DNA from: Alphaproteobacteria bacterium
Lineage (GTDB): Bacteria; Pseudomonadota; Alphaproteobacteria; WRAU01; Hepatincolaceae
DNA: 64,000 nucleotides
Assembly (NCBI GenBank): GCA_009780035.1
Contig: WRAU01000002.1
Coordinates: 62,001 to 126,000 of the forward strand
Direction: 5' to 3'
Below the pieces are notes generated by a model. That model was not told the DNA's origin. It ran no database searches and was given only the letters and a program-made list of their open reading frames with translations. Every line of letters starts with the position of its first letter. The first letter of the stretch is position 1. Of the stretch, positions 1 to 64,000 are shown piece by piece. Both the position numbers and the translations under genes were made by a program.

Positions 1-546
1 ATGAGTGGTTATTATAGTTGGAATGCGGCTATCTAATATTACTGTTTTAATAGTATTTTTAGTCTGCCAGTCTAGGTTAGAAAAGGCTTCATCTAGCAGC
101 AGCAGTTGGGGGTTATTAATTAAATTCTGCACAATGGCTAATTTCTGCTGTTGTCCTCCTGATAAATTTCTAGGAAATTTTTTTAATAATGGTTGTAAAT
201 TCAGCTGTTCTATTAAATAAGTAAGCAAAGCGGAATTTTTATTCGCAAAATATAAATTTTTTTTCACACTCATATGGGGAAACAAATAATGATTTTGAAA
301 CACTCTGCCGATATTTCTATTTTTTGCAGGGATATTAATCTTAAGACGGCTATCAAAAAGCACTATATTATTAAGCTCAATTACCCCTGTTTTAGGAGTT
401 AAAAAGCCATTAATTAAATTGAAAACCGTAGTTTTACCGCAGGCGTTGCTGCCTTTTAAATGCAGAATATCGTCTTGCTTCATAGCAAATTCTATTTGCA
501 GAGTTTCAGCATTAGGAAATTGATATTGCAGATTACAATGAAACAT
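1..546 (-). CDS. modC: Molybdate ABC transporter ATP-binding protein ModC (partial, C-terminus outside window)
   Basis: This is the ATPase of the molybdate importer, acting at the cytoplasmic face of the inner membrane with ModB. I translated 182 codons from the minus strand. The start ATG shares its A with the stop codon of modB (TAATG), so translation is probably coupled. A Walker A-like loop GSNACGKT lies at residues 32-39, with Ala where Gly is usual. The Q-loop is near residue 84, the signature LSGGQ at 128-132, and Walker B LLLLDEAF at 147-154. A histidine in TTH at the window edge fits the H-loop. The gene runs off the left end, so any C-terminal molybdate-binding domain cannot be judged. 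Assignment to molybdate rests on the modB and modA neighbours and on the Moco and nitrate reductase genes in the same window. Confidence 0.88.
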   Translation of the reverse strand, partial: MFHCNLQYQFPNAETLQIEFAMKQDDILHLKGSNACGKTTVFNLINGFLTPKTGVIELNNIVLFDSRLKINIPAKNRNIGRVFQNHYLFPHMSVKKNLYFANKNSALLTYLIEQLNLQPLLKKFPRNLSGGQQQKLAIVQNLINNPQLLLLDEAFSNLDWQTKNTIKTVILDSRIPTIITTH

Positions 547-1208
547 TAATATTCTCGTTTTTTATTGATAAAATTTAATAAAAACAAAGAAACAAAAGCG
601 AAGATGATTAGAATAACCGCGTATAAATGGGCGGTGCTGTAATTAGACAGCTGCACTTCTTCATAAATTTTCATAGAAACCATTTGAGTTTTGCCAGGAA
701 TATTGCCGCCAATCATTAGCACTACGCCGAACTCGCCGACAGTGTGCATAAAACTTAAAATGCACCCTGAAATAATTGCGGGAATCGTTGAGGGAATGCA
801 GATGAACCATAATATGCTGAAATTGCTTTTGCCGAAAACTAAGGCTTGCTGTATAAGCTGCTCTGGAAGTTTTCTAAAGGCATTAAGCAAAGGCTGCAGC
901 ATAAAGGGCAGGCTGTAAATAACGGAGGCAATTATTAATCCTAATTGGCTGAATGTTAAAGAATATCCAAGAGTTTTATAAATGAATGCCCCGATGGGTG
1001 AGTTTGTATTAAATGCCACCAGCAGATAAAATCCTAAAACCGTAGGAGGAAGTAAAAGCGGAATTAAGCATAGCACCTCAACTGTTTTGCTAAAAATTGA
1101 GGCGGAAAAACTAAGCCACCAGGCTAAATATATGCCTAAAACCAACAAAATTACAGTGGAAAAGGCAGCTACTTTAAAAGTTATAGCAAAGGCGGTTAAG
1201 TCTATCAT
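546..1208 (-). CDS. modB: Molybdate ABC transporter permease ModB
   Basis: This is the inner-membrane permease of the molybdate importer, 220 residues long and normal for ModB. It shows about five hydrophobic segments and a central cytoplasmic loop with the binding-protein-dependent transport signature (around the LGFYLL, ALVFGKS and TVGEFGVVLMIGGNIPG stretches). The conserved E-F-G of ModB permeases is present near residue 158. It lies 6 bases after modA and overlaps modC by a shared base, so modABC is one operon read leftward. The product supplies molybdenum for the cofactor genes at 41.6-46.9 kb and thus for NarG. Confidence 0.93.
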   Translation of the reverse strand: MIDLTAFAITFKVAAFSTVILLVLGIYLAWWLSFSASIFSKTVEVLCLIPLLLPPTVLGFYLLVAFNTNSPIGAFIYKTLGYSLTFSQLGLIIASVIYSLPFMLQPLLNAFRKLPEQLIQQALVFGKSNFSILWFICIPSTIPAIISGCILSFMHTVGEFGVVLMIGGNIPGKTQMVSMKIYEEVQLSNYSTAHLYAVILIIFAFVSLFLLNFINKKREY

Positions 1209-1214
1209 GGGTAT

Positions 1215-1943
1215 CTAAGGGATTAAATATCCAGAGTTTATTAGAATTTGCTTAGCATTTTGAGATTTCATAAAATCGTAGAACAAGCGGGCTTCGCTAA
1301 CAATTTTAGAATCATTGTTTTTTATTAAAACCATTGCCTGCGGAATAGGTTTGTAAATATCTGTCGGAATTTCAAAATATTTTAAAGATTGATGCAAAAC
1401 TACTGCTGATTTGTTAGTAAAAGCAATATCCACAGCTCCGCTTAGCAGCAGCTGGTTAACATCGTTAATGCTATTGCCGAAAATTATTTTAGTTTTGATT
1501 TTATCTAGCAAATTTTGATTTTTAAGTATTTCCATTGCTTTAGTGCCATAGGGTGCTAAATTAGGATTAGCAATAGCAATATAGGATATTTTTTTATTGG
1601 TAATATCTTCTAAAGATTTTATTTTAATGTTTTTGCCAGCAATTACCAGCAGTCCGTAAGCATAGATATAAGGTTCGTCTAAGGTTAATTTTTTCTGCGA
1701 CAGTTTTTTAGGATATTCTGTATCTGCAGAAATAAACAATTGAAAAGGTGCGCCATTAGATATTTGGTGGAATAATTCGCCGCTTGCCCCGCTAATGATA
1801 TTTATTTTAACATCACTAGTTTTCTGAAACTCAGCAACTAATAAATCCATGGTTTCCCGCATATTGGCTGCCACAGCCAAATTAATTTCGGCATGGAGGC
1901 TGCTAAGCAAAAAGCTAAAAAGAAGGGTGTAAAGTATTTTCAT
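1215..1943 (-). CDS. modA: Molybdate-binding periplasmic protein ModA
   Basis: This is the periplasmic substrate-binding protein, 242 residues, with an N-terminal signal peptide (a hydrophobic core then LHA, probable cleavage near residue 18). The mature start INLAVAANM and the later SGASGELFHQI stretch are typical ModA oxyanion-binding segments. A conserved region near residues 150-185 (the NDVNQLLLSGAVDIAF stretch) also matches the family. It is the first gene of modABC. I saw no convincing ModE-type operator in the 84 bases between it and the rpsB leader. Closely related binding proteins for tungstate exist, but the cofactor genes nearby favour molybdate. Confidence 0.93.
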   Translation of the reverse strand: MKILYTLLFSFLLSSLHAEINLAVAANMRETMDLLVAEFQKTSDVKINIISGASGELFHQISNGAPFQLFISADTEYPKKLSQKKLTLDEPYIYAYGLLVIAGKNIKIKSLEDITNKKISYIAIANPNLAPYGTKAMEILKNQNLLDKIKTKIIFGNSINDVNQLLLSGAVDIAFTNKSAVVLHQSLKYFEIPTDIYKPIPQAMVLIKNNDSKIVSEARLFYDFMKSQNAKQILINSGYLIP

Positions 1944-1965
1944 ACAATTATTATAATATTATTTC

Positions 1966-1994
1966 TTGCATTGTCCATATATTTAGTGTAAATT
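1966..1994 (+). promoter_or_regulatory. Putative sigma-70 promoter of rpsB-tsf
   Basis: A TTGCAT -35 box (1966-1971) is separated by 17 bases from a TAAATT -10 box (1989-1994). It lies about 88 bases upstream of the rpsB start, in the divergent gap with modA. The -35 match is moderate, so this is a prediction. Confidence 0.4.
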
Positions 1995-2027
1995 AATTGT
2001 TGATTAAACGCACACAAGTTAATTCTG

Positions 2028-2043
2028 GTGAGCTTATGCTTAC
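2028..2043 (+). promoter_or_regulatory. Small hairpin in the rpsB leader
   Basis: GTGAGC (2028-2033) can pair with GCTTAC (2038-2043) around a TTAT loop, with one G-T pair. It sits about 40 bases before the rpsB start. Ribosomal protein leaders often carry autogenous control structures; no specific S2 motif is recognised here. Confidence 0.25.
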
Positions 2044-2081
2044 AGGCTTGTGGAGGAATAACCAGAAGAAAGGAAAATACA

Positions 2082-2840
2082 ATGGCTAATTTCACAATTC
2101 AGCAGCTGCTGGAAAATGGTGTTCATTACGGACACGCTACCCGTAGATGGAATCCTAAAATGGCTCCATTTATTTATGGAACTTACAATAATGTTCATAT
2201 AATTAACCTGCAAAAAACTGCGCCAATGCTGGCAAACGCTTTAGATAATATCCGTAAAACCACAGCAAGCGGCGGCAGAATTTTATTTGTAGGCACTAAA
2301 AAACAGGCTACGCCAATCGTTAAAGAATATGCAGAAAAATGCGGGCAATACTATGTTAATCATCGTTGGCTTGGCGGCATGCTAACCAATTGGAAAACTA
2401 TTTCTAATTCTATATCTAAATTAGATTCTCTTGATAAGCAAATTGAAGAAGGCATGGTTGGACTAACTAAAAAAGAAAGACTAGAGCTAAGCCGTCAGCA
2501 AGAAAAATTAAATCTCGTTCTTGGCGGTATTCGTAAAATGGGCGGACTGCCGAACTTAGTAGTAGTGCTAGATACAGTGCAGGAAGCAATTGCTATTGAA
2601 GAATCAAGAAAATTAGGGATTCCAATAGTTGGTATCGTAGATACTAACGCTAATCCAGATAATATAGATTTCCCAGTGCCAGGCAATGATGATGCTATTA
2701 AATCTATCAGATTTTATTGTGAAATTATTTCACAAACTATCCTAGAAGGATTAAAAGAAGAAGTTGCAGCTAAAACCGAAGATATGGGAGCAGTTGAAGA
2801 TTTATCTACTGTAGTTGCAGAACCATCTAAAGATAATTAA
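2082..2840 (+). CDS. rpsB: 30S ribosomal protein S2
   Basis: This is a component of the small ribosomal subunit that binds late and helps recruit S1. The frame is open upstream to 2028, but the start is placed at the ATG at 2082. There the protein begins MANFTIQQLLENGVHYGH, the universal S2 N-terminus, and a purine-rich AGAAGAAAGGAAA ribosome binding site precedes it. The product is 252 residues, typical for S2, and includes the RWLGGMLTNWKT block. The acidic C-terminal tail is common in alphaproteobacteria. It is followed 16 bases later by tsf, the standard rpsB-tsf operon. Confidence 0.97.
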   Translation: MANFTIQQLLENGVHYGHATRRWNPKMAPFIYGTYNNVHIINLQKTAPMLANALDNIRKTTASGGRILFVGTKKQATPIVKEYAEKCGQYYVNHRWLGGMLTNWKTISNSISKLDSLDKQIEEGMVGLTKKERLELSRQQEKLNLVLGGIRKMGGLPNLVVVLDTVQEAIAIEESRKLGIPIVGIVDTNANPDNIDFPVPGNDDAIKSIRFYCEIISQTILEGLKEEVAAKTEDMGAVEDLSTVVAEPSKDN

Positions 2841-2856
2841 AACAAGGATATGATAA

Positions 2857-3747
2857 ATGGAAATTAATACGAACTTAATTAAAGAATTAAGAGAACGCAC
2901 TGGTGCAGGCATTGTTGATTGTAAAAAAGCCTTAACAGAAGCTGCCGGTGAAATGGAAGCAGCAGTTGATTGGCTGCGGAAAAAAGGCTTATCTGCGGTT
3001 GCTAAAAAATCTGGCAGAACTACTGCTGAGGGTTTAGTAGCAATATATATTAATGGCAATGAAGGCGTTGTTTTAGAAGTAAACTCTGAAACCGATTTTG
3101 TAGCTAAAAATGAAAAGTTCCAAAATTTTGTTAAAAATCTTTCGCATATTGCTATAAAAACTGATGGCGAGAATGTTGATAAATTAAAAGAATCTGCTTA
3201 TGAAGGGCATACTGTTAATGATGAATTAAACAGTTTAATTGCGACAATTGGTGAAAATCTTACTGTTAGAAGATTTAAATCTATTAAAGGCGATAAATTG
3301 TTTTCTTATGTTCATAATACTGTAAGCGAAGGCTTGGGTAAAATTGGTGTAATTGTAGCTTTTGCTGATGCGGGAACTCCTGAAAATATCGGCAAGCAGA
3401 TTGCTATGCACATTGCTTCAACTCAGCCGCTTGCTTTAAATAAAGAATCCCTTGATCCTGCTGAGGTTGAACGCGAAAAAGAAGTTCAGAAAGCTAAAGC
3501 TCTTGAAGAGGGAAAACCAGCAGATATTGTTGAAAAAATGCTGGCAGGAAGATTAGATAAATTTTATCAAGAAGTATGTCTTTTAGAACAGCCGTTTATT
3601 ATGGATACTGATAAAAAAATATCGCAGCTGCTGAAAGAAAATAATGCAAACTTAACTGGCTATGCTTACTTTGTATTAGGAGCAGGTATTGAAAAAGTTC
3701 AAACAGATTTTGCAACCGAGGTTGCTAAAGCTGTTAGTGGAGAGTAG
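2857..3747 (+). CDS. tsf: Translation elongation factor Ts
   Basis: This is the nucleotide exchange factor for EF-Tu in the cytoplasm, 296 residues. The N-terminal UBA-like domain carries LRERTGAGIVDCKKAL. The EF-Tu contact motif SETDFVAKN follows near residues 76-84, and the core then has MHIASTQPLAL. It is co-transcribed with rpsB and ends at a strong intrinsic terminator 8 bases after the stop codon. A dispersed hairpin repeat follows, before pyrH. Confidence 0.97.
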   Translation: MEINTNLIKELRERTGAGIVDCKKALTEAAGEMEAAVDWLRKKGLSAVAKKSGRTTAEGLVAIYINGNEGVVLEVNSETDFVAKNEKFQNFVKNLSHIAIKTDGENVDKLKESAYEGHTVNDELNSLIATIGENLTVRRFKSIKGDKLFSYVHNTVSEGLGKIGVIVAFADAGTPENIGKQIAMHIASTQPLALNKESLDPAEVEREKEVQKAKALEEGKPADIVEKMLAGRLDKFYQEVCLLEQPFIMDTDKKISQLLKENNANLTGYAYFVLGAGIEKVQTDFATEVAKAVSGE

Positions 3748-3754
3748 TTTAGGG

Positions 3755-3784
3755 TAGCCTCTTCTAGTAAGAGGCTATTTTTTT
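3755..3784 (+). terminator. Intrinsic terminator of rpsB-tsf
   Basis: TAGCCTCTT and AAGAGGCTA form a perfect 9-base-pair stem with a CTAGT loop, followed by seven T residues. It begins 8 bases after the tsf stop. Confidence 0.92.
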
Positions 3785-3790
3785 AATATT

Positions 3791-3895
3791 AAATTTTAAT
3801 CTATTGGCTTTCTATGTTGTCGCTTTTCCTTTTATGTATTTAGGTATACACCGCAAGGAAAAGCTCCTAATATAAAGCACAATATATTAAAATTT
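3791..3895 (+). repeat. Dispersed nested-hairpin repeat, copy A
   Basis: This is a long imperfect palindrome with nested paired arms. The outer arms AAATTTTAAT/ATTAAAATTT are at 3791-3800 and 3886-3895. GCTTT/AAAGC are at 3807-3811 and 3874-3878. GCTTTTCCTT/AAGGAAAAGC are at 3822-3831 and 3855-3864. TGTAT/ATACA are at 3835-3839 and 3846-3850. It shares the segments CTATGTTGTCG and CTCCTAATATAAAGC with copy B at 19158, whereas the stems differ in sequence but still pair. Confidence 0.85.
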
Positions 3896-3910
3896 ATAAA
3901 ACTATATTAT

Positions 3911-3916
3911 GGAGGT
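3911..3916 (+). promoter_or_regulatory. Ribosome binding site that sets the pyrH start
   Basis: A perfect GGAGGT lies 4 bases before the GTG at 3921. It overlaps the in-frame ATG at 3909, which therefore cannot be the used start. Confidence 0.75.
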
Positions 3917-3920
3917 AATA

Positions 3921-4640
3921 GTGCATTTGGATTATAAAAGAATTTTACTAAAATTATCCGGTGAGGCGTTATCTGAAGATAAAACCTGTATTATTTCAAA
4001 AAACAAACTTAATCATTTTGCTGATGAAATTATTGCAGCTCAAAGGTTAGGCACTGAAATTATTGTAGTAATCGGCGGCGGTAATATTATGCGCGGCGCT
4101 AATTGCAGCGAGTATAATCTAACCCGCTATAAAGCTGATAATCTTGGTATGCTGGCAACAATTATGAATGCTATTGTGCTTGAGGATACTTTATCGCAGC
4201 GGGGCATTAAATCTGTGGTGCTTTCGGCAATTGAGATGAATAAAGTCTGCGAATTCTATACGGCACAAAAAGCTAACGAATATTTAAAAGAAGGCAGGAT
4301 AGTAATTTGCGGCGGTGGTATAGGCAATCCTTATTTTTCTACCGATACAGGCACAGTAGTGCGGGCGTTAGAAACTAACTGTGATGCGGTTTTTAAAGGC
4401 ACTCAGGTTGACGGCATTTATGATGACGATCCGAAAAAGAATAAAAGTGCTCAGCGGTATTCCAGTATTTCTTATGATGATATTATTACTCAAGAACTGA
4501 AGGTAATGGATTCCAGCAGTATCCTTTTAGCAAAAACAGGAAAAGAAGAAGGCTTGCCTATTATAGTATTTAATGTTCATAATGTAGGCTCGCTAATGAA
4601 TGTCCTTAAACATAAAGAAAAAAGAAGCATTATTAACTAG
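3921..4640 (+). CDS. pyrH: UMP kinase
   Basis: This enzyme phosphorylates UMP to UDP in pyrimidine nucleotide synthesis; it is a cytoplasmic hexamer of the amino acid kinase family. The protein starts MHLDYKRILLKLSGEAL if the GTG at 3921 is used, as the GGAGGT site indicates. It carries the glycine-rich IVVIGGGNIMRG loop and the NPYFSTDTGTVVRALE substrate region, with the expected length of 239 residues. It lies 70 bases upstream of frr, the usual pyrH-frr order. An ATG at 3909 and a TTG at 3927 are alternative starts. Confidence 0.95.
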   Translation: MHLDYKRILLKLSGEALSEDKTCIISKNKLNHFADEIIAAQRLGTEIIVVIGGGNIMRGANCSEYNLTRYKADNLGMLATIMNAIVLEDTLSQRGIKSVVLSAIEMNKVCEFYTAQKANEYLKEGRIVICGGGIGNPYFSTDTGTVVRALETNCDAVFKGTQVDGIYDDDPKKNKSAQRYSSISYDDIITQELKVMDSSSILLAKTGKEEGLPIIVFNVHNVGSLMNVLKHKEKRSIIN

Positions 4641-4710
4641 CTTTTAACTTTATTACATTATACTATTACTATTATCTAATCAATTAAATAAGTTTATAAA
4701 AAGGTGTATT

Positions 4711-5283
4711 ATGGCAGAAGAATTTAATATTAACTCATTGAAATCTACAAGCAATACTAAATTAGAAAAAACTTTGGAATCGCTAGATAAAGACTTACAA
4801 ACGCTTAGAACAGGACGGGCAACTCCAGCCATATTAGACAGCGTTAGAGTAGATAACTACGGACAGAATGTTCCTATTGCTAATGTGGGAACTATATCTG
4901 TGCCAGATCCTAGAACTATCCTTATTACCGTATGGGATAAGGCGTTGGTAATGCAGGTGGAAAGCGCTATTCAGTCAGCTGATTTAGGAATTAATCCAGT
5001 GGTGGAAGGGGTAAAAATTAAGCTGCCAATCCCAGCGCTTACCGAAGAAAGAAGAAAGGAAATGACCAAAAAAGCTTCGGAATATGCTGAAAAAGCTAAA
5101 ATTGCCGTTCGTCAGATTCGTAAAAATTATTTGGAAGATTTAAAAACTGCTCAAAAAGATAAATTGCTTTCAGAAGATGATTTAAAGCGTGAAACTGAAA
5201 TTTTTGAAAAAATTATTAAAACTTTTAATGATAAAGTAGATGCAGGTGTGGCCAGAAAATCTAAGGAAATTATGACTATCTAA
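4711..5283 (+). CDS. frr: Ribosome recycling factor
   Basis: This factor splits post-termination ribosomes together with EF-G. The protein is 190 residues, about the usual 185. It has the LRTGRATPAILD block near residues 36-47, and the C-terminal half has the helix with LTEERRKEMTKKA. Translation starts at ATG 4711. The stop is two bases before the uppS start, so the two are coupled. Confidence 0.97.
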   Translation: MAEEFNINSLKSTSNTKLEKTLESLDKDLQTLRTGRATPAILDSVRVDNYGQNVPIANVGTISVPDPRTILITVWDKALVMQVESAIQSADLGINPVVEGVKIKLPIPALTEERRKEMTKKASEYAEKAKIAVRQIRKNYLEDLKTAQKDKLLSEDDLKRETEIFEKIIKTFNDKVDAGVARKSKEIMTI

Positions 5284-5285
5284 AT

Positions 5286-5987
5286 ATGTTGGAAAATAAA
5301 TTAAATCATTTATCTGTAATTATGGACGGTAATCGCCGCTGGGCTAAATTAAACAACCTAGATTTTTTTGAAGGGCATAAAAAAGGTAGTGATAATATTG
5401 AGCTGCTTTTAAATCTTGCTATGAAGAATGAAATTAAATATCTTTCAATTTATGCTTTTTCTTCAGAAAATTGGCTGCGTTCAAGTCAAGAAATTTCGTA
5501 TTTAAAAGATTTAATTATTTATTATCTAAATAAGCAAGAAGATTACTTTATTAATAATCAAATTAAAGTATTAGTAATTGGAGATTATTCGGCATTCGGT
5601 GCAAAAATTTCTAGTAAAATAGAAAGTTTAATAAATAAAACCCAAAGTTTTAATAAGCTAACTTTTATTATCGCCCTTAATTATGGGGCAAGAGCTGAAA
5701 TTATTAGGGCAGTTGAATCTTTGCTGCTTGATTGTAAGAATCAAAAATTACCTTTGAGCGCTTTAGATGAAAATTTATTTTCGAAGTATTTATATACTAA
5801 AGATATTCCCGATCCTGATCTTTTAATTAGAACAGGCGGAGAGAAAAGGCTGAGCAATTTTTTATTATGGCAGCTTTCCTATGCAGAATTATTTTTTGAA
5901 GATACCATGTGGCCGGATTTTAACGAAGATTGCTTTAATAATGCCATGAATGCGTTTTATTTAAGGGAGCGAAGAGTTGGAAAATAA
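5286..5987 (+). CDS. uppS: Isoprenyl transferase (undecaprenyl pyrophosphate synthase)
   Basis: This cis-prenyltransferase makes the C55 lipid carrier for peptidoglycan and other surface polymers. The catalytic MDGNRRWA motif is near residue 13, YAFSSENW near residue 60, and DLLIRTGGEKRLSNFLLW near residue 180. The C-terminal ELFF...MWPDF block is also present. The length of 233 is normal. It starts 2 bases after frr and overlaps the next small gene by 11 bases. Confidence 0.96.
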   Translation: MLENKLNHLSVIMDGNRRWAKLNNLDFFEGHKKGSDNIELLLNLAMKNEIKYLSIYAFSSENWLRSSQEISYLKDLIIYYLNKQEDYFINNQIKVLVIGDYSAFGAKISSKIESLINKTQSFNKLTFIIALNYGARAEIIRAVESLLLDCKNQKLPLSALDENLFSKYLYTKDIPDPDLLIRTGGEKRLSNFLLWQLSYAELFFEDTMWPDFNEDCFNNAMNAFYLRERRVGK

Positions 5988-6207
5988 GTTAGATGAAGAA
6001 GATGTTGCCGAATACAAAAAAATGTATGTTGAGCTTCTAAAGGTAGAGTTATCAGACTTAGATTTTACTCTTGAGTCAACATTAGATGATTTATATGCAG
6101 GATTGCAGGAAACTCCAGAGGGTTTTCCTAGTGAGTTAATAGACTGGCATAAAAATGAATTGATATATGAATTTTCTAAAGATTACAAACCCAAAAAGGC
6201 AGAGTAA
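5977..6207 (+). CDS. Hypothetical protein, 76 residues, between uppS and cdsA
   Basis: This is a small, very acidic protein with no membrane segment and no family I recognise. It starts with TTG at 5977 inside the end of uppS; a purine-rich stretch AAGGGAGCGAAGAG just upstream could serve as ribosome binding site. The overlap and the shared direction suggest translation coupled to uppS. The composition (many Glu, Asp, Leu, Tyr) is like that of the neighbours and the frame has no stop, so I take it as real. Confidence 0.6.
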   Translation: MENKLDEEDVAEYKKMYVELLKVELSDLDFTLESTLDDLYAGLQETPEGFPSELIDWHKNELIYEFSKDYKPKKAE

Positions 6208-6213
6208 TTCTAG

Positions 6214-6244
6214 GATTTAATCAATCCTAAATATTGATTAAATC
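6214..6244 (+). repeat. AT-rich 12-base inverted repeat
   Basis: GATTTAATCAAT (6214-6225) and ATTGATTAAATC (6233-6244) pair perfectly around a 7-base loop, in the 64-base gap between the small gene and cdsA. There is no T-run, so it is not a standard terminator. It may be a processing site or an operator. Confidence 0.55.
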
Positions 6245-6271
6245 TAAATATTAAAATTTAACAAATATATA

Positions 6272-7147
6272 TTGGTGAAAAAATTGGATTCTAATATAGA
6301 GAGTAAAAAATCAAAAATGTCTGAGTTTTATACAAGAACTATGTCTGCTCTTGTAATATTTCCTGTAGCCTTTTATGCAGTTTGGACTGGTGGATTCTTA
6401 TATTTTTTATTATTATTTACGGCAGCTATTCTAGCTGGGTGGGAGTGGAATAAAATAGCAGGAAATTGGTCGTTCGGCATTGATTCTATGTTTTTAATTA
6501 CTGTAGTTATGCTGGCAATGACTACATTCTTTATGAAATATATTGGCATTGGCTTAATTATTATCTTTGCAGGTGCTTATTTAGCTTATGTATTAAGCAA
6601 AATTAGAGCAAGGTCTGAAAAATCCCCAGTAGTGCCGGAGTATATAAAACGTCCAATATGGTTTTTTTGGGGAACTATTTATTTATCATTTGCATTTTCG
6701 GGATTAGCATATCTTACAAATACCGATAATACTGGAATTACACTTATGTGGGTATTTTTAGCAACAGTTTGCAATGATGTATTTGCTTACATTTTTGGTT
6801 CAATTATTAAGGGTAAAAAAATTGCTCCTAAAATCAGCCCGGGAAAAACTTGGTCGGGATTTATAGCTGCTGCCATATCTACAACTGGATTGTCTTATAT
6901 ATTTGCACTTTATGTAGGCAGTAAAAATGAATTATTGGTTATGGGAATAGGTTTTTGTATGGCGTTTTTTGCCCATTTTGGCGATATGTTAGAATCTTCA
7001 CTTAAAAGATACTTAAAAATTAAAGATACCTCTAATTTAATTCCTGGTCATGGCGGAATTTTAGATAGAATAGATGCTGTATTAATGGTGGCTATATTTA
7101 TCAGTGTGGTAAGTATTATTTTAGGTAAAAGTCCGTTGTATTTATAG
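6272..7147 (+). CDS. cdsA: Phosphatidate cytidylyltransferase
   Basis: This inner-membrane enzyme makes CDP-diacylglycerol from phosphatidic acid and CTP, the entry to phosphatidylglycerol and phosphatidylethanolamine. About eight hydrophobic segments are visible. The C-terminal family signature is intact: SSLKRYLKIKD, then IPGHGGILDRID, near residues 240-270. The start is uncertain: TTG 6272, GTG 6275 or ATG 6317 are all in frame and none has a strong ribosome binding site. In many alphaproteobacteria the next gene is dxr; here it is an unrelated membrane protein. Confidence 0.93.
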   Translation: MVKKLDSNIESKKSKMSEFYTRTMSALVIFPVAFYAVWTGGFLYFLLLFTAAILAGWEWNKIAGNWSFGIDSMFLITVVMLAMTTFFMKYIGIGLIIIFAGAYLAYVLSKIRARSEKSPVVPEYIKRPIWFFWGTIYLSFAFSGLAYLTNTDNTGITLMWVFLATVCNDVFAYIFGSIIKGKKIAPKISPGKTWSGFIAAAISTTGLSYIFALYVGSKNELLVMGIGFCMAFFAHFGDMLESSLKRYLKIKDTSNLIPGHGGILDRIDAVLMVAIFISVVSIILGKSPLYL

Positions 7148-7154
7148 GGTTGTG

Positions 7155-7679
7155 ATGTTTTACCTTCTTTTATTTATTAATTTTTGTTTTTTTATTCTAG
7201 GGAATATTGTTTATTCTCCTATGTTAGAGCCGTATATACCTAGTATCTTTGTTTTTGGATTAGAAATTCCTATTATAAAAATACTGGTATCAGAGCTTGC
7301 GTTTATTTGCTTGTATACTTTTTTAGACAAAGGAAATACTCAGTATAGTTTAATATTTCCATTTTTATCTTTATTAATTACATGGCAGTTTCTGCTTCCT
7401 AAATGGAACTTTTTATTTTACTCGCAATATGTCCAGTATTTTTCTATTACCATATCAAGCATTGCCATTATTATTAATACAATTATTGTAAAAAGATTGG
7501 TATCAAAAGGATATACCAAACTATTCAGCTCACGAACGGCAAGCGTTTGTGCCAGTATTGTAGAAATTTGTATGTTTGCTTTCCTTTTAGATATAGGAGT
7601 GCAGGGGGCAATTAGCACTGCCTTAACAAGAATTGTTTATATTGCCATTATTCCAAGATGGGTTTTTAAGAAAAAGTAG
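7155..7679 (+). CDS. Six-segment membrane protein of unknown function (distantly VUT-like)
   Basis: The product has about 174 residues, with roughly six hydrophobic segments and few charged residues. The C-terminal part (SSRTASVCASIVEICMFAF, then ALTRIVYIAIIPRWVF) is faintly like VUT/YhhQ-type precursor transporters, but I cannot confirm this. A GTG at 7152 is directly followed by ATG 7155; I use the ATG. It follows cdsA by 7 bases and precedes the YhcH-like gene by 8, so all three are probably one transcript. Confidence 0.6.
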   Translation: MFYLLLFINFCFFILGNIVYSPMLEPYIPSIFVFGLEIPIIKILVSELAFICLYTFLDKGNTQYSLIFPFLSLLITWQFLLPKWNFLFYSQYVQYFSITISSIAIIINTIIVKRLVSKGYTKLFSSRTASVCASIVEICMFAFLLDIGVQGAISTALTRIVYIAIIPRWVFKKK

Positions 7680-7687
7680 GAGGTATT

Positions 7688-8134
7688 ATGATAGTTGATT
7701 ATTTAAAAAATAAAAATTTATATACTGATAGCAAAATTCAAAAAATTTTAAATTTTATTGCGGAAACAGATTTTAGCAAAATAGAAAGCGATAAGATTAC
7801 TATTGATGATGATAATTTTTTCATGATAAGTAATATCACAACGAAAGATGTCAGCGAAGGCTTTTGGGAATCTCATAGAAAATATATTGATATTCATTAT
7901 GTTTTATCGGGCGAAGAGCTTATAGGGTATGAAAATATCAGTGAGCTTAAAGTTGATAAAAACTATAATGAAGATAAAGACTTAATAACATATTTTGGCA
8001 GTATGAAAAATTCTATCCACTTAAAACCCGGAATGTTTGTGTTAGTGTATCCAGAAGATGCCCATATGCCGAATGTATCTCCAAATGGCACGGCAGCTGC
8101 CTTAAAGAAAATTGTTTTTAAAATTAAATATTAA
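7688..8134 (+). CDS. YhcH/YjgK/YiaL family protein
   Basis: This 148-residue protein is of the small beta-barrel family that includes NanQ and EbgC relatives. The diagnostic segment FWESHRKYIDIHYVLSGEE lies near residues 58-76, and PEDAHMPN near the C-terminus carries the conserved acidic residue and histidine. Characterised members act on sugar anomers such as sialic acid; the substrate here is unknown. A GGAGG site lies just before ATG 7688. It ends the transcript that starts with cdsA. Confidence 0.85.
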   Translation: MIVDYLKNKNLYTDSKIQKILNFIAETDFSKIESDKITIDDDNFFMISNITTKDVSEGFWESHRKYIDIHYVLSGEELIGYENISELKVDKNYNEDKDLITYFGSMKNSIHLKPGMFVLVYPEDAHMPNVSPNGTAAALKKIVFKIKY

Positions 8135-8220
8135 CTTCCAACCATCCTCTACTTAAAATTGCTATTTATTTTATTCCATGTTATGATATTAAGTAAAATA
8201 TTATTTTAGGATTTGTGATA

Positions 8221-8775
8221 ATGCTTAAAGCTAAAAAAACACTAAAATTAATCATTATGTGTTTTTGTTTACTGCTGTTGCAGACAAAACTGCAGGCTGG
8301 AATATGGTCTAACGGTATAGACAATTTTAAACAAACTTGGAATTCTTCACAGTATGATATATATATTCCAGTTAAAACTTATCACTCGCGTTTTTCCTAT
8401 GATGAAAGGCTTATAACAGAGTTTAACGAACAACCTTGGGGATTTGGCTTTGGAAAGTCTAGGTGGGATGAAAAGGGCAACTGGCACGGTCTTTATGTTA
8501 TGGTTTTTAAAGATTCTTATGCGAACTGGCAGCCGATTATTGGATATGGCTGGGAGGCAACATGGAATCCTTTTAAAAACGATATTCGCACAGGTATTGG
8601 CTTTACTGCGGGGGCTACTGCCCGTAAAAATTGGGATTGGAAACCCTCGCCAAACCTACTGCCAATTGCTTCCATTAACTATAAGGCAGTATCATTGCAA
8701 GCCACATATATTCCTTTAATTTGGCATAACATCGGCAACATCTGGTTCGCCTGGATTCGCATTCAGGTTAATTAG
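8221..8775 (+). CDS. pagP: Lipid A palmitoyltransferase PagP
   Basis: This outer-membrane beta-barrel enzyme transfers palmitate from phospholipid to lipid A. The protein matches PagP along its length, with an N-terminal signal peptide ending near LQA (residue 26). The blocks YDIYIPVKTYHSRF, FGKSRWDEKGNWHGLY, FKDSY and GFTAGATAR follow, and near the end FAWIR. The catalytic histidine (TYHSRF, about residue 55) and the Asp-Ser pair (FKDS, about 98-99) are present. A GTG at 8215 is an alternative start. PagP is best known from gammaproteobacteria and a few other groups, so this copy may have been acquired. It stands alone, with a REP-like element after it. Confidence 0.95.
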   Translation: MLKAKKTLKLIIMCFCLLLLQTKLQAGIWSNGIDNFKQTWNSSQYDIYIPVKTYHSRFSYDERLITEFNEQPWGFGFGKSRWDEKGNWHGLYVMVFKDSYANWQPIIGYGWEATWNPFKNDIRTGIGFTAGATARKNWDWKPSPNLLPIASINYKAVSLQATYIPLIWHNIGNIWFAWIRIQVN

Positions 8776-8812
8776 TAAAGATTAGGTAAAATACAGAATC
8801 CCAATTCCTGTC

Positions 8813-8876
8813 GGCATCCATTTGCAGAGTTATTCAACAGCTGTGTAGCATTTTATTGAAACATTTCATGGATGCC
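8813..8876 (+). repeat. REP-like palindromic element between pagP and mtlD
   Basis: GGCATCCAT (8813-8821) and ATGGATGCC (8868-8876) pair perfectly, and a TATGACGAG segment follows. The GGCATCC/TATGACG vocabulary recurs at 12819, 23206, 29988 and 32212. Confidence 0.6.
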
Positions 8877-8928
8877 ATCTTTTGCTTGTATGACGAGAGT
8901 GAGAATCCTTGCTTGCGTATTGTTAAAT

Positions 8929-10074
8929 CTACAAACTATTATACGAATCTACAATTTTATTCACAATAGAATTATCTTGCAGTTGGGTAGTTTCTTTAAT
9001 ACCTGCCTCAAAACCTTTAGAATCAATAATATTCTTTATTTCAATGGCTTCTTTATCTTCAGGGCAATTCATAGAGAAATAAAAAGCGGCGGCGATGCCT
9101 TTAATAAGGTAATTGTTTGGCAGTCCGTATTCTATAGTGCCTCTAAGCGGCTTAATTAATCTATCATTATAGCTTAATTTACGCTTAGGGTCGCGGGCTA
9201 CACGCAAAATTTCGTCTACAATATAAGGATTTTTAAACCTTTTGGTAATTTTTTCAATATAAGCAGCATGCTCTTCCTTATCTATATTATAGCGGCAATA
9301 AAGCACCTCAGCACTTTCACTCATAGCCCCGCGGACATACCCAGCAATATCGGTGTCTTCAATAGCTTCAAGAATAGTGCTTTTGCCAGCATGGAAGCCT
9401 AAGTAAGCGGTAATAGCATGACCGGTGTTTAGGGTAAAGATTTTTCTTTCCACATATTTATCTAAGGAATCTGTAAATTTTATGCCTGCAATATTGGGGA
9501 TTTCGCCTTTGAAGTTGTTTTTATCAACAATCCATTCGTAAAAATCTTCTACCGATACTTCTAAAATGTTTTGTTTATTAGGCGAAGGCGGCACGATTCT
9601 ATCAACAACGCAGTTATTGAATCCTACATATTTATCCATAAAAGCAATTTCTGCCTCATTTAGCAGAGGAATAATTTTACTTTTTAAATGCTCGGTTGCC
9701 CCCAGCATATTTTCGCAGGCAATAACATTAAGGAATCCGCTAAGATTATGCTGTGCCTTAAATTTTATACCCTCGGCAATATTAGTTGCGATATATTGCA
9801 GTATATTCGGACCAACAGCCGTAGTAATTAAATTAGCATTGGCAATTGCCGCGGCTAACTGAGTATCGCTGGCTTCCATTCCTGAAACATTACTAATATC
9901 TATAGCAGAGACGGTTTCACCTAAAACTTTCACAGTGTAAGATTTTAGCTGATTAATTGCTGCAATAATATCTTTGTTAGTATCAACGAAAGTTATTTCA
10001 TAATTGTTGTGTATAACAGGGGCAACCAGTCCTCGTCCAATATTGCCAGCACCAAATTGTATTGCTTTTTCCAT
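8929..10074 (-). CDS. mtlD: Mannitol-1-phosphate 5-dehydrogenase
   Basis: This enzyme oxidises the mannitol-1-phosphate made by the PTS to fructose-6-phosphate with NAD. The protein is 381 residues, normal for MtlD. It starts EKAIQFGAGNIGRGL, the Rossmann glycine motif, and has the KRFKNPYIVDEILRVARDPKRKL region near residues 275-300. It lies 9 bases after mtlA on the same strand, so mtlA-mtlD is an operon. No MtlR repressor gene is seen next to it. Confidence 0.96.
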   Translation of the reverse strand: MEKAIQFGAGNIGRGLVAPVIHNNYEITFVDTNKDIIAAINQLKSYTVKVLGETVSAIDISNVSGMEASDTQLAAAIANANLITTAVGPNILQYIATNIAEGIKFKAQHNLSGFLNVIACENMLGATEHLKSKIIPLLNEAEIAFMDKYVGFNNCVVDRIVPPSPNKQNILEVSVEDFYEWIVDKNNFKGEIPNIAGIKFTDSLDKYVERKIFTLNTGHAITAYLGFHAGKSTILEAIEDTDIAGYVRGAMSESAEVLYCRYNIDKEEHAAYIEKITKRFKNPYIVDEILRVARDPKRKLSYNDRLIKPLRGTIEYGLPNNYLIKGIAAAFYFSMNCPEDKEAIEIKNIIDSKGFEAGIKETTQLQDNSIVNKIVDSYNSL

Positions 10075-10083
10075 TATTAACCT

Positions 10084-11937
10084 TTATTTTACATTAATTT
10101 TAAAACTAGCGATAAAATCTTGAATATCGGTAGTTTTAATTAATTTTGCGACGATTTCTTCATTTACAATAACCTGAGCGATATTCGCTAAAATATCCAC
10201 ATGGGTATTATTTTTACCAGCAATGCCTATAACTAAATTAACTTTATTCCCATTAAAATCTATGCCTTGCGGATATTGCAAAATTACAATGCCAGAATTC
10301 AGCACATCATCTTTAGCTTCATTCGTGCCATGAGGAATAGCAGTCCAGTTGCCAATAAAAGTTGTGGTAAGTTTTTCGCGTTCTAGCATGGAATTAACAT
10401 AGCTTTCCTTAACATAACCGCCATTTACAAGTAGTTGACCCGCCATTTTAATGGCTTCTTCACTTGAAGACGCAGGCAGCCCTAATTTAATATTATTAGG
10501 ATTTAAAACATTAGAATCTGTTGGATTATTTACAGCATTATTAATGCTAGATTTTTCGGCAGCAACTTCGCTTTGTAGTTCCGTGATTAATTCATCATAA
10601 AATTTCGCATTCATAAAATTATCTATAGATACATGCTCAGCATTCGGCAATTGTTTTCTTGCCCGCTCAGTAAGCGTATTCTGCGTGATAATAAAGCTGT
10701 CTTCACTGCTTAAATTATTAATAGCCTTATTAACCACTTTAATATTTAAGCCGGCTTCTTTAAATTTGTTCCGCAATAAAGACGCTCCCATGGCAGAACT
10801 ACCCATGCCGGCGTCGCAAGCGAAAGTAATTTTTTCTAGCTTTTTTGAAGAAACAGCTGCATTTGCTTTAGGGCTTTTCATATTATTTTTAGCAGATGTA
10901 GCTTCTTCTAAACTTGCAGAGGAATTTGTATATTTAATTAAAATTGAAGCCACTACAAAAGATACCACGGTGGCTACAGTTATACCGATAATGGTTATTA
11001 AGAATCCGCCCTTAGGAGTCATTGCCAACAGGGCAATTATACTGCCCGGGCTTGGCGGGGCAATAAGTCCTCCGCCTAGCAGAGTAAAAGTTAAAACGCC
11101 GCTCATACCGCCGGCAATAAGGGCTAGTATTAATATTGGACGCATTAAAACATAAGGGAAGTAAATTTCATGAATACCGCCGAAGAAGTGAATTATGCTT
11201 GCTCCTACAGCAGATTGTCTGATACTGTCTTGTTTTTCAAATATCATATAGGCTAAAAGCACTCCTAAGCCTGGTCCAGGATTAGTTTCAATTAAAAAGA
11301 AAATAGATTTACCATACTCAACTGATTGCTCTAAGCCTAGCGGCGTAAACACTCCATGGTTGATGGCATTGTTTAAAAATAAAATTTTAGCTGGCTCAAC
11401 AATAATAGAGACTAAAAGCAACAAATGGTTGCTAACTAAAATGCCGACAGCCTCGCCAAGTAAATGATTTAAATAAGATACTACAGGTCCTACCGCCACT
11501 AGGGCAATAAGGGCAAGAATCATGCCTAAAATGCCGGCAGAAAAGTTATTTACTAACATTTCAAAGCCGGTTTTAATTTTGCCTTCCATTAGCATGTCAA
11601 ATTTTTTAATTACATAGCCGCCCAAAGGACCAACCATCATTGCTCCCATAAACATAGGAATATCAGCCCCGATAATTACGCCCATAGTGGTAATTGCACC
11701 AACCACACCGCCGCGATGTCCGTAAATTAGCGTGCCTCCTGTGAAGCCAATTAAAAGGGGTAGCAGGAATGTTATCATAGGACCAACTAAACGGGCAAGG
11801 CTTTCGTTAGGTATCCAGCCAGTAGGAATAAATAGAGCAGTGATAAATCCCCATGCAATAAATGCCCCAATATTCGGCATTATCATAGAGCTTAAAAATC
11901 TTCCAAATTGCTGGACTTTGACCTTAGTATTAGACAT
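10084..11937 (-). CDS. mtlA: Mannitol PTS transporter, fused EIICBA
   Basis: This inner-membrane enzyme II takes up and phosphorylates mannitol. All three PTS domains are fused. EIIC spans about residues 1-345, with the GGIHEIYFPY motif at 253-262. EIIB is at about 367-460 with the phospho-cysteine at 374 (FACDAGMGSS). EIIA is at about 475-617 with the phospho-histidine at 536 (TAIPHGT). The length of 617 is close to the E. coli protein. It needs EI and HPr, which are not in this window. A spaced inverted repeat upstream at 11984-12006 could be its operator. Confidence 0.97.
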   Translation of the reverse strand: MSNTKVKVQQFGRFLSSMIMPNIGAFIAWGFITALFIPTGWIPNESLARLVGPMITFLLPLLIGFTGGTLIYGHRGGVVGAITTMGVIIGADIPMFMGAMMVGPLGGYVIKKFDMLMEGKIKTGFEMLVNNFSAGILGMILALIALVAVGPVVSYLNHLLGEAVGILVSNHLLLLVSIIVEPAKILFLNNAINHGVFTPLGLEQSVEYGKSIFFLIETNPGPGLGVLLAYMIFEKQDSIRQSAVGASIIHFFGGIHEIYFPYVLMRPILILALIAGGMSGVLTFTLLGGGLIAPPSPGSIIALLAMTPKGGFLITIIGITVATVVSFVVASILIKYTNSSASLEEATSAKNNMKSPKANAAVSSKKLEKITFACDAGMGSSAMGASLLRNKFKEAGLNIKVVNKAINNLSSEDSFIITQNTLTERARKQLPNAEHVSIDNFMNAKFYDELITELQSEVAAEKSSINNAVNNPTDSNVLNPNNIKLGLPASSSEEAIKMAGQLLVNGGYVKESYVNSMLEREKLTTTFIGNWTAIPHGTNEAKDDVLNSGIVILQYPQGIDFNGNKVNLVIGIAGKNNTHVDILANIAQVIVNEEIVAKLIKTTDIQDFIASFKINVK

Positions 11938-11983
11938 ATATTTTTCCTAAATTCTTACTTATAACTTTTAGCAAAAAGTATAT

Positions 11984-12006
11984 ATTGATTAAGCATTTAA
12001 GTCAAT
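11984..12006 (-). promoter_or_regulatory. Possible operator upstream of mtlA
   Basis: ATTGATTAA (11984-11992) faces TTAAGTCAAT (11997-12006), an imperfect inverted repeat differing by one inserted base. It is 47 bases upstream of the mtlA start. The regulator is unknown. Confidence 0.3.
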
Positions 12007-12100
12007 CTTAAAAGACTAATCTAATATTTACCGTATATGAAATATGTGATATTATTATAAGTAGTAATAAAAAAGTCAATAAATAGATAGTAGATAAAAT

Positions 12101-12233
12101 TATGCGAAAGTTGATATATGGTTTATTAGGATTATTGTTGGTGTTTATTGGCTGGTTATAATAATAATGTTTTAGCAAGTGAACGGCATATCAAAATTTC
12201 GTTATCATATTATGGATATTTGATTGATGTATG
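12101..12233 (+). pseudogene. Remnant of a signal-peptide gene
   Basis: An ATG at 12101 opens MRKLIYGLLGLLLVFIGWL, a clear signal-peptide-like start, then stops at TAA. If the frame is shifted by one base at the AT run near 12160, it continues as YNNNVLASERHIKISL and on to a stop at 12231-12233. This looks like the leftover N-terminus of an exported protein, with the remainder lost and its end overlapping the toxin gene on the other strand. The family is not identifiable. Confidence 0.45.
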
Positions 12234-12491
12234 AATAATATTAAGAATCACGATTTCTTGTTTTGTTTCGTTGATTTCATAAACTATACAATATGGAAGT
12301 TTTGCAAAAACAACCTCACGAGTTCCTTTAACTCTGCCTATTCTTCCTGTATGATTATTTTTAGCGATGGTTTCTATTTTTTGTTCTATTTGTAGTTGTG
12401 TATATTTTAAAAAATGAGGGTAGTTAGTTTTTAAGTAATGCTTAATCTCTAATATCCTTTTGTTAAAGGTAGGAGTATAAACAATTTTCAT
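12210..12491 (-). CDS. ParE/RelE-family toxin
   Basis: This is a 93-residue basic protein of the RelE/ParE toxin superfamily. The N-terminal strand and long helix pair (FNKRILEIKHYL) is followed by GRIGRVKGTREVVFAKLPYCIVYEI at about residues 50-75, in which G-R-x-G and G-T-R-E are typical of ParE-type members. Whether it inhibits gyrase (ParE) or cuts mRNA (RelE) cannot be told from sequence alone. Its ATG directly follows the antitoxin stop codon. Confidence 0.87.
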   Translation of the reverse strand: MKIVYTPTFNKRILEIKHYLKTNYPHFLKYTQLQIEQKIETIAKNNHTGRIGRVKGTREVVFAKLPYCIVYEINETKQEIVILNIIHTSIKYP

Positions 12492-12728
12492 TTAATCATA
12501 TGCAAAAGATTTAAATATAGTTTCCATTTCTTCGGCAGATACAACATCGCCATTTCTATATTCTTCCATGGCTTTTTTGATGCTGGCAATTTGTTGTTGC
12601 GGTGTTTCTTTAAAAATATCTTCTATGGTAATATTGCTATCTAATTCAACAATATTATTTTTAGAATCAACTTTTTCCTTTAAATTAGGCTTATTGGTAT
12701 AACTTGTTTTTACTGCACTTGCTTTCAT
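12492..12728 (-). CDS. Antitoxin of the ParE/RelE-type pair
   Basis: This is a 78-residue acidic protein directly upstream of the toxin; the stop and the toxin start are adjacent (TAAATG). The C-terminal half (SIKKAMEEYRNGDVVSAEEM) looks like the toxin-wrapping helices of antitoxins. I see no clear ribbon-helix-helix or other DNA-binding domain in the N-terminal part, which is polar and probably disordered. The role is inferred from position and size. Confidence 0.7.
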   Translation of the reverse strand: MKASAVKTSYTNKPNLKEKVDSKNNIVELDSNITIEDIFKETPQQQIASIKKAMEEYRNGDVVSAEEMETIFKSFAYD

Positions 12729-12818
12729 TTTTATAACTCTTAGATTAATATCTGTATTATATCATAAATTTTTTGTTATTTGCACAAAGTAATTGCGTTT
12801 TGTATAATAACCCCATGG

Positions 12819-12838
12819 ATACCGGCTTTCGCCGGTAT
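12819..12838 (+). repeat. REP-like perfect hairpin
   Basis: ATACCGGC and GCCGGTAT form an 8-base-pair stem with a TTTC loop, flanked by CCATGG and GACAAG. It is GC-rich against an AT-rich background and belongs with the other REP-like elements here. Confidence 0.75.
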
Positions 12839-12897
12839 GACAAGATATGGGGTGCTGTGGCTAAAGGCTTCCACGGTATGATGATATATAATATAAT

Positions 12898-14745
12898 TTA
12901 CGCTTTATTTTTCTTTAAAGCATTTGCAAGTAAAGCAGTTATTATCATTCCTACAATTAAAGCTAATAAAAATGATAGTTTACCGTCAATAACTGGCAGG
13001 GTTATAGGTCCGCCATGCGGAGCATGTGAGCCAACGCCTAAGAAACCAGCAATCATAGCTGCTACACTTGAGCCTACAACAATTGATGGAATAACGCGCA
13101 ATGGATCAGCAGCGGCAAAAGGAATTGCCCCTTCGGTAATGCCGATTAACCCCATAAAGAATGCAGCTTTACCAGCTTGTTTTTCTTCATCAAAATATTT
13201 TTTTGGCGCTAAAAATGTTGCCAAAGCCATGCCTAATGGAGGAACTGCAATTGCTGGAGCAATAACACCCATTACTGTAGGCACGCCGGCAGCTATCATG
13301 CTTGCCCCGAACATAAAAGCAACTTTATTGATTGGTCCGCCCATATCAATGGCAATCATTGCTCCTAAGATACCTGAGAATAGTAAAACTCCTACAGTGC
13401 TGGATTCATGCAGATTGCTTAATATGCTGGTTAAAAATTCCATAAAAGTAGCGATGTATCCGCCGATTGAATACATTACCACGCCAACAACAGCCGCACC
13501 TAGTATTGGTAAAACCAATATCGGCATAATAGTCAGCAGAGTTTTATTTTTAATAGGAATGCTTAATATATATTTAATAGCATAGCCAGCGACAAATCCA
13601 ATTAAAATTCCGCCAAGGAATCCGGTTTTCATTTCTGCTGCTAAATAACCGCCAACCATTGCCGGAGCTAAAGCAGGCTTACCGGCGATGGAGTAGCCGA
13701 TATATCCAGCTAAAATTGGTACCATTAAACCAAAAGATAATGCTCCTAAGTTCAGCATTTTTTCTAAGAATGGATTAGTAACATTAGCTCCGCCCTCACC
13801 AATTCCCGATAAGGCAATAGCAACGGCGATTAAAATACCGCCGATTACCACAAATGGAATCATGAAAGATACACCGCTGAGCAAATGCTTATAAAACCCT
13901 AAAGAGCTTCCGTTGTCTGAGTTTCCTCCAGAACTTTTAGGCGTATAAGGTTGCTGGGTATTAAGAGCAGCTTTTATAACATCTCCTGTTTCTTTCATAG
14001 CCTTGCTAACTGCAGTTTTATAAACTTTTTTACCGATAAACTGACTATCGTCAATATCAATATCGCAGGCTAAAATTACTGCTTTTGCATTATCTATTTC
14101 AGCTTTAGTAAGGGCATTTTTAATGCCGATGCTGCCGTTGGTTTGCACTTTAATTTTTAATCCCATTTCACTTGCCACTTTTTCTAATTTTTCGGCAGCA
14201 ATGTATGTATGGGCAATTCCTACAGGGCATGCGGTAACGGCAACTAAATCATAAGAATCTGAGCTGTTATTGCTTTTAACAGGATTTTGTGAAAATTTTT
14301 GCAAGAGATTAGTAAAATCTTCCTTAGAGTTAATAGTTAATAATTTTTCACAAAAATCTTTATTAATTAAAAATGTTGCAAGCTGTGAAATTAATTCAAT
14401 GTGGGTATCATTAGAGTTTTCTGGAACTGCCAGCATAAAAAATATCTTTGCGGTTTGATGGCTATCTTCAGCTGTATCATTTTTAATTGGCTGATTAGAT
14501 ATTCCTAAAACAATTGCTGGGGTTTTAACAGACTTACTTTTAGCATGAGGGATTGCCACCGAATTTTCCATAAAAGTGGAAGCAATAGCTTCTCTTTTAA
14601 GAACATCTTCTAAGAAAGAATCTTTATGTGTGAGGATTCCTTGTTGGTTTAAAACCTCAACCATCTGCTGCAGGGCTTCTTTTTTATTGTTTGTAGATAA
14701 TTTTACAAAATAGAGGTTATTCTTTATTATATTATTTAATAACAT
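12898..14745 (-). CDS. fruA: Fructose-type PTS transporter, fused EIIABC
   Basis: This enzyme II imports and phosphorylates fructose or a related sugar. Domain order is EIIA (about residues 1-155, phospho-histidine 67 in VAIPHAKS), EIIB (about 165-265, phospho-cysteine 173 in VTACPVGIAHTY) and EIIC (about 285-615, multiple hydrophobic segments with GGPINKVAFMFG). Fusion of EIIA in front of EIIB and EIIC is a known layout of the fructose family. No fruK (1-phosphofructokinase) or EI/HPr gene is adjacent, so the pathway must be completed elsewhere. A mannose- or mannosylglycerate-type substrate is possible. Confidence 0.93.
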   Translation of the reverse strand: MLLNNIIKNNLYFVKLSTNNKKEALQQMVEVLNQQGILTHKDSFLEDVLKREAIASTFMENSVAIPHAKSKSVKTPAIVLGISNQPIKNDTAEDSHQTAKIFFMLAVPENSNDTHIELISQLATFLINKDFCEKLLTINSKEDFTNLLQKFSQNPVKSNNSSDSYDLVAVTACPVGIAHTYIAAEKLEKVASEMGLKIKVQTNGSIGIKNALTKAEIDNAKAVILACDIDIDDSQFIGKKVYKTAVSKAMKETGDVIKAALNTQQPYTPKSSGGNSDNGSSLGFYKHLLSGVSFMIPFVVIGGILIAVAIALSGIGEGGANVTNPFLEKMLNLGALSFGLMVPILAGYIGYSIAGKPALAPAMVGGYLAAEMKTGFLGGILIGFVAGYAIKYILSIPIKNKTLLTIMPILVLPILGAAVVGVVMYSIGGYIATFMEFLTSILSNLHESSTVGVLLFSGILGAMIAIDMGGPINKVAFMFGASMIAAGVPTVMGVIAPAIAVPPLGMALATFLAPKKYFDEEKQAGKAAFFMGLIGITEGAIPFAAADPLRVIPSIVVGSSVAAMIAGFLGVGSHAPHGGPITLPVIDGKLSFLLALIVGMIITALLANALKKNKA

Positions 14746-14829
14746 TTTTATAACTCCTTATAATAAACATCAAACATAATTATAATACAAAACAACTTTT
14801 ATTGCAAATATCTATAAATTTTTGAATAT

Positions 14830-14905
14830 CTTGGTATATCTCAGCTGTTGCTTTACGGCTTTATATTTTTTTATACGCTACGCAAAAAATTTCCTAATAT
14901 TCTAT
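14830..14905 (+). repeat. Possible degenerate half copy of the dispersed hairpin repeat
   Basis: The stretch TATACGCTACGCAAAAAATTTCCTAATAT (described by parts: TATACGCTACG near 14872-14882, TTTCCTAATAT near 14890-14900) resembles the right half of copy B (TATGCTACGGAGC, then CTCCTAATAT). The matching left stem is not kept. It runs into the end of the minus-strand gene at 14894. Confidence 0.3.
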
Positions 14906-15475
14906 AGACTTAGTATATTCATCATCTAAAAAAGTTTTAAGATTATTAAGACTTTGCAGATAGACATCTACTGCTGTTTGGAAAGATTGTTCACTCATAA
15001 TATTATTAAGTATGGCATCGGTTTCTTTAATGAAATCATCAAAGGTGGTGCTTTTAAAGGCAATAGTTCCTAATGCGTTATTATAAGCCGATTGGATGTT
15101 ATTAATAGCTTTAACTAAGGACTCTTTTTTTTGCTGAACATCTTTCAGCAGATTATTGCAAGTATCCACAGAAGGTGCATCTAAAATGGTGCAGTTATAA
15201 GAAATACTATATAGTATCTCAGTATTTGTTTGTAAAATGTTATTGGAATTTATGTTATTAATTTCAGAGCTGGTAAAATTATAGGAATCAATAAAACTGG
15301 TGTAATAAATGGTGGCAATTTTTCTGCGGTAATCGGCTAAGGCTTGATTAAGTTTGTCTTTTTCCTCTACATTTATAATAGACTCTCTATTATAAAAATT
15401 ATAGGAAATATAAAAAGTAAAAAAAGTATTGGAAATTAAAAGAGTTAAAACAATTAGTTTAAATATGGAATTCAT
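14894..15475 (-). CDS. Membrane-anchored hypothetical protein, 193 residues
   Basis: I do not recognise a family. An N-terminal hydrophobic segment (about residues 7-25) would anchor or export the protein. The rest is polar and helical, with a stretch at about 30-60 and another at about 110-190 that could be coiled coil. Two cysteines (SYNC and DTCNN) could form a disulfide in the periplasm. The composition resembles methyl-accepting or tethered periplasmic helical bundles, but no motif proves it. It stands alone, convergent with nothing and divergent from lipA. Confidence 0.55.
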   Translation of the reverse strand: MNSIFKLIVLTLLISNTFFTFYISYNFYNRESIINVEEKDKLNQALADYRRKIATIYYTSFIDSYNFTSSEINNINSNNILQTNTEILYSISYNCTILDAPSVDTCNNLLKDVQQKKESLVKAINNIQSAYNNALGTIAFKSTTFDDFIKETDAILNNIMSEQSFQTAVDVYLQSLNNLKTFLDDEYTKSIEY

Positions 15476-15566
15476 TTATTATCTTACTGAGGTTAAAAAA
15501 ATATATATATCATAAATTATAATAAATGTATATAATAAAAACAATTATTAATATAGAATCATTAAA

Positions 15567-16484
15567 ATGCGCAGAGAAAGAACCACTGTTGATAACAAAC
15601 AAATCAAACAAAAACCTGATTGGATAAGAGTAAGAGTTCCTATGAACTCTCATACGGTGAATGAAACCAAGGAAATTGTTAGAGATAATAAACTGCATAC
15701 AGTATGTGAAGAGGCTGCTTGCCCTAATCTTGGCGAATGCTGGAGTAAAAAGCATGCTACGGTTATGATTCTTGGCGATATTTGCACGCGTTCCTGCCGT
15801 TTCTGCAATGTAAAAACTGGGAAGCCTGGAGCGTTAGATGCGAACGAGCCGCACGGAGTTGGCTTGCTGGCTAAAAATATGAAGCTGCAGCATATTGTTA
15901 TTACATCAGTAGATAGAGACGATCTAAAAGACGGCGGGGCCGAACATTTTGTTAAATGTATTGAGGCTGTAAGAGAGCAGTCGCCAAATACGACAGTAGA
16001 GGTATTAACTCCCGATTTTAGGGGAAAAGATGGTGCGCTTGAAGCGGTTATTGCAGCGCGTCCTGATGTATTTAACCATAATTTAGAAACTACCTCAAGG
16101 CTTTACCAGTCTATCCGTCCTAAGGCAAGGTATTTTCATTCTCTAAATTTATTATGGCGGGCTAAGCAAATTGATAAAAATATTTTTACAAAATCTGGAA
16201 TTATGGTAGGAATTGGCGAAACTAAAGCAGAGGTATTGCAGATTATGGATGATATGCGCTCTGCTGAGGTAGATTTTATTACTATCGGTCAGTATCTGCA
16301 GCCGACTGCTTTTCATGCTCCTATTGATAGATATGTTAGTCCGGACGAATTTGCTGAATATGCGAGTGCTGCTTTAAGGAAAGGATTTTTGCTGGTGTCT
16401 TCCAGCCCTATGACGCGGTCTTCTTATCATGCGGGTGAAGATTTTGCCAAATTAAAACAACAAAGATATGAGAAAAATTCCTAA
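15567..16484 (+). CDS. lipA: Lipoyl synthase
   Basis: This radical SAM enzyme inserts two sulfurs into protein-bound octanoate to make lipoate. Both Fe-S clusters are visible: the auxiliary cluster cysteines 47, 52 and 58 ([12 protein letters not shown]) and the radical SAM cysteines 73, 77 and 80 (CTRSCRFC). The C-terminal RSSYHAGE serine ligand region is intact. The length of 305 is normal. Its stop overlaps the ratA start by one base (TAATG), and the lipA-ratA order is common in alphaproteobacteria. Confidence 0.97.
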
Positions 16485-16924
16485 TGCGAACTAAACACAC
16501 TGAAGTTAAAATTCTTCCCTATGAGAGAAACTTTATTTATAATATAGTAGCAGATGTGGAAAGCTATCCCAAATTTATCCCTTGGATAGGTCGGGTGCGG
16601 GTATTAGATTCTTATGATAATACCGTAGAATTTGAAATGAATGTAGATTTTAAAGTGGTTAAAGAAAAATTTACTACTAGAGATACCTTTTGGCAGGATG
16701 AATTTATAGAAATATCTTTAATTAGCGGACCTTTCAGCTATTTATATAATACTTGGAAATTTGAAAGTATTGATAAATATACCACCCGCGTTACTTTTTT
16801 TATAGAGTTTGAGTTTAAATCAAAAATGTTAGGAGCGCTATTTTCTAATGTTTTTGTGCAAGCCCAAAAGAAAATCATAGATTCTTTTGATAAAAGAGCC
16901 GAAATGCTGCATAGAGGCAGATAA
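16484..16924 (+). CDS. RatA/Coq10-type START-domain protein
   Basis: This 146-residue protein is of the polyketide cyclase / Coq10 family (SRPBCC fold). The family start is clear: the first strand, then YNIVADVESYPKFIPWI near residues 20-36, and a C-terminal long helix. Eukaryotic Coq10 binds ubiquinone; the E. coli relative RatA has been described as acting on ribosomes. The exact role here is open. It is coupled to lipA and to the following sugar-transferase-like gene by single-base overlaps. Confidence 0.9.
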   Translation: MRTKHTEVKILPYERNFIYNIVADVESYPKFIPWIGRVRVLDSYDNTVEFEMNVDFKVVKEKFTTRDTFWQDEFIEISLISGPFSYLYNTWKFESIDKYTTRVTFFIEFEFKSKMLGALFSNVFVQAQKKIIDSFDKRAEMLHRGR

Positions 16925-18059
16925 TGAAAAAGAAAAGATTAATTATCTGTGATGGGTATTACTCTATTGTTAATACTATTGTCGTATTAAAGCAGCAGGA
17001 GAAAGGTGAAGATTTTGAGAATATTCTTATACTTTGGATAAATTCTCAAGATATAAAAAGTTTGTCTGATTTTGCTGAGAGTTTTAATATATTTGATAGC
17101 ATTCACATTGTCTTTTTAAAAGATAAGGGTGATGGGTTTATTAAAGCATCTAAAATTCTTCCATATAAATTTTATGATGAAATTATTTCTCCATATACTT
17201 GGGTATATACTAAAAGGCTATCTAAATATGGTATAGACTGCAATGCTTTAATTATTGTTGATGAAGGAATTGAAACCTATGTTGATATTGATAGATTGTA
17301 TTATTCTTCATTACCCAAGAAACTTCATAGTATTTATTTGTTAAATACTGAATTAGTATCTAAATTACATAATGGTGAATACTTAAAAAAGATTAAACTT
17401 ATAGATATGGATATTTACTATAAGGTTTTATCTACCATAAAAGAAGATTTAATCTTGAAAGATAACTCTGTAATTTTTCTTTCATCAAGCTCTTGGCAAA
17501 GTTCACAGAAGATAGGGTATGATAATAATGATATTGCTATAATCCAATTGTTAATTTCTTTAGGCTATAATGTTTATTACAAACACACCCTAGAAATTAC
17601 TTAAAAGAGATGGATAGCCTTGCTAAACTGATAGATAGCAAGCAATTTTTTATAATAGATGTTCCAAAAAATTTATTGATAGAAACAATTCTCTTTAATA
17701 ACAAAAACAAAATAAAATTTATAGTTGGCGATAGCAGCAGTGCTTTGTTTCAATCATATGCAAGTTTTAAAATCCCTGCATTATCATTATTAAAAAATAA
17801 ATATTCTGTGTATCAGCTAAAAATGTTTAGATACCTGCCAGATTTTCAAGAATTCTTACAATCAAATCTATATCCAGAAGAATTTTATAAGCAATCAGTA
17901 AATAGCTTAAATTTTATTGGGAAAAGATTTGATATTCTATATAATCAATTGCTGCAATTAAGAATCTTAAAAAACAAAAAGCGAAAAAAAATAATAAAAA
18001 TTATCAGTATGGTGCTGATATTTATAATTTTTTTATTGCTATTTATAAGTTTTATCTAA
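16924..18059 (+). pseudogene. Polysialyltransferase-like gene split by a frameshift
   Basis: Two adjacent frames (16924-17604 and 17610-18059) read as one protein if the frame shifts by -1 near 17587-17592. There the sequence changes from KHT to PRNYLKEMD. The rejoined text gives K-H-x-P-R, matching the HP motif of bacterial sialyltransferases. The first part has V-D-E-G (residues 112-115), which fits the D/E-D/E-G motif, and the second part has GDSSSAL, fitting the serine motif. This resembles the alpha-2,8-polysialyltransferase family (PF07388). The C-terminus adds a basic stretch and one membrane segment. It starts at the ratA stop (TAATG). It could be a true pseudogene, a programmed shift, or a sequence error. 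Confidence 0.65.
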
Positions 18060-18567
18060 CAAAAATAGATACTATCACCACGATTATAAGGGTAAAAAAT
18101 CCTGCAAGGATATCGTCTATCATAATAGCTGTTCCTCCTTTAAAAGAGGTTTCTGAAGATTTTATTATCCAAGGCTTAGTAATATCTAGCAGTCTAAAAA
18201 CTAAAAAAGCCACAATTGCTAAAATAATGCTATTGCCAACTAAAAGCAAAGCAATGCCTTGACCGGTCATTTCGTCTATAACAATATACTGAGGATCGCG
18301 ATTTTCTTCATTGAAAGATTTTTCACAAACATAAAGACCGACAATAACAATTAAAGTAGTAGCAATTACTACAAGAGAACTGTTTATATAGAATAAAAGC
18401 ATGAAGAACAGAACAGAAACAAATGAGGCAATAGTTCCAGGTGACTTTTTAACATAACCTAACCCGCCAAGAGTGGCAATTATTAAGTATCGGTTTTCAA
18501 AATTATAAAAATTTTCGGGAATTTCAAAATATTTTGAGATAAATCTTTTTGCTATATTCATTACCAC
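18052..18567 (-). CDS. pgpA: Phosphatidylglycerophosphatase A
   Basis: This inner-membrane phosphatase makes phosphatidylglycerol from its phosphate. The protein is 171 residues with about four hydrophobic segments. The family blocks are GLGYVKKSPGTIASF near residues 35-50, FNEENRDPQYIVIDEMTGQGIAL near 88-110 and TKPWIIKSSE...GGTAIMIDDILAGF near 128-155. It overlaps the end of the convergent split transferase by 8 bases. Confidence 0.94.
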   Translation of the reverse strand: MVMNIAKRFISKYFEIPENFYNFENRYLIIATLGGLGYVKKSPGTIASFVSVLFFMLLFYINSSLVVIATTLIVIVGLYVCEKSFNEENRDPQYIVIDEMTGQGIALLLVGNSIILAIVAFLVFRLLDITKPWIIKSSETSFKGGTAIMIDDILAGFFTLIIVVIVSIFVR

Positions 18568-18684
18568 CTACGCCCACTGCACCATTTAACTCTAACAATA
18601 TATTTTATATAAGTCAAATATAAACTTGTTTCTGTTATAAAAAACACTATAATTCATTTAGCAGACAACTAATGAGATATATTG

Positions 18685-19167
18685 ATGAATCAGAATAAAA
18701 CCGCAGGAGTTAAAATTCTTGCGCAGAATCGCCGAGCGACTTTTGACTACACCATAGAGGAAAGATTTGAAGCTGGAATTGCTTTAAAAGGCAGTGAAGT
18801 AAAATCTTTGCGTGATGGGCGCGGATCTATTGCTGAGGGATATATTGTTAAAAGAGGAACGGGTGAGCTTGAACTGGTTAATACATTTATTCCAGTTCTT
18901 AAACAAACTGCTTATTTCATGCACGAAGAAAAAAGACCCCGCAAATTGCTTTTACATAAAAAAGAAATCATTAAAATCCTTAATTTTATTGCCAAAAAAG
19001 GCTATACAGCGATACCTATAAAGCTGTATTTAAAAAAGGGGCTTGTTAAGCTGGAAATAGGTTTAGGCAAGGGAAAAACAAATGTGGATAAAAGGCAGGA
19101 TATTAAAGAAAAAGATTGGAAGAGGGAGCAGGGACAGCTGATTAAGCAATATAATATTAAAACTTAA
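18685..19167 (+). CDS. smpB: SsrA-binding protein SmpB
   Basis: This is the partner of tmRNA in rescue of stalled ribosomes. The protein shows NRRATFDYTIEERFEAGIALKGSEVKSLRDGR near its start and KGKTNVDKRQDIKEKDWKRE near its end, both typical. The ATG at 18685 is preferred over TTG at 18682. The length of 160 is normal. Its last bases are part of the outer arm of repeat copy B, so the repeat abuts the stop codon. The tmRNA gene itself is not seen here. Confidence 0.96.
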   Translation: MNQNKTAGVKILAQNRRATFDYTIEERFEAGIALKGSEVKSLRDGRGSIAEGYIVKRGTGELELVNTFIPVLKQTAYFMHEEKRPRKLLLHKKEIIKILNFIAKKGYTAIPIKLYLKKGLVKLEIGLGKGKTNVDKRQDIKEKDWKREQGQLIKQYNIKT

Positions 19168-19263
19168 TCTTTTGCTTTCTATGTTGTCGTTTTGCTCCTC
19201 ACATACTTACGGGTATGCTACGGAGCAAAACTCCTAATATAAAGCTAAAAATATTAAGTTTTA
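19158..19263 (+). repeat. Dispersed nested-hairpin repeat, copy B
   Basis: The outer arms TAAAACTTAAT/ATTAAGTTTTA are at 19158-19168 and 19253-19263. GCTTT/AAAGC are at 19174-19178 and 19241-19245. GTTTTGCTCC/GGAGCAAAAC are at 19189-19198 and 19222-19231. CATAC/GTATG are at 19202-19206 and 19213-19217. All four stems pair perfectly, yet the outer arms and the ten-base stem differ in sequence from copy A. Confidence 0.87.
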
Positions 19264-19289
19264 GAAAAGTTTTGCTTTAAAATATTATA

Positions 19290-19318
19290 TTGCTTTATTT
19301 AGGGGAATGAGGTAGAAT
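19290..19318 (+). promoter_or_regulatory. Putative sigma-70 promoter of rpoZ
   Basis: TTGCTT (19290-19295), a 17-base spacer and TAGAAT (19313-19318) lie about 38 bases upstream of the rpoZ ATG. Confidence 0.6.
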
Positions 19319-19356
19319 GTAAAATTAATTATGACTAAAAAGAGGATTGATTTATT

Positions 19357-19755
19357 ATGGCTAGGGTAACCATAGAGAATTGTTTAAAAAAAGTTGATGG
19401 GCATTTTGATTTAGTTTTATTGGCAGGTGAACGCGCAAAGCAGATTTCTGCAGGAAGAAAATCATCCATCCAAAAGAAAAGTGTTAAAACTCATGTAACT
19501 TCTTTAAGAGAAATTGAAGAAAATGTGGTTTCTATAAGCACTTTAAGAGAAAATCTTCATGATAGAATTAATAATTTAGCTGAAGCTGAAGAAATTAAAG
19601 AAGAAAGCGATGATTTAGTGGAAGAATTACAATCTTCAGAATTTATTGAAGGGGAGCTTGAAATAATTTCAGATAATGAAGATTTCTTTAATCATCCTGC
19701 TAAAGACAACGACGAAGTTGATATAGATTTCGGCGAGGAAATAGAAGGAAAATAA
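19357..19755 (+). CDS. rpoZ: RNA polymerase omega subunit
   Basis: This is the small RNA polymerase subunit that stabilises beta-prime and helps ppGpp response. The N-terminus MARVTIENCLKKVDGHFDLVLLAGERAKQI is the family signature. The C-terminal half is acidic and variable, as in other alphaproteobacteria. The length of 132 is within range. It precedes rel/spoT by 86 bases, a common pairing of ppGpp target and ppGpp enzyme. Confidence 0.95.
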   Translation: MARVTIENCLKKVDGHFDLVLLAGERAKQISAGRKSSIQKKSVKTHVTSLREIEENVVSISTLRENLHDRINNLAEAEEIKEESDDLVEELQSSEFIEGELEIISDNEDFFNHPAKDNDEVDIDFGEEIEGK

Positions 19756-19841
19756 GCCGCGATACTTTTAGGTTAAGTAGCAGGTTAATATTAATCTAAA
19801 AATATATCGTAGTTCTGCTTGCGGTAGTTGGCGGGGAAAAT

Positions 19842-21950
19842 TTGGAAGTAAAAGATTTTTTAAATAAGCTGGAAGATTATAAAGACAAACTAGATATTAA
19901 TCTTATTAAAGAAGCTATGATGTTTGCAGAGCAGGCTCATAATGGTCAGCTGCGGAAATCTAATAAGCCTTATATTACGCATCCGCTTAATATTGCATAC
20001 GAATTAATGCAATACTCTTTTGATTCACATATGGTTGCAGCCAGTCTTTTGCACGATGTTATTGAAGATACTGATATAACAGAGCAAATCCTCTGTGAAA
20101 AATTCGGTAAAGATATTACTGAAATGGTGATAGGCTTAACTAAATTAGCTAAGTATAGCTTTGAATCTAAAGAAGAAGCTAAAGTAGAAAATTTAAGAAA
20201 GTTTATTCTATCTTTCATTGGTGATATTCGGGTATTGATTATTAAAATTTTTGATAGGCTCGATAACATTAGAACCCTAAAATACATAGAAAAAATTGAA
20301 AAAAGAAAACGTATTGCTAGGGAAACTTTAGATATTTATGCTCCGCTTGCTCAAAGATTAGCTTTAAATTCTATTAAAGACGAATTAGAAGACGGCTGTT
20401 TTGAGGTGCTTCATCCAGAAATTCGTGATACTATTATCAGTAAAACGAAAGTTTTGCAGAAATCTCTTTCTGCAGATATCCTAAAAGCAAAAAACTATAT
20501 TATCCGTGAGTTTGAGGAAAGAGGAATTGAAAACTTTACAATTGTAAGTAGAATAAAACATCCATATTCTACATGGCGTAAAATGCAGAAAAAGCGGCTT
20601 AATTTTGAAGAAATTACCGATGTTATTGGCTTTAGAATAATTTTGCAGAATGTGGAAGACTGCTATGTGGTTTTAGGGATTCTGCACAGCAACTATAAGG
20701 CGATATTTTCTCGCTTTAAAGATTATATCTCTTATCCAAAGCCTAATAACTATCGTTCGCTGCACACTGGGGTAATTTTAGAAAATTCTAAGGTGATTGA
20801 ATTTCAAGTTAGAACGGCTGAAATGGATTACTTTGCCGAGAAAGGCATATCATCGCATTGGAGCTACAAAAATCCTGCTAAAAATAAATATGATATTTCA
20901 CAATACTCTTGGCTGCAGAACTTAGCAAGCATTGTGCAGTCGGATTTGCCGATTGATTATATTTATGAATACTCCAAAATGCAGATGTTTAATGATGAGG
21001 TATTTATTTTTACCCCGCAGAATGAAATAATATCTTTGCAAAGGGGAGCTACCGCTTTAGATTTTGCTTATTCGGTGCATTCAGAAATTGGCAATCAATG
21101 CAGCGCTGCAGTTATTAACGGCATCTATAAGCCTTTGTTTACTGCCCTGCATAATGGCGATAAAGTTGAGATTATTAGAGATATTAATCAAGAGCCGCAA
21201 ATTTACTGGCTGTCTTTTGTTAAAACACCAAATGCTAAAATTGCCATAAGAAAATATTTGAATCAAAAATATAAAAAAGAAATTTCCCAGCAGGCTCTTT
21301 CGCTTATTGAATATGTATTTAAAAAAGAAAATCTTCCGTTTCATGTGGAGCTTATCCCTAAAATTTTAGAAGCATTAGAAATTAAATCCGAGCAAACTCT
21401 ATATAATCAATTGCTTGAGGGTAAAGTAGATGTTTCAACTATAATAAATGCTTTGTATCCGCAGCAAAAAGTTAATTCACAGGAATTATATGAAAATGTA
21501 GTGCAGTCTGAAGATTTGCAGATTGAAGGGGTTTACATGGCAGAGTGCTGCTATCCAGTTTATGATGAAGCAATTTTAGGCGTGGTGTTTCCTTCTAACA
21601 GAATCGAAGCTCATCATCAATCGTGTAAAAATCTCTTTTCACAGTTGGAAAGTTTGTCTAAGATAAATCTTAAGTGGCTGAAAATTAATAACTTAAATAA
21701 AGATTACAGCTATAAAATACGAGTTAATGTCGTTCTTAAAAATGTAGTTGGCTCGCTTATGAATGCTGCTACTATTTGTTTCCATCAGCGAGCTTCAGTT
21801 TTAGAAATTTTTACCGAAGATATTTATTTTAATGATGAATATAAAAAACTCACAGCTATATTGCTTGTAAGAAACAAGCAGCAAGTTGAGGATATTATTA
21901 ACGAGCTTAATAAGTCGCCATATATAAAACATGCCGAACGGATAATATAA
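19842..21950 (+). CDS. spoT: Bifunctional (p)ppGpp synthetase/hydrolase (Rel/SpoT)
   Basis: This is the stringent-response enzyme that makes and degrades (p)ppGpp. The hydrolase HD domain is intact: histidines near residues 33 and 47, and HD at 71-72 in LLHDVIED. The synthetase domain shows YPKPNNYRSLHT and IEFQVRT near residues 305-335. A TGS domain follows at about 390-450 and an ACT-type domain at the C-terminus. The start is TTG 19842, preceded by GGCGGGGAAA. The length of 702 is typical of the long RSH form. Repeat copy C follows the gene. Confidence 0.95.
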   Translation: MEVKDFLNKLEDYKDKLDINLIKEAMMFAEQAHNGQLRKSNKPYITHPLNIAYELMQYSFDSHMVAASLLHDVIEDTDITEQILCEKFGKDITEMVIGLTKLAKYSFESKEEAKVENLRKFILSFIGDIRVLIIKIFDRLDNIRTLKYIEKIEKRKRIARETLDIYAPLAQRLALNSIKDELEDGCFEVLHPEIRDTIISKTKVLQKSLSADILKAKNYIIREFEERGIENFTIVSRIKHPYSTWRKMQKKRLNFEEITDVIGFRIILQNVEDCYVVLGILHSNYKAIFSRFKDYISYPKPNNYRSLHTGVILENSKVIEFQVRTAEMDYFAEKGISSHWSYKNPAKNKYDISQYSWLQNLASIVQSDLPIDYIYEYSKMQMFNDEVFIFTPQNEIISLQRGATALDFAYSVHSEIGNQCSAAVINGIYKPLFTALHNGDKVEIIRDINQEPQIYWLSFVKTPNAKIAIRKYLNQKYKKEISQQALSLIEYVFKKENLPFHVELIPKILEALEIKSEQTLYNQLLEGKVDVSTIINALYPQQKVNSQELYENVVQSEDLQIEGVYMAECCYPVYDEAILGVVFPSNRIEAHHQSCKNLFSQLESLSKINLKWLKINNLNKDYSYKIRVNVVLKNVVGSLMNAATICFHQRASVLEIFTEDIYFNDEYKKLTAILLVRNKQQVEDIINELNKSPYIKHAERII

Positions 21951-21970
21951 AATTGAATCTTTTGGTTTTC

Positions 21971-22033
21971 TATGTGAAATTTTTCCAACTTATGTATTAT
22001 TCATACACTACAAGGTAAAGCTAATAGCACATA
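21971..22033 (+). repeat. Dispersed nested-hairpin repeat, degraded copy C
   Basis: TATGTG/CACATA (21971-21976 and 22028-22033) and GTAT/ATAC (21994-21997 and 22003-22006) keep pairing. TTTCTATG and AAAGCTAATA resemble copies A and B. The ten-base stem is poorly kept. It follows the spoT stop, as copies A and B follow tsf and smpB. Confidence 0.55.
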
Positions 22034-22088
22034 AATTAAAAAATTTCTAAAATTTTTTAAGAGTTAATTTTAAACAGGAATTTTTAAT

Positions 22089-22814
22089 ATGAAAAGAATT
22101 TTAGGTTTTAATGTAGATCATATCGCCACATTACGAAATGCTAGGAATGAGGGGTTTCCAGATTTAATAGATTTAGCCAAAAAATCTATCGCCTATGGCG
22201 CAGATCAAATTACTGCCCATTTGCGTGAGGATAGAAGGCATATTCGTGATGATGATATAATGGATCTTAAAAAATATATCAATAAGCCGTTGAATATGGA
22301 AATGGCTTTAACTGCAGAAATGATTGAGATTTCTACCCAAAAAGTTATTCCTCATAGTGTATGCTTAGTGCCGGAAAAAAGACAAGAAATTACCACCGAA
22401 GGCGGATTAAATCTTCTTCCGATTTATAACGATTTAGAAAATGCCATTAAATTATTCCACAAGTATGGTATCCGTGTATCTTTATTTATTGATGCTGCTA
22501 TAGAGCAAATAAATGCAGCAATAGACTTAAAGCCCGATGCCATAGAAATTAATACAGGAGTCTATTGTAATCTGCCATATCATATGCAGCATGAGGAATC
22601 TCTCCGCATTCAGCAAGAAGCTAAAAAAGTATTTAACAGCGGCATTGCCGTGCATGCTGGACATGGTCTTAATCTTGCTAACATTAAGCATATCGCTGAG
22701 ATTAAAGAGATTGAAGAGTTTAATATCGGGCATTTTATTATTGGTTATGCCCTTGAATTTGGTCTGAAAAAAGCAATTGTAGATATTACGGCGGCAATCA
22801 ATGAAAATATATAA
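22089..22814 (+). CDS. pdxJ: Pyridoxine 5'-phosphate synthase
   Basis: This enzyme condenses 3-amino-2-oxopropyl phosphate with deoxyxylulose phosphate, the last ring-forming step of vitamin B6 synthesis. The family blocks are GFNVDHIATLRNAR at the start, DQITAHLREDRRHI near residue 45 and AVHAGHGLNLANI near 190. The length of 241 is normal. It overlaps acpS by 14 bases, the standard pdxJ-acpS arrangement. Confidence 0.97.
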   Translation: MKRILGFNVDHIATLRNARNEGFPDLIDLAKKSIAYGADQITAHLREDRRHIRDDDIMDLKKYINKPLNMEMALTAEMIEISTQKVIPHSVCLVPEKRQEITTEGGLNLLPIYNDLENAIKLFHKYGIRVSLFIDAAIEQINAAIDLKPDAIEINTGVYCNLPYHMQHEESLRIQQEAKKVFNSGIAVHAGHGLNLANIKHIAEIKEIEEFNIGHFIIGYALEFGLKKAIVDITAAINENI

Positions 22815-23184
22815 TGGCATTGATATTTGCGCTATAGATAGAATTGCCGATGTCTATAAAAAATTCGGTGATAAATTTTTAAATAGAATATTTACGGATG
22901 TTGAGCTAAAAGAAGCAGGAAATCCATGTAATATTAATTATTTAGCCAAAAGATTCTCCGCAAAAGAGGCATTTGCCAAAGCAATAGGCGATGGTATAGG
23001 CAATATTGCATTTAAAGATATTTCTATAGAAAAAAATCAGCAGGGAGCTCCAACTATAATTTTAAGCGATAGTGCGCGTAAATATTTACTAAAAACAAAA
23101 AATTGGGTAGAATATGATATATCCATCTCGCTTTCAGATGATGGGGGTATGGCAGTTGCCAGCGTAGTTATTTTAGTAAAATAA
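22801..23184 (+). CDS. acpS: Holo-[acyl-carrier-protein] synthase
   Basis: This enzyme attaches the 4'-phosphopantetheine arm to acyl carrier protein. The magnesium-binding aspartate region GIDICAIDRI is near residue 5, and the NYLAKRFSAKEAFAKAIGDGI block is near residues 44-64. The length of 127 is normal. The start at ATG 22801 lies inside pdxJ, so translation is coupled. Confidence 0.96.
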   Translation: MKIYNGIDICAIDRIADVYKKFGDKFLNRIFTDVELKEAGNPCNINYLAKRFSAKEAFAKAIGDGIGNIAFKDISIEKNQQGAPTIILSDSARKYLLKTKNWVEYDISISLSDDGGMAVASVVILVK

Positions 23185-23205
23185 ACGATAATTATATACA
23201 AAATC

Positions 23206-23290
23206 TGTCATGCCGTTGAAAAACAGCATCCATATTGGAGCGTTATAAAAGAATATAAGTATGCAGTTATGAATACTCACTGTATGACGA
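23206..23290 (+). repeat. REP-like element between acpS and lepB
   Basis: TGTCATGCCG (23206-23215), GCATCCATATTGG and TGTATGACGA (23281-23290) use the same vocabulary as the other REP-like sites, with the outer TGTCAT and ATGACGA parts inverted relative to each other. Confidence 0.5.
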
Positions 23291-23326
23291 ATTTTATTCA
23301 TTGATTTTAATTAAGGAAATACTCAA

Positions 23327-24091
23327 GTGAAATTTAAATTTTGGTCTAAAAAAAAGGACTTGCCTCCAAAAACCATAAAAGAAAAAATCAAAGATAATAT
23401 TAAGGCTATAATTATTGCTCTTGTGGTAGCTTTATTAATTAGAAGTTTTCTTGTGCAGGCATTTTACATTCCAAGCGGCTCTATGAAACCCAATTTATTA
23501 GAAGGCGACTATCTTTTTGTAAGCAAATATAATTATGGATACTCTAATCATAGCCTGCCTTTTAGCCTGCCTTTACTTCCATCTAGCCGCATATTTTATA
23601 ATGAACCCTCTAGGGGTGATGTAGTAATTTTTAAATATCCTGGCGATAACGATACCGATTATGTTAAAAGATTAATTGGCTTGCCGGGTGATAAAATTCA
23701 AGTTATTAATTCTGTTGTGTATATCAACGATGTGCCATTAAAGCGCGAGTTTGTTGAGACTAAAATTATTGACGGGCTTCCTATTAATGTTTATCGGGAA
23801 TATATGGCAGATACAGGCGTATCTTATTTAATTTGGCAGATTAAAGGATATTATTCTTATGAGAGTCAATTTTTTGGTCCTATTAAGCTAGGGGAAAATG
23901 AATTTTTTATGATGGGTGATAACCGCGATAATTCAAGAGACAGCAGATTTAGCGATGTTTCTGCTGTGCCGAAAGCTAATTTAGTTGGTAAAGGCGGTAT
24001 AATATTCTTTTCCATTGACGGCAGTTTTATGGAAATTTGGAAATGGTTTACTGACATTAGGTTTGATAGGATATTTAAGGCGGTAAAATAA
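23327..24091 (+). CDS. lepB: Signal peptidase I
   Basis: This inner-membrane protease removes signal peptides from exported proteins. One N-terminal membrane segment (about residues 26-46) leads to the catalytic serine 52 in IPSGSMKP. The general base lysine is 114 in DYVKRLIGLPGD, and the C-terminal box has MMGDNRDNSRDSR. The length of 254 is typical. It is followed 6 bases later by rnc, a pairing seen in many proteobacteria. Confidence 0.96.
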   Translation: MKFKFWSKKKDLPPKTIKEKIKDNIKAIIIALVVALLIRSFLVQAFYIPSGSMKPNLLEGDYLFVSKYNYGYSNHSLPFSLPLLPSSRIFYNEPSRGDVVIFKYPGDNDTDYVKRLIGLPGDKIQVINSVVYINDVPLKREFVETKIIDGLPINVYREYMADTGVSYLIWQIKGYYSYESQFFGPIKLGENEFFMMGDNRDNSRDSRFSDVSAVPKANLVGKGGIIFFSIDGSFMEIWKWFTDIRFDRIFKAVK

Positions 24092-24097
24092 ACAGAT

Positions 24098-24757
24098 ATG
24101 AAAGATTTAGAAGCAAAATTAGGCTATAAATTTAAAGATGTAAAAAATCTTCAGAAGGCTTTAACCCATAGCAGTTTTTTTAACTCGATTCTTAATAGCA
24201 ATGAAAGGTTAGAGTTTTTAGGAGATAAAATTTTAGGAAGTGTTGTTGCCTGTATTCTTTATGAAAATTATCCTAAAAAAGATGAGGGGTATTTATCTAA
24301 GTTTTTCTCTTATTTAACTTCTGAGGAGGTTTTATGCGATATTGGAAAAAAGCTAGAAACTGCCAAGCATATTAAACATAATACTAGCCTAGAAGATAGT
24401 GTTATTGCCGATAGTATAGAGGCAATTTTAGCCGCCATATTTATTGATTCAGGAGATTTTTCTGTAGTTAAAGGTGTTATTCAGAATCATTGGGATTCTT
24501 ATTTTAAATCTTATAATGAAGACAGCATCTATAAAATGTTTAACCCTAAGTCAACTCTGCAGAATTGGGCGCAGAAAAGAGGTTTAAAAATTCCAGAATA
24601 TGTAGATGTATCTAAGGAAGGCAATGAACATAATCCGCTTTTTTATGTTAAAGTAGTTGTTGAAAATTTTAAAGGTGAAGAGGGGGTTGGCAGGAATAAG
24701 AAAATTGCCCAAAAAAATGCCGCCCAGAAGTTTATTGAAATAAACAAGATTCAGTAA
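24098..24757 (+). CDS. rnc: Ribonuclease III
   Basis: This double-strand-specific RNase matures rRNA and some mRNAs. The catalytic signature NERLEFLGDKILG is near residues 37-49, the second acidic cluster DSIEAILAAIFID near 108-120, and a double-stranded RNA binding domain fills the C-terminal 70 residues. The length of 219 is normal. It is coupled to lepB. The era gene that often follows is absent. Confidence 0.95.
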   Translation: MKDLEAKLGYKFKDVKNLQKALTHSSFFNSILNSNERLEFLGDKILGSVVACILYENYPKKDEGYLSKFFSYLTSEEVLCDIGKKLETAKHIKHNTSLEDSVIADSIEAILAAIFIDSGDFSVVKGVIQNHWDSYFKSYNEDSIYKMFNPKSTLQNWAQKRGLKIPEYVDVSKEGNEHNPLFYVKVVVENFKGEEGVGRNKKIAQKNAAQKFIEINKIQ

Positions 24758-24887
24758 TATAATAAAGTAATTATATAAAAAGATGCTCATGCTTAAGTGA
24801 TTGAGAGTTAGTTGTTTCTTAAACTTTAAATTTTATTCGGTTTTTTATATATAATTGCAATAATATATAATAATAAAGGGCTAGGCA

Positions 24888-25250
24888 ATGTTTGAAAATT
24901 CAGAAAAAAATAGCTATTCTATCGGTGAAACTGCAAAAATCTTAGGAATTGAACAGCATGTGGTGCGCTTTTGGTCTAACACTTTTTGCGACCATATACG
25001 CCCCTTAAGAAAAGCCGGCGATAGAAGATACTACACCAAAGCTGATATTGAAACCCTTTTTAAAATTAAAGATATGGTATATAATCAAAAGTATTCGCTA
25101 AGCGGAGTTAAACAGGTGCTGCAAAACACTAGCCCCAAAGTAGCTCCTCAAACCTATGCTCCTGCTGATAGCTCTAAACTTAATCAGTTAGATACGCAGG
25201 TAAACAGCCTAAAAAAATCTATAGAAAGTTTTTTAAGCAATGATAATTAA
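24888..25250 (+). CDS. MerR-family transcriptional regulator
   Basis: This is a 120-residue protein with an N-terminal MerR winged helix: YSIGETAKILGIEQHVVRFW, then RRYYTKADIETLFKIKDMVY. The C-terminus is short and lacks metal-binding cysteines, so it is not a metal sensor of the classic type. Similar small MerR proteins are common in alphaproteobacterial housekeeping regions, often near ihfA. The target is unknown. It stands alone between rnc and fba. Confidence 0.85.
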   Translation: MFENSEKNSYSIGETAKILGIEQHVVRFWSNTFCDHIRPLRKAGDRRYYTKADIETLFKIKDMVYNQKYSLSGVKQVLQNTSPKVAPQTYAPADSSKLNQLDTQVNSLKKSIESFLSNDN

Positions 25251-25262
25251 TTTAGGTTTAAG

Positions 25263-25291
25263 TTGAAAATAATTACTTACTATGTTATAAT
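25263..25291 (+). promoter_or_regulatory. Putative strong sigma-70 promoter of fba
   Basis: TTGAAA (25263-25268), a 17-base spacer and a consensus TATAAT (25286-25291) lie about 35 bases upstream of the aldolase start. Confidence 0.75.
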
Positions 25292-25325
25292 TGATTAGTT
25301 ATTAAAAAACAAGGAGAACAGATAT

Positions 25326-26366
25326 ATGTTAGTTTCTTTAAGACAATTAATGGATCATGCCGCTGAAAATGGCTATGGGCATCCTGCATTTAATATTTCA
25401 AATATAGAACAGGCTCATGCGGTGTTTAAAGCTGCCAGAAAAACAGGATCTCCTGTAATAATTCAATTCAGCAGAAGTGCTAGAAAATACGCTACAGATA
25501 ATATTATCGCAAAATTAATTATTGCTTTAGAAAAAGAATATCGTGAAATTCCTTTTGCCGTGCATCAAGATCATGGTAATTCTTTTGCTACTTGTCTTAC
25601 TGCTATGCAAAATGGCTTTAGTTCAGTTATGATTGACGGCTCTCTTGAGTCTGATGGTAAAACAGTTGCTTCTTTTGAATATAATGCTGCACTTTCTAAA
25701 AAAGTTGTAGAAGCAGCGCATGCTATGGGAGTATCTGTAGAGGGTGAACTTGGTGTATTAGGCTCACTAGAAACTGGTAAGGGCGATAAAGAAGACGGTC
25801 ATGGTGCAGAAGGTGTATTATCTCGTGAACAACTATTAACCGATCCCGCACAGGCAGCTGAGTTTGTTAAATTAACAGGTGTAGATTCTTTGGCTGTTGC
25901 TATTGGAACATCTCATGGCGCTTACAAATTTAGCAAAAAACCTACAGGCGATGTTTTAGCTATTGGCAGAATTGCTGAAATTTCTAAAGCTACCGGAGGC
26001 ACTCACTTAGTTATGCACGGTTCTTCTAGCGTGCCGCAAAAATTCCAAGACATGATTAACGAATTCGGCGGAAAAATCCCGCAAACCTTTGGTGTCCCTG
26101 TGGAAGAAATTCAAATAGGCATTAAAAACGGCGTTAGAAAAGTAAATATTGATACCGATTTAAGAATGGCTTTTACGGCAGCAATTAGAAAAGAATTTGC
26201 GACTAACCCAGCTGAATTTGACCCAAGAAAATATCTTGGCGAAGGCATGAAAGCCATGCAAGAATTATGTGAAGAAAGATATGAAAAATTCTTTGCTGCA
26301 GATAAAATTTCTAACTTTAAAGGCAAATCCTTAGCTGAAATGCAAGATTATTATTCTAAAAAATAA
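25326..26366 (+). CDS. fba: Class II fructose-bisphosphate aldolase
   Basis: This is the zinc-dependent aldolase of glycolysis and gluconeogenesis. The zinc-binding block AVHQDHGNSF is near residues 78-87, followed by SVMIDGSLE and then VEGELGVLG near 139-147. HLVMHGSSSVP near 227-237 carries another metal-binding histidine. The length of 346 is typical. It has its own strong promoter and a clean terminator, so it is monocistronic. With glk and the two PTS systems it belongs to the sugar catabolic genes of this window. Confidence 0.96.
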   Translation: MLVSLRQLMDHAAENGYGHPAFNISNIEQAHAVFKAARKTGSPVIIQFSRSARKYATDNIIAKLIIALEKEYREIPFAVHQDHGNSFATCLTAMQNGFSSVMIDGSLESDGKTVASFEYNAALSKKVVEAAHAMGVSVEGELGVLGSLETGKGDKEDGHGAEGVLSREQLLTDPAQAAEFVKLTGVDSLAVAIGTSHGAYKFSKKPTGDVLAIGRIAEISKATGGTHLVMHGSSSVPQKFQDMINEFGGKIPQTFGVPVEEIQIGIKNGVRKVNIDTDLRMAFTAAIRKEFATNPAEFDPRKYLGEGMKAMQELCEERYEKFFAADKISNFKGKSLAEMQDYYSKK

Positions 26367-26384
26367 GCCTTTTTATGATGCAAC

Positions 26385-26411
26385 AAAAAGCCCTCTCACG
26401 AGGGCTTTTTT
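26385..26411 (+). terminator. Intrinsic terminator of fba
   Basis: AAAAAGCCCTC and GAGGGCTTTTT form a strong stem around a TCAC loop, ending in a T-run. It starts 19 bases after the stop. Confidence 0.95.
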
Positions 26412-26539
26412 ATAGATGAAATTCAATGAAATAAAAAACCCATAAATTAATAATGAATCATATTCATATGAAAAATGAGTTTTAGAAAATACTTTAGCTT
26501 CTTATGGCAAATGCTAATCTGCCTATTATGGAATATATG

Positions 26540-27499
26540 TTATACAACCTTCACAACATGCTGCGCCAAGCCTAGCATGGCTGGGTTTTCTTTTTGAATT
26601 AAGTAGATGGGAGTTTTTTGCAGAATGGCTTTGACGGTATCTAGTTTCCTATCTAAGAATCGCTCCACTAAAATTGCCTCTCTTTCAGCAGTTAGGGTTT
26701 GCGGAATTATGCCGCCAGTTAGGTAAATTCCCCCGAATGGCAGGTAAGACAGGGCGATATTGCCAATTAATGTGCCGAGAATTCCATAAAATACCTCTAT
26801 AGTTTTGCCAGCTAAAGCGTCATTGAGAGAGTTTTTAGATATATCAAATGGGGCAGAAAAATTCTTGTTTAATCCTTTGATTTCTGCAAGAGCATTATAT
26901 ATCCGTAAAATTCCGCCGCCGGAAACAAATAATTCCCCATAGGGCTCACTCACATCATAATTTTTTTTAATCCACTGGAATAGTTCATTTTCTAATGGCG
27001 AGCAGCTGCCGATAACGCTATGCCCGATTTCAGTCGGCAGAATATGCCATTTACCATTGTTATTATGCAACAAAGCGTTGCCGAATCCGGTGCCGGGTCC
27101 TGAAATAGTGCGGCAGGTTTCCCACTTAGAAAAACTAACATTTTCACCATGAATAGTTTTTATGTCAGCATCGATCAAATGTTCTACTGCTAAGGCCTGT
27201 GCTTCAAAATCATTAATTATTTTTAAGGAATCCAGCCCTAACTCATTACTTAATTGTGAAATTGAAAATTCCCAATTATGATTAGTCATAACAATATGGT
27301 CGCCCATAATAGCAGCAGCTACAGCAATAAGGGCATGAGAGGGATTAATTTTTACCTCAAAGATGTATTCTTGCAAAACGCTTTTTAAACTAGGATAATC
27401 TGCGCACTTGTAATATTTAGGAAAAAGCATTTCTGCATTTTTATTAACTAGGCTTAAGCGGATATTAGTTCCGCCAATATCGGCAATTAAAGCATACAT
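26540..27499 (-). CDS. glk: Glucokinase
   Basis: This enzyme phosphorylates glucose with ATP. The protein opens ALIADIGGTNIRLSLV, the ATP-binding phosphate-1 motif. ISGPGTGFGNALL near residues 113-125 and GEIGHS-like TEIGHSVIG near 139-147 follow, and the C-terminus has YLTGGIIPQ. The length of 319 is normal for the bacterial Glk family. It is read leftward from a divergent gap shared with the outer-membrane transporter gene, and its 3' side faces fba. Confidence 0.94.
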   Translation of the reverse strand: MYALIADIGGTNIRLSLVNKNAEMLFPKYYKCADYPSLKSVLQEYIFEVKINPSHALIAVAAAIMGDHIVMTNHNWEFSISQLSNELGLDSLKIINDFEAQALAVEHLIDADIKTIHGENVSFSKWETCRTISGPGTGFGNALLHNNNGKWHILPTEIGHSVIGSCSPLENELFQWIKKNYDVSEPYGELFVSGGGILRIYNALAEIKGLNKNFSAPFDISKNSLNDALAGKTIEVFYGILGTLIGNIALSYLPFGGIYLTGGIIPQTLTAEREAILVERFLDRKLDTVKAILQKTPIYLIQKENPAMLGLAQHVVKVV

Positions 27500-27626
27500 A
27501 AGATAACCCTGTATTGTTATTTAGCAGTATTATATCTTAATATTTAAATTATCTCAACAAATTTTTGTAGCAAAGTGGCAATAATATGTTATAATAATAT
27601 CGTATAATTATATTATTGTTAATTTT

Positions 27627-29342
27627 ATGAAATTTGTAATAACGCTAAATATCCTAATGATTTTGCTATCTTTTAGCCTTAAAGCTGATGATGAGATTAT
27701 TAATGATATTAATATCCGCCAGCAAACAGATCAAAATATTTCCCGCCAGCAAAGAAACCTTCAGCAAACTACGCCATTTACAGGCGGGGCAAAAATTAAC
27801 ATTGAAAACACAAGGCAGCTGCAGATAAATGAAGAAGATATGGGGCGCTGTTTTACTTTCCATAATATTTCAGTAAGCGGCAATACAATTATTTCCACAA
27901 AAATAATTAAAACAATTACCGATAAATACTTAAATAAATGTATTGCCATTAGTATAGCGCAGGAGTATCTGCTTGAGGAAATTATAAACTTATATCAAAA
28001 GCAGGGTTATATTTTGGCAGTTCCTTATCTGCCAGAACAAAATCTCCAAACAGGAGTCTTAAAAATTATTATTGCTGAAGGGATTCTTGAAGATATTGAA
28101 TTTGATAGCGAAATTTTACCAAAACGCGTTGTCGGTATGGCTTTTTTTGGTATGCGCGGTCAGCCCATTAATATGCGGCGCTTAGAGCAAGCCTTAGAAA
28201 ACATTAATAAATTCGGTGCCGTTAGTGTAAATATGGATTTAAAGCCGGGCAATGCTGTTGGCGAAACTATTTTAGTATTGCGGTCATCACCGCTGCAGCA
28301 GTTTCATGCCGGCTTAAGATACGATAATGATTATAACAGTATTGCTTATAACAGTTTTCCAAATACAGATAATCATAAGCTGTCTGCCAATATGTCTTAC
28401 GCCCATTTGTTAGGAAATGATAGCTTATCGCTGAATGCTAACACTACTATTACAACAGCCAATGGCAATAATCAACAGGGAAGTTTTGGTGCTTCCTATG
28501 CTGCTCCTTTGGGTATTTGGGATTTTATTTATAATATCAACTACGACATAAGCCGTAATGTTAATAAAATGATGTTTGATACTTATGTTATTAGAACTGC
28601 TTCAATTACTGCATCTATGGATATAAAGCGGACTCTGGCGAGAGGGCAGCAATACATTTTGAAATCTTTAATCAGACCGAACTATTATACAACCGATACT
28701 TATTTAGACGGCATAAAAACAGCTGCCGGCTATGAGTTATATTTTTTAGATTTGGGGGTTGAGTATCAATATTTTTCCCAATATTTTATGCTGTATTCTA
28801 ATTTAACTTATACTCGCGGACAGCCTTTGTTTGGGCTGCCAACACAAGGAAGCAGAGACAATCAATATTTTATGATTCCGCAAAATAAATTTGATGCCGC
28901 AAAATTAACAACAAATCTTACTGTGCCAATTGTGAATAGAGTTTCGTTCATTAATAGGTTTTCTTCGCAATATTCCTCAGATATTTTATACACAATTAAC
29001 GATTTTGTAGTGGTATCATCAAATGGAGTTCGCGGCTATGAGGGAGTTTATGCTAATTATAACAGCGGATTCACGGCTCAAAATGAAATTAATGTAGATT
29101 TATTTCGTTTTGAAAATACCTATATCAGCGGCATATCTACGGCATACGGCTTTGATTCAGGTGCTGCCATAGACGGATATAACGGTAAAATTACTCATGA
29201 TAAGGTTTTAATGGGGTGGGCAGCTGAGCTGCGGACTAGCGGCAAGGTAGAGGCAGTAGTATCTTATGCCCGTCCGCTTAACCATATTTATATTCCTAAA
29301 AATCATGAGGTTGTAAAATTTAATATCAGTATTAATTTATAG
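27627..29342 (+). CDS. Two-partner secretion outer-membrane transporter (ShlB/FhaC family)
   Basis: This is an outer-membrane TpsB barrel that exports a large partner protein. A signal peptide (about residues 1-20) is followed by a Gln/Asn-rich stretch. POTRA-type domains start around FHNISVSGNTI (about 78) and YQKQGYILAVPYLPEQ, and a 16-strand-like barrel follows. The barrel carries the lid-loop VRGYEGVYA near residue 468, the hallmark VRGY. The length of 571 is normal. No large TpsA exoprotein gene is in the window; the next gene is a small repeat protein 8 bases away, which is unusual. Confidence 0.92.
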   Translation: MKFVITLNILMILLSFSLKADDEIINDINIRQQTDQNISRQQRNLQQTTPFTGGAKINIENTRQLQINEEDMGRCFTFHNISVSGNTIISTKIIKTITDKYLNKCIAISIAQEYLLEEIINLYQKQGYILAVPYLPEQNLQTGVLKIIIAEGILEDIEFDSEILPKRVVGMAFFGMRGQPINMRRLEQALENINKFGAVSVNMDLKPGNAVGETILVLRSSPLQQFHAGLRYDNDYNSIAYNSFPNTDNHKLSANMSYAHLLGNDSLSLNANTTITTANGNNQQGSFGASYAAPLGIWDFIYNINYDISRNVNKMMFDTYVIRTASITASMDIKRTLARGQQYILKSLIRPNYYTTDTYLDGIKTAAGYELYFLDLGVEYQYFSQYFMLYSNLTYTRGQPLFGLPTQGSRDNQYFMIPQNKFDAAKLTTNLTVPIVNRVSFINRFSSQYSSDILYTINDFVVVSSNGVRGYEGVYANYNSGFTAQNEINVDLFRFENTYISGISTAYGFDSGAAIDGYNGKITHDKVLMGWAAELRTSGKVEAVVSYARPLNHIYIPKNHEVVKFNISINL

Positions 29343-29350
29343 CAGGAAAA

Positions 29351-29929
29351 ATGAAAAAATTAGCTTTATTATTGCTTATTATAATAGCAGCAGGTATTTA
29401 TTACTTTTGGCAGAAAGAAGAAGTCATAAAAAATGTAGAAGATGTTTTACCGCCTAAGGTTATAAAAAATGCGCCAAAACCGAAACAGCAGCCTAAAATA
29501 ATTACAGAGAAACCAGCATGGCAAATAGATTGCGAAAAAAATAGCCCAAAGAATGAGCTGTATTTTTGTTTTGCTAAAAGCGGTCAGTGGCAAACTAATG
29601 ATATTAGAATATTAAAACAAACCAATAATAAAGGCTTTTCAGTAGCACATTATTTAGCGCAATATAATCCTAATTGGCACAGTGATAATATTTCAGTGTT
29701 AAAAATGGCTAATAATAGCTTAAGTGTAGCGCATGTGCTGGCAGAATATAATCCTACTTGGACTACATCTGATGCAGAGATTCTATCCTTAAAAAATAAT
29801 ACCGATGAGAGCGTTGCCCATTTTTTAGTAATTGCCAACAAAATAGAGGATATAAAAGGAGATGAGATATTAAATCTTACTACAAGCTATGGCGTAAGTG
29901 TGGGAGACTTATTAAAAAAAAGAAAATGA
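29351..29929 (+). CDS. Anchored repeat protein with SVAH motifs, downstream of the TpsB gene
   Basis: A 192-residue protein with one N-terminal membrane segment (about 3-20), a proline- and lysine-rich linker, then about four repeats of roughly 29 residues. The repeated core reads S-V-A-H-x-L-A-x-Y-N-P-x-W; SVAH occurs at residues 97, 125 and 154, and a weaker copy (SVGDLL) is at 183. The pattern is somewhat ankyrin-like. Two cysteines (61 and 73) precede the repeats. It lies 8 bases after the TpsB stop, so the two are probably co-translated. Its function is unknown; a periplasmic helper or a short secreted partner can be imagined. Confidence 0.75.
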   Translation: MKKLALLLLIIIAAGIYYFWQKEEVIKNVEDVLPPKVIKNAPKPKQQPKIITEKPAWQIDCEKNSPKNELYFCFAKSGQWQTNDIRILKQTNNKGFSVAHYLAQYNPNWHSDNISVLKMANNSLSVAHVLAEYNPTWTTSDAEILSLKNNTDESVAHFLVIANKIEDIKGDEILNLTTSYGVSVGDLLKKRK

Positions 29930-29987
29930 AATATCTTGCATAAGCATAATAATAATACTAAATAAGTGTAAAATACCAATATAACTT

Positions 29988-30034
29988 CGTCATACCGGAG
30001 CAAGCTCTGTCGTAGTAGCACGGCATGACAATGG
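29988..30034 (+). repeat. REP-like element upstream of the Hsp20 gene
   Basis: CGTCATACCGG (29988-29998) and CGGCATGACAATGGG (about 30021-30035) are inverted relative to each other, with GAGCAAGCTC inside as a further perfect palindrome. Confidence 0.6.
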
Positions 30035-30066
30035 GTTGTTTTTTAATAATAATGGAGGAATAAATT

Positions 30067-30471
30067 ATGAAAAATTCTTTAACGCCATTTTCAAGATTAG
30101 ATAATTTAATTGACGAATTTTTTAATGACCGCATGTCTTTTTTTGATAGAGGTTTTCAAAGGGCAGGGTATTATAATATTGTTAGAAAAAATGATGAGAT
30201 TTATCAAATAGTGTTAAATGTAGCAGGCTTTAAAAAAGAGGATATTGAAATTATTTTTGAAGGCGATATGCTAACTATTCGCGGCAGCGTCCGTCAAGAA
30301 CAGAATCAAGATAGATATATTTATCAAGGATTCTCATCTACTTTTCATAATTCTTTTAGTATTGGCGAGAATGCTGAAATTTTAGATGCTACTGTTCAAG
30401 ACGGCATGCTGATTATTGATATTTTTGACAAAAAACAAATAACGCATGCAACAAGAATTGCAATTAAATAA
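30067..30471 (+). CDS. Small heat shock protein, Hsp20 family
   Basis: This ATP-independent chaperone is 134 residues. The start resembles IbpA (TPFSRLDNLIDEFF). The alpha-crystallin domain spans about residues 38-125, with NVAGFKKEDIEIIFEGDMLTIRG near 55-77. The C-terminal tail has an I-x-I type motif (IAI). A GGAGG site lies just before the start. I saw no clear heat-shock promoter or ROSE-type thermometer in the short region after the REP-like element. Confidence 0.92.
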   Translation: MKNSLTPFSRLDNLIDEFFNDRMSFFDRGFQRAGYYNIVRKNDEIYQIVLNVAGFKKEDIEIIFEGDMLTIRGSVRQEQNQDRYIYQGFSSTFHNSFSIGENAEILDATVQDGMLIIDIFDKKQITHATRIAIK

Positions 30472-30477
30472 ACTAAT

Positions 30478-30542
30478 TTTTGCTGCTGCAAAGCTATATT
30501 ATTATACACAGCGCAGCTTTACTGCTAATATTAAAAGCAAAA
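30478..30542 (+). repeat. Nested inverted repeats between convergent genes
   Basis: TTTTGCT/AGCAAAA (30478-30484 and 30536-30542) enclose AAAGCT/AGCTTT (30490-30495 and 30515-30520). It lies between the ends of the Hsp20 and pirin genes. The position suits transcription termination but there is no clear T-run. Confidence 0.4.
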
Positions 30543-30556
30543 TTATAAAGAATTTG

Positions 30557-31255
30557 CTAAGCCTTTTTCATTTCTATTACAAGAAAATGCGAATCCTCAA
30601 GGGCTTTAATTTTTAGTGATTCTTCTACGCTTGTTAGTCCGTCTCTTGGGTCAAGAATTGTGCCGTTAATATTGCTGCTTCCTTCAGCCTGCACTAAATA
30701 GCACTGTCTATTCTTAGATATTTCAAGAGAAAGTTCTTTGTTTTTTTCTAACTCAGCTACATAAATATTAACATCTTGATGGATTTTTATAGGAGCATTG
30801 TCTTTTACATTGGATACAGCATGAAAAAATTTATTTTTACGGTTGTTTTTATCATAATCAAAATCTCCATAATTAGGAATAAGCTCTTGCTTATCGGGAA
30901 GTATCCAAATTTGTAAAAGCCTTGTAATTTTATCATGATTATTATATTCAGAATGTAGAACACCTGTGCCTGCACTCATATATTGAAAACTTCCGCGGCT
31001 AATAGTTCTTTCATTTCCCATGCTGTCTTTATGAGATAATTCTCCATCAAGCACATAAGAAACAATTTCCATATTTTTATGAGGATGGGTATCAAAACCA
31101 CTATTAGGCTCAATTATATCGTCGTTAATAACCCGAAGCACCCCAAAATTCATATTATCTCTATTAAAGTATTCGGCAAAAGAAAAATGAAATTTTGATT
31201 TTAACCAACCAAGATCAGAAGAGCCCATATTATAAACAGGATACTTTGTTATCAT
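30557..31255 (-). CDS. Pirin-family bicupin protein
   Basis: This 232-residue protein matches the YhhW/pirin type. The N-terminal cupin metal site is visible as DTHPHKNMEIVSYVLDGELSH (about residues 56-76), and then GVLHSEYN near 99-106 gives the next histidine and the glutamate. Some members are quercetin 2,3-dioxygenases, others are regulatory; the true substrate here is unknown. It stands alone on the minus strand. Confidence 0.92.
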   Translation of the reverse strand: MITKYPVYNMGSSDLGWLKSKFHFSFAEYFNRDNMNFGVLRVINDDIIEPNSGFDTHPHKNMEIVSYVLDGELSHKDSMGNERTISRGSFQYMSAGTGVLHSEYNNHDKITRLLQIWILPDKQELIPNYGDFDYDKNNRKNKFFHAVSNVKDNAPIKIHQDVNIYVAELEKNKELSLEISKNRQCYLVQAEGSSNINGTILDPRDGLTSVEESLKIKALEDSHFLVIEMKKA

Positions 31256-31310
31256 TATTTTACTCCTTATATTTTATAACTACCTATAGACTGCAGTTGA
31301 AGAGTTTTCT

Positions 31311-31937
31311 TTATTCTGGAGGCGGAATAATAATTTCGCCAATAGCTTGATTAGCAGGTAAATTGCTAGAAGAATCAGCAGAAGCAGTCTCTTGTGCTGG
31401 TGCAGGCGCTGGCGCAGATTCTAATGGGGCAGCGGCAGCGTCTCCTAAAGCAGGTAAAGAAGCTGACGGGGTTAAAGGGGTTGGAACAATTACTGGAGCA
31501 ACGGGAATTGGAGCTTGATTCCCTAAGTTTGCAAGAACCTCTCTGCTGGCATTCCAACAGCTTAAGGAATCACTTTTAAGAAAAACATCGTTTGAGCTTT
31601 CCTGCATGCCAACCAAAATTAGTTTTAATTCATTAGGGTAAAAGTAAAACATTACATAAGGAAAATCTCTGTCAGAATATACGAATAATCCTCCGCCTTC
31701 AGATGCAAATACAGTAACGAACTGTTCGCCGTTAACTATAAGGCTTTGATCAGTAATATCAAAAACAAACTTTGAACGGGATTTAATATCTAGTATTTGC
31801 TGGTAATTTGGTGAAAACTTATTAACATCTGCGGTTAACATGGTATCAAAACTACATATATACTCGGTGGCATATGAATTATTAATATTAACCATAAAGA
31901 AGACAGTAATAATTAAAGCTACCGACAGATATTTCAT
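31311..31937 (-). CDS. Secreted hypothetical protein with Pro/Ala-rich tail
   Basis: The 208-residue product has a signal peptide (cleavage probably after SYA, about residue 23). A beta-rich folded region follows, at about 25-135, with two cysteines (EYICSF and LSCWNA) that could pair. The tail (about 140-208) is low in complexity and rich in proline and alanine, as in wall- or membrane-spanning linkers. No family recognised. It lies upstream of the divergent tatA gene. Confidence 0.6.
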   Translation of the reverse strand: MKYLSVALIITVFFMVNINNSYATEYICSFDTMLTADVNKFSPNYQQILDIKSRSKFVFDITDQSLIVNGEQFVTVFASEGGGLFVYSDRDFPYVMFYFYPNELKLILVGMQESSNDVFLKSDSLSCWNASREVLANLGNQAPIPVAPVIVPTPLTPSASLPALGDAAAAPLESAPAPAPAQETASADSSSNLPANQAIGEIIIPPPE

Positions 31938-32023
31938 AAGAGAATATTCTCAATATTTTAGTATATTTATAACATAAATAATATTATAATAATCCATATT
32001 AAAGAATAACGCAAGAGGAAAAT

Positions 32024-32203
32024 ATGGGTAATATAGGATTTCTACAAATATTAATTATTTTAATAATAGTAATAATATTATTTGGCGGCAGGGGAAAAAT
32101 ATCCAGCATTCTATCTGATATTGGACGCGGCTTAAAAAATTTTAGAAACGAAATTTCCGATGAAGAAAACTCTAAAAATAAAGACAATAAAGATAATTCT
32201 TAG
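32024..32203 (+). CDS. tatA: Sec-independent translocase subunit TatA
   Basis: A 59-residue protein. ATG 32024 is preceded by AAGAGGAAA. The protein starts MGNIGFLQILIILIIVIILFG, a single membrane segment, then the hinge FGGRGKISSILSDIGRGLKNFR, an amphipathic helix, and a charged tail. The F-G hinge and the G-R-G-L-K-N-F stretch are diagnostic of TatA/TatB. Tat exports folded cofactor-containing proteins. tatB and tatC are not adjacent. Confidence 0.9.
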   Translation: MGNIGFLQILIILIIVIILFGGRGKISSILSDIGRGLKNFRNEISDEENSKNKDNKDNS

Positions 32204-32211
32204 TTTAAAAC

Positions 32212-32266
32212 TGTTATGCTTCTACCTGCAGGGGCTGCATTAATGCCGTATCAAGCAGCATGACGA
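32212..32266 (+). repeat. REP-like element after tatA
   Basis: The segment contains GGGGCTGCATTAATGCC, GCCGTATCAAGCAGCATGACG and short palindromes (GCATTAATGC). It is GC-richer than its surroundings and shares the GCATGACG end with other REP-like sites. Confidence 0.45.
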
Positions 32267-32275
32267 AAGAGATTC

Positions 32276-33583
32276 TTAAAATGATTTTGGCTTAAGGTGG
32301 CAATCATATTTACTGCAAGGTTTATCAGCAAAATTAGAACAATAGCTGCAAAGATAGCGGTGATTTTTACTTTGCTCTAAGGTAATATCTTTTAAAACTC
32401 TTGAAAATGTTTCAGGACGCATATTTAAAAATTTTGCAATACTGGCTTTATCAAAATTTTCCTCTTTTTTAGCAAGATCATTTTCTATTAAAAAAAGAGC
32501 CAGTCTTTCTTTAGCTTCATGGCAGTTTAAGTTTTCAAAGTAGTTATTTTTTCTAATAATATAATTTTCTTGATACTTTAAGAAATCATCTAAAATTTGA
32601 ATATTCTTATGAAAAATATCCTTAAATATTTTTTCACTCATAATAAAAAACAATGTATCATTGCTAAGGGTATTAATGGCAACATCTTTAGTGAAGAATT
32701 TAGAAAAAAACACATCGCCTTGCTTGCATAAATCTATAATTCCTTCATTGCCTTTAATATTAATTTTAGATATTTTTATTCTGCCTTTCAAACAAAAATA
32801 GACAGTATTTTCTATAAAGGGAATCGTATCGCTTTTACTAAACTTAAGCAGCTTGCCCTTTTGAAATAAGTGGCAGACTTCTCTTTTGCTTAAATTGGCG
32901 AGTAAATCGTTAGCTTTAGAATATTCAATTAAATCTATAGCATTTTTTTCAATGGCAATATAGGAAGATAAATCATGCAGCATAGATTTTTCTAAATTAA
33001 TAAAGTTATCAATTAATTTAGAAAGAATCTGAAAACATTCTTTAATATGAATAAAATTAGTATTGATATTTTTATTAAGCAAAGAATCTCTGCCGTCAAT
33101 AAAATCAAAAATAAATTTTCCAAATTCACCATATCGGTTCATAATAGATACAATATAATCAACAGGGATTTCGTTATTTTTATTGGCAAAAAAACTAAGA
33201 GTTCCTCTCTTAAAACCCAGCTCTTCAATTAAATTAATTAAAGATATATACCTTTCAGTCTGCGTATCCATTTCGCTTTGCAAAGCGGCTATAACTTTAT
33301 TAATAAGGGGGTTAATAATTAAATTGGTGTATTCGCTGACTATAGCAATAGTTTCAAGATTGCTTTTTTCGTCAATATCTAATAAAATATCTAAGTAAGG
33401 ATTAATGTCTTCTTTGTAAGGGCTGCTTGCTGCAAACTGAATTATTTTATCTTTAGTTTGATTTTTTTCTAAAGAAAAATTTGTAATGCTCTCCATTGAG
33501 GAAAGACCTCTGATTTTTTGCACAAGATATACAAAATCTAAAATAGATCTAACTTTAAACATATCTTCTTTTGCGGAAGCCAT
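32276..33583 (-). CDS. CRP/FNR-family regulator with N-terminal NIT-like domain and C-terminal Cys cluster
   Basis: A 435-residue regulator, about twice the length of FNR, read away from narK. Residues about 12-210 are all helical; VQKIRGLSS (21-29), SEYTNLIINPLI (83-94) and LIEELGFKRGTLS (118-130) resemble the nitrate/nitrite-sensing NIT domain (PF08376). Residues about 225-335 look like a CRP-type sensor barrel, and 350-400 hold the winged helix (SIAKFLNMRPETFSRVLKDI). The last 25 residues carry C412, C415, C423 and C428 (C-x2-C-x7-C-x4-C). The N-terminal cysteine cluster of FNR is absent. Inferred role: nitrate and perhaps oxygen or redox control of narKGHJI and the Moco genes. The NIT call needs an HMM check. 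Confidence 0.75.
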   Translation of the reverse strand: MASAKEDMFKVRSILDFVYLVQKIRGLSSMESITNFSLEKNQTKDKIIQFAASSPYKEDINPYLDILLDIDEKSNLETIAIVSEYTNLIINPLINKVIAALQSEMDTQTERYISLINLIEELGFKRGTLSFFANKNNEIPVDYIVSIMNRYGEFGKFIFDFIDGRDSLLNKNINTNFIHIKECFQILSKLIDNFINLEKSMLHDLSSYIAIEKNAIDLIEYSKANDLLANLSKREVCHLFQKGKLLKFSKSDTIPFIENTVYFCLKGRIKISKINIKGNEGIIDLCKQGDVFFSKFFTKDVAINTLSNDTLFFIMSEKIFKDIFHKNIQILDDFLKYQENYIIRKNNYFENLNCHEAKERLALFLIENDLAKKEENFDKASIAKFLNMRPETFSRVLKDITLEQSKNHRYLCSYCSNFADKPCSKYDCHLKPKSF

Positions 33584-33630
33584 TTATATACTCCAAACAA
33601 ATACATCCATATGTAAGAATAAAATTATTT

Positions 33631-33644
33631 TTGATATAAGTCAA
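33631..33644 (+). promoter_or_regulatory. FNR-type box upstream of narK
   Basis: TTGATATAAGTCAA matches the TTGAT-N4-ATCAA consensus at all but one position. A TAGAAT -10 box lies at 33667-33672; a start near 33679 would put the box centre at about -41.5, the class II activator position. Confidence 0.85.
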
Positions 33645-33666
33645 TTTTTTTCATATTAAAAGCTAC

Positions 33667-33672
33667 TAGAAT
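33667..33672 (+). promoter_or_regulatory. -10 element of the narK promoter
   Basis: TAGAAT lies 22 bases after the FNR-type box. There is no good -35 hexamer, as expected for an activator-dependent promoter. Confidence 0.55.
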
Positions 33673-33707
33673 CTCTCTTAGAATGTATAAAAACAAGAAG
33701 GACAAAA

Positions 33708-34979
33708 ATGTCAAGACAATTATTAGACTATAATCCAGAAGATGAAAAATTTTGGCAGGAAAAAGGCTCAAGAATAGCAAATAGAAATCTTTGGATTTCC
33801 ATACCTAATTTAACCTTAGCCTTTATTATTTGGTATATATTTTCAGCAGTGGTAATTAATTTAAATAAAGTTGGCTATAATTTAACGCCGCAGCAGGTTT
33901 TTGATTTAGTAGCATATCCGGGATTGTTCGGGGCAACTTTAAGAATCTTCTATGGGTTTTTAAATCCAGTTTTTGGTGGCAGAAACTGGACAACTTTTGC
34001 TACTCTTACGCTTATAATTCCAGCAGCGGGCATAGGATATATCGCACAAAATCCTGATACGCCTTATTGGGTATTAGTTGTATTTTCAATTCTTTCAGGT
34101 TTTGGTTCAGCAAACTTTTCTTCTTCTAATGCTAATATTCCAGCTTTTTTTCCTAAAAGCAAACAGGGTGGTGCTTTAGGATTAAATGCCGGGCTTGGCA
34201 ACTTAGGGATTTCTATTGTGCAGTTTACTACACCATTATTAATTGGCACCGGTATTTTTGTTTTTATTTTCGGTGAAGGGCAAACTATGGCAAACGGCGA
34301 GGTGCTTTACTTGCAGAATGCTGCTTTCTTTTGGATTATTCCATTAATAATTTTCGCACTTCTTGCTTTCTTTAAAATGGATAATTTAGAAACTAAAGAT
34401 ACCCCTAAATTTAAAGAGCAATTATTTATTTTTAAAAGAAAGCATACTTATGCCATAATGATTCTTTATATTATGACTTTCGGTGGTTTTGCAGGATTCG
34501 CAGCCAGCTTTCCAATGATTCTATCACAAAAATTCACAGGCTTTAATCCGCTGAGCGTGGCTTTTTTAGGTCCTCTTGTTGGTGCATTAATTCGTCCGGT
34601 TGGCGGCTGGCTTTCAGATAAAATCGGCGGTGCAATTATTACCTTGTTTGTTTTTATTGGTGTGGCAGTTTGTTTAGCCTCTATTACTTTTATTAATTCT
34701 TTAGTTCCTTTTGTTCTTATGTTCGTATTGCTGTTTGCTTTCTGCGGAATTGGCAACGGCTCTACTTTTGGCATGATTGCTGAAGTATTTACTCCTAAAG
34801 AAAAAGGAGCGGCAGTTGGATTTATTGCAGCCATTGGTGCCTATGGATCTTTCTTTATTCCTAAAATTTTCGGCATGGCAGGCTTGCATAACGGCTTATG
34901 GATTATTTTTGCTTTTAATTTTGTATGCCTTGCCATAACTTATTTTGGTTATTGTTTAAAAAGAAAAGTTCGCAATTAA
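33708..34979 (+). CDS. narK: Nitrate/nitrite transporter NarK
   Basis: This major facilitator family protein of the inner membrane has 423 residues and 12 hydrophobic segments. The family motifs are FGGRNWTTFATL (about residues 88-99) and GLGNLGISIVQ (about 160-170), and the second-half glycine motif is in GIGNGSTFGMIAEVF near 345. It brings in nitrate and may export nitrite, since no nitrite reductase is in the window. It is the first gene of narKGHJI, 16 bases ahead of narG, under an FNR-type promoter. Confidence 0.95.
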   Translation: MSRQLLDYNPEDEKFWQEKGSRIANRNLWISIPNLTLAFIIWYIFSAVVINLNKVGYNLTPQQVFDLVAYPGLFGATLRIFYGFLNPVFGGRNWTTFATLTLIIPAAGIGYIAQNPDTPYWVLVVFSILSGFGSANFSSSNANIPAFFPKSKQGGALGLNAGLGNLGISIVQFTTPLLIGTGIFVFIFGEGQTMANGEVLYLQNAAFFWIIPLIIFALLAFFKMDNLETKDTPKFKEQLFIFKRKHTYAIMILYIMTFGGFAGFAASFPMILSQKFTGFNPLSVAFLGPLVGALIRPVGGWLSDKIGGAIITLFVFIGVAVCLASITFINSLVPFVLMFVLLFAFCGIGNGSTFGMIAEVFTPKEKGAAVGFIAAIGAYGSFFIPKIFGMAGLHNGLWIIFAFNFVCLAITYFGYCLKRKVRN

Positions 34980-34995
34980 ATTTTTGAGGTGATAT

Positions 34996-37900
34996 ATGTC
35001 TTTCCTAAAAAAATTATTTTTTCTTAAAGAAGTAAGCTCATTTTCAGATTCTCATGGCTATGTATCAGCAGAAAGCCGTAAATCTGAAAGTTTCTATCGC
35101 AATAGATGGTCTTACGATAAAGTTGTCCGCTCTACGCATGGGGTAAATTGCACTGGAAGCTGCAGTTGGAATGTATATGTAAAGGGAGGCATAATCACTT
35201 GGGAAACTCAGGCAACAGATTATCCTAAAACAAGACCAGACCAACCGAATCATGAACCAAGAGGCTGCCCGCGTGGAGCTTCTTATTCTTGGTATTTATA
35301 TTCGGCACAGCGGGTTAAGTATCCATTAATTAGAGCCAGCTTATTAAAATTATGGAAAGAGGCTAAAAATACTTTTACCTCGCCAATGGATGCTTGGCAT
35401 AGCATTGTATCAGGCAGCAAAAAAGAAGAATATAAAAAAGAAAGAGGCTTAGGCGGTTTTGTGCGCCTTAATTGGGATACGGCAAACGAAATTATTGCTG
35501 CTGCCAATTTATACACTGCAAAAACTTTTGGACCGGATAGAATTGTGGGTTTTTCACCAATTCCAGCCATGTCTATGATTTCTTACGCAGCCGGAGCCAG
35601 ATACCTATCGCTGATGGGCGGGGTGTGCTTAAGTTTTTATGACTGGTATTGCGATCTTCCTGTATCTTCTCCGCAAACATGGGGCGAACAAACCGATGTT
35701 CCAGAATCTGCAGATTGGTATAACAGCGGCTATATTATTATGTGGGGCAGTAATGTGCCAATGACCCGCACGCCAGATGCCCATTTTATGAGCGAAGCAA
35801 GATACCGCGGCACAAAAATTTCGGTTATAACGCCAGATTTCTCTGAAGCAGCAAAATTTGCTGATAATTGGCTGCCGGTTAAGCAAGGCACAGACGCCGC
35901 CTTTGGTTTAGCAATGGGTCATGTAATATTAAATGAATTTTTTGTAAAAAAACAAGATGCTTATTTTACTGAATACACCAAACAATATTCCGATTTTCCT
36001 TTTCTTGTAAAATTAGTAGAAAAAGACGGTAAGCTAGTTCCCGACAGACTTCTAAAAGCTGAAGATTTTAAGGATTCTCTTGGCAGTGAATCTAATAATG
36101 AATGGAAACCAGTATTATATGATGAAATATCTAAGAAAATAGTAATTCCTAATGGCACCACAGGCAGCCGTTGGGATGGCAGCGGTAAATGGAATTTAGA
36201 TAAAAAGAATTTAATCACCGGCGAAGATATTAATCCTGCATTATCTTTAAAAGATTCGCATGATAATTTAGTTGAAGTTTTATTTCCTTATTTCGGCGGT
36301 GATACGGTAGAATATTTCAACAAAGATACTTCCATTGGCAACACTATCGCCCGTAAAGTTCCTGCTAAAAAAGTAGCGACTGTTGCCGGCGAAATTTATG
36401 TTGCAACCGTGTTTGATTTAACGCTTAGCAATTATGCAGTAGATAATGGGTTGAATGATAGTGCAGTAGCAAAATCTTATGATGATGATACTCCATTTAC
36501 ACCAAAATGGCAGGAAAAAATTACTGGCGTCCGTGCGTCTGACTGTATTAAAGTTGCTCGTGAATTTGCTGAAAATGCCTCTATTACGAAAGGAAAATCT
36601 TTAGTAATTATCGGGGCGGCTATGAACCATTGGTATCATAGTGATATGCAGTATCGTGCAGTAATTAATTTATTAATTATGTGCGGATGTATTGGGCAGT
36701 CTGGCGGCGGCTGGGCGCATTATGTTGGTCAGGAAAAACTCCGTCCGCAAAGCGGCTGGGTGCCGGTAGCCTTTGGACTAGATTGGAGCAGACCGCCAAG
36801 ACAAATGAACTCTACATCATTCTTCTACACCCATACTAATCAATGGCAGTATGAAAATTTACGCCCGAAAGATTTACTATCGCCTACTTACACTAACAAA
36901 GAATTTGAAGAGCTGTCTTTTATAGACTTCAATTTAAAATCTATAAGAATGGGTTTTCTACCAACGGCACCGCAGCTTAATATGAATCCGTTAGAAATTT
37001 CACAAAAAGCTAAGGCGGAAAATCTTGAAGCGGCGGCATATGTTGTTCGTGAGCTAAAAAATAAAAATCTTAAGTTTGCGGCGGAAGAACCAGAGGCAGC
37101 AGGCAATGCTCCGAAAAATTTATTTGTATGGCGTTCTAATTTGTTAGGATCAAGCGCTAAGGGGCACGAATATTTTTTAAAATATCTGCTTGGAACTCAG
37201 CACTCAGTGCTTAATACTACTATTAAAGAACAGGGATTAGAGCTGCCTAAATATGTAAAATATGAAGACAGCAAAGCAGAAGGTAAATTAGACTTGTTGG
37301 TAACCCTAGATTTTAGAATGTCAACCACTTGTTTATATTCCGATATTGTGCTGCCTACAGCTACTTGGTATGAGAAAAACGATTTAAATACCTCTGACAT
37401 GCACCCGTTTATTCACCCTTTATCTGAAGCACTAAATCCGCTTTATGAATCTAAAAGTGATTTAGATATTTATAACGGTTTTGCAAAAAAAGTTTCTCAG
37501 TTGGCAAGCAATTACTTAGAAACAGCAACAGATGTGGTGCTTGTGCCAATTCAGCATGATAGTCCGCAAGAAAACGCCCAAGCAGATATTAAAGACTGGG
37601 CGCTGGGAGAAGTTGAACCCATGCCAGGTAAAACCATGCCGAATATTGTGGTTGTGGAAAGAGACTACACTAAAATTCACGATAAATTTACCACCTTAGG
37701 TCCGCTGCTAGATAAACTTGGCAACAACGGCAAAGGCATAACTTGGAATACAGAAAGCGAAATCCATCATTTAAAAGAATCTCATGGCGAATCTAAAGCC
37801 AATAGCCGTCCAATGATGGAAACTGCCATTAAAGTTGCCGATACAATTTTAACTCTTGCTCCGGAAACTAACGGCGAAGTTGCTTATAAATCTTGGGAGG

Positions 37901-38682
37901 CTTTAGAGAAATCTACCGGGCGTCATCATACCCATTTAGTATCAGGAAGACGCGAAGAAAGAATCAGCTTTTTTGATATTCAAAGACAGCCTAGAAAAAT
38001 TATTACCTCGCCAATCTGGAGCGGTGTAGATAGTGAAGAAGTGAACTATACAGGATATTATACCAATGTTCACGAAAATATTCCCTTTAGAACACTAACA
38101 GGAAGACAGCATATTTACCAAGATCATCCTTGGATGCTGGCTTTCGGTGAAGGTTTTGCTACTTATAAGCCGCCTGTTAATGTATCTACTGTTGAGAATG
38201 TAAAAAACAGATTAGGCAGCGATGACTATGTAGTGCTGAATTTTGGCACGCCGCATTCTAAATGGACTATCCACAGCACTTATTCTGATAATCTAATTAT
38301 GCTGACGCTTAGCCGCGGCGGTCCGCACATTTGGATTTCTGAGGCTGACGCTAAAAAAATTAATCTGCAGGATAACGATTTTGTTGAAGCAGTCAACGCT
38401 AACGGCGTGGTAACTGCCAAAGTAGTGGTAAGTCAAAGAATGCCTCGCGGTCTTGCCTTTATGTATCATGCGCAGGAAAAAATTATCAATACGCCGCTAT
38501 CGCAAATTACAGGAAATAGAGGCGGCATTCATAATAGTTTATCTAAGGTTTTGGTAAAGCCTACGCATATGATTGGCGGATATTCGCATCTATCTTATGG
38601 CTTTAACTACTATGGAACAGTAGGCTGCAATAGGGACGAATTTATTGCGATTAAAAAGCTAAACAAAGTAGAATTTGAATAA
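34996..38682 (+). CDS. narG: Respiratory nitrate reductase alpha subunit
   Basis: This is the catalytic subunit with Mo-bis-MGD, at the cytoplasmic face of the inner membrane, which reduces nitrate to nitrite with quinol electrons. The 1228 residues are close to the usual 1240-1250. The N-terminal FS0 cluster ligands are in THGVNCTGSCSW with the later RGCPRGASYSW cysteine. The molybdenum ligand aspartate lies in SFYDWYCDLP near residue 215. A vestigial twin-arginine-like start (SRKSESFYRNRW) matches NarG. It overlaps no neighbour, and narH starts 10 bases after its stop. Confidence 0.98.
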   Translation: MSFLKKLFFLKEVSSFSDSHGYVSAESRKSESFYRNRWSYDKVVRSTHGVNCTGSCSWNVYVKGGIITWETQATDYPKTRPDQPNHEPRGCPRGASYSWYLYSAQRVKYPLIRASLLKLWKEAKNTFTSPMDAWHSIVSGSKKEEYKKERGLGGFVRLNWDTANEIIAAANLYTAKTFGPDRIVGFSPIPAMSMISYAAGARYLSLMGGVCLSFYDWYCDLPVSSPQTWGEQTDVPESADWYNSGYIIMWGSNVPMTRTPDAHFMSEARYRGTKISVITPDFSEAAKFADNWLPVKQGTDAAFGLAMGHVILNEFFVKKQDAYFTEYTKQYSDFPFLVKLVEKDGKLVPDRLLKAEDFKDSLGSESNNEWKPVLYDEISKKIVIPNGTTGSRWDGSGKWNLDKKNLITGEDINPALSLKDSHDNLVEVLFPYFGGDTVEYFNKDTSIGNTIARKVPAKKVATVAGEIYVATVFDLTLSNYAVDNGLNDSAVAKSYDDDTPFTPKWQEKITGVRASDCIKVAREFAENASITKGKSLVIIGAAMNHWYHSDMQYRAVINLLIMCGCIGQSGGGWAHYVGQEKLRPQSGWVPVAFGLDWSRPPRQMNSTSFFYTHTNQWQYENLRPKDLLSPTYTNKEFEELSFIDFNLKSIRMGFLPTAPQLNMNPLEISQKAKAENLEAAAYVVRELKNKNLKFAAEEPEAAGNAPKNLFVWRSNLLGSSAKGHEYFLKYLLGTQHSVLNTTIKEQGLELPKYVKYEDSKAEGKLDLLVTLDFRMSTTCLYSDIVLPTATWYEKNDLNTSDMHPFIHPLSEALNPLYESKSDLDIYNGFAKKVSQLASNYLETATDVVLVPIQHDSPQENAQADIKDWALGEVEPMPGKTMPNIVVVERDYTKIHDKFTTLGPLLDKLGNNGKGITWNTESEIHHLKESHGESKANSRPMMETAIKVADTILTLAPETNGEVAYKSWEALEKSTGRHHTHLVSGRREERISFFDIQRQPRKIITSPIWSGVDSEEVNYTGYYTNVHENIPFRTLTGRQHIYQDHPWMLAFGEGFATYKPPVNVSTVENVKNRLGSDDYVVLNFGTPHSKWTIHSTYSDNLIMLTLSRGGPHIWISEADAKKINLQDNDFVEAVNANGVVTAKVVVSQRMPRGLAFMYHAQEKIINTPLSQITGNRGGIHNSLSKVLVKPTHMIGGYSHLSYGFNYYGTVGCNRDEFIAIKKLNKVEFE

Positions 38683-38692
38683 GGAAGACACC

Positions 38693-40177
38693 ATGAAAGT
38701 AAGAGCACAGATAGGAAAAGTCTTAAATTTAGATAAGTGCATCGGCTGCCATACCTGCAGCGTATCGTGCAAGCAAGTGTGGACTTCTCGTGAAGGCGTT
38801 GAATATGCTTGGTTTAATAATGTGGAAAGCAAACCGGGAGTTGGCTATCCTAAAAATTGGGAAGATCAAGATAAATACAACGGCGGCTGGGAAAGCAAGG
38901 GGGGCAAATTAAAGCCTAAGATTGGCGGCAAAATTAAAAATTTATCAAATATCTTTGCTAATTCTAATATGCCAAGCATTGATGACTACTACGAACCATT
39001 TACTTTTGAGTATTCTAAACTGCAGAATGCACCTAAGTCTAAAACTAATCCAACTGCTCGGGCAGTATCAGTTTTAACTGGGCAAAAAATGGAAAAAGTT
39101 GAAAATGGACCTAACTGGGAAGATCAACTGGGCGGCGAGTTTGAAAAAAGATCTGCTGATTATAATTTTAAAGATGAAAAGCATAAAGAAATTTATGGTG
39201 AATTTGAAAAAACTTTTATGTTCTACCTGCCAAGACTCTGCGAGCATTGTTTAAACCCTACCTGTGTAGCGGCATGCCCTAGCGGAGCTGCATATAAGCG
39301 GGAAGAGGACGGCATAGTTTTAATAGATCAAGAAAAATGCAAAGGCTGGCGGTTATGTGTTAGCGGCTGTCCTTATAAAAAAATCTATTTTAACTGGGCG
39401 TCGCAAAAGTCTGAAAAATGCAATTTCTGTTTTCCAAGAATAGAAGCTGGTTTGCCAACGCTCTGCAGTGAAACTTGCGTGGGCAGAATTAGATATTTAG
39501 GAGTATTGTTATACGATGCTGATAAAATATCAGCAATGGCAAACATAAAAAGTGAAAAAGAGCTTTATGAAGCCCAAGTTTCCATGTTTTTAGATCCATT
39601 TGATGAAAATGTGATTGCTGAGGCTAAAAAAGAAGGCATTCCGCAGGCATGGCTTGATGCAGCTCAGAAATCTCCGGTTTATAAAATGATAAAAGACTGG
39701 GGCATAGCATTCCCATTGCATCCGGAATATAGAACATTACCTATGGTTTGGTATATTCCGCCTTTATCGCCGATTCAAAGAAATTTTGATGAAGAAATTA
39801 CCGCAGGTAATATCATTCCAACTTTAAAATCCCTAAGTATTCCGCTGTCTTATTTGGCGAATTTATTGACAGCTGGAGATATAGCGCCAATTGAAAGCGC
39901 TCTTAACAAAATGCTTTCTATGCGGGCATTTATGCGAAGCAAACTGATAGAAAAAAATCCGCAGGAGGCTTTCTTAAATGCGGGGCTTACGCAGGAACAA
40001 TGTGAGGAAATGTATAAATATTTAGCTATTGCCGATTATACTGATAGATTTGTGGTGCCAACTTCTCACAAAGAATACGCAGAAGATGCCTTTGAACTAA
40101 AAGCATCTTGCGGATTTAATTTCGAGCAGGGCAATACAGTTTCTAAAAGAGGCAGAAATCTTTTCGGTGGAAAATAG
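38693..40177 (+). CDS. narH: Respiratory nitrate reductase beta subunit
   Basis: This iron-sulfur subunit passes electrons from NarI haem to NarG. The cluster ligands are visible: CIGCHTCSVSCK near the start, LCEHCLNPTCVAACPSGA in the middle, and then CKGWRLCVSGCPYKK with tryptophan where a fourth cysteine would be (the 3Fe-4S site). CNFCFPR and CSETCVGRIRYLG complete the set. The start is ATG 38693, after AAGGAAG; an upstream TTG at 38675 would only add a non-conserved extension. The product is 494 residues. Confidence 0.97.
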   Translation: MKVRAQIGKVLNLDKCIGCHTCSVSCKQVWTSREGVEYAWFNNVESKPGVGYPKNWEDQDKYNGGWESKGGKLKPKIGGKIKNLSNIFANSNMPSIDDYYEPFTFEYSKLQNAPKSKTNPTARAVSVLTGQKMEKVENGPNWEDQLGGEFEKRSADYNFKDEKHKEIYGEFEKTFMFYLPRLCEHCLNPTCVAACPSGAAYKREEDGIVLIDQEKCKGWRLCVSGCPYKKIYFNWASQKSEKCNFCFPRIEAGLPTLCSETCVGRIRYLGVLLYDADKISAMANIKSEKELYEAQVSMFLDPFDENVIAEAKKEGIPQAWLDAAQKSPVYKMIKDWGIAFPLHPEYRTLPMVWYIPPLSPIQRNFDEEITAGNIIPTLKSLSIPLSYLANLLTAGDIAPIESALNKMLSMRAFMRSKLIEKNPQEAFLNAGLTQEQCEEMYKYLAIADYTDRFVVPTSHKEYAEDAFELKASCGFNFEQGNTVSKRGRNLFGGK

Positions 40178-40186
40178 AGGAAAATT

Positions 40187-40768
40187 ATGGACTATAAAAT
40201 ATTATCATATTTGCTGTTTTATCCCGATGAAGAGTATTTAGCCAGCTTAAGTGAATTAGAGGCTGAGGTAAAGGATAGCAGTTTGCAGTTAGATGTATCT
40301 GCATTTGTTAAGCAGATTACGGCAATTGATAAATATGAAGCCATGAGTAATTATGTGGCATATTTTGATAATAATCCCAGTCTTTCTTTATATCTATTTG
40401 ACCATATAATAGGGGATTCTAAAGAAAGAGGGCAGGCGCTGGTAGATTTAAAAGCTCTGTATGCAGAAAATAATTTTGAAGTAAATTCTCAGTATCTGCC
40501 AGATTTTATTCCGCTTTTTTTAGAATTTTTAAGTGTTGTAGATGAAGAAGCTGCTAAGCTGCTGCTGATTGAGACCTACGAGGTTATGAATACTTTATAT
40601 TTAAGACACAAAAAGGTTGATAGTATTTATAGTTTTATTTTTAAACACCTAATTCAAAAAATGGGAAAAGAAGTTAAAGAAATTGAGGTTAAAGTGCTTG
40701 ATTCTAAAGAAATAGATGAATTATGGCAAGAGCAGGAAGTAATTTTTGCTAATAATGTAAAAAATTAA
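40187..40768 (+). CDS. narJ: Nitrate reductase assembly chaperone NarJ
   Basis: This dedicated chaperone binds apo-NarG and allows cofactor insertion and membrane attachment; it is not part of the final enzyme. The 193 residues are predicted all-helical, with YLLFYPDEEYL at the start and SLYLFDHIIGDSKERGQALVDL near residues 66-88 (the conserved H and R-G-x-A region). LPDFIPLFLEFL follows. It sits between narH and narI, 9 and 15 bases apart. Confidence 0.95.
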   Translation: MDYKILSYLLFYPDEEYLASLSELEAEVKDSSLQLDVSAFVKQITAIDKYEAMSNYVAYFDNNPSLSLYLFDHIIGDSKERGQALVDLKALYAENNFEVNSQYLPDFIPLFLEFLSVVDEEAAKLLLIETYEVMNTLYLRHKKVDSIYSFIFKHLIQKMGKEVKEIEVKVLDSKEIDELWQEQEVIFANNVKN

Positions 40769-40783
40769 AAAAAAGAGGAAAAC

Positions 40784-41482
40784 ATGGAAGATATAATATT
40801 AAGCGTTTTATTTGGCTTTTATCCTTATTTAGCTTTGATAGTTTTTGTGCTTGGAACTGCCTTGCGGTTAAAAAACAACCCTTACAGTGTATCGGCAAAA
40901 TCTTCGCAGTTTCTTAATAAAGTAAGCGATAGAGCTTTGTTTATTGCTTCTATGGCAGGATTTCACATTGCCATAATTGTAATTTTGCTGGGACATTTTG
41001 GAGGTTTTTTAACGCCAAGAGAAGTATTTTTAGATATGGGAATAACCGATGAATCTCATGCTGAAATGGCACATATTATCGGCGGAGTAGCTGCGGTTGT
41101 TGGGCTTTTATCTATGCTTTATCTATTAAAAAGAAGATTTTTCAATGATAGAATTTCTATAAATAGCAGCATAGGCGATAAACTGATATTATTAGTTATT
41201 TTTATTCAGCTGTTTTTAGGATTCTTAACTATATTTATAAAAAGCCCAGTAGAGGCAGCTGAAAAAGTTGTGTTGCTAGGCTATTACTTTCAAGGGGTAT
41301 TAACTTTTCATCTTGATTCTTACTTGTTTGTTATGGATATGCCGATAATTACTTTACTGCATATTTTTTTAGGCTGGACTTTATTTTTGCTTTTCCCGTT
41401 TACAAGACTAATACATGTAATAACTGCACCATTGCATTATTTGGTTCGCCGCGGATATCAAATTGTTAGAAGAAAGGCATAA
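40784..41482 (+). CDS. narI: Respiratory nitrate reductase gamma subunit
   Basis: This membrane cytochrome b oxidises quinol and passes electrons to NarH through two haems. The 232 residues form five membrane segments. Haem-ligand histidines are seen in GFHIAIIVILLGHFGG (first pair) and in the C-terminal LLHIFLGWTLFLLFPFTRLIHV (second pair). It is the last gene of the operon, and a perfect 18-base inverted repeat follows its stop directly. Confidence 0.97.
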   Translation: MEDIILSVLFGFYPYLALIVFVLGTALRLKNNPYSVSAKSSQFLNKVSDRALFIASMAGFHIAIIVILLGHFGGFLTPREVFLDMGITDESHAEMAHIIGGVAAVVGLLSMLYLLKRRFFNDRISINSSIGDKLILLVIFIQLFLGFLTIFIKSPVEAAEKVVLLGYYFQGVLTFHLDSYLFVMDMPIITLLHIFLGWTLFLLFPFTRLIHVITAPLHYLVRRGYQIVRRKA

Positions 41483-41483
41483 G

Positions 41484-41574
41484 ATATAAAGAGCTTTAAA
41501 CAGCTTTGCACTGACTTATAGCGTTGGTAAAATGTTTACGAATCCACGAAATGGAAGTTTAAAGCTCTTTATAT
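41484..41574 (+). repeat. Perfect 18-base inverted repeat after narI
   Basis: The arms at 41484-41501 (ATATAAAGAGCTTTAAAC) and 41557-41574 are exact reverse complements, 55 bases apart. A smaller hairpin GTAAA/TTTAC (about 41527-41539) lies inside. It may end the nar transcript, although the spacer is long and there is only a short T-run after the second arm. Confidence 0.85.
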
Positions 41575-41642
41575 ATTTATACCTTTTTATGAGGTGGGAA
41601 AAGAGTAATTATTGCGAAGCAACTAAACTTTCTTCTATTCTA

Positions 41643-42059
41643 TTAAAATTTATTCAGCCAATGGTTGCCATTGTTGACATCTATTTCTTTTTTAAAGAAA
41701 GGAGCTTTAATTTTTAAAAAATCCATAATGTAAGCGCAAGCATCAAAAGCTGCCTGTCTATGCTTTGCTGATACAAGAATTAAAACAATTTGCTCCTGTG
41801 AGCCTATAAATCCTATACGATGAACTATACGGACATCGTTTAGTTTATAAGCATCAATAGCATTTGCGATAATATTTTCAAGCTGTTTATATGCCATAGG
41901 AATATAGCAGTCTAAATAAATGCCTTTAAGATTGTGGGTTTCGTTGAAGTCTCTTACATAGCCAATAAAACTTACAACCGCGCCGGATTTTTGTTTATCA
42001 AGCTGCTGCATCTCTGCTTCAATGGAAAAATCTTCGGTTTTTATTATAACACTCGGCAA
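41643..42059 (-). CDS. moaE: Molybdopterin synthase catalytic subunit
   Basis: This large subunit of molybdopterin synthase transfers sulfur from MoaD thiocarboxylate to cPMP. The family blocks are GAVVSFIGYVRDFN near residues 26-39, YIPMAYKQLENI near 52-63, RIVHRIGFIGSQEQIVLILVSAKHRQAAFDAC near 78-110, and the active-site lysine region KAPFFKKEID near 117-126. The length of 138 is typical. It is the last gene of moaBCDE, 2 bases after moaD. Confidence 0.96.
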   Translation of the reverse strand: MPSVIIKTEDFSIEAEMQQLDKQKSGAVVSFIGYVRDFNETHNLKGIYLDCYIPMAYKQLENIIANAIDAYKLNDVRIVHRIGFIGSQEQIVLILVSAKHRQAAFDACAYIMDFLKIKAPFFKKEIDVNNGNHWLNKF

Positions 42060-42061
42060 AT

Positions 42062-42304
42062 TTATCCTCCGGTTACAGGCGGAAAAAAAGCAACCTCATC
42101 GGTGTTTGCTACAATGGTATTAAGATCGGCAAATTCTAAATTTACAGATGCTAAAATAGATTCATTATTTAATATGTTGAATTTCTCACCATACTCCGTA
42201 ATTAGTTTGTTTTTCAATTCACGCACAGTTAAGGGGGTGTTAATCTCTAGGATAATTTCTTCGGCTAAACTTTCTTTCAACCAAGCAAAAAACTTAATTT
42301 TCAT
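42062..42304 (-). CDS. moaD: Molybdopterin synthase sulfur carrier subunit
   Basis: This small ubiquitin-fold protein of 80 residues ends in the obligatory Gly-Gly (PPVTGG), which is adenylated by MoeB and turned into a thiocarboxylate. The DEVAFFPPVTGG end is typical. It overlaps moaC by 11 bases, which suggests coupled translation. Confidence 0.95.
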   Translation of the reverse strand: MKIKFFAWLKESLAEEIILEINTPLTVRELKNKLITEYGEKFNILNNESILASVNLEFADLNTIVANTDEVAFFPPVTGG

Positions 42305-42770
42305 TTTCCCTCACAAAATGTCCGCTTTTGCCGCCGCTTTTTTCCAGCAGCTTAATTTCACTGATTACAGCAAACTTATCAACCGCTTTAATCATATCAT
42401 AAATACCTAGTAAAGCACAAGATGCACTAGTAAGAGCTTCCATTTCAACGCCAGTTTTACCAAAAGTTTTAACGGTTGCAATAACTACAACTTTATTGCT
42501 GCAGAGTTCTATTTTAATATCAACTTTATCTAATAAAACTGTATGGCATAAAGGAATAAGTGAGGAAGTTTGCTTAGCGCCATTGATGCCGGCAATTTTG
42601 GCAACTGTATAAATATCTCCTTTTTTTAAGGAGTTTTCTTGAATTTTTTGCATAGCTAAAGCAGAAACTGTAATATTGCCAACTGCTACGGCAATACGAT
42701 TAGTGGATTCTTTATCACTGACATCTACCATCGAGATTTCGCCCGCCTTGTTAATATGCGATAGCTCCAT
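42294..42770 (-). CDS. moaC: Cyclic pyranopterin monophosphate synthase MoaC
   Basis: This enzyme acts after MoaA to form cPMP. The protein is 158 residues, with SHINKAGEISMVDVSDKESTNRIA at the start, AKIAGINGAKQTSSLIPLCHTVLL near residues 57-80 (catalytic lysine and histidine region), and TGVEMEALTSASCALLGIYDMIKAVDK near 105-132. The order moaB-moaC-moaD-moaE is one operon on the minus strand. Confidence 0.97.
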   Translation of the reverse strand: MELSHINKAGEISMVDVSDKESTNRIAVAVGNITVSALAMQKIQENSLKKGDIYTVAKIAGINGAKQTSSLIPLCHTVLLDKVDIKIELCSNKVVVIATVKTFGKTGVEMEALTSASCALLGIYDMIKAVDKFAVISEIKLLEKSGGKSGHFVRENEN

Positions 42771-42772
42771 AA

Positions 42773-43288
42773 TTAATATCCCAATTTAATAAGGGCGGCA
42801 AAATTGCATGGACGAACTGTAGAATTCAACTGCAAACTAAGTATTTTTTCATAGGCAGTTTTGCAAGCATTGGTAGATCCTGGAATGCAGAAAATCAGCT
42901 TTTTATCAATAAATCCGCCAAACGCATTAGACTGCATGGCAGATGTTCCAATTTCTGCAAAAGAAATATGGCGGAATATTTCACCGAAGCCTTCAATGTG
43001 CTTAGTAATAAGCGGATAAATTGCTGATATGGTGTTATCTCTTTTTGTAAATCCTGTGCCGCCGGTAGTAATTATTACTTCAGTGTTATTCGGCAAAGTT
43101 TGAATAGCTGTTCTTATGGCTGCAATATCATCAACCACAATTAATTTTTGAATAACATGATGACCATCAGCCAAAAGCAATTCCTTTAAGGTGCTGCCAG
43201 AGGTATCGGTATTTTCATCTCTAGTGTCGGAAATTGTAATAACCGCCACATTAAGCGGTTCAAAATTATCTAAAAATGCTTTTGCCAT
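42773..43288 (-). CDS. moaB: Molybdenum cofactor adenylyltransferase-type protein MoaB
   Basis: This protein is of the MoaB/Mog family, which adenylates molybdopterin before molybdenum insertion. The 171-residue protein has VAVITISDTRDENTDTSG near residue 15 and the signature EVIITTGGTGFTKRDNTI near 70-87; IFCIPGSTNACKTAYEKI follows. Size and motif fit MoaB better than Mog. It is the first gene of the minus-strand operon and shares an FNR-boxed intergenic region with moaA. Confidence 0.93.
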   Translation of the reverse strand: MAKAFLDNFEPLNVAVITISDTRDENTDTSGSTLKELLLADGHHVIQKLIVVDDIAAIRTAIQTLPNNTEVIITTGGTGFTKRDNTISAIYPLITKHIEGFGEIFRHISFAEIGTSAMQSNAFGGFIDKKLIFCIPGSTNACKTAYEKILSLQLNSTVRPCNFAALIKLGY

Positions 43289-43335
43289 AAGTATCCTCTT
43301 TTAAGAAAAGCTAACAAAACTATCTAAAAAAATAA

Positions 43336-43349
43336 TTGATATATATCAA
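43336..43349. promoter_or_regulatory. Perfect FNR-type box between moaB and moaA
   Basis: TTGATATATATCAA is a perfect TTGAT-N4-ATCAA palindrome. It lies 48 bases from the moaB start and 61 from the moaA start, so it could serve both directions. Confidence 0.85.
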
Positions 43350-43409
43350 ATATCTTATTAAAATTATTTGATAATCTTTATAAATTAATGCAATTAGAGA
43401 TTAACTAAA

Positions 43410-44384
43410 ATGTTGCAAGATAGTTTTGGAAGAAATTTTAAATACTTAAGATTATCTCTAACTAGAAGATGCAATTTCCAGTGCAATTACTGCTTGCCGC
43501 AGGGTTATGATAAATCTAATATTAAGGAAGAACTAAATCTTACGGAGTTCATTAACTTGGCTAAGGCTTTTGCCGAGATGGGGGTTGAAAAAATTCGCTT
43601 GACAGGCGGTGAACCAACCCTGCGGAAAGATTTTTTTGCAATAGTCGATAATTTATCAAAAATAGAAGGAATGCAGCTAGCCCTTACTACCAATGGTTTT
43701 AAACTAAAAGAAAATGCTGAAAAATACCTTGCTGCCGGCATTAAAAATATTAATATCTCTATTGACAGCCTATCCGCAGATACTTTCAAATCTATTACAA
43801 AAACTAATCTTCTTCCTAATATTTTAGAGGGGTTAGATAAATGTTTGGGTCTGCCTTTCAATAAAGTAAAAGTCAATGTGGTGCTATTGAAAAACTTTAA
43901 CTTCAATATGATAGAAAAATACTTGGAGTTTGTTAAAAGTTCGCCGCTGGATATTCGTTTTATTGAGCTAATGCCAACTAAAGACAATCAAGATTTTTAT
44001 AAATCTGAATATGTTTCCTCCCAAGCCTTAAAAGACTATCTGGAAAAAAATGGCTGGGTTCTAGCTGGCAAAAGTGCTACTGATGGTCCTGCTAATAATT
44101 TTTATAATAAAAATTATCTCGGCAGAATTGGGATAATCAATCCTTACAGCAGTGTTTTTTGCGATAATTGCAACCGTCTGCGAGTGGATTCCTATGGTGA
44201 ATTAGTTTTATGTTTATTAAACTTCGGCAAGTATTCCTTACGGGAATATTTAAGCCATACTAATCAAAAAGAAGATTTAAAATTGGCAATTATAAAAGCA
44301 TTAAACATTAAGCCTGAGAAAAATTTACTGAATATTGACAAAAATTTAATTGCTAATAGCAACTTTTCACAAATTGGAGGGTAG
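43410..44384 (+). CDS. moaA: GTP 3',8-cyclase MoaA
   Basis: This radical SAM enzyme starts Moco synthesis from GTP. The N-terminal cluster is in RRCNFQCNYC (about residues 20-29) and the second cluster in FCDNCNRLRVDSYGELVLC (about 250-268). The C-terminal Gly-Gly (QIGG) needed for activity is present. The length of 324 is typical. moeA starts 3 bases after its stop. Confidence 0.97.
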   Translation: MLQDSFGRNFKYLRLSLTRRCNFQCNYCLPQGYDKSNIKEELNLTEFINLAKAFAEMGVEKIRLTGGEPTLRKDFFAIVDNLSKIEGMQLALTTNGFKLKENAEKYLAAGIKNINISIDSLSADTFKSITKTNLLPNILEGLDKCLGLPFNKVKVNVVLLKNFNFNMIEKYLEFVKSSPLDIRFIELMPTKDNQDFYKSEYVSSQALKDYLEKNGWVLAGKSATDGPANNFYNKNYLGRIGIINPYSSVFCDNCNRLRVDSYGELVLCLLNFGKYSLREYLSHTNQKEDLKLAIIKALNIKPEKNLLNIDKNLIANSNFSQIGG

Positions 44385-44387
44385 GCT

Positions 44388-45599
44388 ATGAATAAATTAA
44401 CCTCTTTTGTTGAAGCAATTGCCATTATTAAAGCAAATACTTTAACAATGCAGACAGAGATTATTCCTTTAGAGGAATCTATAGATAGAATTTTAGCAGA
44501 AGATGCAATTGCTGCAATTGCTAACCCGGCATTTAATAATTCTGCGGTTGATGGCATAGGCATTACTAAGCAGACTCTTAATAATCTTCAAAAAAACAAT
44601 ACTCCGCTGAAAATTAAAAAAACTATTTTAGCAGGAGATATTCTTGATAATACTTCTTTGCTAGAAAATGAATGCTATCATATTATGACTGGCAGCCCAG
44701 TTCCGCCATCTATCAGCACTATATTTTTAATTGAAGATACGGCTACAGTTGGTGAAGAGGTTTTTATAAATGCTCCGCTTGCTGATAATCAAAATATTCG
44801 TGTAAAAGGTGAAGATTTTAAGGCAGGGGAGACTCTGGTAAAAAAATTTACGCGTTTGAAATTTAATCATATCAGCTTGCTTGCAGCAAGCGGGATTGCA
44901 AATGTAAGTGTATTTAAAAAACCTCGCGCTGCCTTTTTTACCAGCGGTAAAGAAACTGTAGAGGTTGGGCAAAAGCTCCTCGATGGGCAAATTTATAATT
45001 CTAATATTCTTACCATGAGAGTATTTTTAGAAAATTTAGGATTTGAGGCATTTGTTCTTAAAAATGTATCTGATAGCATAGAAGAACTTCAAGAAAACAT
45101 TGCAGAAGCTCAAAGTTTAGGAGTTGATATTATTATAAGCAGCGGGGCTGTTTCAATGGGAGTTGAAGATATTATCAAGCACTATCTTTTAAAAAATACG
45201 CGGGTGTTATACAACGGATTGAAAATTCGTCCTGGCAAGCCTAATATGCTGGCGCTGCTTGAAAATAATATGCTTTATTTTGCGTTGCCCGGCAATCCAG
45301 TATCAACTGCCGCTGCCTTATATTTTTTAGTGCAGGCATATTATAATTTTGCTAATGAAATTTCTTTTGATGGTAGTATGGCGCATATTGATAGTGATTA
45401 TAATAAAAAAAAGGATTTTACTTTTTTTCTTAGGGGAAAGTCTTATTTAGAAAACAGCAGGTTAAAAGTAAAAATATTAGAAAAACAAGGATCGCATATA
45501 CTCTCTAGTTTAGCAGAAGCCAACTGTTTTGTTAGAGTAAGCGAAACTGATAACTATATTTTAAAAAACTCTCTATGTGAAATTTATGAAATCAAATAA
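44388..45599 (+). CDS. moeA: Molybdopterin molybdenumtransferase MoeA
   Basis: This enzyme inserts molybdate into adenylated molybdopterin. The 403 residues show NSAVDGIGI near residue 45 (usually SAMDGYA or SAVDGYA), the IMTGSPVPPS block near 100, GAVSMGVEDIIK near 248 and KIRPGKPNMLALL then ALPGNPVSTAAALYF near 280-310. All signature regions are intact. It overlaps the start of mobA by 14 bases. Confidence 0.95.
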   Translation: MNKLTSFVEAIAIIKANTLTMQTEIIPLEESIDRILAEDAIAAIANPAFNNSAVDGIGITKQTLNNLQKNNTPLKIKKTILAGDILDNTSLLENECYHIMTGSPVPPSISTIFLIEDTATVGEEVFINAPLADNQNIRVKGEDFKAGETLVKKFTRLKFNHISLLAASGIANVSVFKKPRAAFFTSGKETVEVGQKLLDGQIYNSNILTMRVFLENLGFEAFVLKNVSDSIEELQENIAEAQSLGVDIIISSGAVSMGVEDIIKHYLLKNTRVLYNGLKIRPGKPNMLALLENNMLYFALPGNPVSTAAALYFLVQAYYNFANEISFDGSMAHIDSDYNKKKDFTFFLRGKSYLENSRLKVKILEKQGSHILSSLAEANCFVRVSETDNYILKNSLCEIYEIK

Positions 45600-46164
45600 A
45601 ATATCAATGGCAGGAGTTGTTATCGCCGGCGGGCTGTCATCACGAATGCAGCAGGATAAAAAATTTTTGCAGTATCAAAATAAAACTTTTTTAGATATTG
45701 CCATAGATAATTTAAAACCGCTTTGCCAGAGTGTTTTTTTAAGTTTAGCTTCATCTGCAGAATTTAGTGCCTCAATCAACATTATAGAAGATGAATTTAA
45801 AAATATGGGACCTATTGCCGGAATTTTTTCTTGCTTGAATTATAAAATTCAAGAAGATTACATTTTATTTCTTCCTGTGGATATGCCGCTTTTAACGCCG
45901 CAGATTCTTAAAAATTTAATTGCTAATATTAAGAATAAGAAGAGTAATGGCATAAATTATGAAAACCATGTTTTTCCCTTTATTATTAAAAATTCTCAAG
46001 AGGTGCTGCATATTCTGCAAAATTTAATCAACAAGAACAGCTATTCCATAAAAAATTTTCTAGCTGCAGTTAATAGTATAAGTTTACCAATTGCCGAGGA
46101 AGATAAAAAACATTTGCAGAATATAAATTATTACGAACAATTTTTAGGATTACCTAATGCGTGA
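45586..46164 (+). CDS. mobA: Molybdenum cofactor guanylyltransferase MobA
   Basis: This enzyme attaches GMP to make the guanine dinucleotide form used by NarG. The N-terminal GVVIAGGLSSRMQQDKKFL loop and LPVDMPLLTP near residue 88 are typical. The ATG at 45586 is used; GTG 45577 and ATG 45607 are in frame alternatives. The length of about 192 is normal. It overlaps moeA upstream and moeB downstream, so the four plus-strand genes are one operon. Confidence 0.92.
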   Translation: MKSNKISMAGVVIAGGLSSRMQQDKKFLQYQNKTFLDIAIDNLKPLCQSVFLSLASSAEFSASINIIEDEFKNMGPIAGIFSCLNYKIQEDYILFLPVDMPLLTPQILKNLIANIKNKKSNGINYENHVFPFIIKNSQEVLHILQNLINKNSYSIKNFLAAVNSISLPIAEEDKKHLQNINYYEQFLGLPNA

Positions 46165-46906
46165 ACAAGAACTAGAAAGATACTCTCGGCATCTTAAACT
46201 TGATGGCTTTAATGAAAAATCACAATTAACTCTTAAAAATTCTTCCGTGCTAGTAATTGGCGCCGGCGGATTAGGCAGCCCATGCTTAATTTATTTAGCC
46301 TCCGTAGGAATTGGCACTATTGGGATTATAGACTTTGACACAGTTAGCTTGTCTAATTTACAGCGGCAGGTTATTCATACTGAATCAAACATAGGTAAAA
46401 ATAAAGCCGAAAGCGCAGCCGAATTTCTGCAGCAAATAAATTCTGATATTAAAGTAAATACTTATAACGGGTCAATTATTGATGAAAAATATCAAGATTT
46501 AATTAAACAGTATGATATTATTGCCCTATGCGTAGATGATTTAAATACTCGCTATTGTGTAAATGAACTATGTTTAAAGTATAGTAAAACTTATATTTCA
46601 AGCGCAGTTGTAGGGTATTCTGGATTTATTACTACTTTTAGTTCGCACAAAACAAATAGTCCTTGCTATGAATGCTTGCAGCCAAAGGTCAAAGAAAACC
46701 TTATTAAAAAAGCTGCCGATATTGGAGTGTTTGCTCCTTTGGTAGGAATACTAGGAACTTGGCAGGCAAGTGAGATTATTAAAGAACTGCTTAATTTAGG
46801 AAATTCTATGGTTGGCAGTCTAAAAACTATTTCCATATTAGATAATAATATAGAAAATATTAAATTAAATAAACGACCTAACTGTCCTGCCTGTTCTAAA
46901 AATTGA
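46157..46906 (+). CDS. moeB: Molybdopterin-synthase adenylyltransferase MoeB
   Basis: This E1-like enzyme adenylates the MoaD C-terminus. The 249-residue protein has RYSRHLKLDGF at the start, the nucleotide loop VIGAGGLGSPCLIYLASVG near residues 32-50, and DFDTVSLSNLQRQVIH near 57-72. Two zinc CxxC pairs are seen (CYEC near 172 and CPAC at the end). A ThiF role is possible, but the place directly after mobA favours MoeB. Confidence 0.93.
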   Translation: MREQELERYSRHLKLDGFNEKSQLTLKNSSVLVIGAGGLGSPCLIYLASVGIGTIGIIDFDTVSLSNLQRQVIHTESNIGKNKAESAAEFLQQINSDIKVNTYNGSIIDEKYQDLIKQYDIIALCVDDLNTRYCVNELCLKYSKTYISSAVVGYSGFITTFSSHKTNSPCYECLQPKVKENLIKKAADIGVFAPLVGILGTWQASEIIKELLNLGNSMVGSLKTISILDNNIENIKLNKRPNCPACSKN

Positions 46907-46907
46907 T

Positions 46908-46951
46908 ATGTTTCACGGCATACATAAAAAGTATTGGTTGGTGTGAAACAT
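46908..46951 (+). repeat. Inverted GTGAAACAT pair after moeB
   Basis: ATGTTTCAC (46908-46916) and GTGAAACAT (46943-46951) are exact reverse complements, with ATAC/GTAT inside as further pairing. No T-run follows. The half sites equal the halves of the ParB site parS, but are 26 bases apart. Confidence 0.6.
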
Positions 46952-47080
46952 TTAAAGATGAATATCCCCTATTTAACAAAAACTAATAAAACAAAAGGTT
47001 TGCAGATAGTATTGATGGAAGAGGGGAGTATGTGTGAGGAAAAGAGTTATACATTTCTTATTATTTATTTGATAATACCT

Positions 47081-49168
47081 TTATCCGCTTTTTAAATAAT
47101 CTTGATTCTTAGATTTATCAAAAACTTTCAATAGACGGTTGATTTTTCTGGAATAACTTTCCTCATTTTTATTCATTTTATCAAACAAGAATTTTGCATA
47201 TTGCAAGGCAAGGCTCATATAATTGGTGTGGACTTCTAAATTAACAATACAAAAACTCATGCCGCCGCTTTGATGAATTCCTAAAATATCGCCGAATCCG
47301 CGAATTTCCATATCTTTTTCAGCAATGTAAAAGCCGTCGTCGCTTTCTTTCAATATGCGCAGTCTTTTTTTTGCAGTAATTGAGATTTCAGCAGGGTAAA
47401 GCAGAATACAAATTCCTGTTTCACCGCCGCGTCCAACGCGTCCCCGCAGCTGATGCAGCTGTGCCAGCCCAAAATTATGAGCGTCTTCTATAATAATTAT
47501 GTTAGATTCCGGTATATCAATGCCAACCTCAATAACTGTAGTTGCTACAAGAATTGCTCCGCTTGGATAATCTTTAAATTTAGCCAGCACTTTATCTTTT
47601 TCTTCCGCAGACATTCTGCCGTGCACTAAAAAAATTTGCCCTTGTGCAGCATATTCTATAAGTTCCTTAGATAAATAATCATATCTTTGCACAGATGATG
47701 TCAGCTCTACTTTATCGGATTCTTCAATTAAAGGGCATACCCAAAATATTTTTTCACCCTGTGATAATGCCCGTTTAAGTCCAGAAATCAGCTCTGCCAT
47801 GCGGGCTTTGCTAATAAGATTGGTTTGAGTGGTTTTTCTATTTTTTGGCTTTTCTTTAATATCTAAATATTTTATATCGCCATATAAAGAAAGGGCTAAA
47901 GTTCTTGGAATTGGCGTTGCCGTAGTTAAAAGCAGATTAGGGTTATTGCCTTTATTCAGTAATTTTAAACGCTGATCTACGCCAAAGCGGTGCTGCTCGT
48001 CTATAATTACCAGTCCTAAATTTTTGAAAGATACAGCATCTTGAAATAAACTATGTGTGCCAATTACAATATTAATTGTGCCGGCTGCCAATCCATAAAG
48101 AATATCTTTTTTTACTGATAGTTTCTCTTTGCCTTTCAACAGGGCAACTTTAATTTCTAAAGAGTTTGCGTAGTCTAAAAAATTTTTATAATGCTGCGAG
48201 GCAAGAATTTCTGTGGGTGCCATTAAAGCCGCCTGATAGCCGCTTTCTACCGCCATTGCTGCTGCCATAAAGCATACTATGGTTTTGCCGCTGCCTACAT
48301 CGCCCTGCAATAAAATTGTTGATTGGCTGTCTGCCGCAAATTCTTTTTTAATGCTGACAATAGCATTTTTTTGATCGCCTGTTAAGGTAAATGGAATTTT
48401 TTCTTCTAAAATGCTGGTTAATTTTCCTGTGGTTTTATACTCCAAACCTTTTTTGATGTTGGCGGTATTACGAAAAATCATGAGATTTAAATGATACGCC
48501 ACCATTTCATCAATTGCCAGGCGGGTAATGTTTTTATTATTGGGATCAATATCTGCTAAAGATTTAGGGTTGTGAATATTGGCAAGCGCTTCCTTAAAAT
48601 TTGGGAAGGCGTTATCGCTTAGAAATTTTGCATCCAGCCATTCAGGAATTTCACAGCTATTGAGAATTTTTAAAGCCTGTTTAATAAAGCCGGCAAATTT
48701 CATTGAGGTAATATCTTGATGCTGCCGATAAACACATTCAATAGGATTAATTTCTGCCTTAGCAGAAAGAATCTGCGGGTGATTGAAACTGGGAACTCCA
48801 TTATAAATTTCTGGAATCCCCGCAATTAACACGGTATTATCTATGGGCAGATATTTTTCTAAAAAACCCTTAAATATTTTAAAAAAAGTTAAATGGATAA
48901 TGCCGCCCTTGCTATCGCTGCATATTACCACAGTCCTGCGGGGTGTTTTTTGGTAAGACAGAACTTTTACATCTATAACGCAATGCTCTTTAATTTTTAA
49001 TTCAACAGCATTTTTGCAGAAATTTCTTATAATTATGTTTGATGGAAAGTAAAAAAGCAGGTCTATAACCCGATTAATCCCTAAATCTTGGAGTTTTTTA
49101 TTAGTTTTTTCAGCTATATTTTCTAAAGTGTTTACATTAGCTACTAAATCTAATAAACTTGATTGCAT
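47081..49168 (-). CDS. recG: ATP-dependent DNA helicase RecG
   Basis: This helicase remodels stalled replication forks and branched DNA. The 695-residue protein has an N-terminal wedge/OB region, then Walker A LLQGDVGSGKT (about residues 285-295), Walker B VIIDEQHRFG, TATPIPRT, and the C-terminal QLRGRVGRGGETG (motif VI). The ATG at 49168 faces mfd, 24 bases away, so the two repair genes are divergent. Confidence 0.96.
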   Translation of the reverse strand: MQSSLLDLVANVNTLENIAEKTNKKLQDLGINRVIDLLFYFPSNIIIRNFCKNAVELKIKEHCVIDVKVLSYQKTPRRTVVICSDSKGGIIHLTFFKIFKGFLEKYLPIDNTVLIAGIPEIYNGVPSFNHPQILSAKAEINPIECVYRQHQDITSMKFAGFIKQALKILNSCEIPEWLDAKFLSDNAFPNFKEALANIHNPKSLADIDPNNKNITRLAIDEMVAYHLNLMIFRNTANIKKGLEYKTTGKLTSILEEKIPFTLTGDQKNAIVSIKKEFAADSQSTILLQGDVGSGKTIVCFMAAAMAVESGYQAALMAPTEILASQHYKNFLDYANSLEIKVALLKGKEKLSVKKDILYGLAAGTINIVIGTHSLFQDAVSFKNLGLVIIDEQHRFGVDQRLKLLNKGNNPNLLLTTATPIPRTLALSLYGDIKYLDIKEKPKNRKTTQTNLISKARMAELISGLKRALSQGEKIFWVCPLIEESDKVELTSSVQRYDYLSKELIEYAAQGQIFLVHGRMSAEEKDKVLAKFKDYPSGAILVATTVIEVGIDIPESNIIIIEDAHNFGLAQLHQLRGRVGRGGETGICILLYPAEISITAKKRLRILKESDDGFYIAEKDMEIRGFGDILGIHQSGGMSFCIVNLEVHTNYMSLALQYAKFLFDKMNKNEESYSRKINRLLKVFDKSKNQDYLKSG

Positions 49169-49192
49169 GAATTTTTTGGTCGATTTACTTTT

Positions 49193-52100
49193 ATGATTAA
49201 TAATATACTAGAATTAAACAATATTTTAAAGAATAATACAAACTATAAATTATCTAATTTAACAAAAGATTTTACGAAATTTTTGCTGTTAGATATTATA
49301 GAGAACTCTTCTAAATCGGCGCTGGTGGTTGTAGCTAACGACAGTGAGGCGCAAAGTTTTTGTGATTTTTTTACAAGTTTTGGATTAAAAGCAAATTTAT
49401 TTCCTAGCCTGCCAAACCAGTATTCTCATATCAGCCCGCCGAAATCTTTAATGACTAAGCGCATAGATGCTTGCAGCAATATTTATTTTGGCGGTAAAAA
49501 TGTTGTAATTACCAGCACAGCCGCAATTATTCAAAAAACTTTGCATAGCAAATATTTAGCCAATAATTTCTTTACTGTTAAAAAAGGCTCTGTCCAGAAA
49601 ATAGAAACCTTAGTTAATTTTCTTGCGGCACAGGGCTATAAAAAAGTTTCGCTAGTAGCAGGTGATGGTGAATTTGCTTTGCGCGGAGATATTATAGATA
49701 TTTATCTGCCGCAGTGGGGAGCAGTGCGCATAGATTTTTTTGACGAGGCAGTTGAAAAGATCCGTCTTTTTGATGTCTTATCGCAAAAATCTTTTCAAGA
49801 GGTAGAATCGGTAAGCGTTAAGCCCGCTAGTGAAATTATATTAAGCGAAGAAACTATCCATAATTTTAAAACCAACTATCAAAAGATTTTCGGCGATGGC
49901 AAGAACGAAATTTTTGAGCTGCTTGATAAAAGAATTTTACCGAAAGCAATTGAAAACTATTTGCCGCTTTTTTATATGGAAACAGCTAGTATTTTAGATT
50001 ACATGGCGGATTCTAACATTTTTGTTTTTGATGGCTTTGAAGAAACAGTAAAAGAATCTATTAATTTATATACGGAAGAATACGATTATTTGGTTGATTC
50101 TAAGAATCTTTTTAAGAACAGTGAGGATATTTTACCTCCTCGGGAATTAATTTTAGATATAAATGAAGTAAATACAAAGCTCAGCAATAATAAAATATTT
50201 TATTTAAGCAGCCTTAAAAAAGAAGAAGAGGCGGGGTTTTATAACTTTGATGCCAAGTCGGTTTATCCTTTATGGAGCGTGTATAAGAATCAAGAAAAAT
50301 CTCCGCTGGCTGCTTTAGAAAAATTTATTAAAGATAACCTTGATAAAAAATTCTTTATTTTTACTTTTGAGGAATCTTTTGCAGAAAATATCAAAATTTT
50401 ATTAGGTGATTCTTGTAAAAATATAGTTTTTATTAATAATTCTAATATTACAGAAGGCTTTATTTTTGAAGATAAAATTATTATCAGCCAAAGTGAAATT
50501 ACCGGCATTAAGAAAACTTTTTCATCTAAATCTAAAAAGTCGCAGAATAAAATTTTGCAGCAGCTATCGTCTATAGATATTGGCGATATTGTGATTCATG
50601 TTAAACATGGCTTTGGTGAGTATCGAGGTATTCATACTTTGAATGTCAACGGAGCAGAGCATGATTTTTTAGAAATTATATATCGCGGCAATGAAAAACT
50701 TTTTGTCCCTGTAGAAAATATAGATACTATCACGCGGCATTCGGCGAATAATGAAAATATTATTTTAGACCGGCTTGGCAGCAGCAGCTTTGAGAAAAAA
50801 AGTGCAAAAATTAAAGAAAAAATTAAGGATATTGCCTATGATTTAATTCAAATAGCGGCTTTAAGAGGCACAAAAAAGGCTCCAGCTTTAGATTTTAACC
50901 AGGAAGATTATGATAATTTTCTAAAAGGCTTTCCTTATGTGGAAACAGAAGACCAGCTTAATGCTATTAATGATGTTTTTGCCGATTTAGCTAGCGGTAT
51001 TCCTACGGATAGGCTAATTTGCGGCGATGTAGGTTTCGGTAAAACTGAAGTTATTCTGCGGGCAGCTTTTTTAATGGCGAACTCCGGCTATCAGGTGGCA
51101 GTAGTTGCTCCTACAACTTTATTATGCAATCAACATTATAATAATTTTACAACGAGATTTCAAAACTTCCCAATTCGCATAGAGCAGCTTTCAAGATTTA
51201 CTCCTTTGAGTCAAAGAAAGAAAATTAAAGAATCTTTATCTAAGGGAGAGGTGGATATTATTATCGGCACGCACTCACTTTTAGCAAAGGACATTAAATA
51301 TAAAAATCTAGCATTGGTAATTGTAGATGAAGAGCAAAGTTTCGGCGTAGTTCATAAAGAAAAACTTAAAACTTTTAAAGAAGAAGCTCATATATTAACC
51401 CTTAGTGCAACGCCAATTCCTAGAACAATTCAATTGGCTTTTAAAGGAATTAAAGAGTTAAGCATTATTTCAACGCCTCCTGTAGATAAGCTGCCGATTA
51501 TTACTTATATTTTACCTACAGACTATCTGCAGATAAAAAAAGCAATTTTAAAAGAAAAGGAAAGAGGCGGGCAGGTGTATTTTGTTTGCCCTAGAATCAG
51601 CGATATAGGTGATGTTGTGGCTCACTTAGATAATTTGGATATGAATATTAGCTATACAGTTGCCCACGGGCAAATGCCGACCGATGAGCTGGAACAAAAC
51701 ATGATTGATTTTAAAGATAAAAAATACGATGTTCTAGTTTCTACTAATATTATTGAATCCGGTATAGATTTACACAATGTTAATACTATAATTGTTTTAA
51801 ATTCAGATATGATGGGCTTAGCACAGCTGTATCAGCTGCGGGGCAGAGTTGGGCGCGGAGTTAATCAGGCTTATGCTTATTTGCTGTATAATAATCATAA
51901 AAACTTAAGTGAAAAGGCAGAAAAAAGACTGCAAGTGCTGCAGAATCTTGATTATTTAGGGGCAAGTTTTTCTTTGGCAAGCTACGATTTAGATATGCGG
52001 GGGGCCGGCAATCTGCTGGGCGAAGAACAAAGCGGGCATATTAAAGAAATCGGTGAGGAGCTGTATCAAAAACTTTTAGAACAGGAAATTAAACACCTTA

Positions 52101-52582
52101 AATCTAACAAGGGAGAAGATGTTGAGTATTATAATTTTTCGCCGAATATCAGCTTGAATATTCCTGTATTTATTCCTAAAAAATATATTCCCGATATGGA
52201 AACCACTATGGAAATATATCAAAGAATCGGTAGAATAGCTGCGCTTGAAGAAATAGGAGAAGTTAAAGAAGATTTGCTGGATAGATTCGGTAATTTGCCG
52301 CAGCAGGTGGAAAATTTATTTATATCTATTGAATTAAAAATTGCAGCTAAATCTGCCTTAATAGAAAAAATTAATTTTGGCAGCCGTGGAGTATTGCTTA
52401 GTTTTTATCAGCAGAATTTTCCTAATGTATCTGGGCTGTTAGACTATATTCAACTGCAGAAAGATGTGCTGAGCCTAAAACCAGAGGGTTCAATATTTAT
52501 AAACACAAGCAGCCTTGAAGTTGATAAGCAGATTAAATTAACGCTTAAAACTATTGCAGATATTAAAAATTTGTTAAATTAA
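49193..52582 (+). CDS. mfd: Transcription-repair coupling factor Mfd
   Basis: This DNA translocase displaces stalled RNA polymerase and recruits UvrA. The UvrB-like N-terminal part is followed by the RNA-polymerase-interacting domain (IGDIVIHVKHGFGEYRG, near residue 465). The RecG-like motor comes next, with GDVGFGKTE, VDEEQSFGV, LSATPIPRT and QLRGRVGRG, and then the C-terminal TRCF domain. The start ATG 49193 gives 1129 residues; a TTG at 49163 overlaps the recG start and is less likely. Neither has a clear ribosome binding site. Confidence 0.95.
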   Translation: MINNILELNNILKNNTNYKLSNLTKDFTKFLLLDIIENSSKSALVVVANDSEAQSFCDFFTSFGLKANLFPSLPNQYSHISPPKSLMTKRIDACSNIYFGGKNVVITSTAAIIQKTLHSKYLANNFFTVKKGSVQKIETLVNFLAAQGYKKVSLVAGDGEFALRGDIIDIYLPQWGAVRIDFFDEAVEKIRLFDVLSQKSFQEVESVSVKPASEIILSEETIHNFKTNYQKIFGDGKNEIFELLDKRILPKAIENYLPLFYMETASILDYMADSNIFVFDGFEETVKESINLYTEEYDYLVDSKNLFKNSEDILPPRELILDINEVNTKLSNNKIFYLSSLKKEEEAGFYNFDAKSVYPLWSVYKNQEKSPLAALEKFIKDNLDKKFFIFTFEESFAENIKILLGDSCKNIVFINNSNITEGFIFEDKIIISQSEITGIKKTFSSKSKKSQNKILQQLSSIDIGDIVIHVKHGFGEYRGIHTLNVNGAEHDFLEIIYRGNEKLFVPVENIDTITRHSANNENIILDRLGSSSFEKKSAKIKEKIKDIAYDLIQIAALRGTKKAPALDFNQEDYDNFLKGFPYVETEDQLNAINDVFADLASGIPTDRLICGDVGFGKTEVILRAAFLMANSGYQVAVVAPTTLLCNQHYNNFTTRFQNFPIRIEQLSRFTPLSQRKKIKESLSKGEVDIIIGTHSLLAKDIKYKNLALVIVDEEQSFGVVHKEKLKTFKEEAHILTLSATPIPRTIQLAFKGIKELSIISTPPVDKLPIITYILPTDYLQIKKAILKEKERGGQVYFVCPRISDIGDVVAHLDNLDMNISYTVAHGQMPTDELEQNMIDFKDKKYDVLVSTNIIESGIDLHNVNTIIVLNSDMMGLAQLYQLRGRVGRGVNQAYAYLLYNNHKNLSEKAEKRLQVLQNLDYLGASFSLASYDLDMRGAGNLLGEEQSGHIKEIGEELYQKLLEQEIKHLKSNKGEDVEYYNFSPNISLNIPVFIPKKYIPDMETTMEIYQRIGRIAALEEIGEVKEDLLDRFGNLPQQVENLFISIELKIAAKSALIEKINFGSRGVLLSFYQQNFPNVSGLLDYIQLQKDVLSLKPEGSIFINTSSLEVDKQIKLTLKTIADIKNLLN

Positions 52583-52649
52583 AAAATTGCAATTTGTTTT
52601 TATCTTTTGTATTATTTTTAAATATGTTTAATAGGAAGAGGAACTTAAA

Positions 52650-53990
52650 ATGAAATTATTTGCAGGACTGCCAAAATCATCATTGTTCGTATTGGGCAAT
52701 GAAACGGCTGAACGCTTTTCTTACTACGGTATGCGGGCAATACTTATACTTTATATGACAAGCATTTTACAGCTAGCTGATCATCGGGCAACGGGATTGT
52801 ATCATCTGTTTATGTCAGCCAATTATCTTATGCCAATATTTGGAGCAATTATTGCCGATAGATATTTGGGCAGATTTAATACCATCATGACCTTTTCTGT
52901 TGCTTACGCCATAGGAAGTTTTACGCTTGCCTTAACCGCAGGTAATGCTCCTGGAATGGGGTCTGAGCTAGGTATGATGATAGGCTTAACCTTAATTGCT
53001 ATTGGCTCTGGCGGTATTAAACCTTGTGTATCAGCACTTTTAGGCGATCAATTTAAAACTGATGAACCAGATTTAAAAACTAAAGCCTTTAATTTCTTTT
53101 ATTTCTCTATTAATTTTGGCTCGTTTTTTGCAACTCTGTTAATTCCGTTAGTAAAAAACTTCTACGGCTACACCGTTGCCTTTATGATACCAGGCTTTTT
53201 AATGCTGTTGGCTACCGTTGTTTTATACATGGGTAAAAGATACTATACTATGGTAAAACCTAATAGAACCCAAAAAAGCGTGTTTTTTCCTATTTTAGGC
53301 TATGCCGTTAAAACTAGAAAAGACGGTAAATCTTTTTTTGCTAAAGCCTACGAAAAATACCCGCAAGAAAATGTTGACGGAGTAATTTCTGTATTGAATG
53401 TGCTGAAAATATACGCAATTATCATTGTATTTTGGAGCATGTTTGATCAAAAAGGCTCTACTTGGATTATTCAGGCCCGGGAGATGGATTTACACATTCT
53501 AGGACTTCAGATAATACCAGAAATGATGTCAGCATTAAATCCTATTATGGTAATGGTATTAATACCTATTATGGTGGGAGTTGTATATCCATTTTTTAAA
53601 TGGAGTCCTTTACAAAAAATCGGCATAGGAATTGTTATAGGCGGATTGGCTTTCTGCATGATAGGTTTTATTCAGCATTTTTTAGACAGCGGCATGAAAA
53701 TAAATGTTATGTGGCAGTTTTTTCCATATTTAGCTCTTACTTTAGCCGAAGTGCTTATTTCTATAACTGGGCTGGAGTTTGCTTATACGCAATCGCCAAA
53801 ATCAATGAAATCTATCGTAACATCTTTTTGGCTGCTAACAACTTTCCTTGGCAATATGCTAGCAGCTGTAATTGCTGAGTTTAATATATTTGAGGGTCCA
53901 ATGTTCTTTTACTTCTTTGGACTTTTGGCAATAGTGCTTACCATACCTTATTACTTTTTAGCGAAAGGCTATAAAATTAGAAACTTCTAA
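52650..53990 (+). CDS. Proton-dependent oligopeptide transporter (POT/PTR2 family)
   Basis: This 446-residue inner-membrane symporter takes up di- or tripeptides. The POT signature ETAERFSYYGMRAIL (E-x-x-E-R) is near residues 17-31. GSGGIKPCVSALLGDQF near 115-131 and the FYFSINFGS block near 148 follow. About 12-14 hydrophobic segments are seen. It is slightly shorter than the E. coli proteins. It stands alone with a GGAAGAGG-type ribosome binding site. Confidence 0.93.
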   Translation: MKLFAGLPKSSLFVLGNETAERFSYYGMRAILILYMTSILQLADHRATGLYHLFMSANYLMPIFGAIIADRYLGRFNTIMTFSVAYAIGSFTLALTAGNAPGMGSELGMMIGLTLIAIGSGGIKPCVSALLGDQFKTDEPDLKTKAFNFFYFSINFGSFFATLLIPLVKNFYGYTVAFMIPGFLMLLATVVLYMGKRYYTMVKPNRTQKSVFFPILGYAVKTRKDGKSFFAKAYEKYPQENVDGVISVLNVLKIYAIIIVFWSMFDQKGSTWIIQAREMDLHILGLQIIPEMMSALNPIMVMVLIPIMVGVVYPFFKWSPLQKIGIGIVIGGLAFCMIGFIQHFLDSGMKINVMWQFFPYLALTLAEVLISITGLEFAYTQSPKSMKSIVTSFWLLTTFLGNMLAAVIAEFNIFEGPMFFYFFGLLAIVLTIPYYFLAKGYKIRNF

Positions 53991-54003
53991 TTATTTCATA
54001 TCA

Positions 54004-54055
54004 CTCCCCTATTTATGCAGCCCTTTTATTTTCTTGGGTTTGTTGAAAAGGGGAG
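54004..54055 (+). repeat. Hairpin after the peptide transporter gene
   Basis: CTCCCCT (54004-54010) pairs with AGGGGAG (54049-54055), and AGCCC with GGGTT inside. It is GC-richer than the surroundings. It may act as a terminator, although the T-run is missing. Confidence 0.5.
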
Positions 54056-54156
54056 GTATGTTAATCAGATACCGTTACTTAATTAATAAATTTACAACAT
54101 AAACTTTTTCTTGTATTATATTTATTAATAAAAAGTTAATTTTTAATACGGTATTC

Positions 54157-55677
54157 ATGTCTAAATATTATTACATCACTACGCCTATTTATTATGTTAA
54201 TGATAAGCCTCATATCGGGCATACTTATACCGATATAGCTTGTGATATTTTAGCAAGGTTTAAACGAATGGACGGGTTTAATGTAATTTTTTTAACCGGA
54301 ACAGACGAACACGGACAAAAGGTAGAAAAATCGGCAATAGCCAAACATCTTTCACCGCAAGAATTTGCAGATGAGGTATCGCAAACTTTTAAAGATTTAA
54401 CTCCGCTATTAAAATTAACTAACGATGATTTCATTAGAACTACACAAGAAAGGCACGAAAAAGCAGTAGCTGCCTTATGGGAAAAAATTTCCGCCAACGG
54501 CTATATTTATAAAGGAAAATATAGCGGCTGGTATGCCATTAAAGACGAGGCTTTTTATAATGAAGATGAGTTGATTAAAAAGAATGATAAATTAGTAGCT
54601 CCAAGCGGAGCAGAGGTAGAGTGGCGCGAGGAAGAAAGCTATTTCTTTAAGCTATCAGCTTTTCAAGATAAGTTATTAGAATATTATAATAATTACCCAG
54701 AATTTATTGCGCCAAAATCAAGATTCAATGAGGTTTATTCTTTTGTAAAAAGAGGGTTGACTGATTTATCTATTTCGCGCTCTTCTTTTACTTGGGGGAT
54801 TCCTGTTCCTGGTGATAGCTCTCATGTTATTTATGTATGGTTAGATGCCCTTACTAATTACATTTCAGAGCTAGGCTATCCTAATGTAGATGACAAATTT
54901 TTTAATTTTTGGCAAAATTCTTTGCATATGGTAGGCAAAGATATTATTCGTTTTCATGGAATTTACTGGCCGGCATTTTTAATGGCAGCAGATTTACCTC
55001 TTCCTAAACGAATTTTCGCACATGGCTGGTGGCTGAACGAGGGTGAGAAAATATCCAAATCTGCAGGCAATGTAATTGATCCTCATGAAATTATTAATAA
55101 ATATGGTTTAGATAGTGTTAGATATTTTTTATTTAGGGAAGTGCCTTTTGGCAATGACGGTGATTTTTCTCATGAAGCTATTAAAAACAGAATTAATAAT
55201 GATTTAGCTAATGGCTATGGCAATTTACTGCAGCGCAGCCTTAGCATGCTGCATAAATCTTTTGAAGGAAAAATTCCCGCAGGTAGTTTAAATGAAGAAC
55301 AGAATTTATTTTTAGATAAATTAATTTTAGAGCTAGAAGAACATCGCGAACATATTTACAAGCAAGAGTTTTCTAAGTATTTAGAAAGAGTTTTTGAAAA
55401 TATCCGCTATGGCAATGCTTATATGAATGATACTGCACCTTGGAATTTGCTTAAGGAAGGAAAAACTACCGAGGCAGGGGAAGCATTAGTTTTTATTCTT
55501 GAAATTGTGCGTATCGTTGCAATTTATTTGTATCCATTTATGCCAGACACTTCATTAAATGTATTTAATCAGTTGAATATTTCATGGGACAGAAATTTAA
55601 ACTCCTTAAGTGTTAGATTAAAAGAGGGGCACCAATTAAATGCCCCAACCCCAATTTTTACAAAGATTTTAGACTGA
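54157..55677 (+). CDS. metG: Methionyl-tRNA synthetase
   Basis: This enzyme charges tRNA-Met. The 506-residue protein is the short form without the zinc-knuckle pair or C-terminal tRNA-binding extension. The HIGH motif (PHIGHTY) is near residue 18 and KISKS near residues 297-301. It is followed by tatD and a metallo-hydrolase, the usual alphaproteobacterial order. Confidence 0.97.
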   Translation: MSKYYYITTPIYYVNDKPHIGHTYTDIACDILARFKRMDGFNVIFLTGTDEHGQKVEKSAIAKHLSPQEFADEVSQTFKDLTPLLKLTNDDFIRTTQERHEKAVAALWEKISANGYIYKGKYSGWYAIKDEAFYNEDELIKKNDKLVAPSGAEVEWREEESYFFKLSAFQDKLLEYYNNYPEFIAPKSRFNEVYSFVKRGLTDLSISRSSFTWGIPVPGDSSHVIYVWLDALTNYISELGYPNVDDKFFNFWQNSLHMVGKDIIRFHGIYWPAFLMAADLPLPKRIFAHGWWLNEGEKISKSAGNVIDPHEIINKYGLDSVRYFLFREVPFGNDGDFSHEAIKNRINNDLANGYGNLLQRSLSMLHKSFEGKIPAGSLNEEQNLFLDKLILELEEHREHIYKQEFSKYLERVFENIRYGNAYMNDTAPWNLLKEGKTTEAGEALVFILEIVRIVAIYLYPFMPDTSLNVFNQLNISWDRNLNSLSVRLKEGHQLNAPTPIFTKILD

Positions 55678-55708
55678 TGTTAATTTTTTGCTTTAAGAGT
55701 TTCTTCAT

Positions 55709-56500
55709 ATGTTTGTAGACAGCCATTGCCATTTAGGTTTTAAAGATTTAGGAGAATATGGGGAAGAATCTGAAAAAATTCTGCAAACTGCCCGTGAAAA
55801 TGGTGTGAGTGTTATTGTAGATATTGCTACAGATACTCCGGCATTCTATCCAGCTGTTAATTTTAGCCGTAATAAAGATGGCGTATGGACGGCAATAGGC
55901 GTGCATCCTTTGCATATTAAAGACAATCCATCATTCTGCAAAGAAGATATTACTAAATATTTGATCGAACCTAAGGTAATTGCCATTGGTGAAACTGGTT
56001 TAGATTATTATTATTCTGCTGATAACAAAAAAATCCAAAAGCAATTCTTTGAAAGCCATGCGGAAATTTGCAGTGAGTATAATCTGCCAGCTATTATTCA
56101 TACACGCAATGCAGAAGCAGATACGGTAGATATGCTTTCCTCTTTTGTGCGAGACATGAATATTAAAGGTGTTATCCATTGTTTTAGCGGCGATACTAGT
56201 TTAGCTAAAAAATTGCTTGATATTGGTTTTTATATTTCTTTCAGCGGTGTGGCTACTTTTAAAAATGCAGCAGATATACAAGCAGCGGCTAAATATGTGC
56301 CGAAAAATAGAATTTTAACTGAAACCGATAGTCCGTTTTTAGCACCTGTGCCATTTAGAGGTAAAATTAATCAACCGTCTTATGTTCGGCATACAGCTGA
56401 ATTTATTGCAGGATTAAGAAGCGAGTTGATAAGTGATTTTGCATTGAATGTAAAAAATAATTTTTTTGATTTGTTTAGTAAAGCTAATGAGGAAACTTAA
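55709..56500 (+). CDS. tatD: TatD-family metal-dependent hydrolase
   Basis: This is a 263-residue TIM-barrel nuclease-type protein. Metal ligands are visible in FVDSHCHLGF at the start, AIGETGLDYYYS near residue 92, PAIIHTRNA near 130, GVIHCFSGD near 153 and LTETDSPFLAPVPFRGKINQP near 200. TatD proteins act as 3'-5' DNA/RNA exonucleases and are not part of Tat transport despite the name. Spacing of 31 bases to metG suggests one transcript. Confidence 0.95.
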   Translation: MFVDSHCHLGFKDLGEYGEESEKILQTARENGVSVIVDIATDTPAFYPAVNFSRNKDGVWTAIGVHPLHIKDNPSFCKEDITKYLIEPKVIAIGETGLDYYYSADNKKIQKQFFESHAEICSEYNLPAIIHTRNAEADTVDMLSSFVRDMNIKGVIHCFSGDTSLAKKLLDIGFYISFSGVATFKNAADIQAAAKYVPKNRILTETDSPFLAPVPFRGKINQPSYVRHTAEFIAGLRSELISDFALNVKNNFFDLFSKANEET

Positions 56501-56546
56501 TATTTTCAACATTCAAAGCAAAATCTAATGAGAGAGGAGGAGAAAG

Positions 56547-57401
56547 TTGAAAAAATCTTACAAAATTACAATTTTAGGCTGCGGCGGATCAATAGGGGTG
56601 CCAAGTATTGAGAGAGGCTGGGAAGATTGTGATTCTGGAAATCCTAAAAACTGCAGAACTAGAACTTCAGCTTATTTAGAAATTATGGAAGAAGGTAAAA
56701 AAGACTATCAGATTTTATTTGATGTTGGTCCAGATTTTCGTATGCAGGCATTAAGAGAAAATATTAAAAGCATTGATAGTATTTTATTTACTCATGGGCA
56801 TGCTGATCATATTTTGGGTATTGATGAAATTAGAAGTATCAATAGATTAATGAATAAAGGCATTCAAGCCTATGGTGTAAAATCTACCAACGATATTATA
56901 AAATCTACTTTTTCTTATGTTTTTTCACCAACTCAAAGAGCCTACGATCCATCATGGCAAGTTGACGATATATTCTTTCGTCCGGTTATCAATTTAGATG
57001 ATATTGAATATTACAATGAGTTGCAGCTAGAAAATGCTACAATAAATCCTGTCCAGCAAATTCATGGCAGAATAGAAACCACAGGATTTATTATTGATAA
57101 TAAAATTGCTTACGCTACAGATTTTGTATTTTTACCGCAGGATACTATTGAAAAATATAAAAATCTTGATTTAATATTAGTCTCAGCATTCACTACAAGA
57201 AAGCATAGCTCGCATATGAAGTTATCTGATATTTTAGAATTGCTGGATTATTTAAAGCCTAAAAAAGCTGTTTTAATTCATATGGGTGCAACCATGGATT
57301 ATTCTACATTGATTAAAACTTTACCTAAAAATGTAATTCCAGCGTTTGACGGCTTGAAAGTTATGGTAGATGATAATGAGGTAAGGGTTTTGTTGAGCTA
57401 G
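56547..57401 (+). CDS. Metallo-beta-lactamase-fold hydrolase (PhnP-like)
   Basis: A 284-residue protein. The start KITILGCGGSIGVPSIERGWEDCD and the metal site FTHGHADHILGIDEIR (about residues 78-93) match the PhnP-like phosphodiesterase group that follows tatD in many alphaproteobacteria. The later LIHMGATMDY supplies another metal histidine. No phn genes are nearby, so a phosphonate role is unlikely; the substrate is unknown. A GAGGAGGAG site precedes the TTG start. Confidence 0.92.
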   Translation: MKKSYKITILGCGGSIGVPSIERGWEDCDSGNPKNCRTRTSAYLEIMEEGKKDYQILFDVGPDFRMQALRENIKSIDSILFTHGHADHILGIDEIRSINRLMNKGIQAYGVKSTNDIIKSTFSYVFSPTQRAYDPSWQVDDIFFRPVINLDDIEYYNELQLENATINPVQQIHGRIETTGFIIDNKIAYATDFVFLPQDTIEKYKNLDLILVSAFTTRKHSSHMKLSDILELLDYLKPKKAVLIHMGATMDYSTLIKTLPKNVIPAFDGLKVMVDDNEVRVLLS

Positions 57402-57540
57402 AAAGTTCGTCTATTCGCAGCCCCGCAATTGTCGTATAATTTATATTATGAGAAATAATCTCAACTCCTTAATAAGCAGCAAGTGCGCCCTGTCGATAAA
57501 CATCTAAAGCAATCTTTGTGTATGTTTTTAAATAAAAGAT

Positions 57541-57569
57541 TTGTATTAATTAAATATAAATGCTATACT
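57541..57569 (+). promoter_or_regulatory. Putative promoter of the 57629 gene
   Basis: TTGTAT (57541-57546), a 17-base spacer and TATACT (57564-57569) lie about 60 bases upstream of ATG 57629. The rest of the 227-base gap (57402-57628) shows only a weak TGAGA/TCTCA hairpin and no RNA gene that I recognise. Confidence 0.6.
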
Positions 57570-57628
57570 AAATACTTAAATACTGCTTTGATTAGTATCT
57601 ATCAAAAATTCAAAAAGAGGTTATTACA

Positions 57629-58228
57629 ATGAGTGATAATAATAATATAATTATAGAGCAAGAAAGTGTTGATTTAGATGAGAAAAAACGTTCTCTAATT
57701 CGTGATCTGGAAGCCTTGAAGTCTAAAGTAGAAAAAGAAATTCCTACTGAAATTCCGTCTGCTGCTCCAGCTGCTGCTTATAATGCAAACAATTCAAACA
57801 ATATGCAGCAACAGATGATTGTTCCTCCCTCTTCATTAGTTGAAGATTCTTATTCTTTTAGTGCAAGAAAAGAACACTCTCAGTCTTTTGCTTTGAAAGT
57901 TATAGGATTAACTTTAACTATCGTTGTTGCTATTATGAGCTACTTTTTATTTAATCCTAATTATTTAAATATTACCGGGCTTAGCGCAGGACAGATTTTC
58001 TTTTTAGTATTGCCTTTGGTTCTTATATTAATTTTAATTGTTTACATTTTATTAATAGAAAGATTCCACGCTAAAAAAGCTGCTGAACATAGAAATTTAT
58101 CTTTAAAACATTCCCTTTTAGATGTTTATTTAAGAGAAATTCCTAGAGGTGATTCTGATAGTATAAAAGTTGAATTAGCTAAATATTTATTTACAAATAT
58201 TAGTAAAGATAATAATAGTAATAAATAA
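57629..58228 (+). CDS. Two-segment membrane protein, hypothetical
   Basis: A 199-residue protein of no known family. The N-terminal 85 residues are polar, with a possible short coiled coil (DEKKRSLIRDLEALKSKVEK) and a Pro/Ala/Asn-rich stretch. Two hydrophobic segments (about 86-108 and 121-143) form a hairpin, and the C-terminal 55 residues are charged. This puts both ends in the cytoplasm if the hairpin spans the membrane. It is followed 22 bases later by a small winged-helix gene on the same strand, probably the same transcript. Confidence 0.6.
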   Translation: MSDNNNIIIEQESVDLDEKKRSLIRDLEALKSKVEKEIPTEIPSAAPAAAYNANNSNNMQQQMIVPPSSLVEDSYSFSARKEHSQSFALKVIGLTLTIVVAIMSYFLFNPNYLNITGLSAGQIFFLVLPLVLILILIVYILLIERFHAKKAAEHRNLSLKHSLLDVYLREIPRGDSDSIKVELAKYLFTNISKDNNSNK

Positions 58229-58250
58229 TTTTACTTTGGGAAATTGTATT

Positions 58251-58427
58251 ATGAAAGAAACAGTGTTAAACGCTATGAAAACTGCCGGTAAGCCCCTTAG
58301 CGCTGGTGATGTAGTTAAACTAACTGGTCTGGATAGAACTGAAGTTGATAAAGCCTTTAAAGAACTAAAAGCTGAAGGAGCAATTACTTCACCTGTTCGT
58401 TGCAAATGGGCACCAACTGTTAAGTAA
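58251..58427 (+). CDS. Small winged-helix-like protein, 58 residues
   Basis: The ATG at 58251 gives a 58-residue protein consisting of one helix-turn-helix-like unit: AMKTAGKPLSAGDVVKLTGLDRTEVDKAFKELKAEGAITSPVRCKWAP. The pattern of helix, short turn, recognition helix, then beta wing resembles the DNA-binding part of MarR/ArsR-type or B-block-type regulators, but there is no dimerisation or sensing domain. It is slightly less AT-biased than its neighbours. A terminator follows at once. Confidence 0.7.
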   Translation: MKETVLNAMKTAGKPLSAGDVVKLTGLDRTEVDKAFKELKAEGAITSPVRCKWAPTVK

Positions 58428-58450
58428 TTTATACCTAATATTGCTAAATA

Positions 58451-58486
58451 AAAAAGAGATAATATTTTATAATATTATCTCTTTTT
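58451..58486. terminator. Bidirectional terminator between convergent genes
   Basis: AAAAAGAGATAATATT and AATATTATCTCTTTTT form a perfect 16-base-pair stem with a TTAT loop, T-runs on both strands. It serves the small winged-helix gene and the lactate permease gene. Confidence 0.95.
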
Positions 58487-58493
58487 TTGATGT

Positions 58494-60149
58494 TTATATA
58501 GTTGCAAAAACAGTTAATAATAACAGTAATATATAAATTAAAGAGATTAACAGCATATAATTCAGCATATGCCCTTCTCTATTCTTTAAGCCGGTTATAG
58601 AAGATACAATCAAAATATTTTTAAAGCAAAACATAATTCCAGCTCCGCCGCCAACATTTTGTAAAGAAACTAATACATAGTTAGGCACTGAGGTTATGGT
58701 TGCTATATCAAATGCCGTATTCGTAAAAAGGATATTTGAAGTTGTATTAGAGCCTGATACAAAGGTTCCTAAAGCTCCTATAATTGGAGTAATTATTATA
58801 ACCCCTACTCCCTGCAGATTAGAAATTAGCGCAGCAATGCTGGTTAGCATTCCTTGCAACCCTACAGGATTGTTGCTAGATTTCAGCATAATACTTACCA
58901 TCATTACAGATAAAATAATAGCTAAAATAGCTAATTTCGATTTATCCCAAGTAGCAAATAAAACCTCTTTTACCTCTTTTGTCTTTAAATTAAACATAAA
59001 TATCGCAAGAACAGAAATCATTAAAAAAGGCATAATCCCCGGTGAATATAACCACAAAAAATCATAATTAACTTTTTCTAGTCCAAATAAATGGTGAATT
59101 CTTAAAACATAATGCTTAAACATTCCTTGAACGCCTAAACTTGGGATTCTTGATACAACAAGAATTACCGAGCATAAAATATAAGGCAGCCAAGCCTTAA
59201 AAGGATTAGGAGCTTTGCGGTCTTCTTTCGGCTCTAAATTATTTTTATTTTTTCCTGTATGCTCTGCGGGAATCCATAATTTTGACCAAGTATGTGCAGG
59301 AGGAAAAGTCCATACGGTTTTTGGAAGAAATAGTTTAAATTTAGTAGTAAGTATTATAGTGGTTAACCCTACTATTCCAGCAATAACAGTTGGTAAATCT
59401 GGTCCTAAATATTTTGCTGTCCAGTAATATGCAGCATACATAAAAGCAGAATTTAACAAAGCAAAAGGAATTATTTCAAGAAATGGTTTCCAAGATTTTT
59501 CTTTAGCGAAAATCTTTATTACAATAAATAAAACAATTATAGTTAAAACCATTCCGGCTATAGAATGTAAAAAAGCGCTGTATGATGAAACTTGATTAGC
59601 ATATTCTGTAATGTTTAAACCAATATCTTGTGCTGAATTTTTGGTTAAAGCAATTGCAGTAATGGTAGGAACCCCAACAGCGCCGAAGGATATAAACGGA
59701 GCGTTAAAAGCTAAAGCAATAATGGCAGCAGGAAATGCAGGGAATCCTAAAGAAATTAATACTAAAGTAGATAAAGCGATTTCCGTGCCGAAAGCAGCAA
59801 TTCCATTTAAAAATGTGTTAAAAGCTAAGCCGATTAACAAAATATGAATGCGGGAATCCATGCTAATATTATTAAAACTGTTGTTTATTACATTAATTGC
59901 CCCAGCTTTAGTTAAAATATTTAATAGCAGAATAGCTCCAAAAATAATAAAGATAATATTGCTGACTTCTAAAATACCAGATATATCGTAAGCAATAATA
60001 TCTATAAAATTTAACTTCCAGATAAAAACAGCAAAAACTATGGTTATACATAAAGATACAAAAATCGCCCTCACACCGCTCCATTTTAGAACAGACATTG
60101 TAAATAAGCAAAATACTATGGGAATACTAGACAATAAAGCATAAAACAT
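58494..60149 (-). CDS. lctP: L-lactate permease (LctP family)
   Basis: This 551-residue inner-membrane transporter has about 12-14 hydrophobic segments. The family blocks are NTFLNGIAAFGTEIALSTLVLISLGFPAFPAAIIALAFNA (about residues 110-150; quoted by parts: AFGTEIALS, LGFPAFPAA) and FVSGSNTTSNILF near the C-terminus, then NVGGGAGIMFCFKNI. It exchanges lactate or glycolate with protons. With the sugar PTS genes it fits either lactate use or export as a fermentation product. No lactate dehydrogenase gene is adjacent. Confidence 0.94.
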   Translation of the reverse strand: MFYALLSSIPIVFCLFTMSVLKWSGVRAIFVSLCITIVFAVFIWKLNFIDIIAYDISGILEVSNIIFIIFGAILLLNILTKAGAINVINNSFNNISMDSRIHILLIGLAFNTFLNGIAAFGTEIALSTLVLISLGFPAFPAAIIALAFNAPFISFGAVGVPTITAIALTKNSAQDIGLNITEYANQVSSYSAFLHSIAGMVLTIIVLFIVIKIFAKEKSWKPFLEIIPFALLNSAFMYAAYYWTAKYLGPDLPTVIAGIVGLTTIILTTKFKLFLPKTVWTFPPAHTWSKLWIPAEHTGKNKNNLEPKEDRKAPNPFKAWLPYILCSVILVVSRIPSLGVQGMFKHYVLRIHHLFGLEKVNYDFLWLYSPGIMPFLMISVLAIFMFNLKTKEVKEVLFATWDKSKLAILAIILSVMMVSIMLKSSNNPVGLQGMLTSIAALISNLQGVGVIIITPIIGALGTFVSGSNTTSNILFTNTAFDIATITSVPNYVLVSLQNVGGGAGIMFCFKNILIVSSITGLKNREGHMLNYMLLISLIYILLLLLTVFATI

Positions 60150-60258
60150 TGTTTACTCCTTTAAAGAATCTTGTTCATAGAAAACTATAATAACAATTAT
60201 AACACTATTCCATAAAAAATACACTTTCTTTATTGTTTAATTTTCAAACAATTTAGCC

Positions 60259-60318
60259 GTGAAACATCTAATCTCTCCGCACTCGTGAAACATTTGATTT
60301 TTACTAGCCTGTGAAACT
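60259..60318 (+). repeat. Three GTGAAAC direct repeats at exact 26-base spacing
   Basis: GTGAAACA starts at 60259 and 60285, and GTGAAACT at 60311. The first two continue as TCTAAT and TTTGAT. The third copy ends one base before a -35 box. It looks like an operator array for the chromate transporter genes. Confidence 0.7.
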
Positions 60319-60319
60319 A

Positions 60320-60347
60320 TTGTTATTTTTTTAGGTTGTGATATACT
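60320..60347 (+). promoter_or_regulatory. Putative promoter of the chromate transporter genes
   Basis: TTGTTA (60320-60325), a 16-base spacer and TATACT (60342-60347) lie about 45 bases upstream of ATG 60392. Confidence 0.6.
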
Positions 60348-60391
60348 TATCAAAAGTAAAGAATCAATAATAAGGCAATAAAAGCTGCATC

Positions 60392-60928
60392 ATGGAAACA
60401 ATTTATAAAATTATTATAGCCAGCCTTAAAATTTCTTTATTTAGTTTTGGCGGCGGTGCAGCAGCAACAGCTTTAATTCAAAAAGAATATATAGATAAAA
60501 ACAAATTCATGGAAATGGCAGAATTCAAGAAGCTAGTGATTCTTGCCAATGCTATGCCCGGACCAACCACCCTACAGCTAACTACGATGGTTGCTTTTAA
60601 TGTGGCGTCTTATCTTGGCGCAGTAATTAACTACATTATAATTTTATTTTTAGGTCCTACTATATTAGTTGTTGCCCTAGCTTTTTTAAGACCATATATT
60701 AATCCCGAAACTTTATTTAAGCTGTCTTTAGCAAGCATTCCTGCAATTGTGGGAATGCTGTTTGCTTTTACTTGGAGCATGTTTAAGCAAGATCAAACAG
60801 CAGCTTATGATTGGCGGATTTACTATTTTATATTTATTATAGTTTTTTTGCTGCTGTTTTCGCATGTTAATGTAATTTTTATATTTTTAGGACTGATTGC
60901 CTTTTTATTAATATTTAAAATAGATTAA
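60392..60928 (+). CDS. Chromate transporter, first half (ChrA N-type single domain)
   Basis: This is a 178-residue membrane protein with five to six hydrophobic segments. SLFSFGGGAAATALIQKEYI near residues 15-34 and ANAMPGPTTLQ near 52-62 are the ChrA domain motifs. Long ChrA has two such domains fused; here they are separate genes. The next gene, 7 bases on, carries the other half. Together they would make a chromate or related anion transporter in the inner membrane. Confidence 0.9.
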   Translation: METIYKIIIASLKISLFSFGGGAAATALIQKEYIDKNKFMEMAEFKKLVILANAMPGPTTLQLTTMVAFNVASYLGAVINYIIILFLGPTILVVALAFLRPYINPETLFKLSLASIPAIVGMLFAFTWSMFKQDQTAAYDWRIYYFIFIIVFLLLFSHVNVIFIFLGLIAFLLIFKID

Positions 60929-60935
60929 AATTATC

Positions 60936-61472
60936 ATGGAATTTTTAGTTTTTATTTGGGCTACTTTTTTAGTTGGAATTTTCTCTTTCGGCGGCGGCAA
61001 GGCTTATATTCCTATTTTTCAAAATATTTATGTAGATCAATACAAAATAATCTCTAACTTTCAGCTGACAGAGCTTGTAACTTATGCGGTTACTCTGCCA
61101 GGACCAATTGCTCCAATGATAACAGGACCAGTAGGATTTGATTTATATTCCGTTGGAGGATTTATTTTAGGATTATTTGTTTTAACGCTGCCGCCTTTTT
61201 TATTGTTTGTTTTTATATGGCAGCTGTATAAGCATCATTCTGAAAAGAAAAAAGTGAAAGTTATTGCTAATTATCTAAGCCCAGCAATAATTGCTTTATT
61301 GCTATCTGTTTGTTTTACTCTTTTCTTTGGAGTTCGGCAGCCGCAGAATTACAGCTATGATTTTTATTTTATTACTATATTTGCGGTATCTTCTATTGTA
61401 TTAATAAAAACTAAGATCCACCCAATTGTATTAATTATTGTCAGCGGGTTTATAGGATATTTTGTTATTTAA
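60936..61472 (+). CDS. Chromate transporter, second half (ChrA single domain)
   Basis: A 178-residue membrane protein, same length as its neighbour. VGIFSFGGGKAYIPIFQNIYV near residues 13-33 and VTLPGPIAPMITGP near 55-68 are the ChrA motifs. It is coupled to the first half by a 7-base gap. Such short-chain pairs are known in the family, and the physiological substrate is often not chromate. Confidence 0.9.
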   Translation: MEFLVFIWATFLVGIFSFGGGKAYIPIFQNIYVDQYKIISNFQLTELVTYAVTLPGPIAPMITGPVGFDLYSVGGFILGLFVLTLPPFLLFVFIWQLYKHHSEKKKVKVIANYLSPAIIALLLSVCFTLFFGVRQPQNYSYDFYFITIFAVSSIVLIKTKIHPIVLIIVSGFIGYFVI

Positions 61473-61524
61473 TTAGTTTTAAAGCAGATATAAAACAATT
61501 AACGCTTTACTTTAAAAGAACTAA
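61473..61524. repeat. Inverted repeat between chrA genes and hflX
   Basis: TTAGTTTTAAAG (61473-61484) pairs with CTTTAAAA...CTAA (61510-61524), with a three-base bulge. It lies between convergent genes, right at both stop codons, and may end transcription. Confidence 0.4.
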
Positions 61525-62819
61525 CTGATGCTATTGGTAAAAATCTTGATATTCTTATTGCTAAACCTGCTGTTGATAAAATTAATATCTTTTTCTTGAG
61601 CTAGCACTGTTAATGTAATTTGTTTATCTTTAGTGTTTTTCTCTAAGATAGTAGTGTTGTTATATAAATAAACTAATACTTCATTATCTAAATAAGAAAT
61701 CTCTAATTTAATTTTGAATTTACTTTTATTGACATTATCAAAGATTCTTTGCTTTAATAAATCTAAATTGAATCCTCCGACTGCCGAAATTAAAATTCCA
61801 TTTCTGCTTAATGTTAGTTCATTAAAGAATTTTTTTTCCTCTGGCACTAGAAGATCTGCTTTATTGTAAACTTCGATAACTTTCTGTTTATAAGTTTCTT
61901 CACTGATGCCAATTTCTTTTAGCACAGTTTGAACAGAATTGATTTGGTCTTCATAATTTTTTTGATTGCTGTCAATTACATGCAGAATTAAATCCGCATC
62001 AATTATGCCGTCTAAAGTAGAATGAAAGGCTTCTACTAGTTGATGCGGAAGATCTGAAATAAAACCAACAGTGTCTGATAAAATTGCTTTTTGTTTATAA
62101 GGCAGTATTAAAATGCGGCTTGTAGTATCCAAAGTAGCAAAAAGCAAATCCTGCGATAATACATTCTCATCTGTTAAGGCATTAAAAAGCGTAGATTTTC
62201 CTGAATTAGTATAACCAACAAGAGCAATTGTTTTTATATTGAATTTTTTTCTTGAGTGTGTTTGAATGCTGCGATTCTGTCTTAATTTATCTAAACGAAC
62301 TTTAAGATAGTCAATTTTATCGGCTATCATGCGGCGATCTAGTTCTTTTTGAGTTTCACCAGGACCGCCCACAGCGCCAGACCCGCCCCGCTGTCTTTCA
62401 AGGTGCGACCATGCCTTAACCAAACGCGATTTTTGATAATAAAGCGCTGCTAAATTAGACTGCAGCTTCCCTTCGTGGCTAGCTGCCCGCAAGGCAAAAA
62501 TATTAATAATTAAGGCACTTCTATCAAGAACTTTTACTTTAAGAAAATTTTCTAAATTTCTTTGCTGAATAGCACTAAGGGGATGGTTAATAATTAATGC
62601 ATCAACTTCAGAGTTTTGCAAAACAGGCTGTAAATCTTCAAGATTACCCTTATTAATTAAGGTGGCGGGATTAATTTCTGATAAGTTTATCATAGAGCTT
62701 CCCACCACTATTAAATTTAACGCCTCAGCAAGATTAATAGTTTCCTGCAATTTATAATCGTAATCAATAATGTTTTTTTTATTTTTTAAACAGATTTGGA
62801 TTACAAAACAGTTATTCAT
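61521..62819 (-). CDS. hflX: GTPase HflX
   Basis: This ribosome-associated GTPase is linked to rescue of stressed ribosomes. The N-terminal HflX domain has VDALIINHPLSAIQQRNLE near residue 73. The linker has RGGSGAVGGPGETQKELDRRMI near 143-164. The G domain has G1 GYTNSGKSTLFNALT, G3 DTVGFISDLPHQLVEAFHSTL, and NKADLL. The length of 432 is normal. It lies 21 bases after hfq on the same strand. Confidence 0.96.
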   Translation of the reverse strand: MNNCFVIQICLKNKKNIIDYDYKLQETINLAEALNLIVVGSSMINLSEINPATLINKGNLEDLQPVLQNSEVDALIINHPLSAIQQRNLENFLKVKVLDRSALIINIFALRAASHEGKLQSNLAALYYQKSRLVKAWSHLERQRGGSGAVGGPGETQKELDRRMIADKIDYLKVRLDKLRQNRSIQTHSRKKFNIKTIALVGYTNSGKSTLFNALTDENVLSQDLLFATLDTTSRILILPYKQKAILSDTVGFISDLPHQLVEAFHSTLDGIIDADLILHVIDSNQKNYEDQINSVQTVLKEIGISEETYKQKVIEVYNKADLLVPEEKKFFNELTLSRNGILISAVGGFNLDLLKQRIFDNVNKSKFKIKLEISYLDNEVLVYLYNNTTILEKNTKDKQITLTVLAQEKDINFINSRFSNKNIKIFTNSIS

Positions 62820-62840
62820 AATTTGTTTTATTGTGAGGTT

Positions 62841-63104
62841 TTAATTGGTGGGAAGCGGTTTATTCCCATCAACATTAATTTCTTCATCTTCATAAGTGAA
62901 AACAAAGTGAGAATTAGGCATAATTGTAGAAATGCAGTGCTTATACACTAACTGCAGATGCGAATCGCGTCTTAAAAGAATAGCGAAGCTGTCGAAAGCT
63001 GTAATTAATCCCTGCAGTTTAATGCCGCTAGATAAAAAAATTGTTATAGGCACTTTGTTTTTTCTAATTGAATTAAGAAATGCGTCTTGACATGTTTGCT
63101 TCAT
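62841..63104 (-). CDS. hfq: RNA chaperone Hfq
   Basis: This hexameric RNA chaperone supports small-RNA regulation. The 87-residue protein has the Sm1 stretch [29 protein letters not shown] and the Sm2-like [10 protein letters not shown] (usually YKHAISTI). The F-D-x-F core (AFDSFAILL) is kept. The trkA-hfq-hflX order is typical of alphaproteobacteria. Confidence 0.97.
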
Positions 63105-63210
63105 TTACCTTCCTTTATATATGTTAATAATAGTAAAATTTAAAGTTATTCTATCACAAAAAATCCAAAATGCAATTAGAATAATTGAATAATTGTTATT
63201 AATCTTATGC

Positions 63211-64000
63211 TTAGTTGTTATCAATATTTTGTAAAAAATCTTCTTCCATAGTGGCAATGTATTTACGAAGCACCACGATTATAAGCTGATACTGCGGTTT
63301 AATTATGGTGGAACTTTCTATTTTTACAACATTACCCTGCTCGTCTATAATCATAGATACCATAAACTTCCCGTCAACTTCAATTTCAGAAACTTTTCTA
63401 CCCGCAATTTTAGAATTTTCACTAACAATAATTTCCATAGTTTCCACCTTTTTAGCTAAGGTGTAGGCATTCATAATAACCCCTCTTCTAATATAAGATA
63501 AAATTGGAGACATTCTAAAATAATTTGGTGTAATAATATGGTTGACTTGATGCGATAAAAGGAAACTTTCACTGCTGTCTGTATTTAAATAGCAGAAAAG
63601 ATTGCTGAAACCTTGATATTTTAAAAATAAAGACTGCAATAGTGTATCATTATCGTCCTTATTTATAAGAACAATAATATCATCTTTGGTTTTAAGATAA
63701 TTATTGCGGTAGTCATCGCTCATAATATCGTCTTCTATAAGCTGAATGCCATATTTTTCTAAATCCATAGCTATCAGCATATTTTCGGCATTATTTTTAG
63801 ATTTGCTGACTACTTTAATTCTACTGTAAACTTGAGCTAAATTAACTGCTAAGGTTTTAATAAAAGGATGGTCGCCGTCTATAATAATATTAGGAGACTG
63901 GCTTTCTAAAAATTTATTTGAAGATTGGTCAATATCAAAAAATAAAGAATAAACATTATTAATATACTGTTCCTCTACAATTACAAAAACCCTGTCTCCC
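63211..64000 (-). CDS. trkA: Trk potassium uptake regulatory protein TrkA (partial, N-terminus outside window)
   Basis: The frame is open leftward from the window end to the stop at 63211 (263 codons); an internal ATG at 63780 is not the start. The visible part begins near the end of the first half (DRVFVIVEE). It then holds the second nucleotide-binding-like domain (VKVVSKS-type strands, IQLIEDDIMSD, DIIVLINKDD) and the second TrkA-C domain. The glycine-rich loop expected at the start of that domain is changed (IIIDGDHPF), so NAD binding there may be lost. It would regulate TrkH/TrkG at the inner membrane. The position upstream of hfq supports the call. Confidence 0.85.
   Translation of the reverse strand, partial: GDRVFVIVEEQYINNVYSLFFDIDQSSNKFLESQSPNIIIDGDHPFIKTLAVNLAQVYSRIKVVSKSKNNAENMLIAMDLEKYGIQLIEDDIMSDDYRNNYLKTKDDIIVLINKDDNDTLLQSLFLKYQGFSNLFCYLNTDSSESFLLSHQVNHIITPNYFRMSPILSYIRRGVIMNAYTLAKKVETMEIIVSENSKIAGRKVSEIEVDGKFMVSMIIDEQGNVVKIESSTIIKPQYQLIIVVLRKYIATMEEDFLQNIDNN

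What the first reader, a model, noticed from the sequence alone, without database searches (positions are those of the whole stretch)
32276..33583. Nitrate-operon regulator that joins a NIT-like sensor to a CRP/FNR core
The 435-residue protein divergent from narK has an all-helical N-terminal half with segments like the NIT nitrate/nitrite sensor (VQKIRGLSS, SEYTNLIINPLI, LIEELGFKRGTLS), then a CRP-type barrel and winged helix. NIT domains are known on histidine kinases, cyclases, chemoreceptors and the NasR antiterminator. I do not know of a described NIT-CRP fusion. It would give direct one-component nitrate control of nar and moa genes.
Basis: partly seen in the sequence, partly recalled or inferred. 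Interest (0 to 1): 0.75.

Follow-up and report, generated by a model that had tools for sequence, protein, structure and literature searches.

The report
Nitrate-sensing CRP-type regulator of nitrate respiration
A gene switch beside the nitrate-respiration genes joins a probable nitrate sensor directly to a DNA-binding protein of the CRP/FNR type; it belongs to a family of such switches in other bacteria for which I found no published description, and it would explain how bacteria without the usual nitrate sensor kinases detect nitrate.

Summary
The 435-aa ORF (32276-33583, minus) is real and divergent from narK. Pfam's NIT model does not hit it, but 26 NIT-CRP fusions were found in other genomes, mostly Alphaproteobacteria; Pfam scores NIT, cNMP-binding and HTH_Crp_2 above cut-off in those scanned. 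The window protein is a divergent, shortened, collinear member. Gene order is conserved: 22 of 25 fusion loci carry nar genes, often with moa/moe genes downstream, and TTGAYN4RTCAA boxes recur upstream of the regulator and before moaA, matching window sites 33631 and 43336. In its 1.42-Mb genome it is the only CRP-type protein found, and no NarX/NarQ was found. Boxes also lie at ubiU, dcuC and sodB, suggesting it also does FNR's job. Nitrate binding, DNA binding and the tail's metal are inferred. The window protein's own sensor half matches NIT only weakly when tested alone, and its predicted fold did not retrieve NasR. No published description was found in the open library. New variant of a known kind.

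The parts
32276..33583 (-). NIT-CRP-Cys4 regulator gene, 435 aa (P0001), divergent from narK
   Evidence: family collinearity
32918..33583 (-). residues 1-222: all-helical NIT-like sensor half; last helix (180-222) leads into the CRP barrel
   Evidence: AF2 pLDDT 86, pTM 0.84; 11.2 bits vs fused-family NIT profile, 0/4412 scored shuffles
33506..33520 (-). residues 22-26 QKIRG: QxxRG motif of NIT helix 1 (Q and R present in 24/24 relatives that cover it; the usual E is I24 here)
33206..33226 (-). residues 120-126 EELGFKR: ExxGxxR motif of NIT helix 5; R126 aligns with NasR R176 (the usual E before R is K125 here)
   Evidence: NasR E175/R176 from PMC7496416
32390..32917 (-). residues 223-398: CRP-type barrel, dimer helix and HTH with PETFSR recognition helix (390-395)
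32300..32353 (-). residues 411-428 LCSYCSNFADKPCSKYDC: C-terminal four-cysteine tail (C412, C415, C423, C428)
33631..33644 (.). FNR-type box TTGATATAAGTCAA between the regulator and narK
   Evidence: conserved near the regulator start in 18 of 25 relatives
43336..43349 (.). perfect FNR-type box TTGATATATATCAA between moaB(-) and moaA(+)
   Evidence: box before moaA in 9 relatives
33708..41482 (+). narK-narG-narH-narJ-narI, putative target operon
   Evidence: conserved synteny
41643..43288 (-). moaE, moaC, moaB, putative targets
   Evidence: box at 43336
43410..46164 (+). moaA, moeA, mobA, putative targets
   Evidence: conserved moa/moe linkage

Best explanation
A one-component transcription regulator. 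Nitrate (or nitrite) binds in the N-terminal NIT helical bundle between the helix-1 arginine (R25) and the helix-5 arginine (R126). The change passes down the long helix 180-222 into the CRP dimer, which then binds TTGAYN4RTCAA boxes and activates narKGHJI and the molybdenum-cofactor genes. The C-terminal four cysteines probably hold a metal or Fe-S centre that adds an oxygen/redox input. As the only CRP-type protein found in this genome, it probably also stands in for FNR. Shown by computation: architecture by homology, motifs, synteny, boxes, absence of other candidate sensors. Inferred: ligand, DNA binding, direction of regulation, metal.
For: 26 NIT-CRP fusions in other genomes; all eight scanned with Pfam pass the NIT, cNMP_binding and HTH_Crp_2 cut-offs, NIT up to E=2.4e-39. 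P0001 aligns collinearly over residues 76-432 (hhalign E=1.4e-16). QxxR, ExxGxxR, PETFSR and the Cys tail are kept. The profile of the family's NIT half matches NasR 4AKK at E=1.8e-21. 22/25 fusion loci carry nar genes, mostly with divergent narK; moaA is often downstream with its own box. The only PF00027 match in the genome is P0001; of four HATPase matches, two are kinases without a NIT or NarX-type domain in Pfam and two are GyrB- and MutL-like. Intergenic boxes at ubiU, dcuC and sodB; E. coli ubiUV is Fnr-controlled (PMC10470549).
Against: No direct PF08376 hit to P0001. The sensor half alone is a weak match and its model did not retrieve NasR among the Foldseek matches shown. The Glu next to each pocket Arg is lost (I24, K125), NIT helices are shortened and the HTH wing is about 9 residues shorter, so affinity or function may have drifted. 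Close Cys4-tail relatives without NIT (Micavibrio) also sit beside narK, so NIT is not needed for linkage to nar. No binding data.
Confidence: 0.74

Rival explanations
1. The NIT half has degenerated: the protein descends from a NIT-CRP but no longer binds nitrate, and works as a nitrate-blind anaerobic (FNR-like) activator through its Cys4 tail.
For: Very long branch (3.14), lost pocket glutamates and shortened helices, weak NIT score; candidate regulon resembles FNR's; two relatives (L120, L121) have no NIT although they sit inside the NIT-CRP part of the tree.
Against: QxxRG and ExxGxxR are kept in a protein otherwise only about 20% identical to the family; the sensor half is modelled with high confidence.
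Confidence: 0.18
2. The sensor half responds mainly to another small anion or metabolite (nitrite, other), not nitrate.
For: The NIT family is annotated as nitrate and nitrite sensing; the pocket differs here (I24, K125).
Against: The constant neighbour is nitrate reductase with narK transporters.
Confidence: 0.1
3. Ordinary CRP/FNR regulator with an unrelated helical N-terminal extension; the NIT resemblance is chance.
For: No Pfam NIT hit, no NasR among the Foldseek matches shown.
Against: Collinear homology with true NIT-CRPs through both halves and the Cys tail; same genomic place, same boxes; 0 of 4412 scored shuffles as good.
Confidence: 0.04

Closest known systems
NasR of Klebsiella (NIT-ANTAR antiterminator, PDB 4AKK)
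   Same: Cytoplasmic one-component nitrate sensor with the NIT domain; family profile matches it at E=1.8e-21; pocket arginines align
   Different: Output is a CRP-type DNA-binding unit, not an RNA-binding ANTAR; extra Cys4 tail; the window protein has a shortened NIT
FNR / Bacillus Fnr
   Same: CRP/FNR fold, ExxSR recognition motif, TTGAT-N4-ATCAA boxes, anaerobic targets; Bacillus Fnr also carries C-terminal cysteines that bind [4Fe-4S] (PMC3520743)
   Different: NIT domain in front; different Cys spacing (CX2CX7CX4-7C); the tail's metal is unknown
NarR of Paracoccus (CRP/FNR-type nitrate/nitrite-responsive regulator of nar)
   Same: CRP/FNR regulator that replaces NarXL in Alphaproteobacteria (PMC8139620)
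   Different: Described as lacking a [4Fe-4S] cluster; NIT and Cys tail not checked here because a verified NarR sequence was not compared
NIT-less Cys4-tail CRPs next to narK (Micavibrio-type, L124-L135)
   Same: Same CRP core, Cys4 tail, nar neighbourhood and box
   Different: No NIT domain
NarX/NarQ sensor kinases
   Same: Nitrate sensing through a G-x-x-R helical pocket (PMC8199190)
   Different: Transmembrane two-component systems; the present protein is one-component and has no membrane or kinase part

Membership tests
CRP/FNR superfamily | cNMP-type barrel plus Crp-type winged helix | tested here: met
   Pfam below cut-off for P0001 but fused-family profile E=5.5e-19, Foldseek CRP E about 1e-9; relatives above cut-off
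CRP/FNR superfamily | ExxSR recognition helix with FNR-type boxes at targets | tested here: met
   PETFSR 390-395; boxes 33631 and 43336; binding itself not testable
NIT domain (PF08376) | Pfam NIT match above cut-off | tested here: not met
   P0001: no match; relatives: 28-136 bits, cut-off 24.9
NIT domain (PF08376) | QxxR (helix 1) and ExxGxxR (helix 5) nitrate-pocket motifs | tested here: met
   Q22/R25 and E120/G123/R126; adjacent glutamates missing
NIT domain (PF08376) | NasR-like double helical bundle | tested here: inconclusive
   All-helical model, pLDDT 86; no Foldseek match at E<=0.001 and 4AKK not among the 50 shown
NIT domain (PF08376) | binds nitrate or nitrite | not testable with these tools
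   needs purified protein
NIT-CRP-Cys4 family (defined here) | collinear NIT, CRP core and C-terminal Cys4 tail | tested here: met
   NIT half alone weak
NIT-CRP-Cys4 family (defined here) | divergent from narK, moa genes near, TTGAYN4RTCAA box | tested here: met
FNR (oxygen-sensing) | N-terminal Cys cluster of E. coli FNR | tested here: not met
   no cysteine in residues 1-182
FNR (oxygen-sensing) | [4Fe-4S] cluster | not testable with these tools
   Cys tail is only a candidate ligand set
NasR | ANTAR RNA-binding output | tested here: not met
   CRP output instead
NarR (Paracoccus) | orthology to P. denitrificans NarR | not tested
   no verified NarR sequence was in hand

The most novel reading that the evidence does not exclude
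A single soluble protein reads both nitrate (NIT pocket) and oxygen or redox state (C-terminal Cys4 metal centre), and as the only CRP/FNR protein of a reduced 1.4-Mb genome it runs the whole anaerobic programme: nar, moa, ubiU, dcuC, sodB.
Probability: 0.35. Interest if true: 0.8.

Novelty: new variant of a known kind. Interest (0 to 1): 0.64.

Why it matters
How many Alphaproteobacteria without NarXL sense nitrate is unsettled (as far as I know). This family offers a direct, testable answer: the nitrate receptor is fused to the DNA-binding protein and encoded next to its target. The conserved Cys4 tail suggests a second input in the same molecule. Cultured members (Pseudokordiimonas caeni, Asticcacaulis tiandongensis) make it testable, and a compact one-component nitrate switch could serve as a biosensor part.

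Tried and rejected
PF08376 in the own genome: nothing, though the same search rings in 111 of 299 phylum genomes. Direct Pfam, NCBIfam and PDB searches with P0001 gave only weak CRP hits. First genome-contig scan with P0001 alone: nothing. HHalign of the P0001 N-term against generic NIT: not significant. Plasmid tblastn: only ordinary Crp/Fnr proteins among those listed, none covering 80% of the query. NIT loci with 400-480 aa frames were fetched as possible fusions; of those only L009/L064 (P0002) also matched the CRP query. Chance resemblance was rejected because of collinearity, synteny and motifs. P0001's exact place in the tree is not used, because its branch is long and meets another long branch.

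Full report
Observation. The ORF at 32276-33583 on the minus strand encodes 435 residues and lies divergent from narK-narGHJI, with moaE-moaC-moaB / moaA-moeA-mobA about 8 kb further on (gene names of the window genes are my reading of the translations, supported by matches among loci). The C-terminal half is of CRP type, but weakly so by Pfam (HTH_Crp_2 E=0.0017, cNMP_binding E=0.0075, both below cut-off) and PF08376 (NIT) gives no match. Foldseek on the AlphaFold model of the whole protein (pLDDT 80) finds CRP and GlxR structures at E about 1e-9.

Finding the family. A search of 385 genomes of the class with the window protein gave mostly ordinary CRP proteins, but one match (L009, 479 aa, here P0002) carried a NIT domain in front of its CRP core (Pfam NIT E=1.5e-30). 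A genome scan with an alignment of P0002, P0001 and eight related CRPs returned 25 more NIT-CRP fusions, one of them a contig-edge fragment, in Pseudokordiimonas, Robiginitomaculum, Emcibacter, Asticcacaulis, Hyphomonadaceae, Sphingomonadales and two gammaproteobacterial MAGs. L123 is a further, more divergent case (NIT 28.2 bits against a cut-off of 24.9). Pfam gives NIT, cNMP_binding and HTH_Crp_2 above cut-off in all eight fusions scanned. The architecture is therefore real and widespread, not a peculiarity of this window.

Placing the window protein. HHalign aligns P0001 to the fused family over residues 76-432 in one collinear stretch (E=1.4e-16, a single-comparison value). MAFFT puts Q22-K-I-R25-G26 on the Q-x-E-R-G of helix 1 (Q and R in all 24 relatives that cover it) and E120...R126 on the K-E-x-x-G-x-x-R of helix 5; YTNLIINPLI falls on the family's Yt-x-x-I-x-P motif. 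In NasR, E175/R176 of helix 5 are predicted pocket residues (PMC7496416), and the review PMC8199190 notes that NasR keeps both pocket arginines with one glycine replaced by glutamine. A profile of the family's NIT half, with P0001 in it, matches NasR 4AKK at E=1.8e-21; that result is carried by the relatives, not by P0001.

How strong is the NIT claim for P0001 itself? Tested alone, the sensor half is only marginal: 11.2 bits against the family NIT profile with 0 of 4412 scored shuffles as good; E=0.02 among 4348 natural fragments, where each higher-scoring fragment shown came from a NIT-containing locus but the best non-NIT decoy is close behind (10.9 against 11.9 bits). Foldseek on the sensor half (pLDDT 86, pTM 0.84) gave nothing at E<=0.001 and NasR was not among the 50 matches shown. 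The case rests on collinearity, pocket motifs and context. The usual Glu next to each pocket Arg is missing (I24, K125), and the HTH wing is about 9 residues shorter than in relatives.

The protein ends in LCSYCSNFADKPCSKYDC (C412, C415, C423, C428). A C-terminal CX2CX7CX7C tail (one residue longer in two relatives) is present in nearly all fusions and in the closest NIT-less CRPs. In the core tree the Cys4-tail proteins lie apart from a supported block of 69 CRPs without it; P0001 is on a very long branch, so its exact place is unsure. C-terminal cysteines bind [4Fe-4S] in Bacillus Fnr (PMC3520743), so a redox centre is a reasonable guess, but zinc is possible.

Genomic context. Of 25 fusion loci, 22 hold nar genes, typically narK divergent as first or second gene followed by narG and narH, and 12 hold molybdenum-cofactor genes downstream. 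The box TTGAYN4RTCAA lies near the regulator start in 18 of 25 loci and between the regulator's stop and moaA in 9. In the window the pattern occurs three times (0.5 expected): before narK (33631), before moaA/moaB (43336) and once inside a gene (61962).

Regulatory role in this genome. P0001 is the only protein that rings with PF00027. Four HATPase matches are two kinases without a NIT or NarX-type domain in Pfam, and GyrB- and MutL-like proteins. The genome holds 21 boxes against 6 for the reversed control; 12 of them were scored intergenic, and genes next to those include nar, moa, ubiU (NCBIfam equivalog passed), dcuC (passed), sodB, a porin, gdh and dicarboxylate or glutamate symporter genes. 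E. coli ubiUV is Fnr-controlled (PMC10470549). This fits a regulator that also does FNR's work; it is inference.

Mechanism. Nitrate binding between the helix-1 and helix-5 arginines would shift the long helix 180-222, continuous with the CRP half in the model, and set the HTH for box binding. The Cys tail next to the HTH could gate this by redox state. None of this has been measured.

Novelty. Full-text searches of the open library and a 2025 CRP/FNR family survey turned up no NIT-CRP protein. Subscription literature was not searched, and domain databases may already list the architecture, since Pfam detects it.

Noticed in passing
L124-L135 (e.g. L128:7935-8711): NIT-less CRPs with the same Cys4 tail sit beside narK in Micavibrio-type genomes, so NIT was gained or lost on a common nar regulator; L120 and L121 have no NIT although they fall inside the NIT-CRP part of the tree.
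   Followed up: partly
L197:554-1537, L185:64-1440, L193:887-1468: FNR-type boxes lie just upstream of ubiU (anaerobic ubiquinone synthesis), dcuC and sodB in the window's own genome.
   Followed up: partly
window 32300-32353: Conserved C-terminal four-cysteine tail on a CRP/FNR protein; metal unknown.
   Followed up: partly
L175:3979-4761: A record titled Rickettsia typhi carries a Cys4-tail CRP; the organism label of this MAG is doubtful.
   Followed up: no
L112, L114: Very similar NIT-CRPs in MAGs labelled Lysobacterales and Alcanivoracaceae suggest transfer out of Alphaproteobacteria or mislabelled bins.
   Followed up: no
window 27627-29342: ShlB/FhaC-type two-partner secretion transporter next to a small ORF; the secreted partner was not looked for.
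   Followed up: no
window 61962-61975: Third TTGAYN4RTCAA match lies inside the 432-aa ORF at 61521-62819 and is probably chance.
   Followed up: partly
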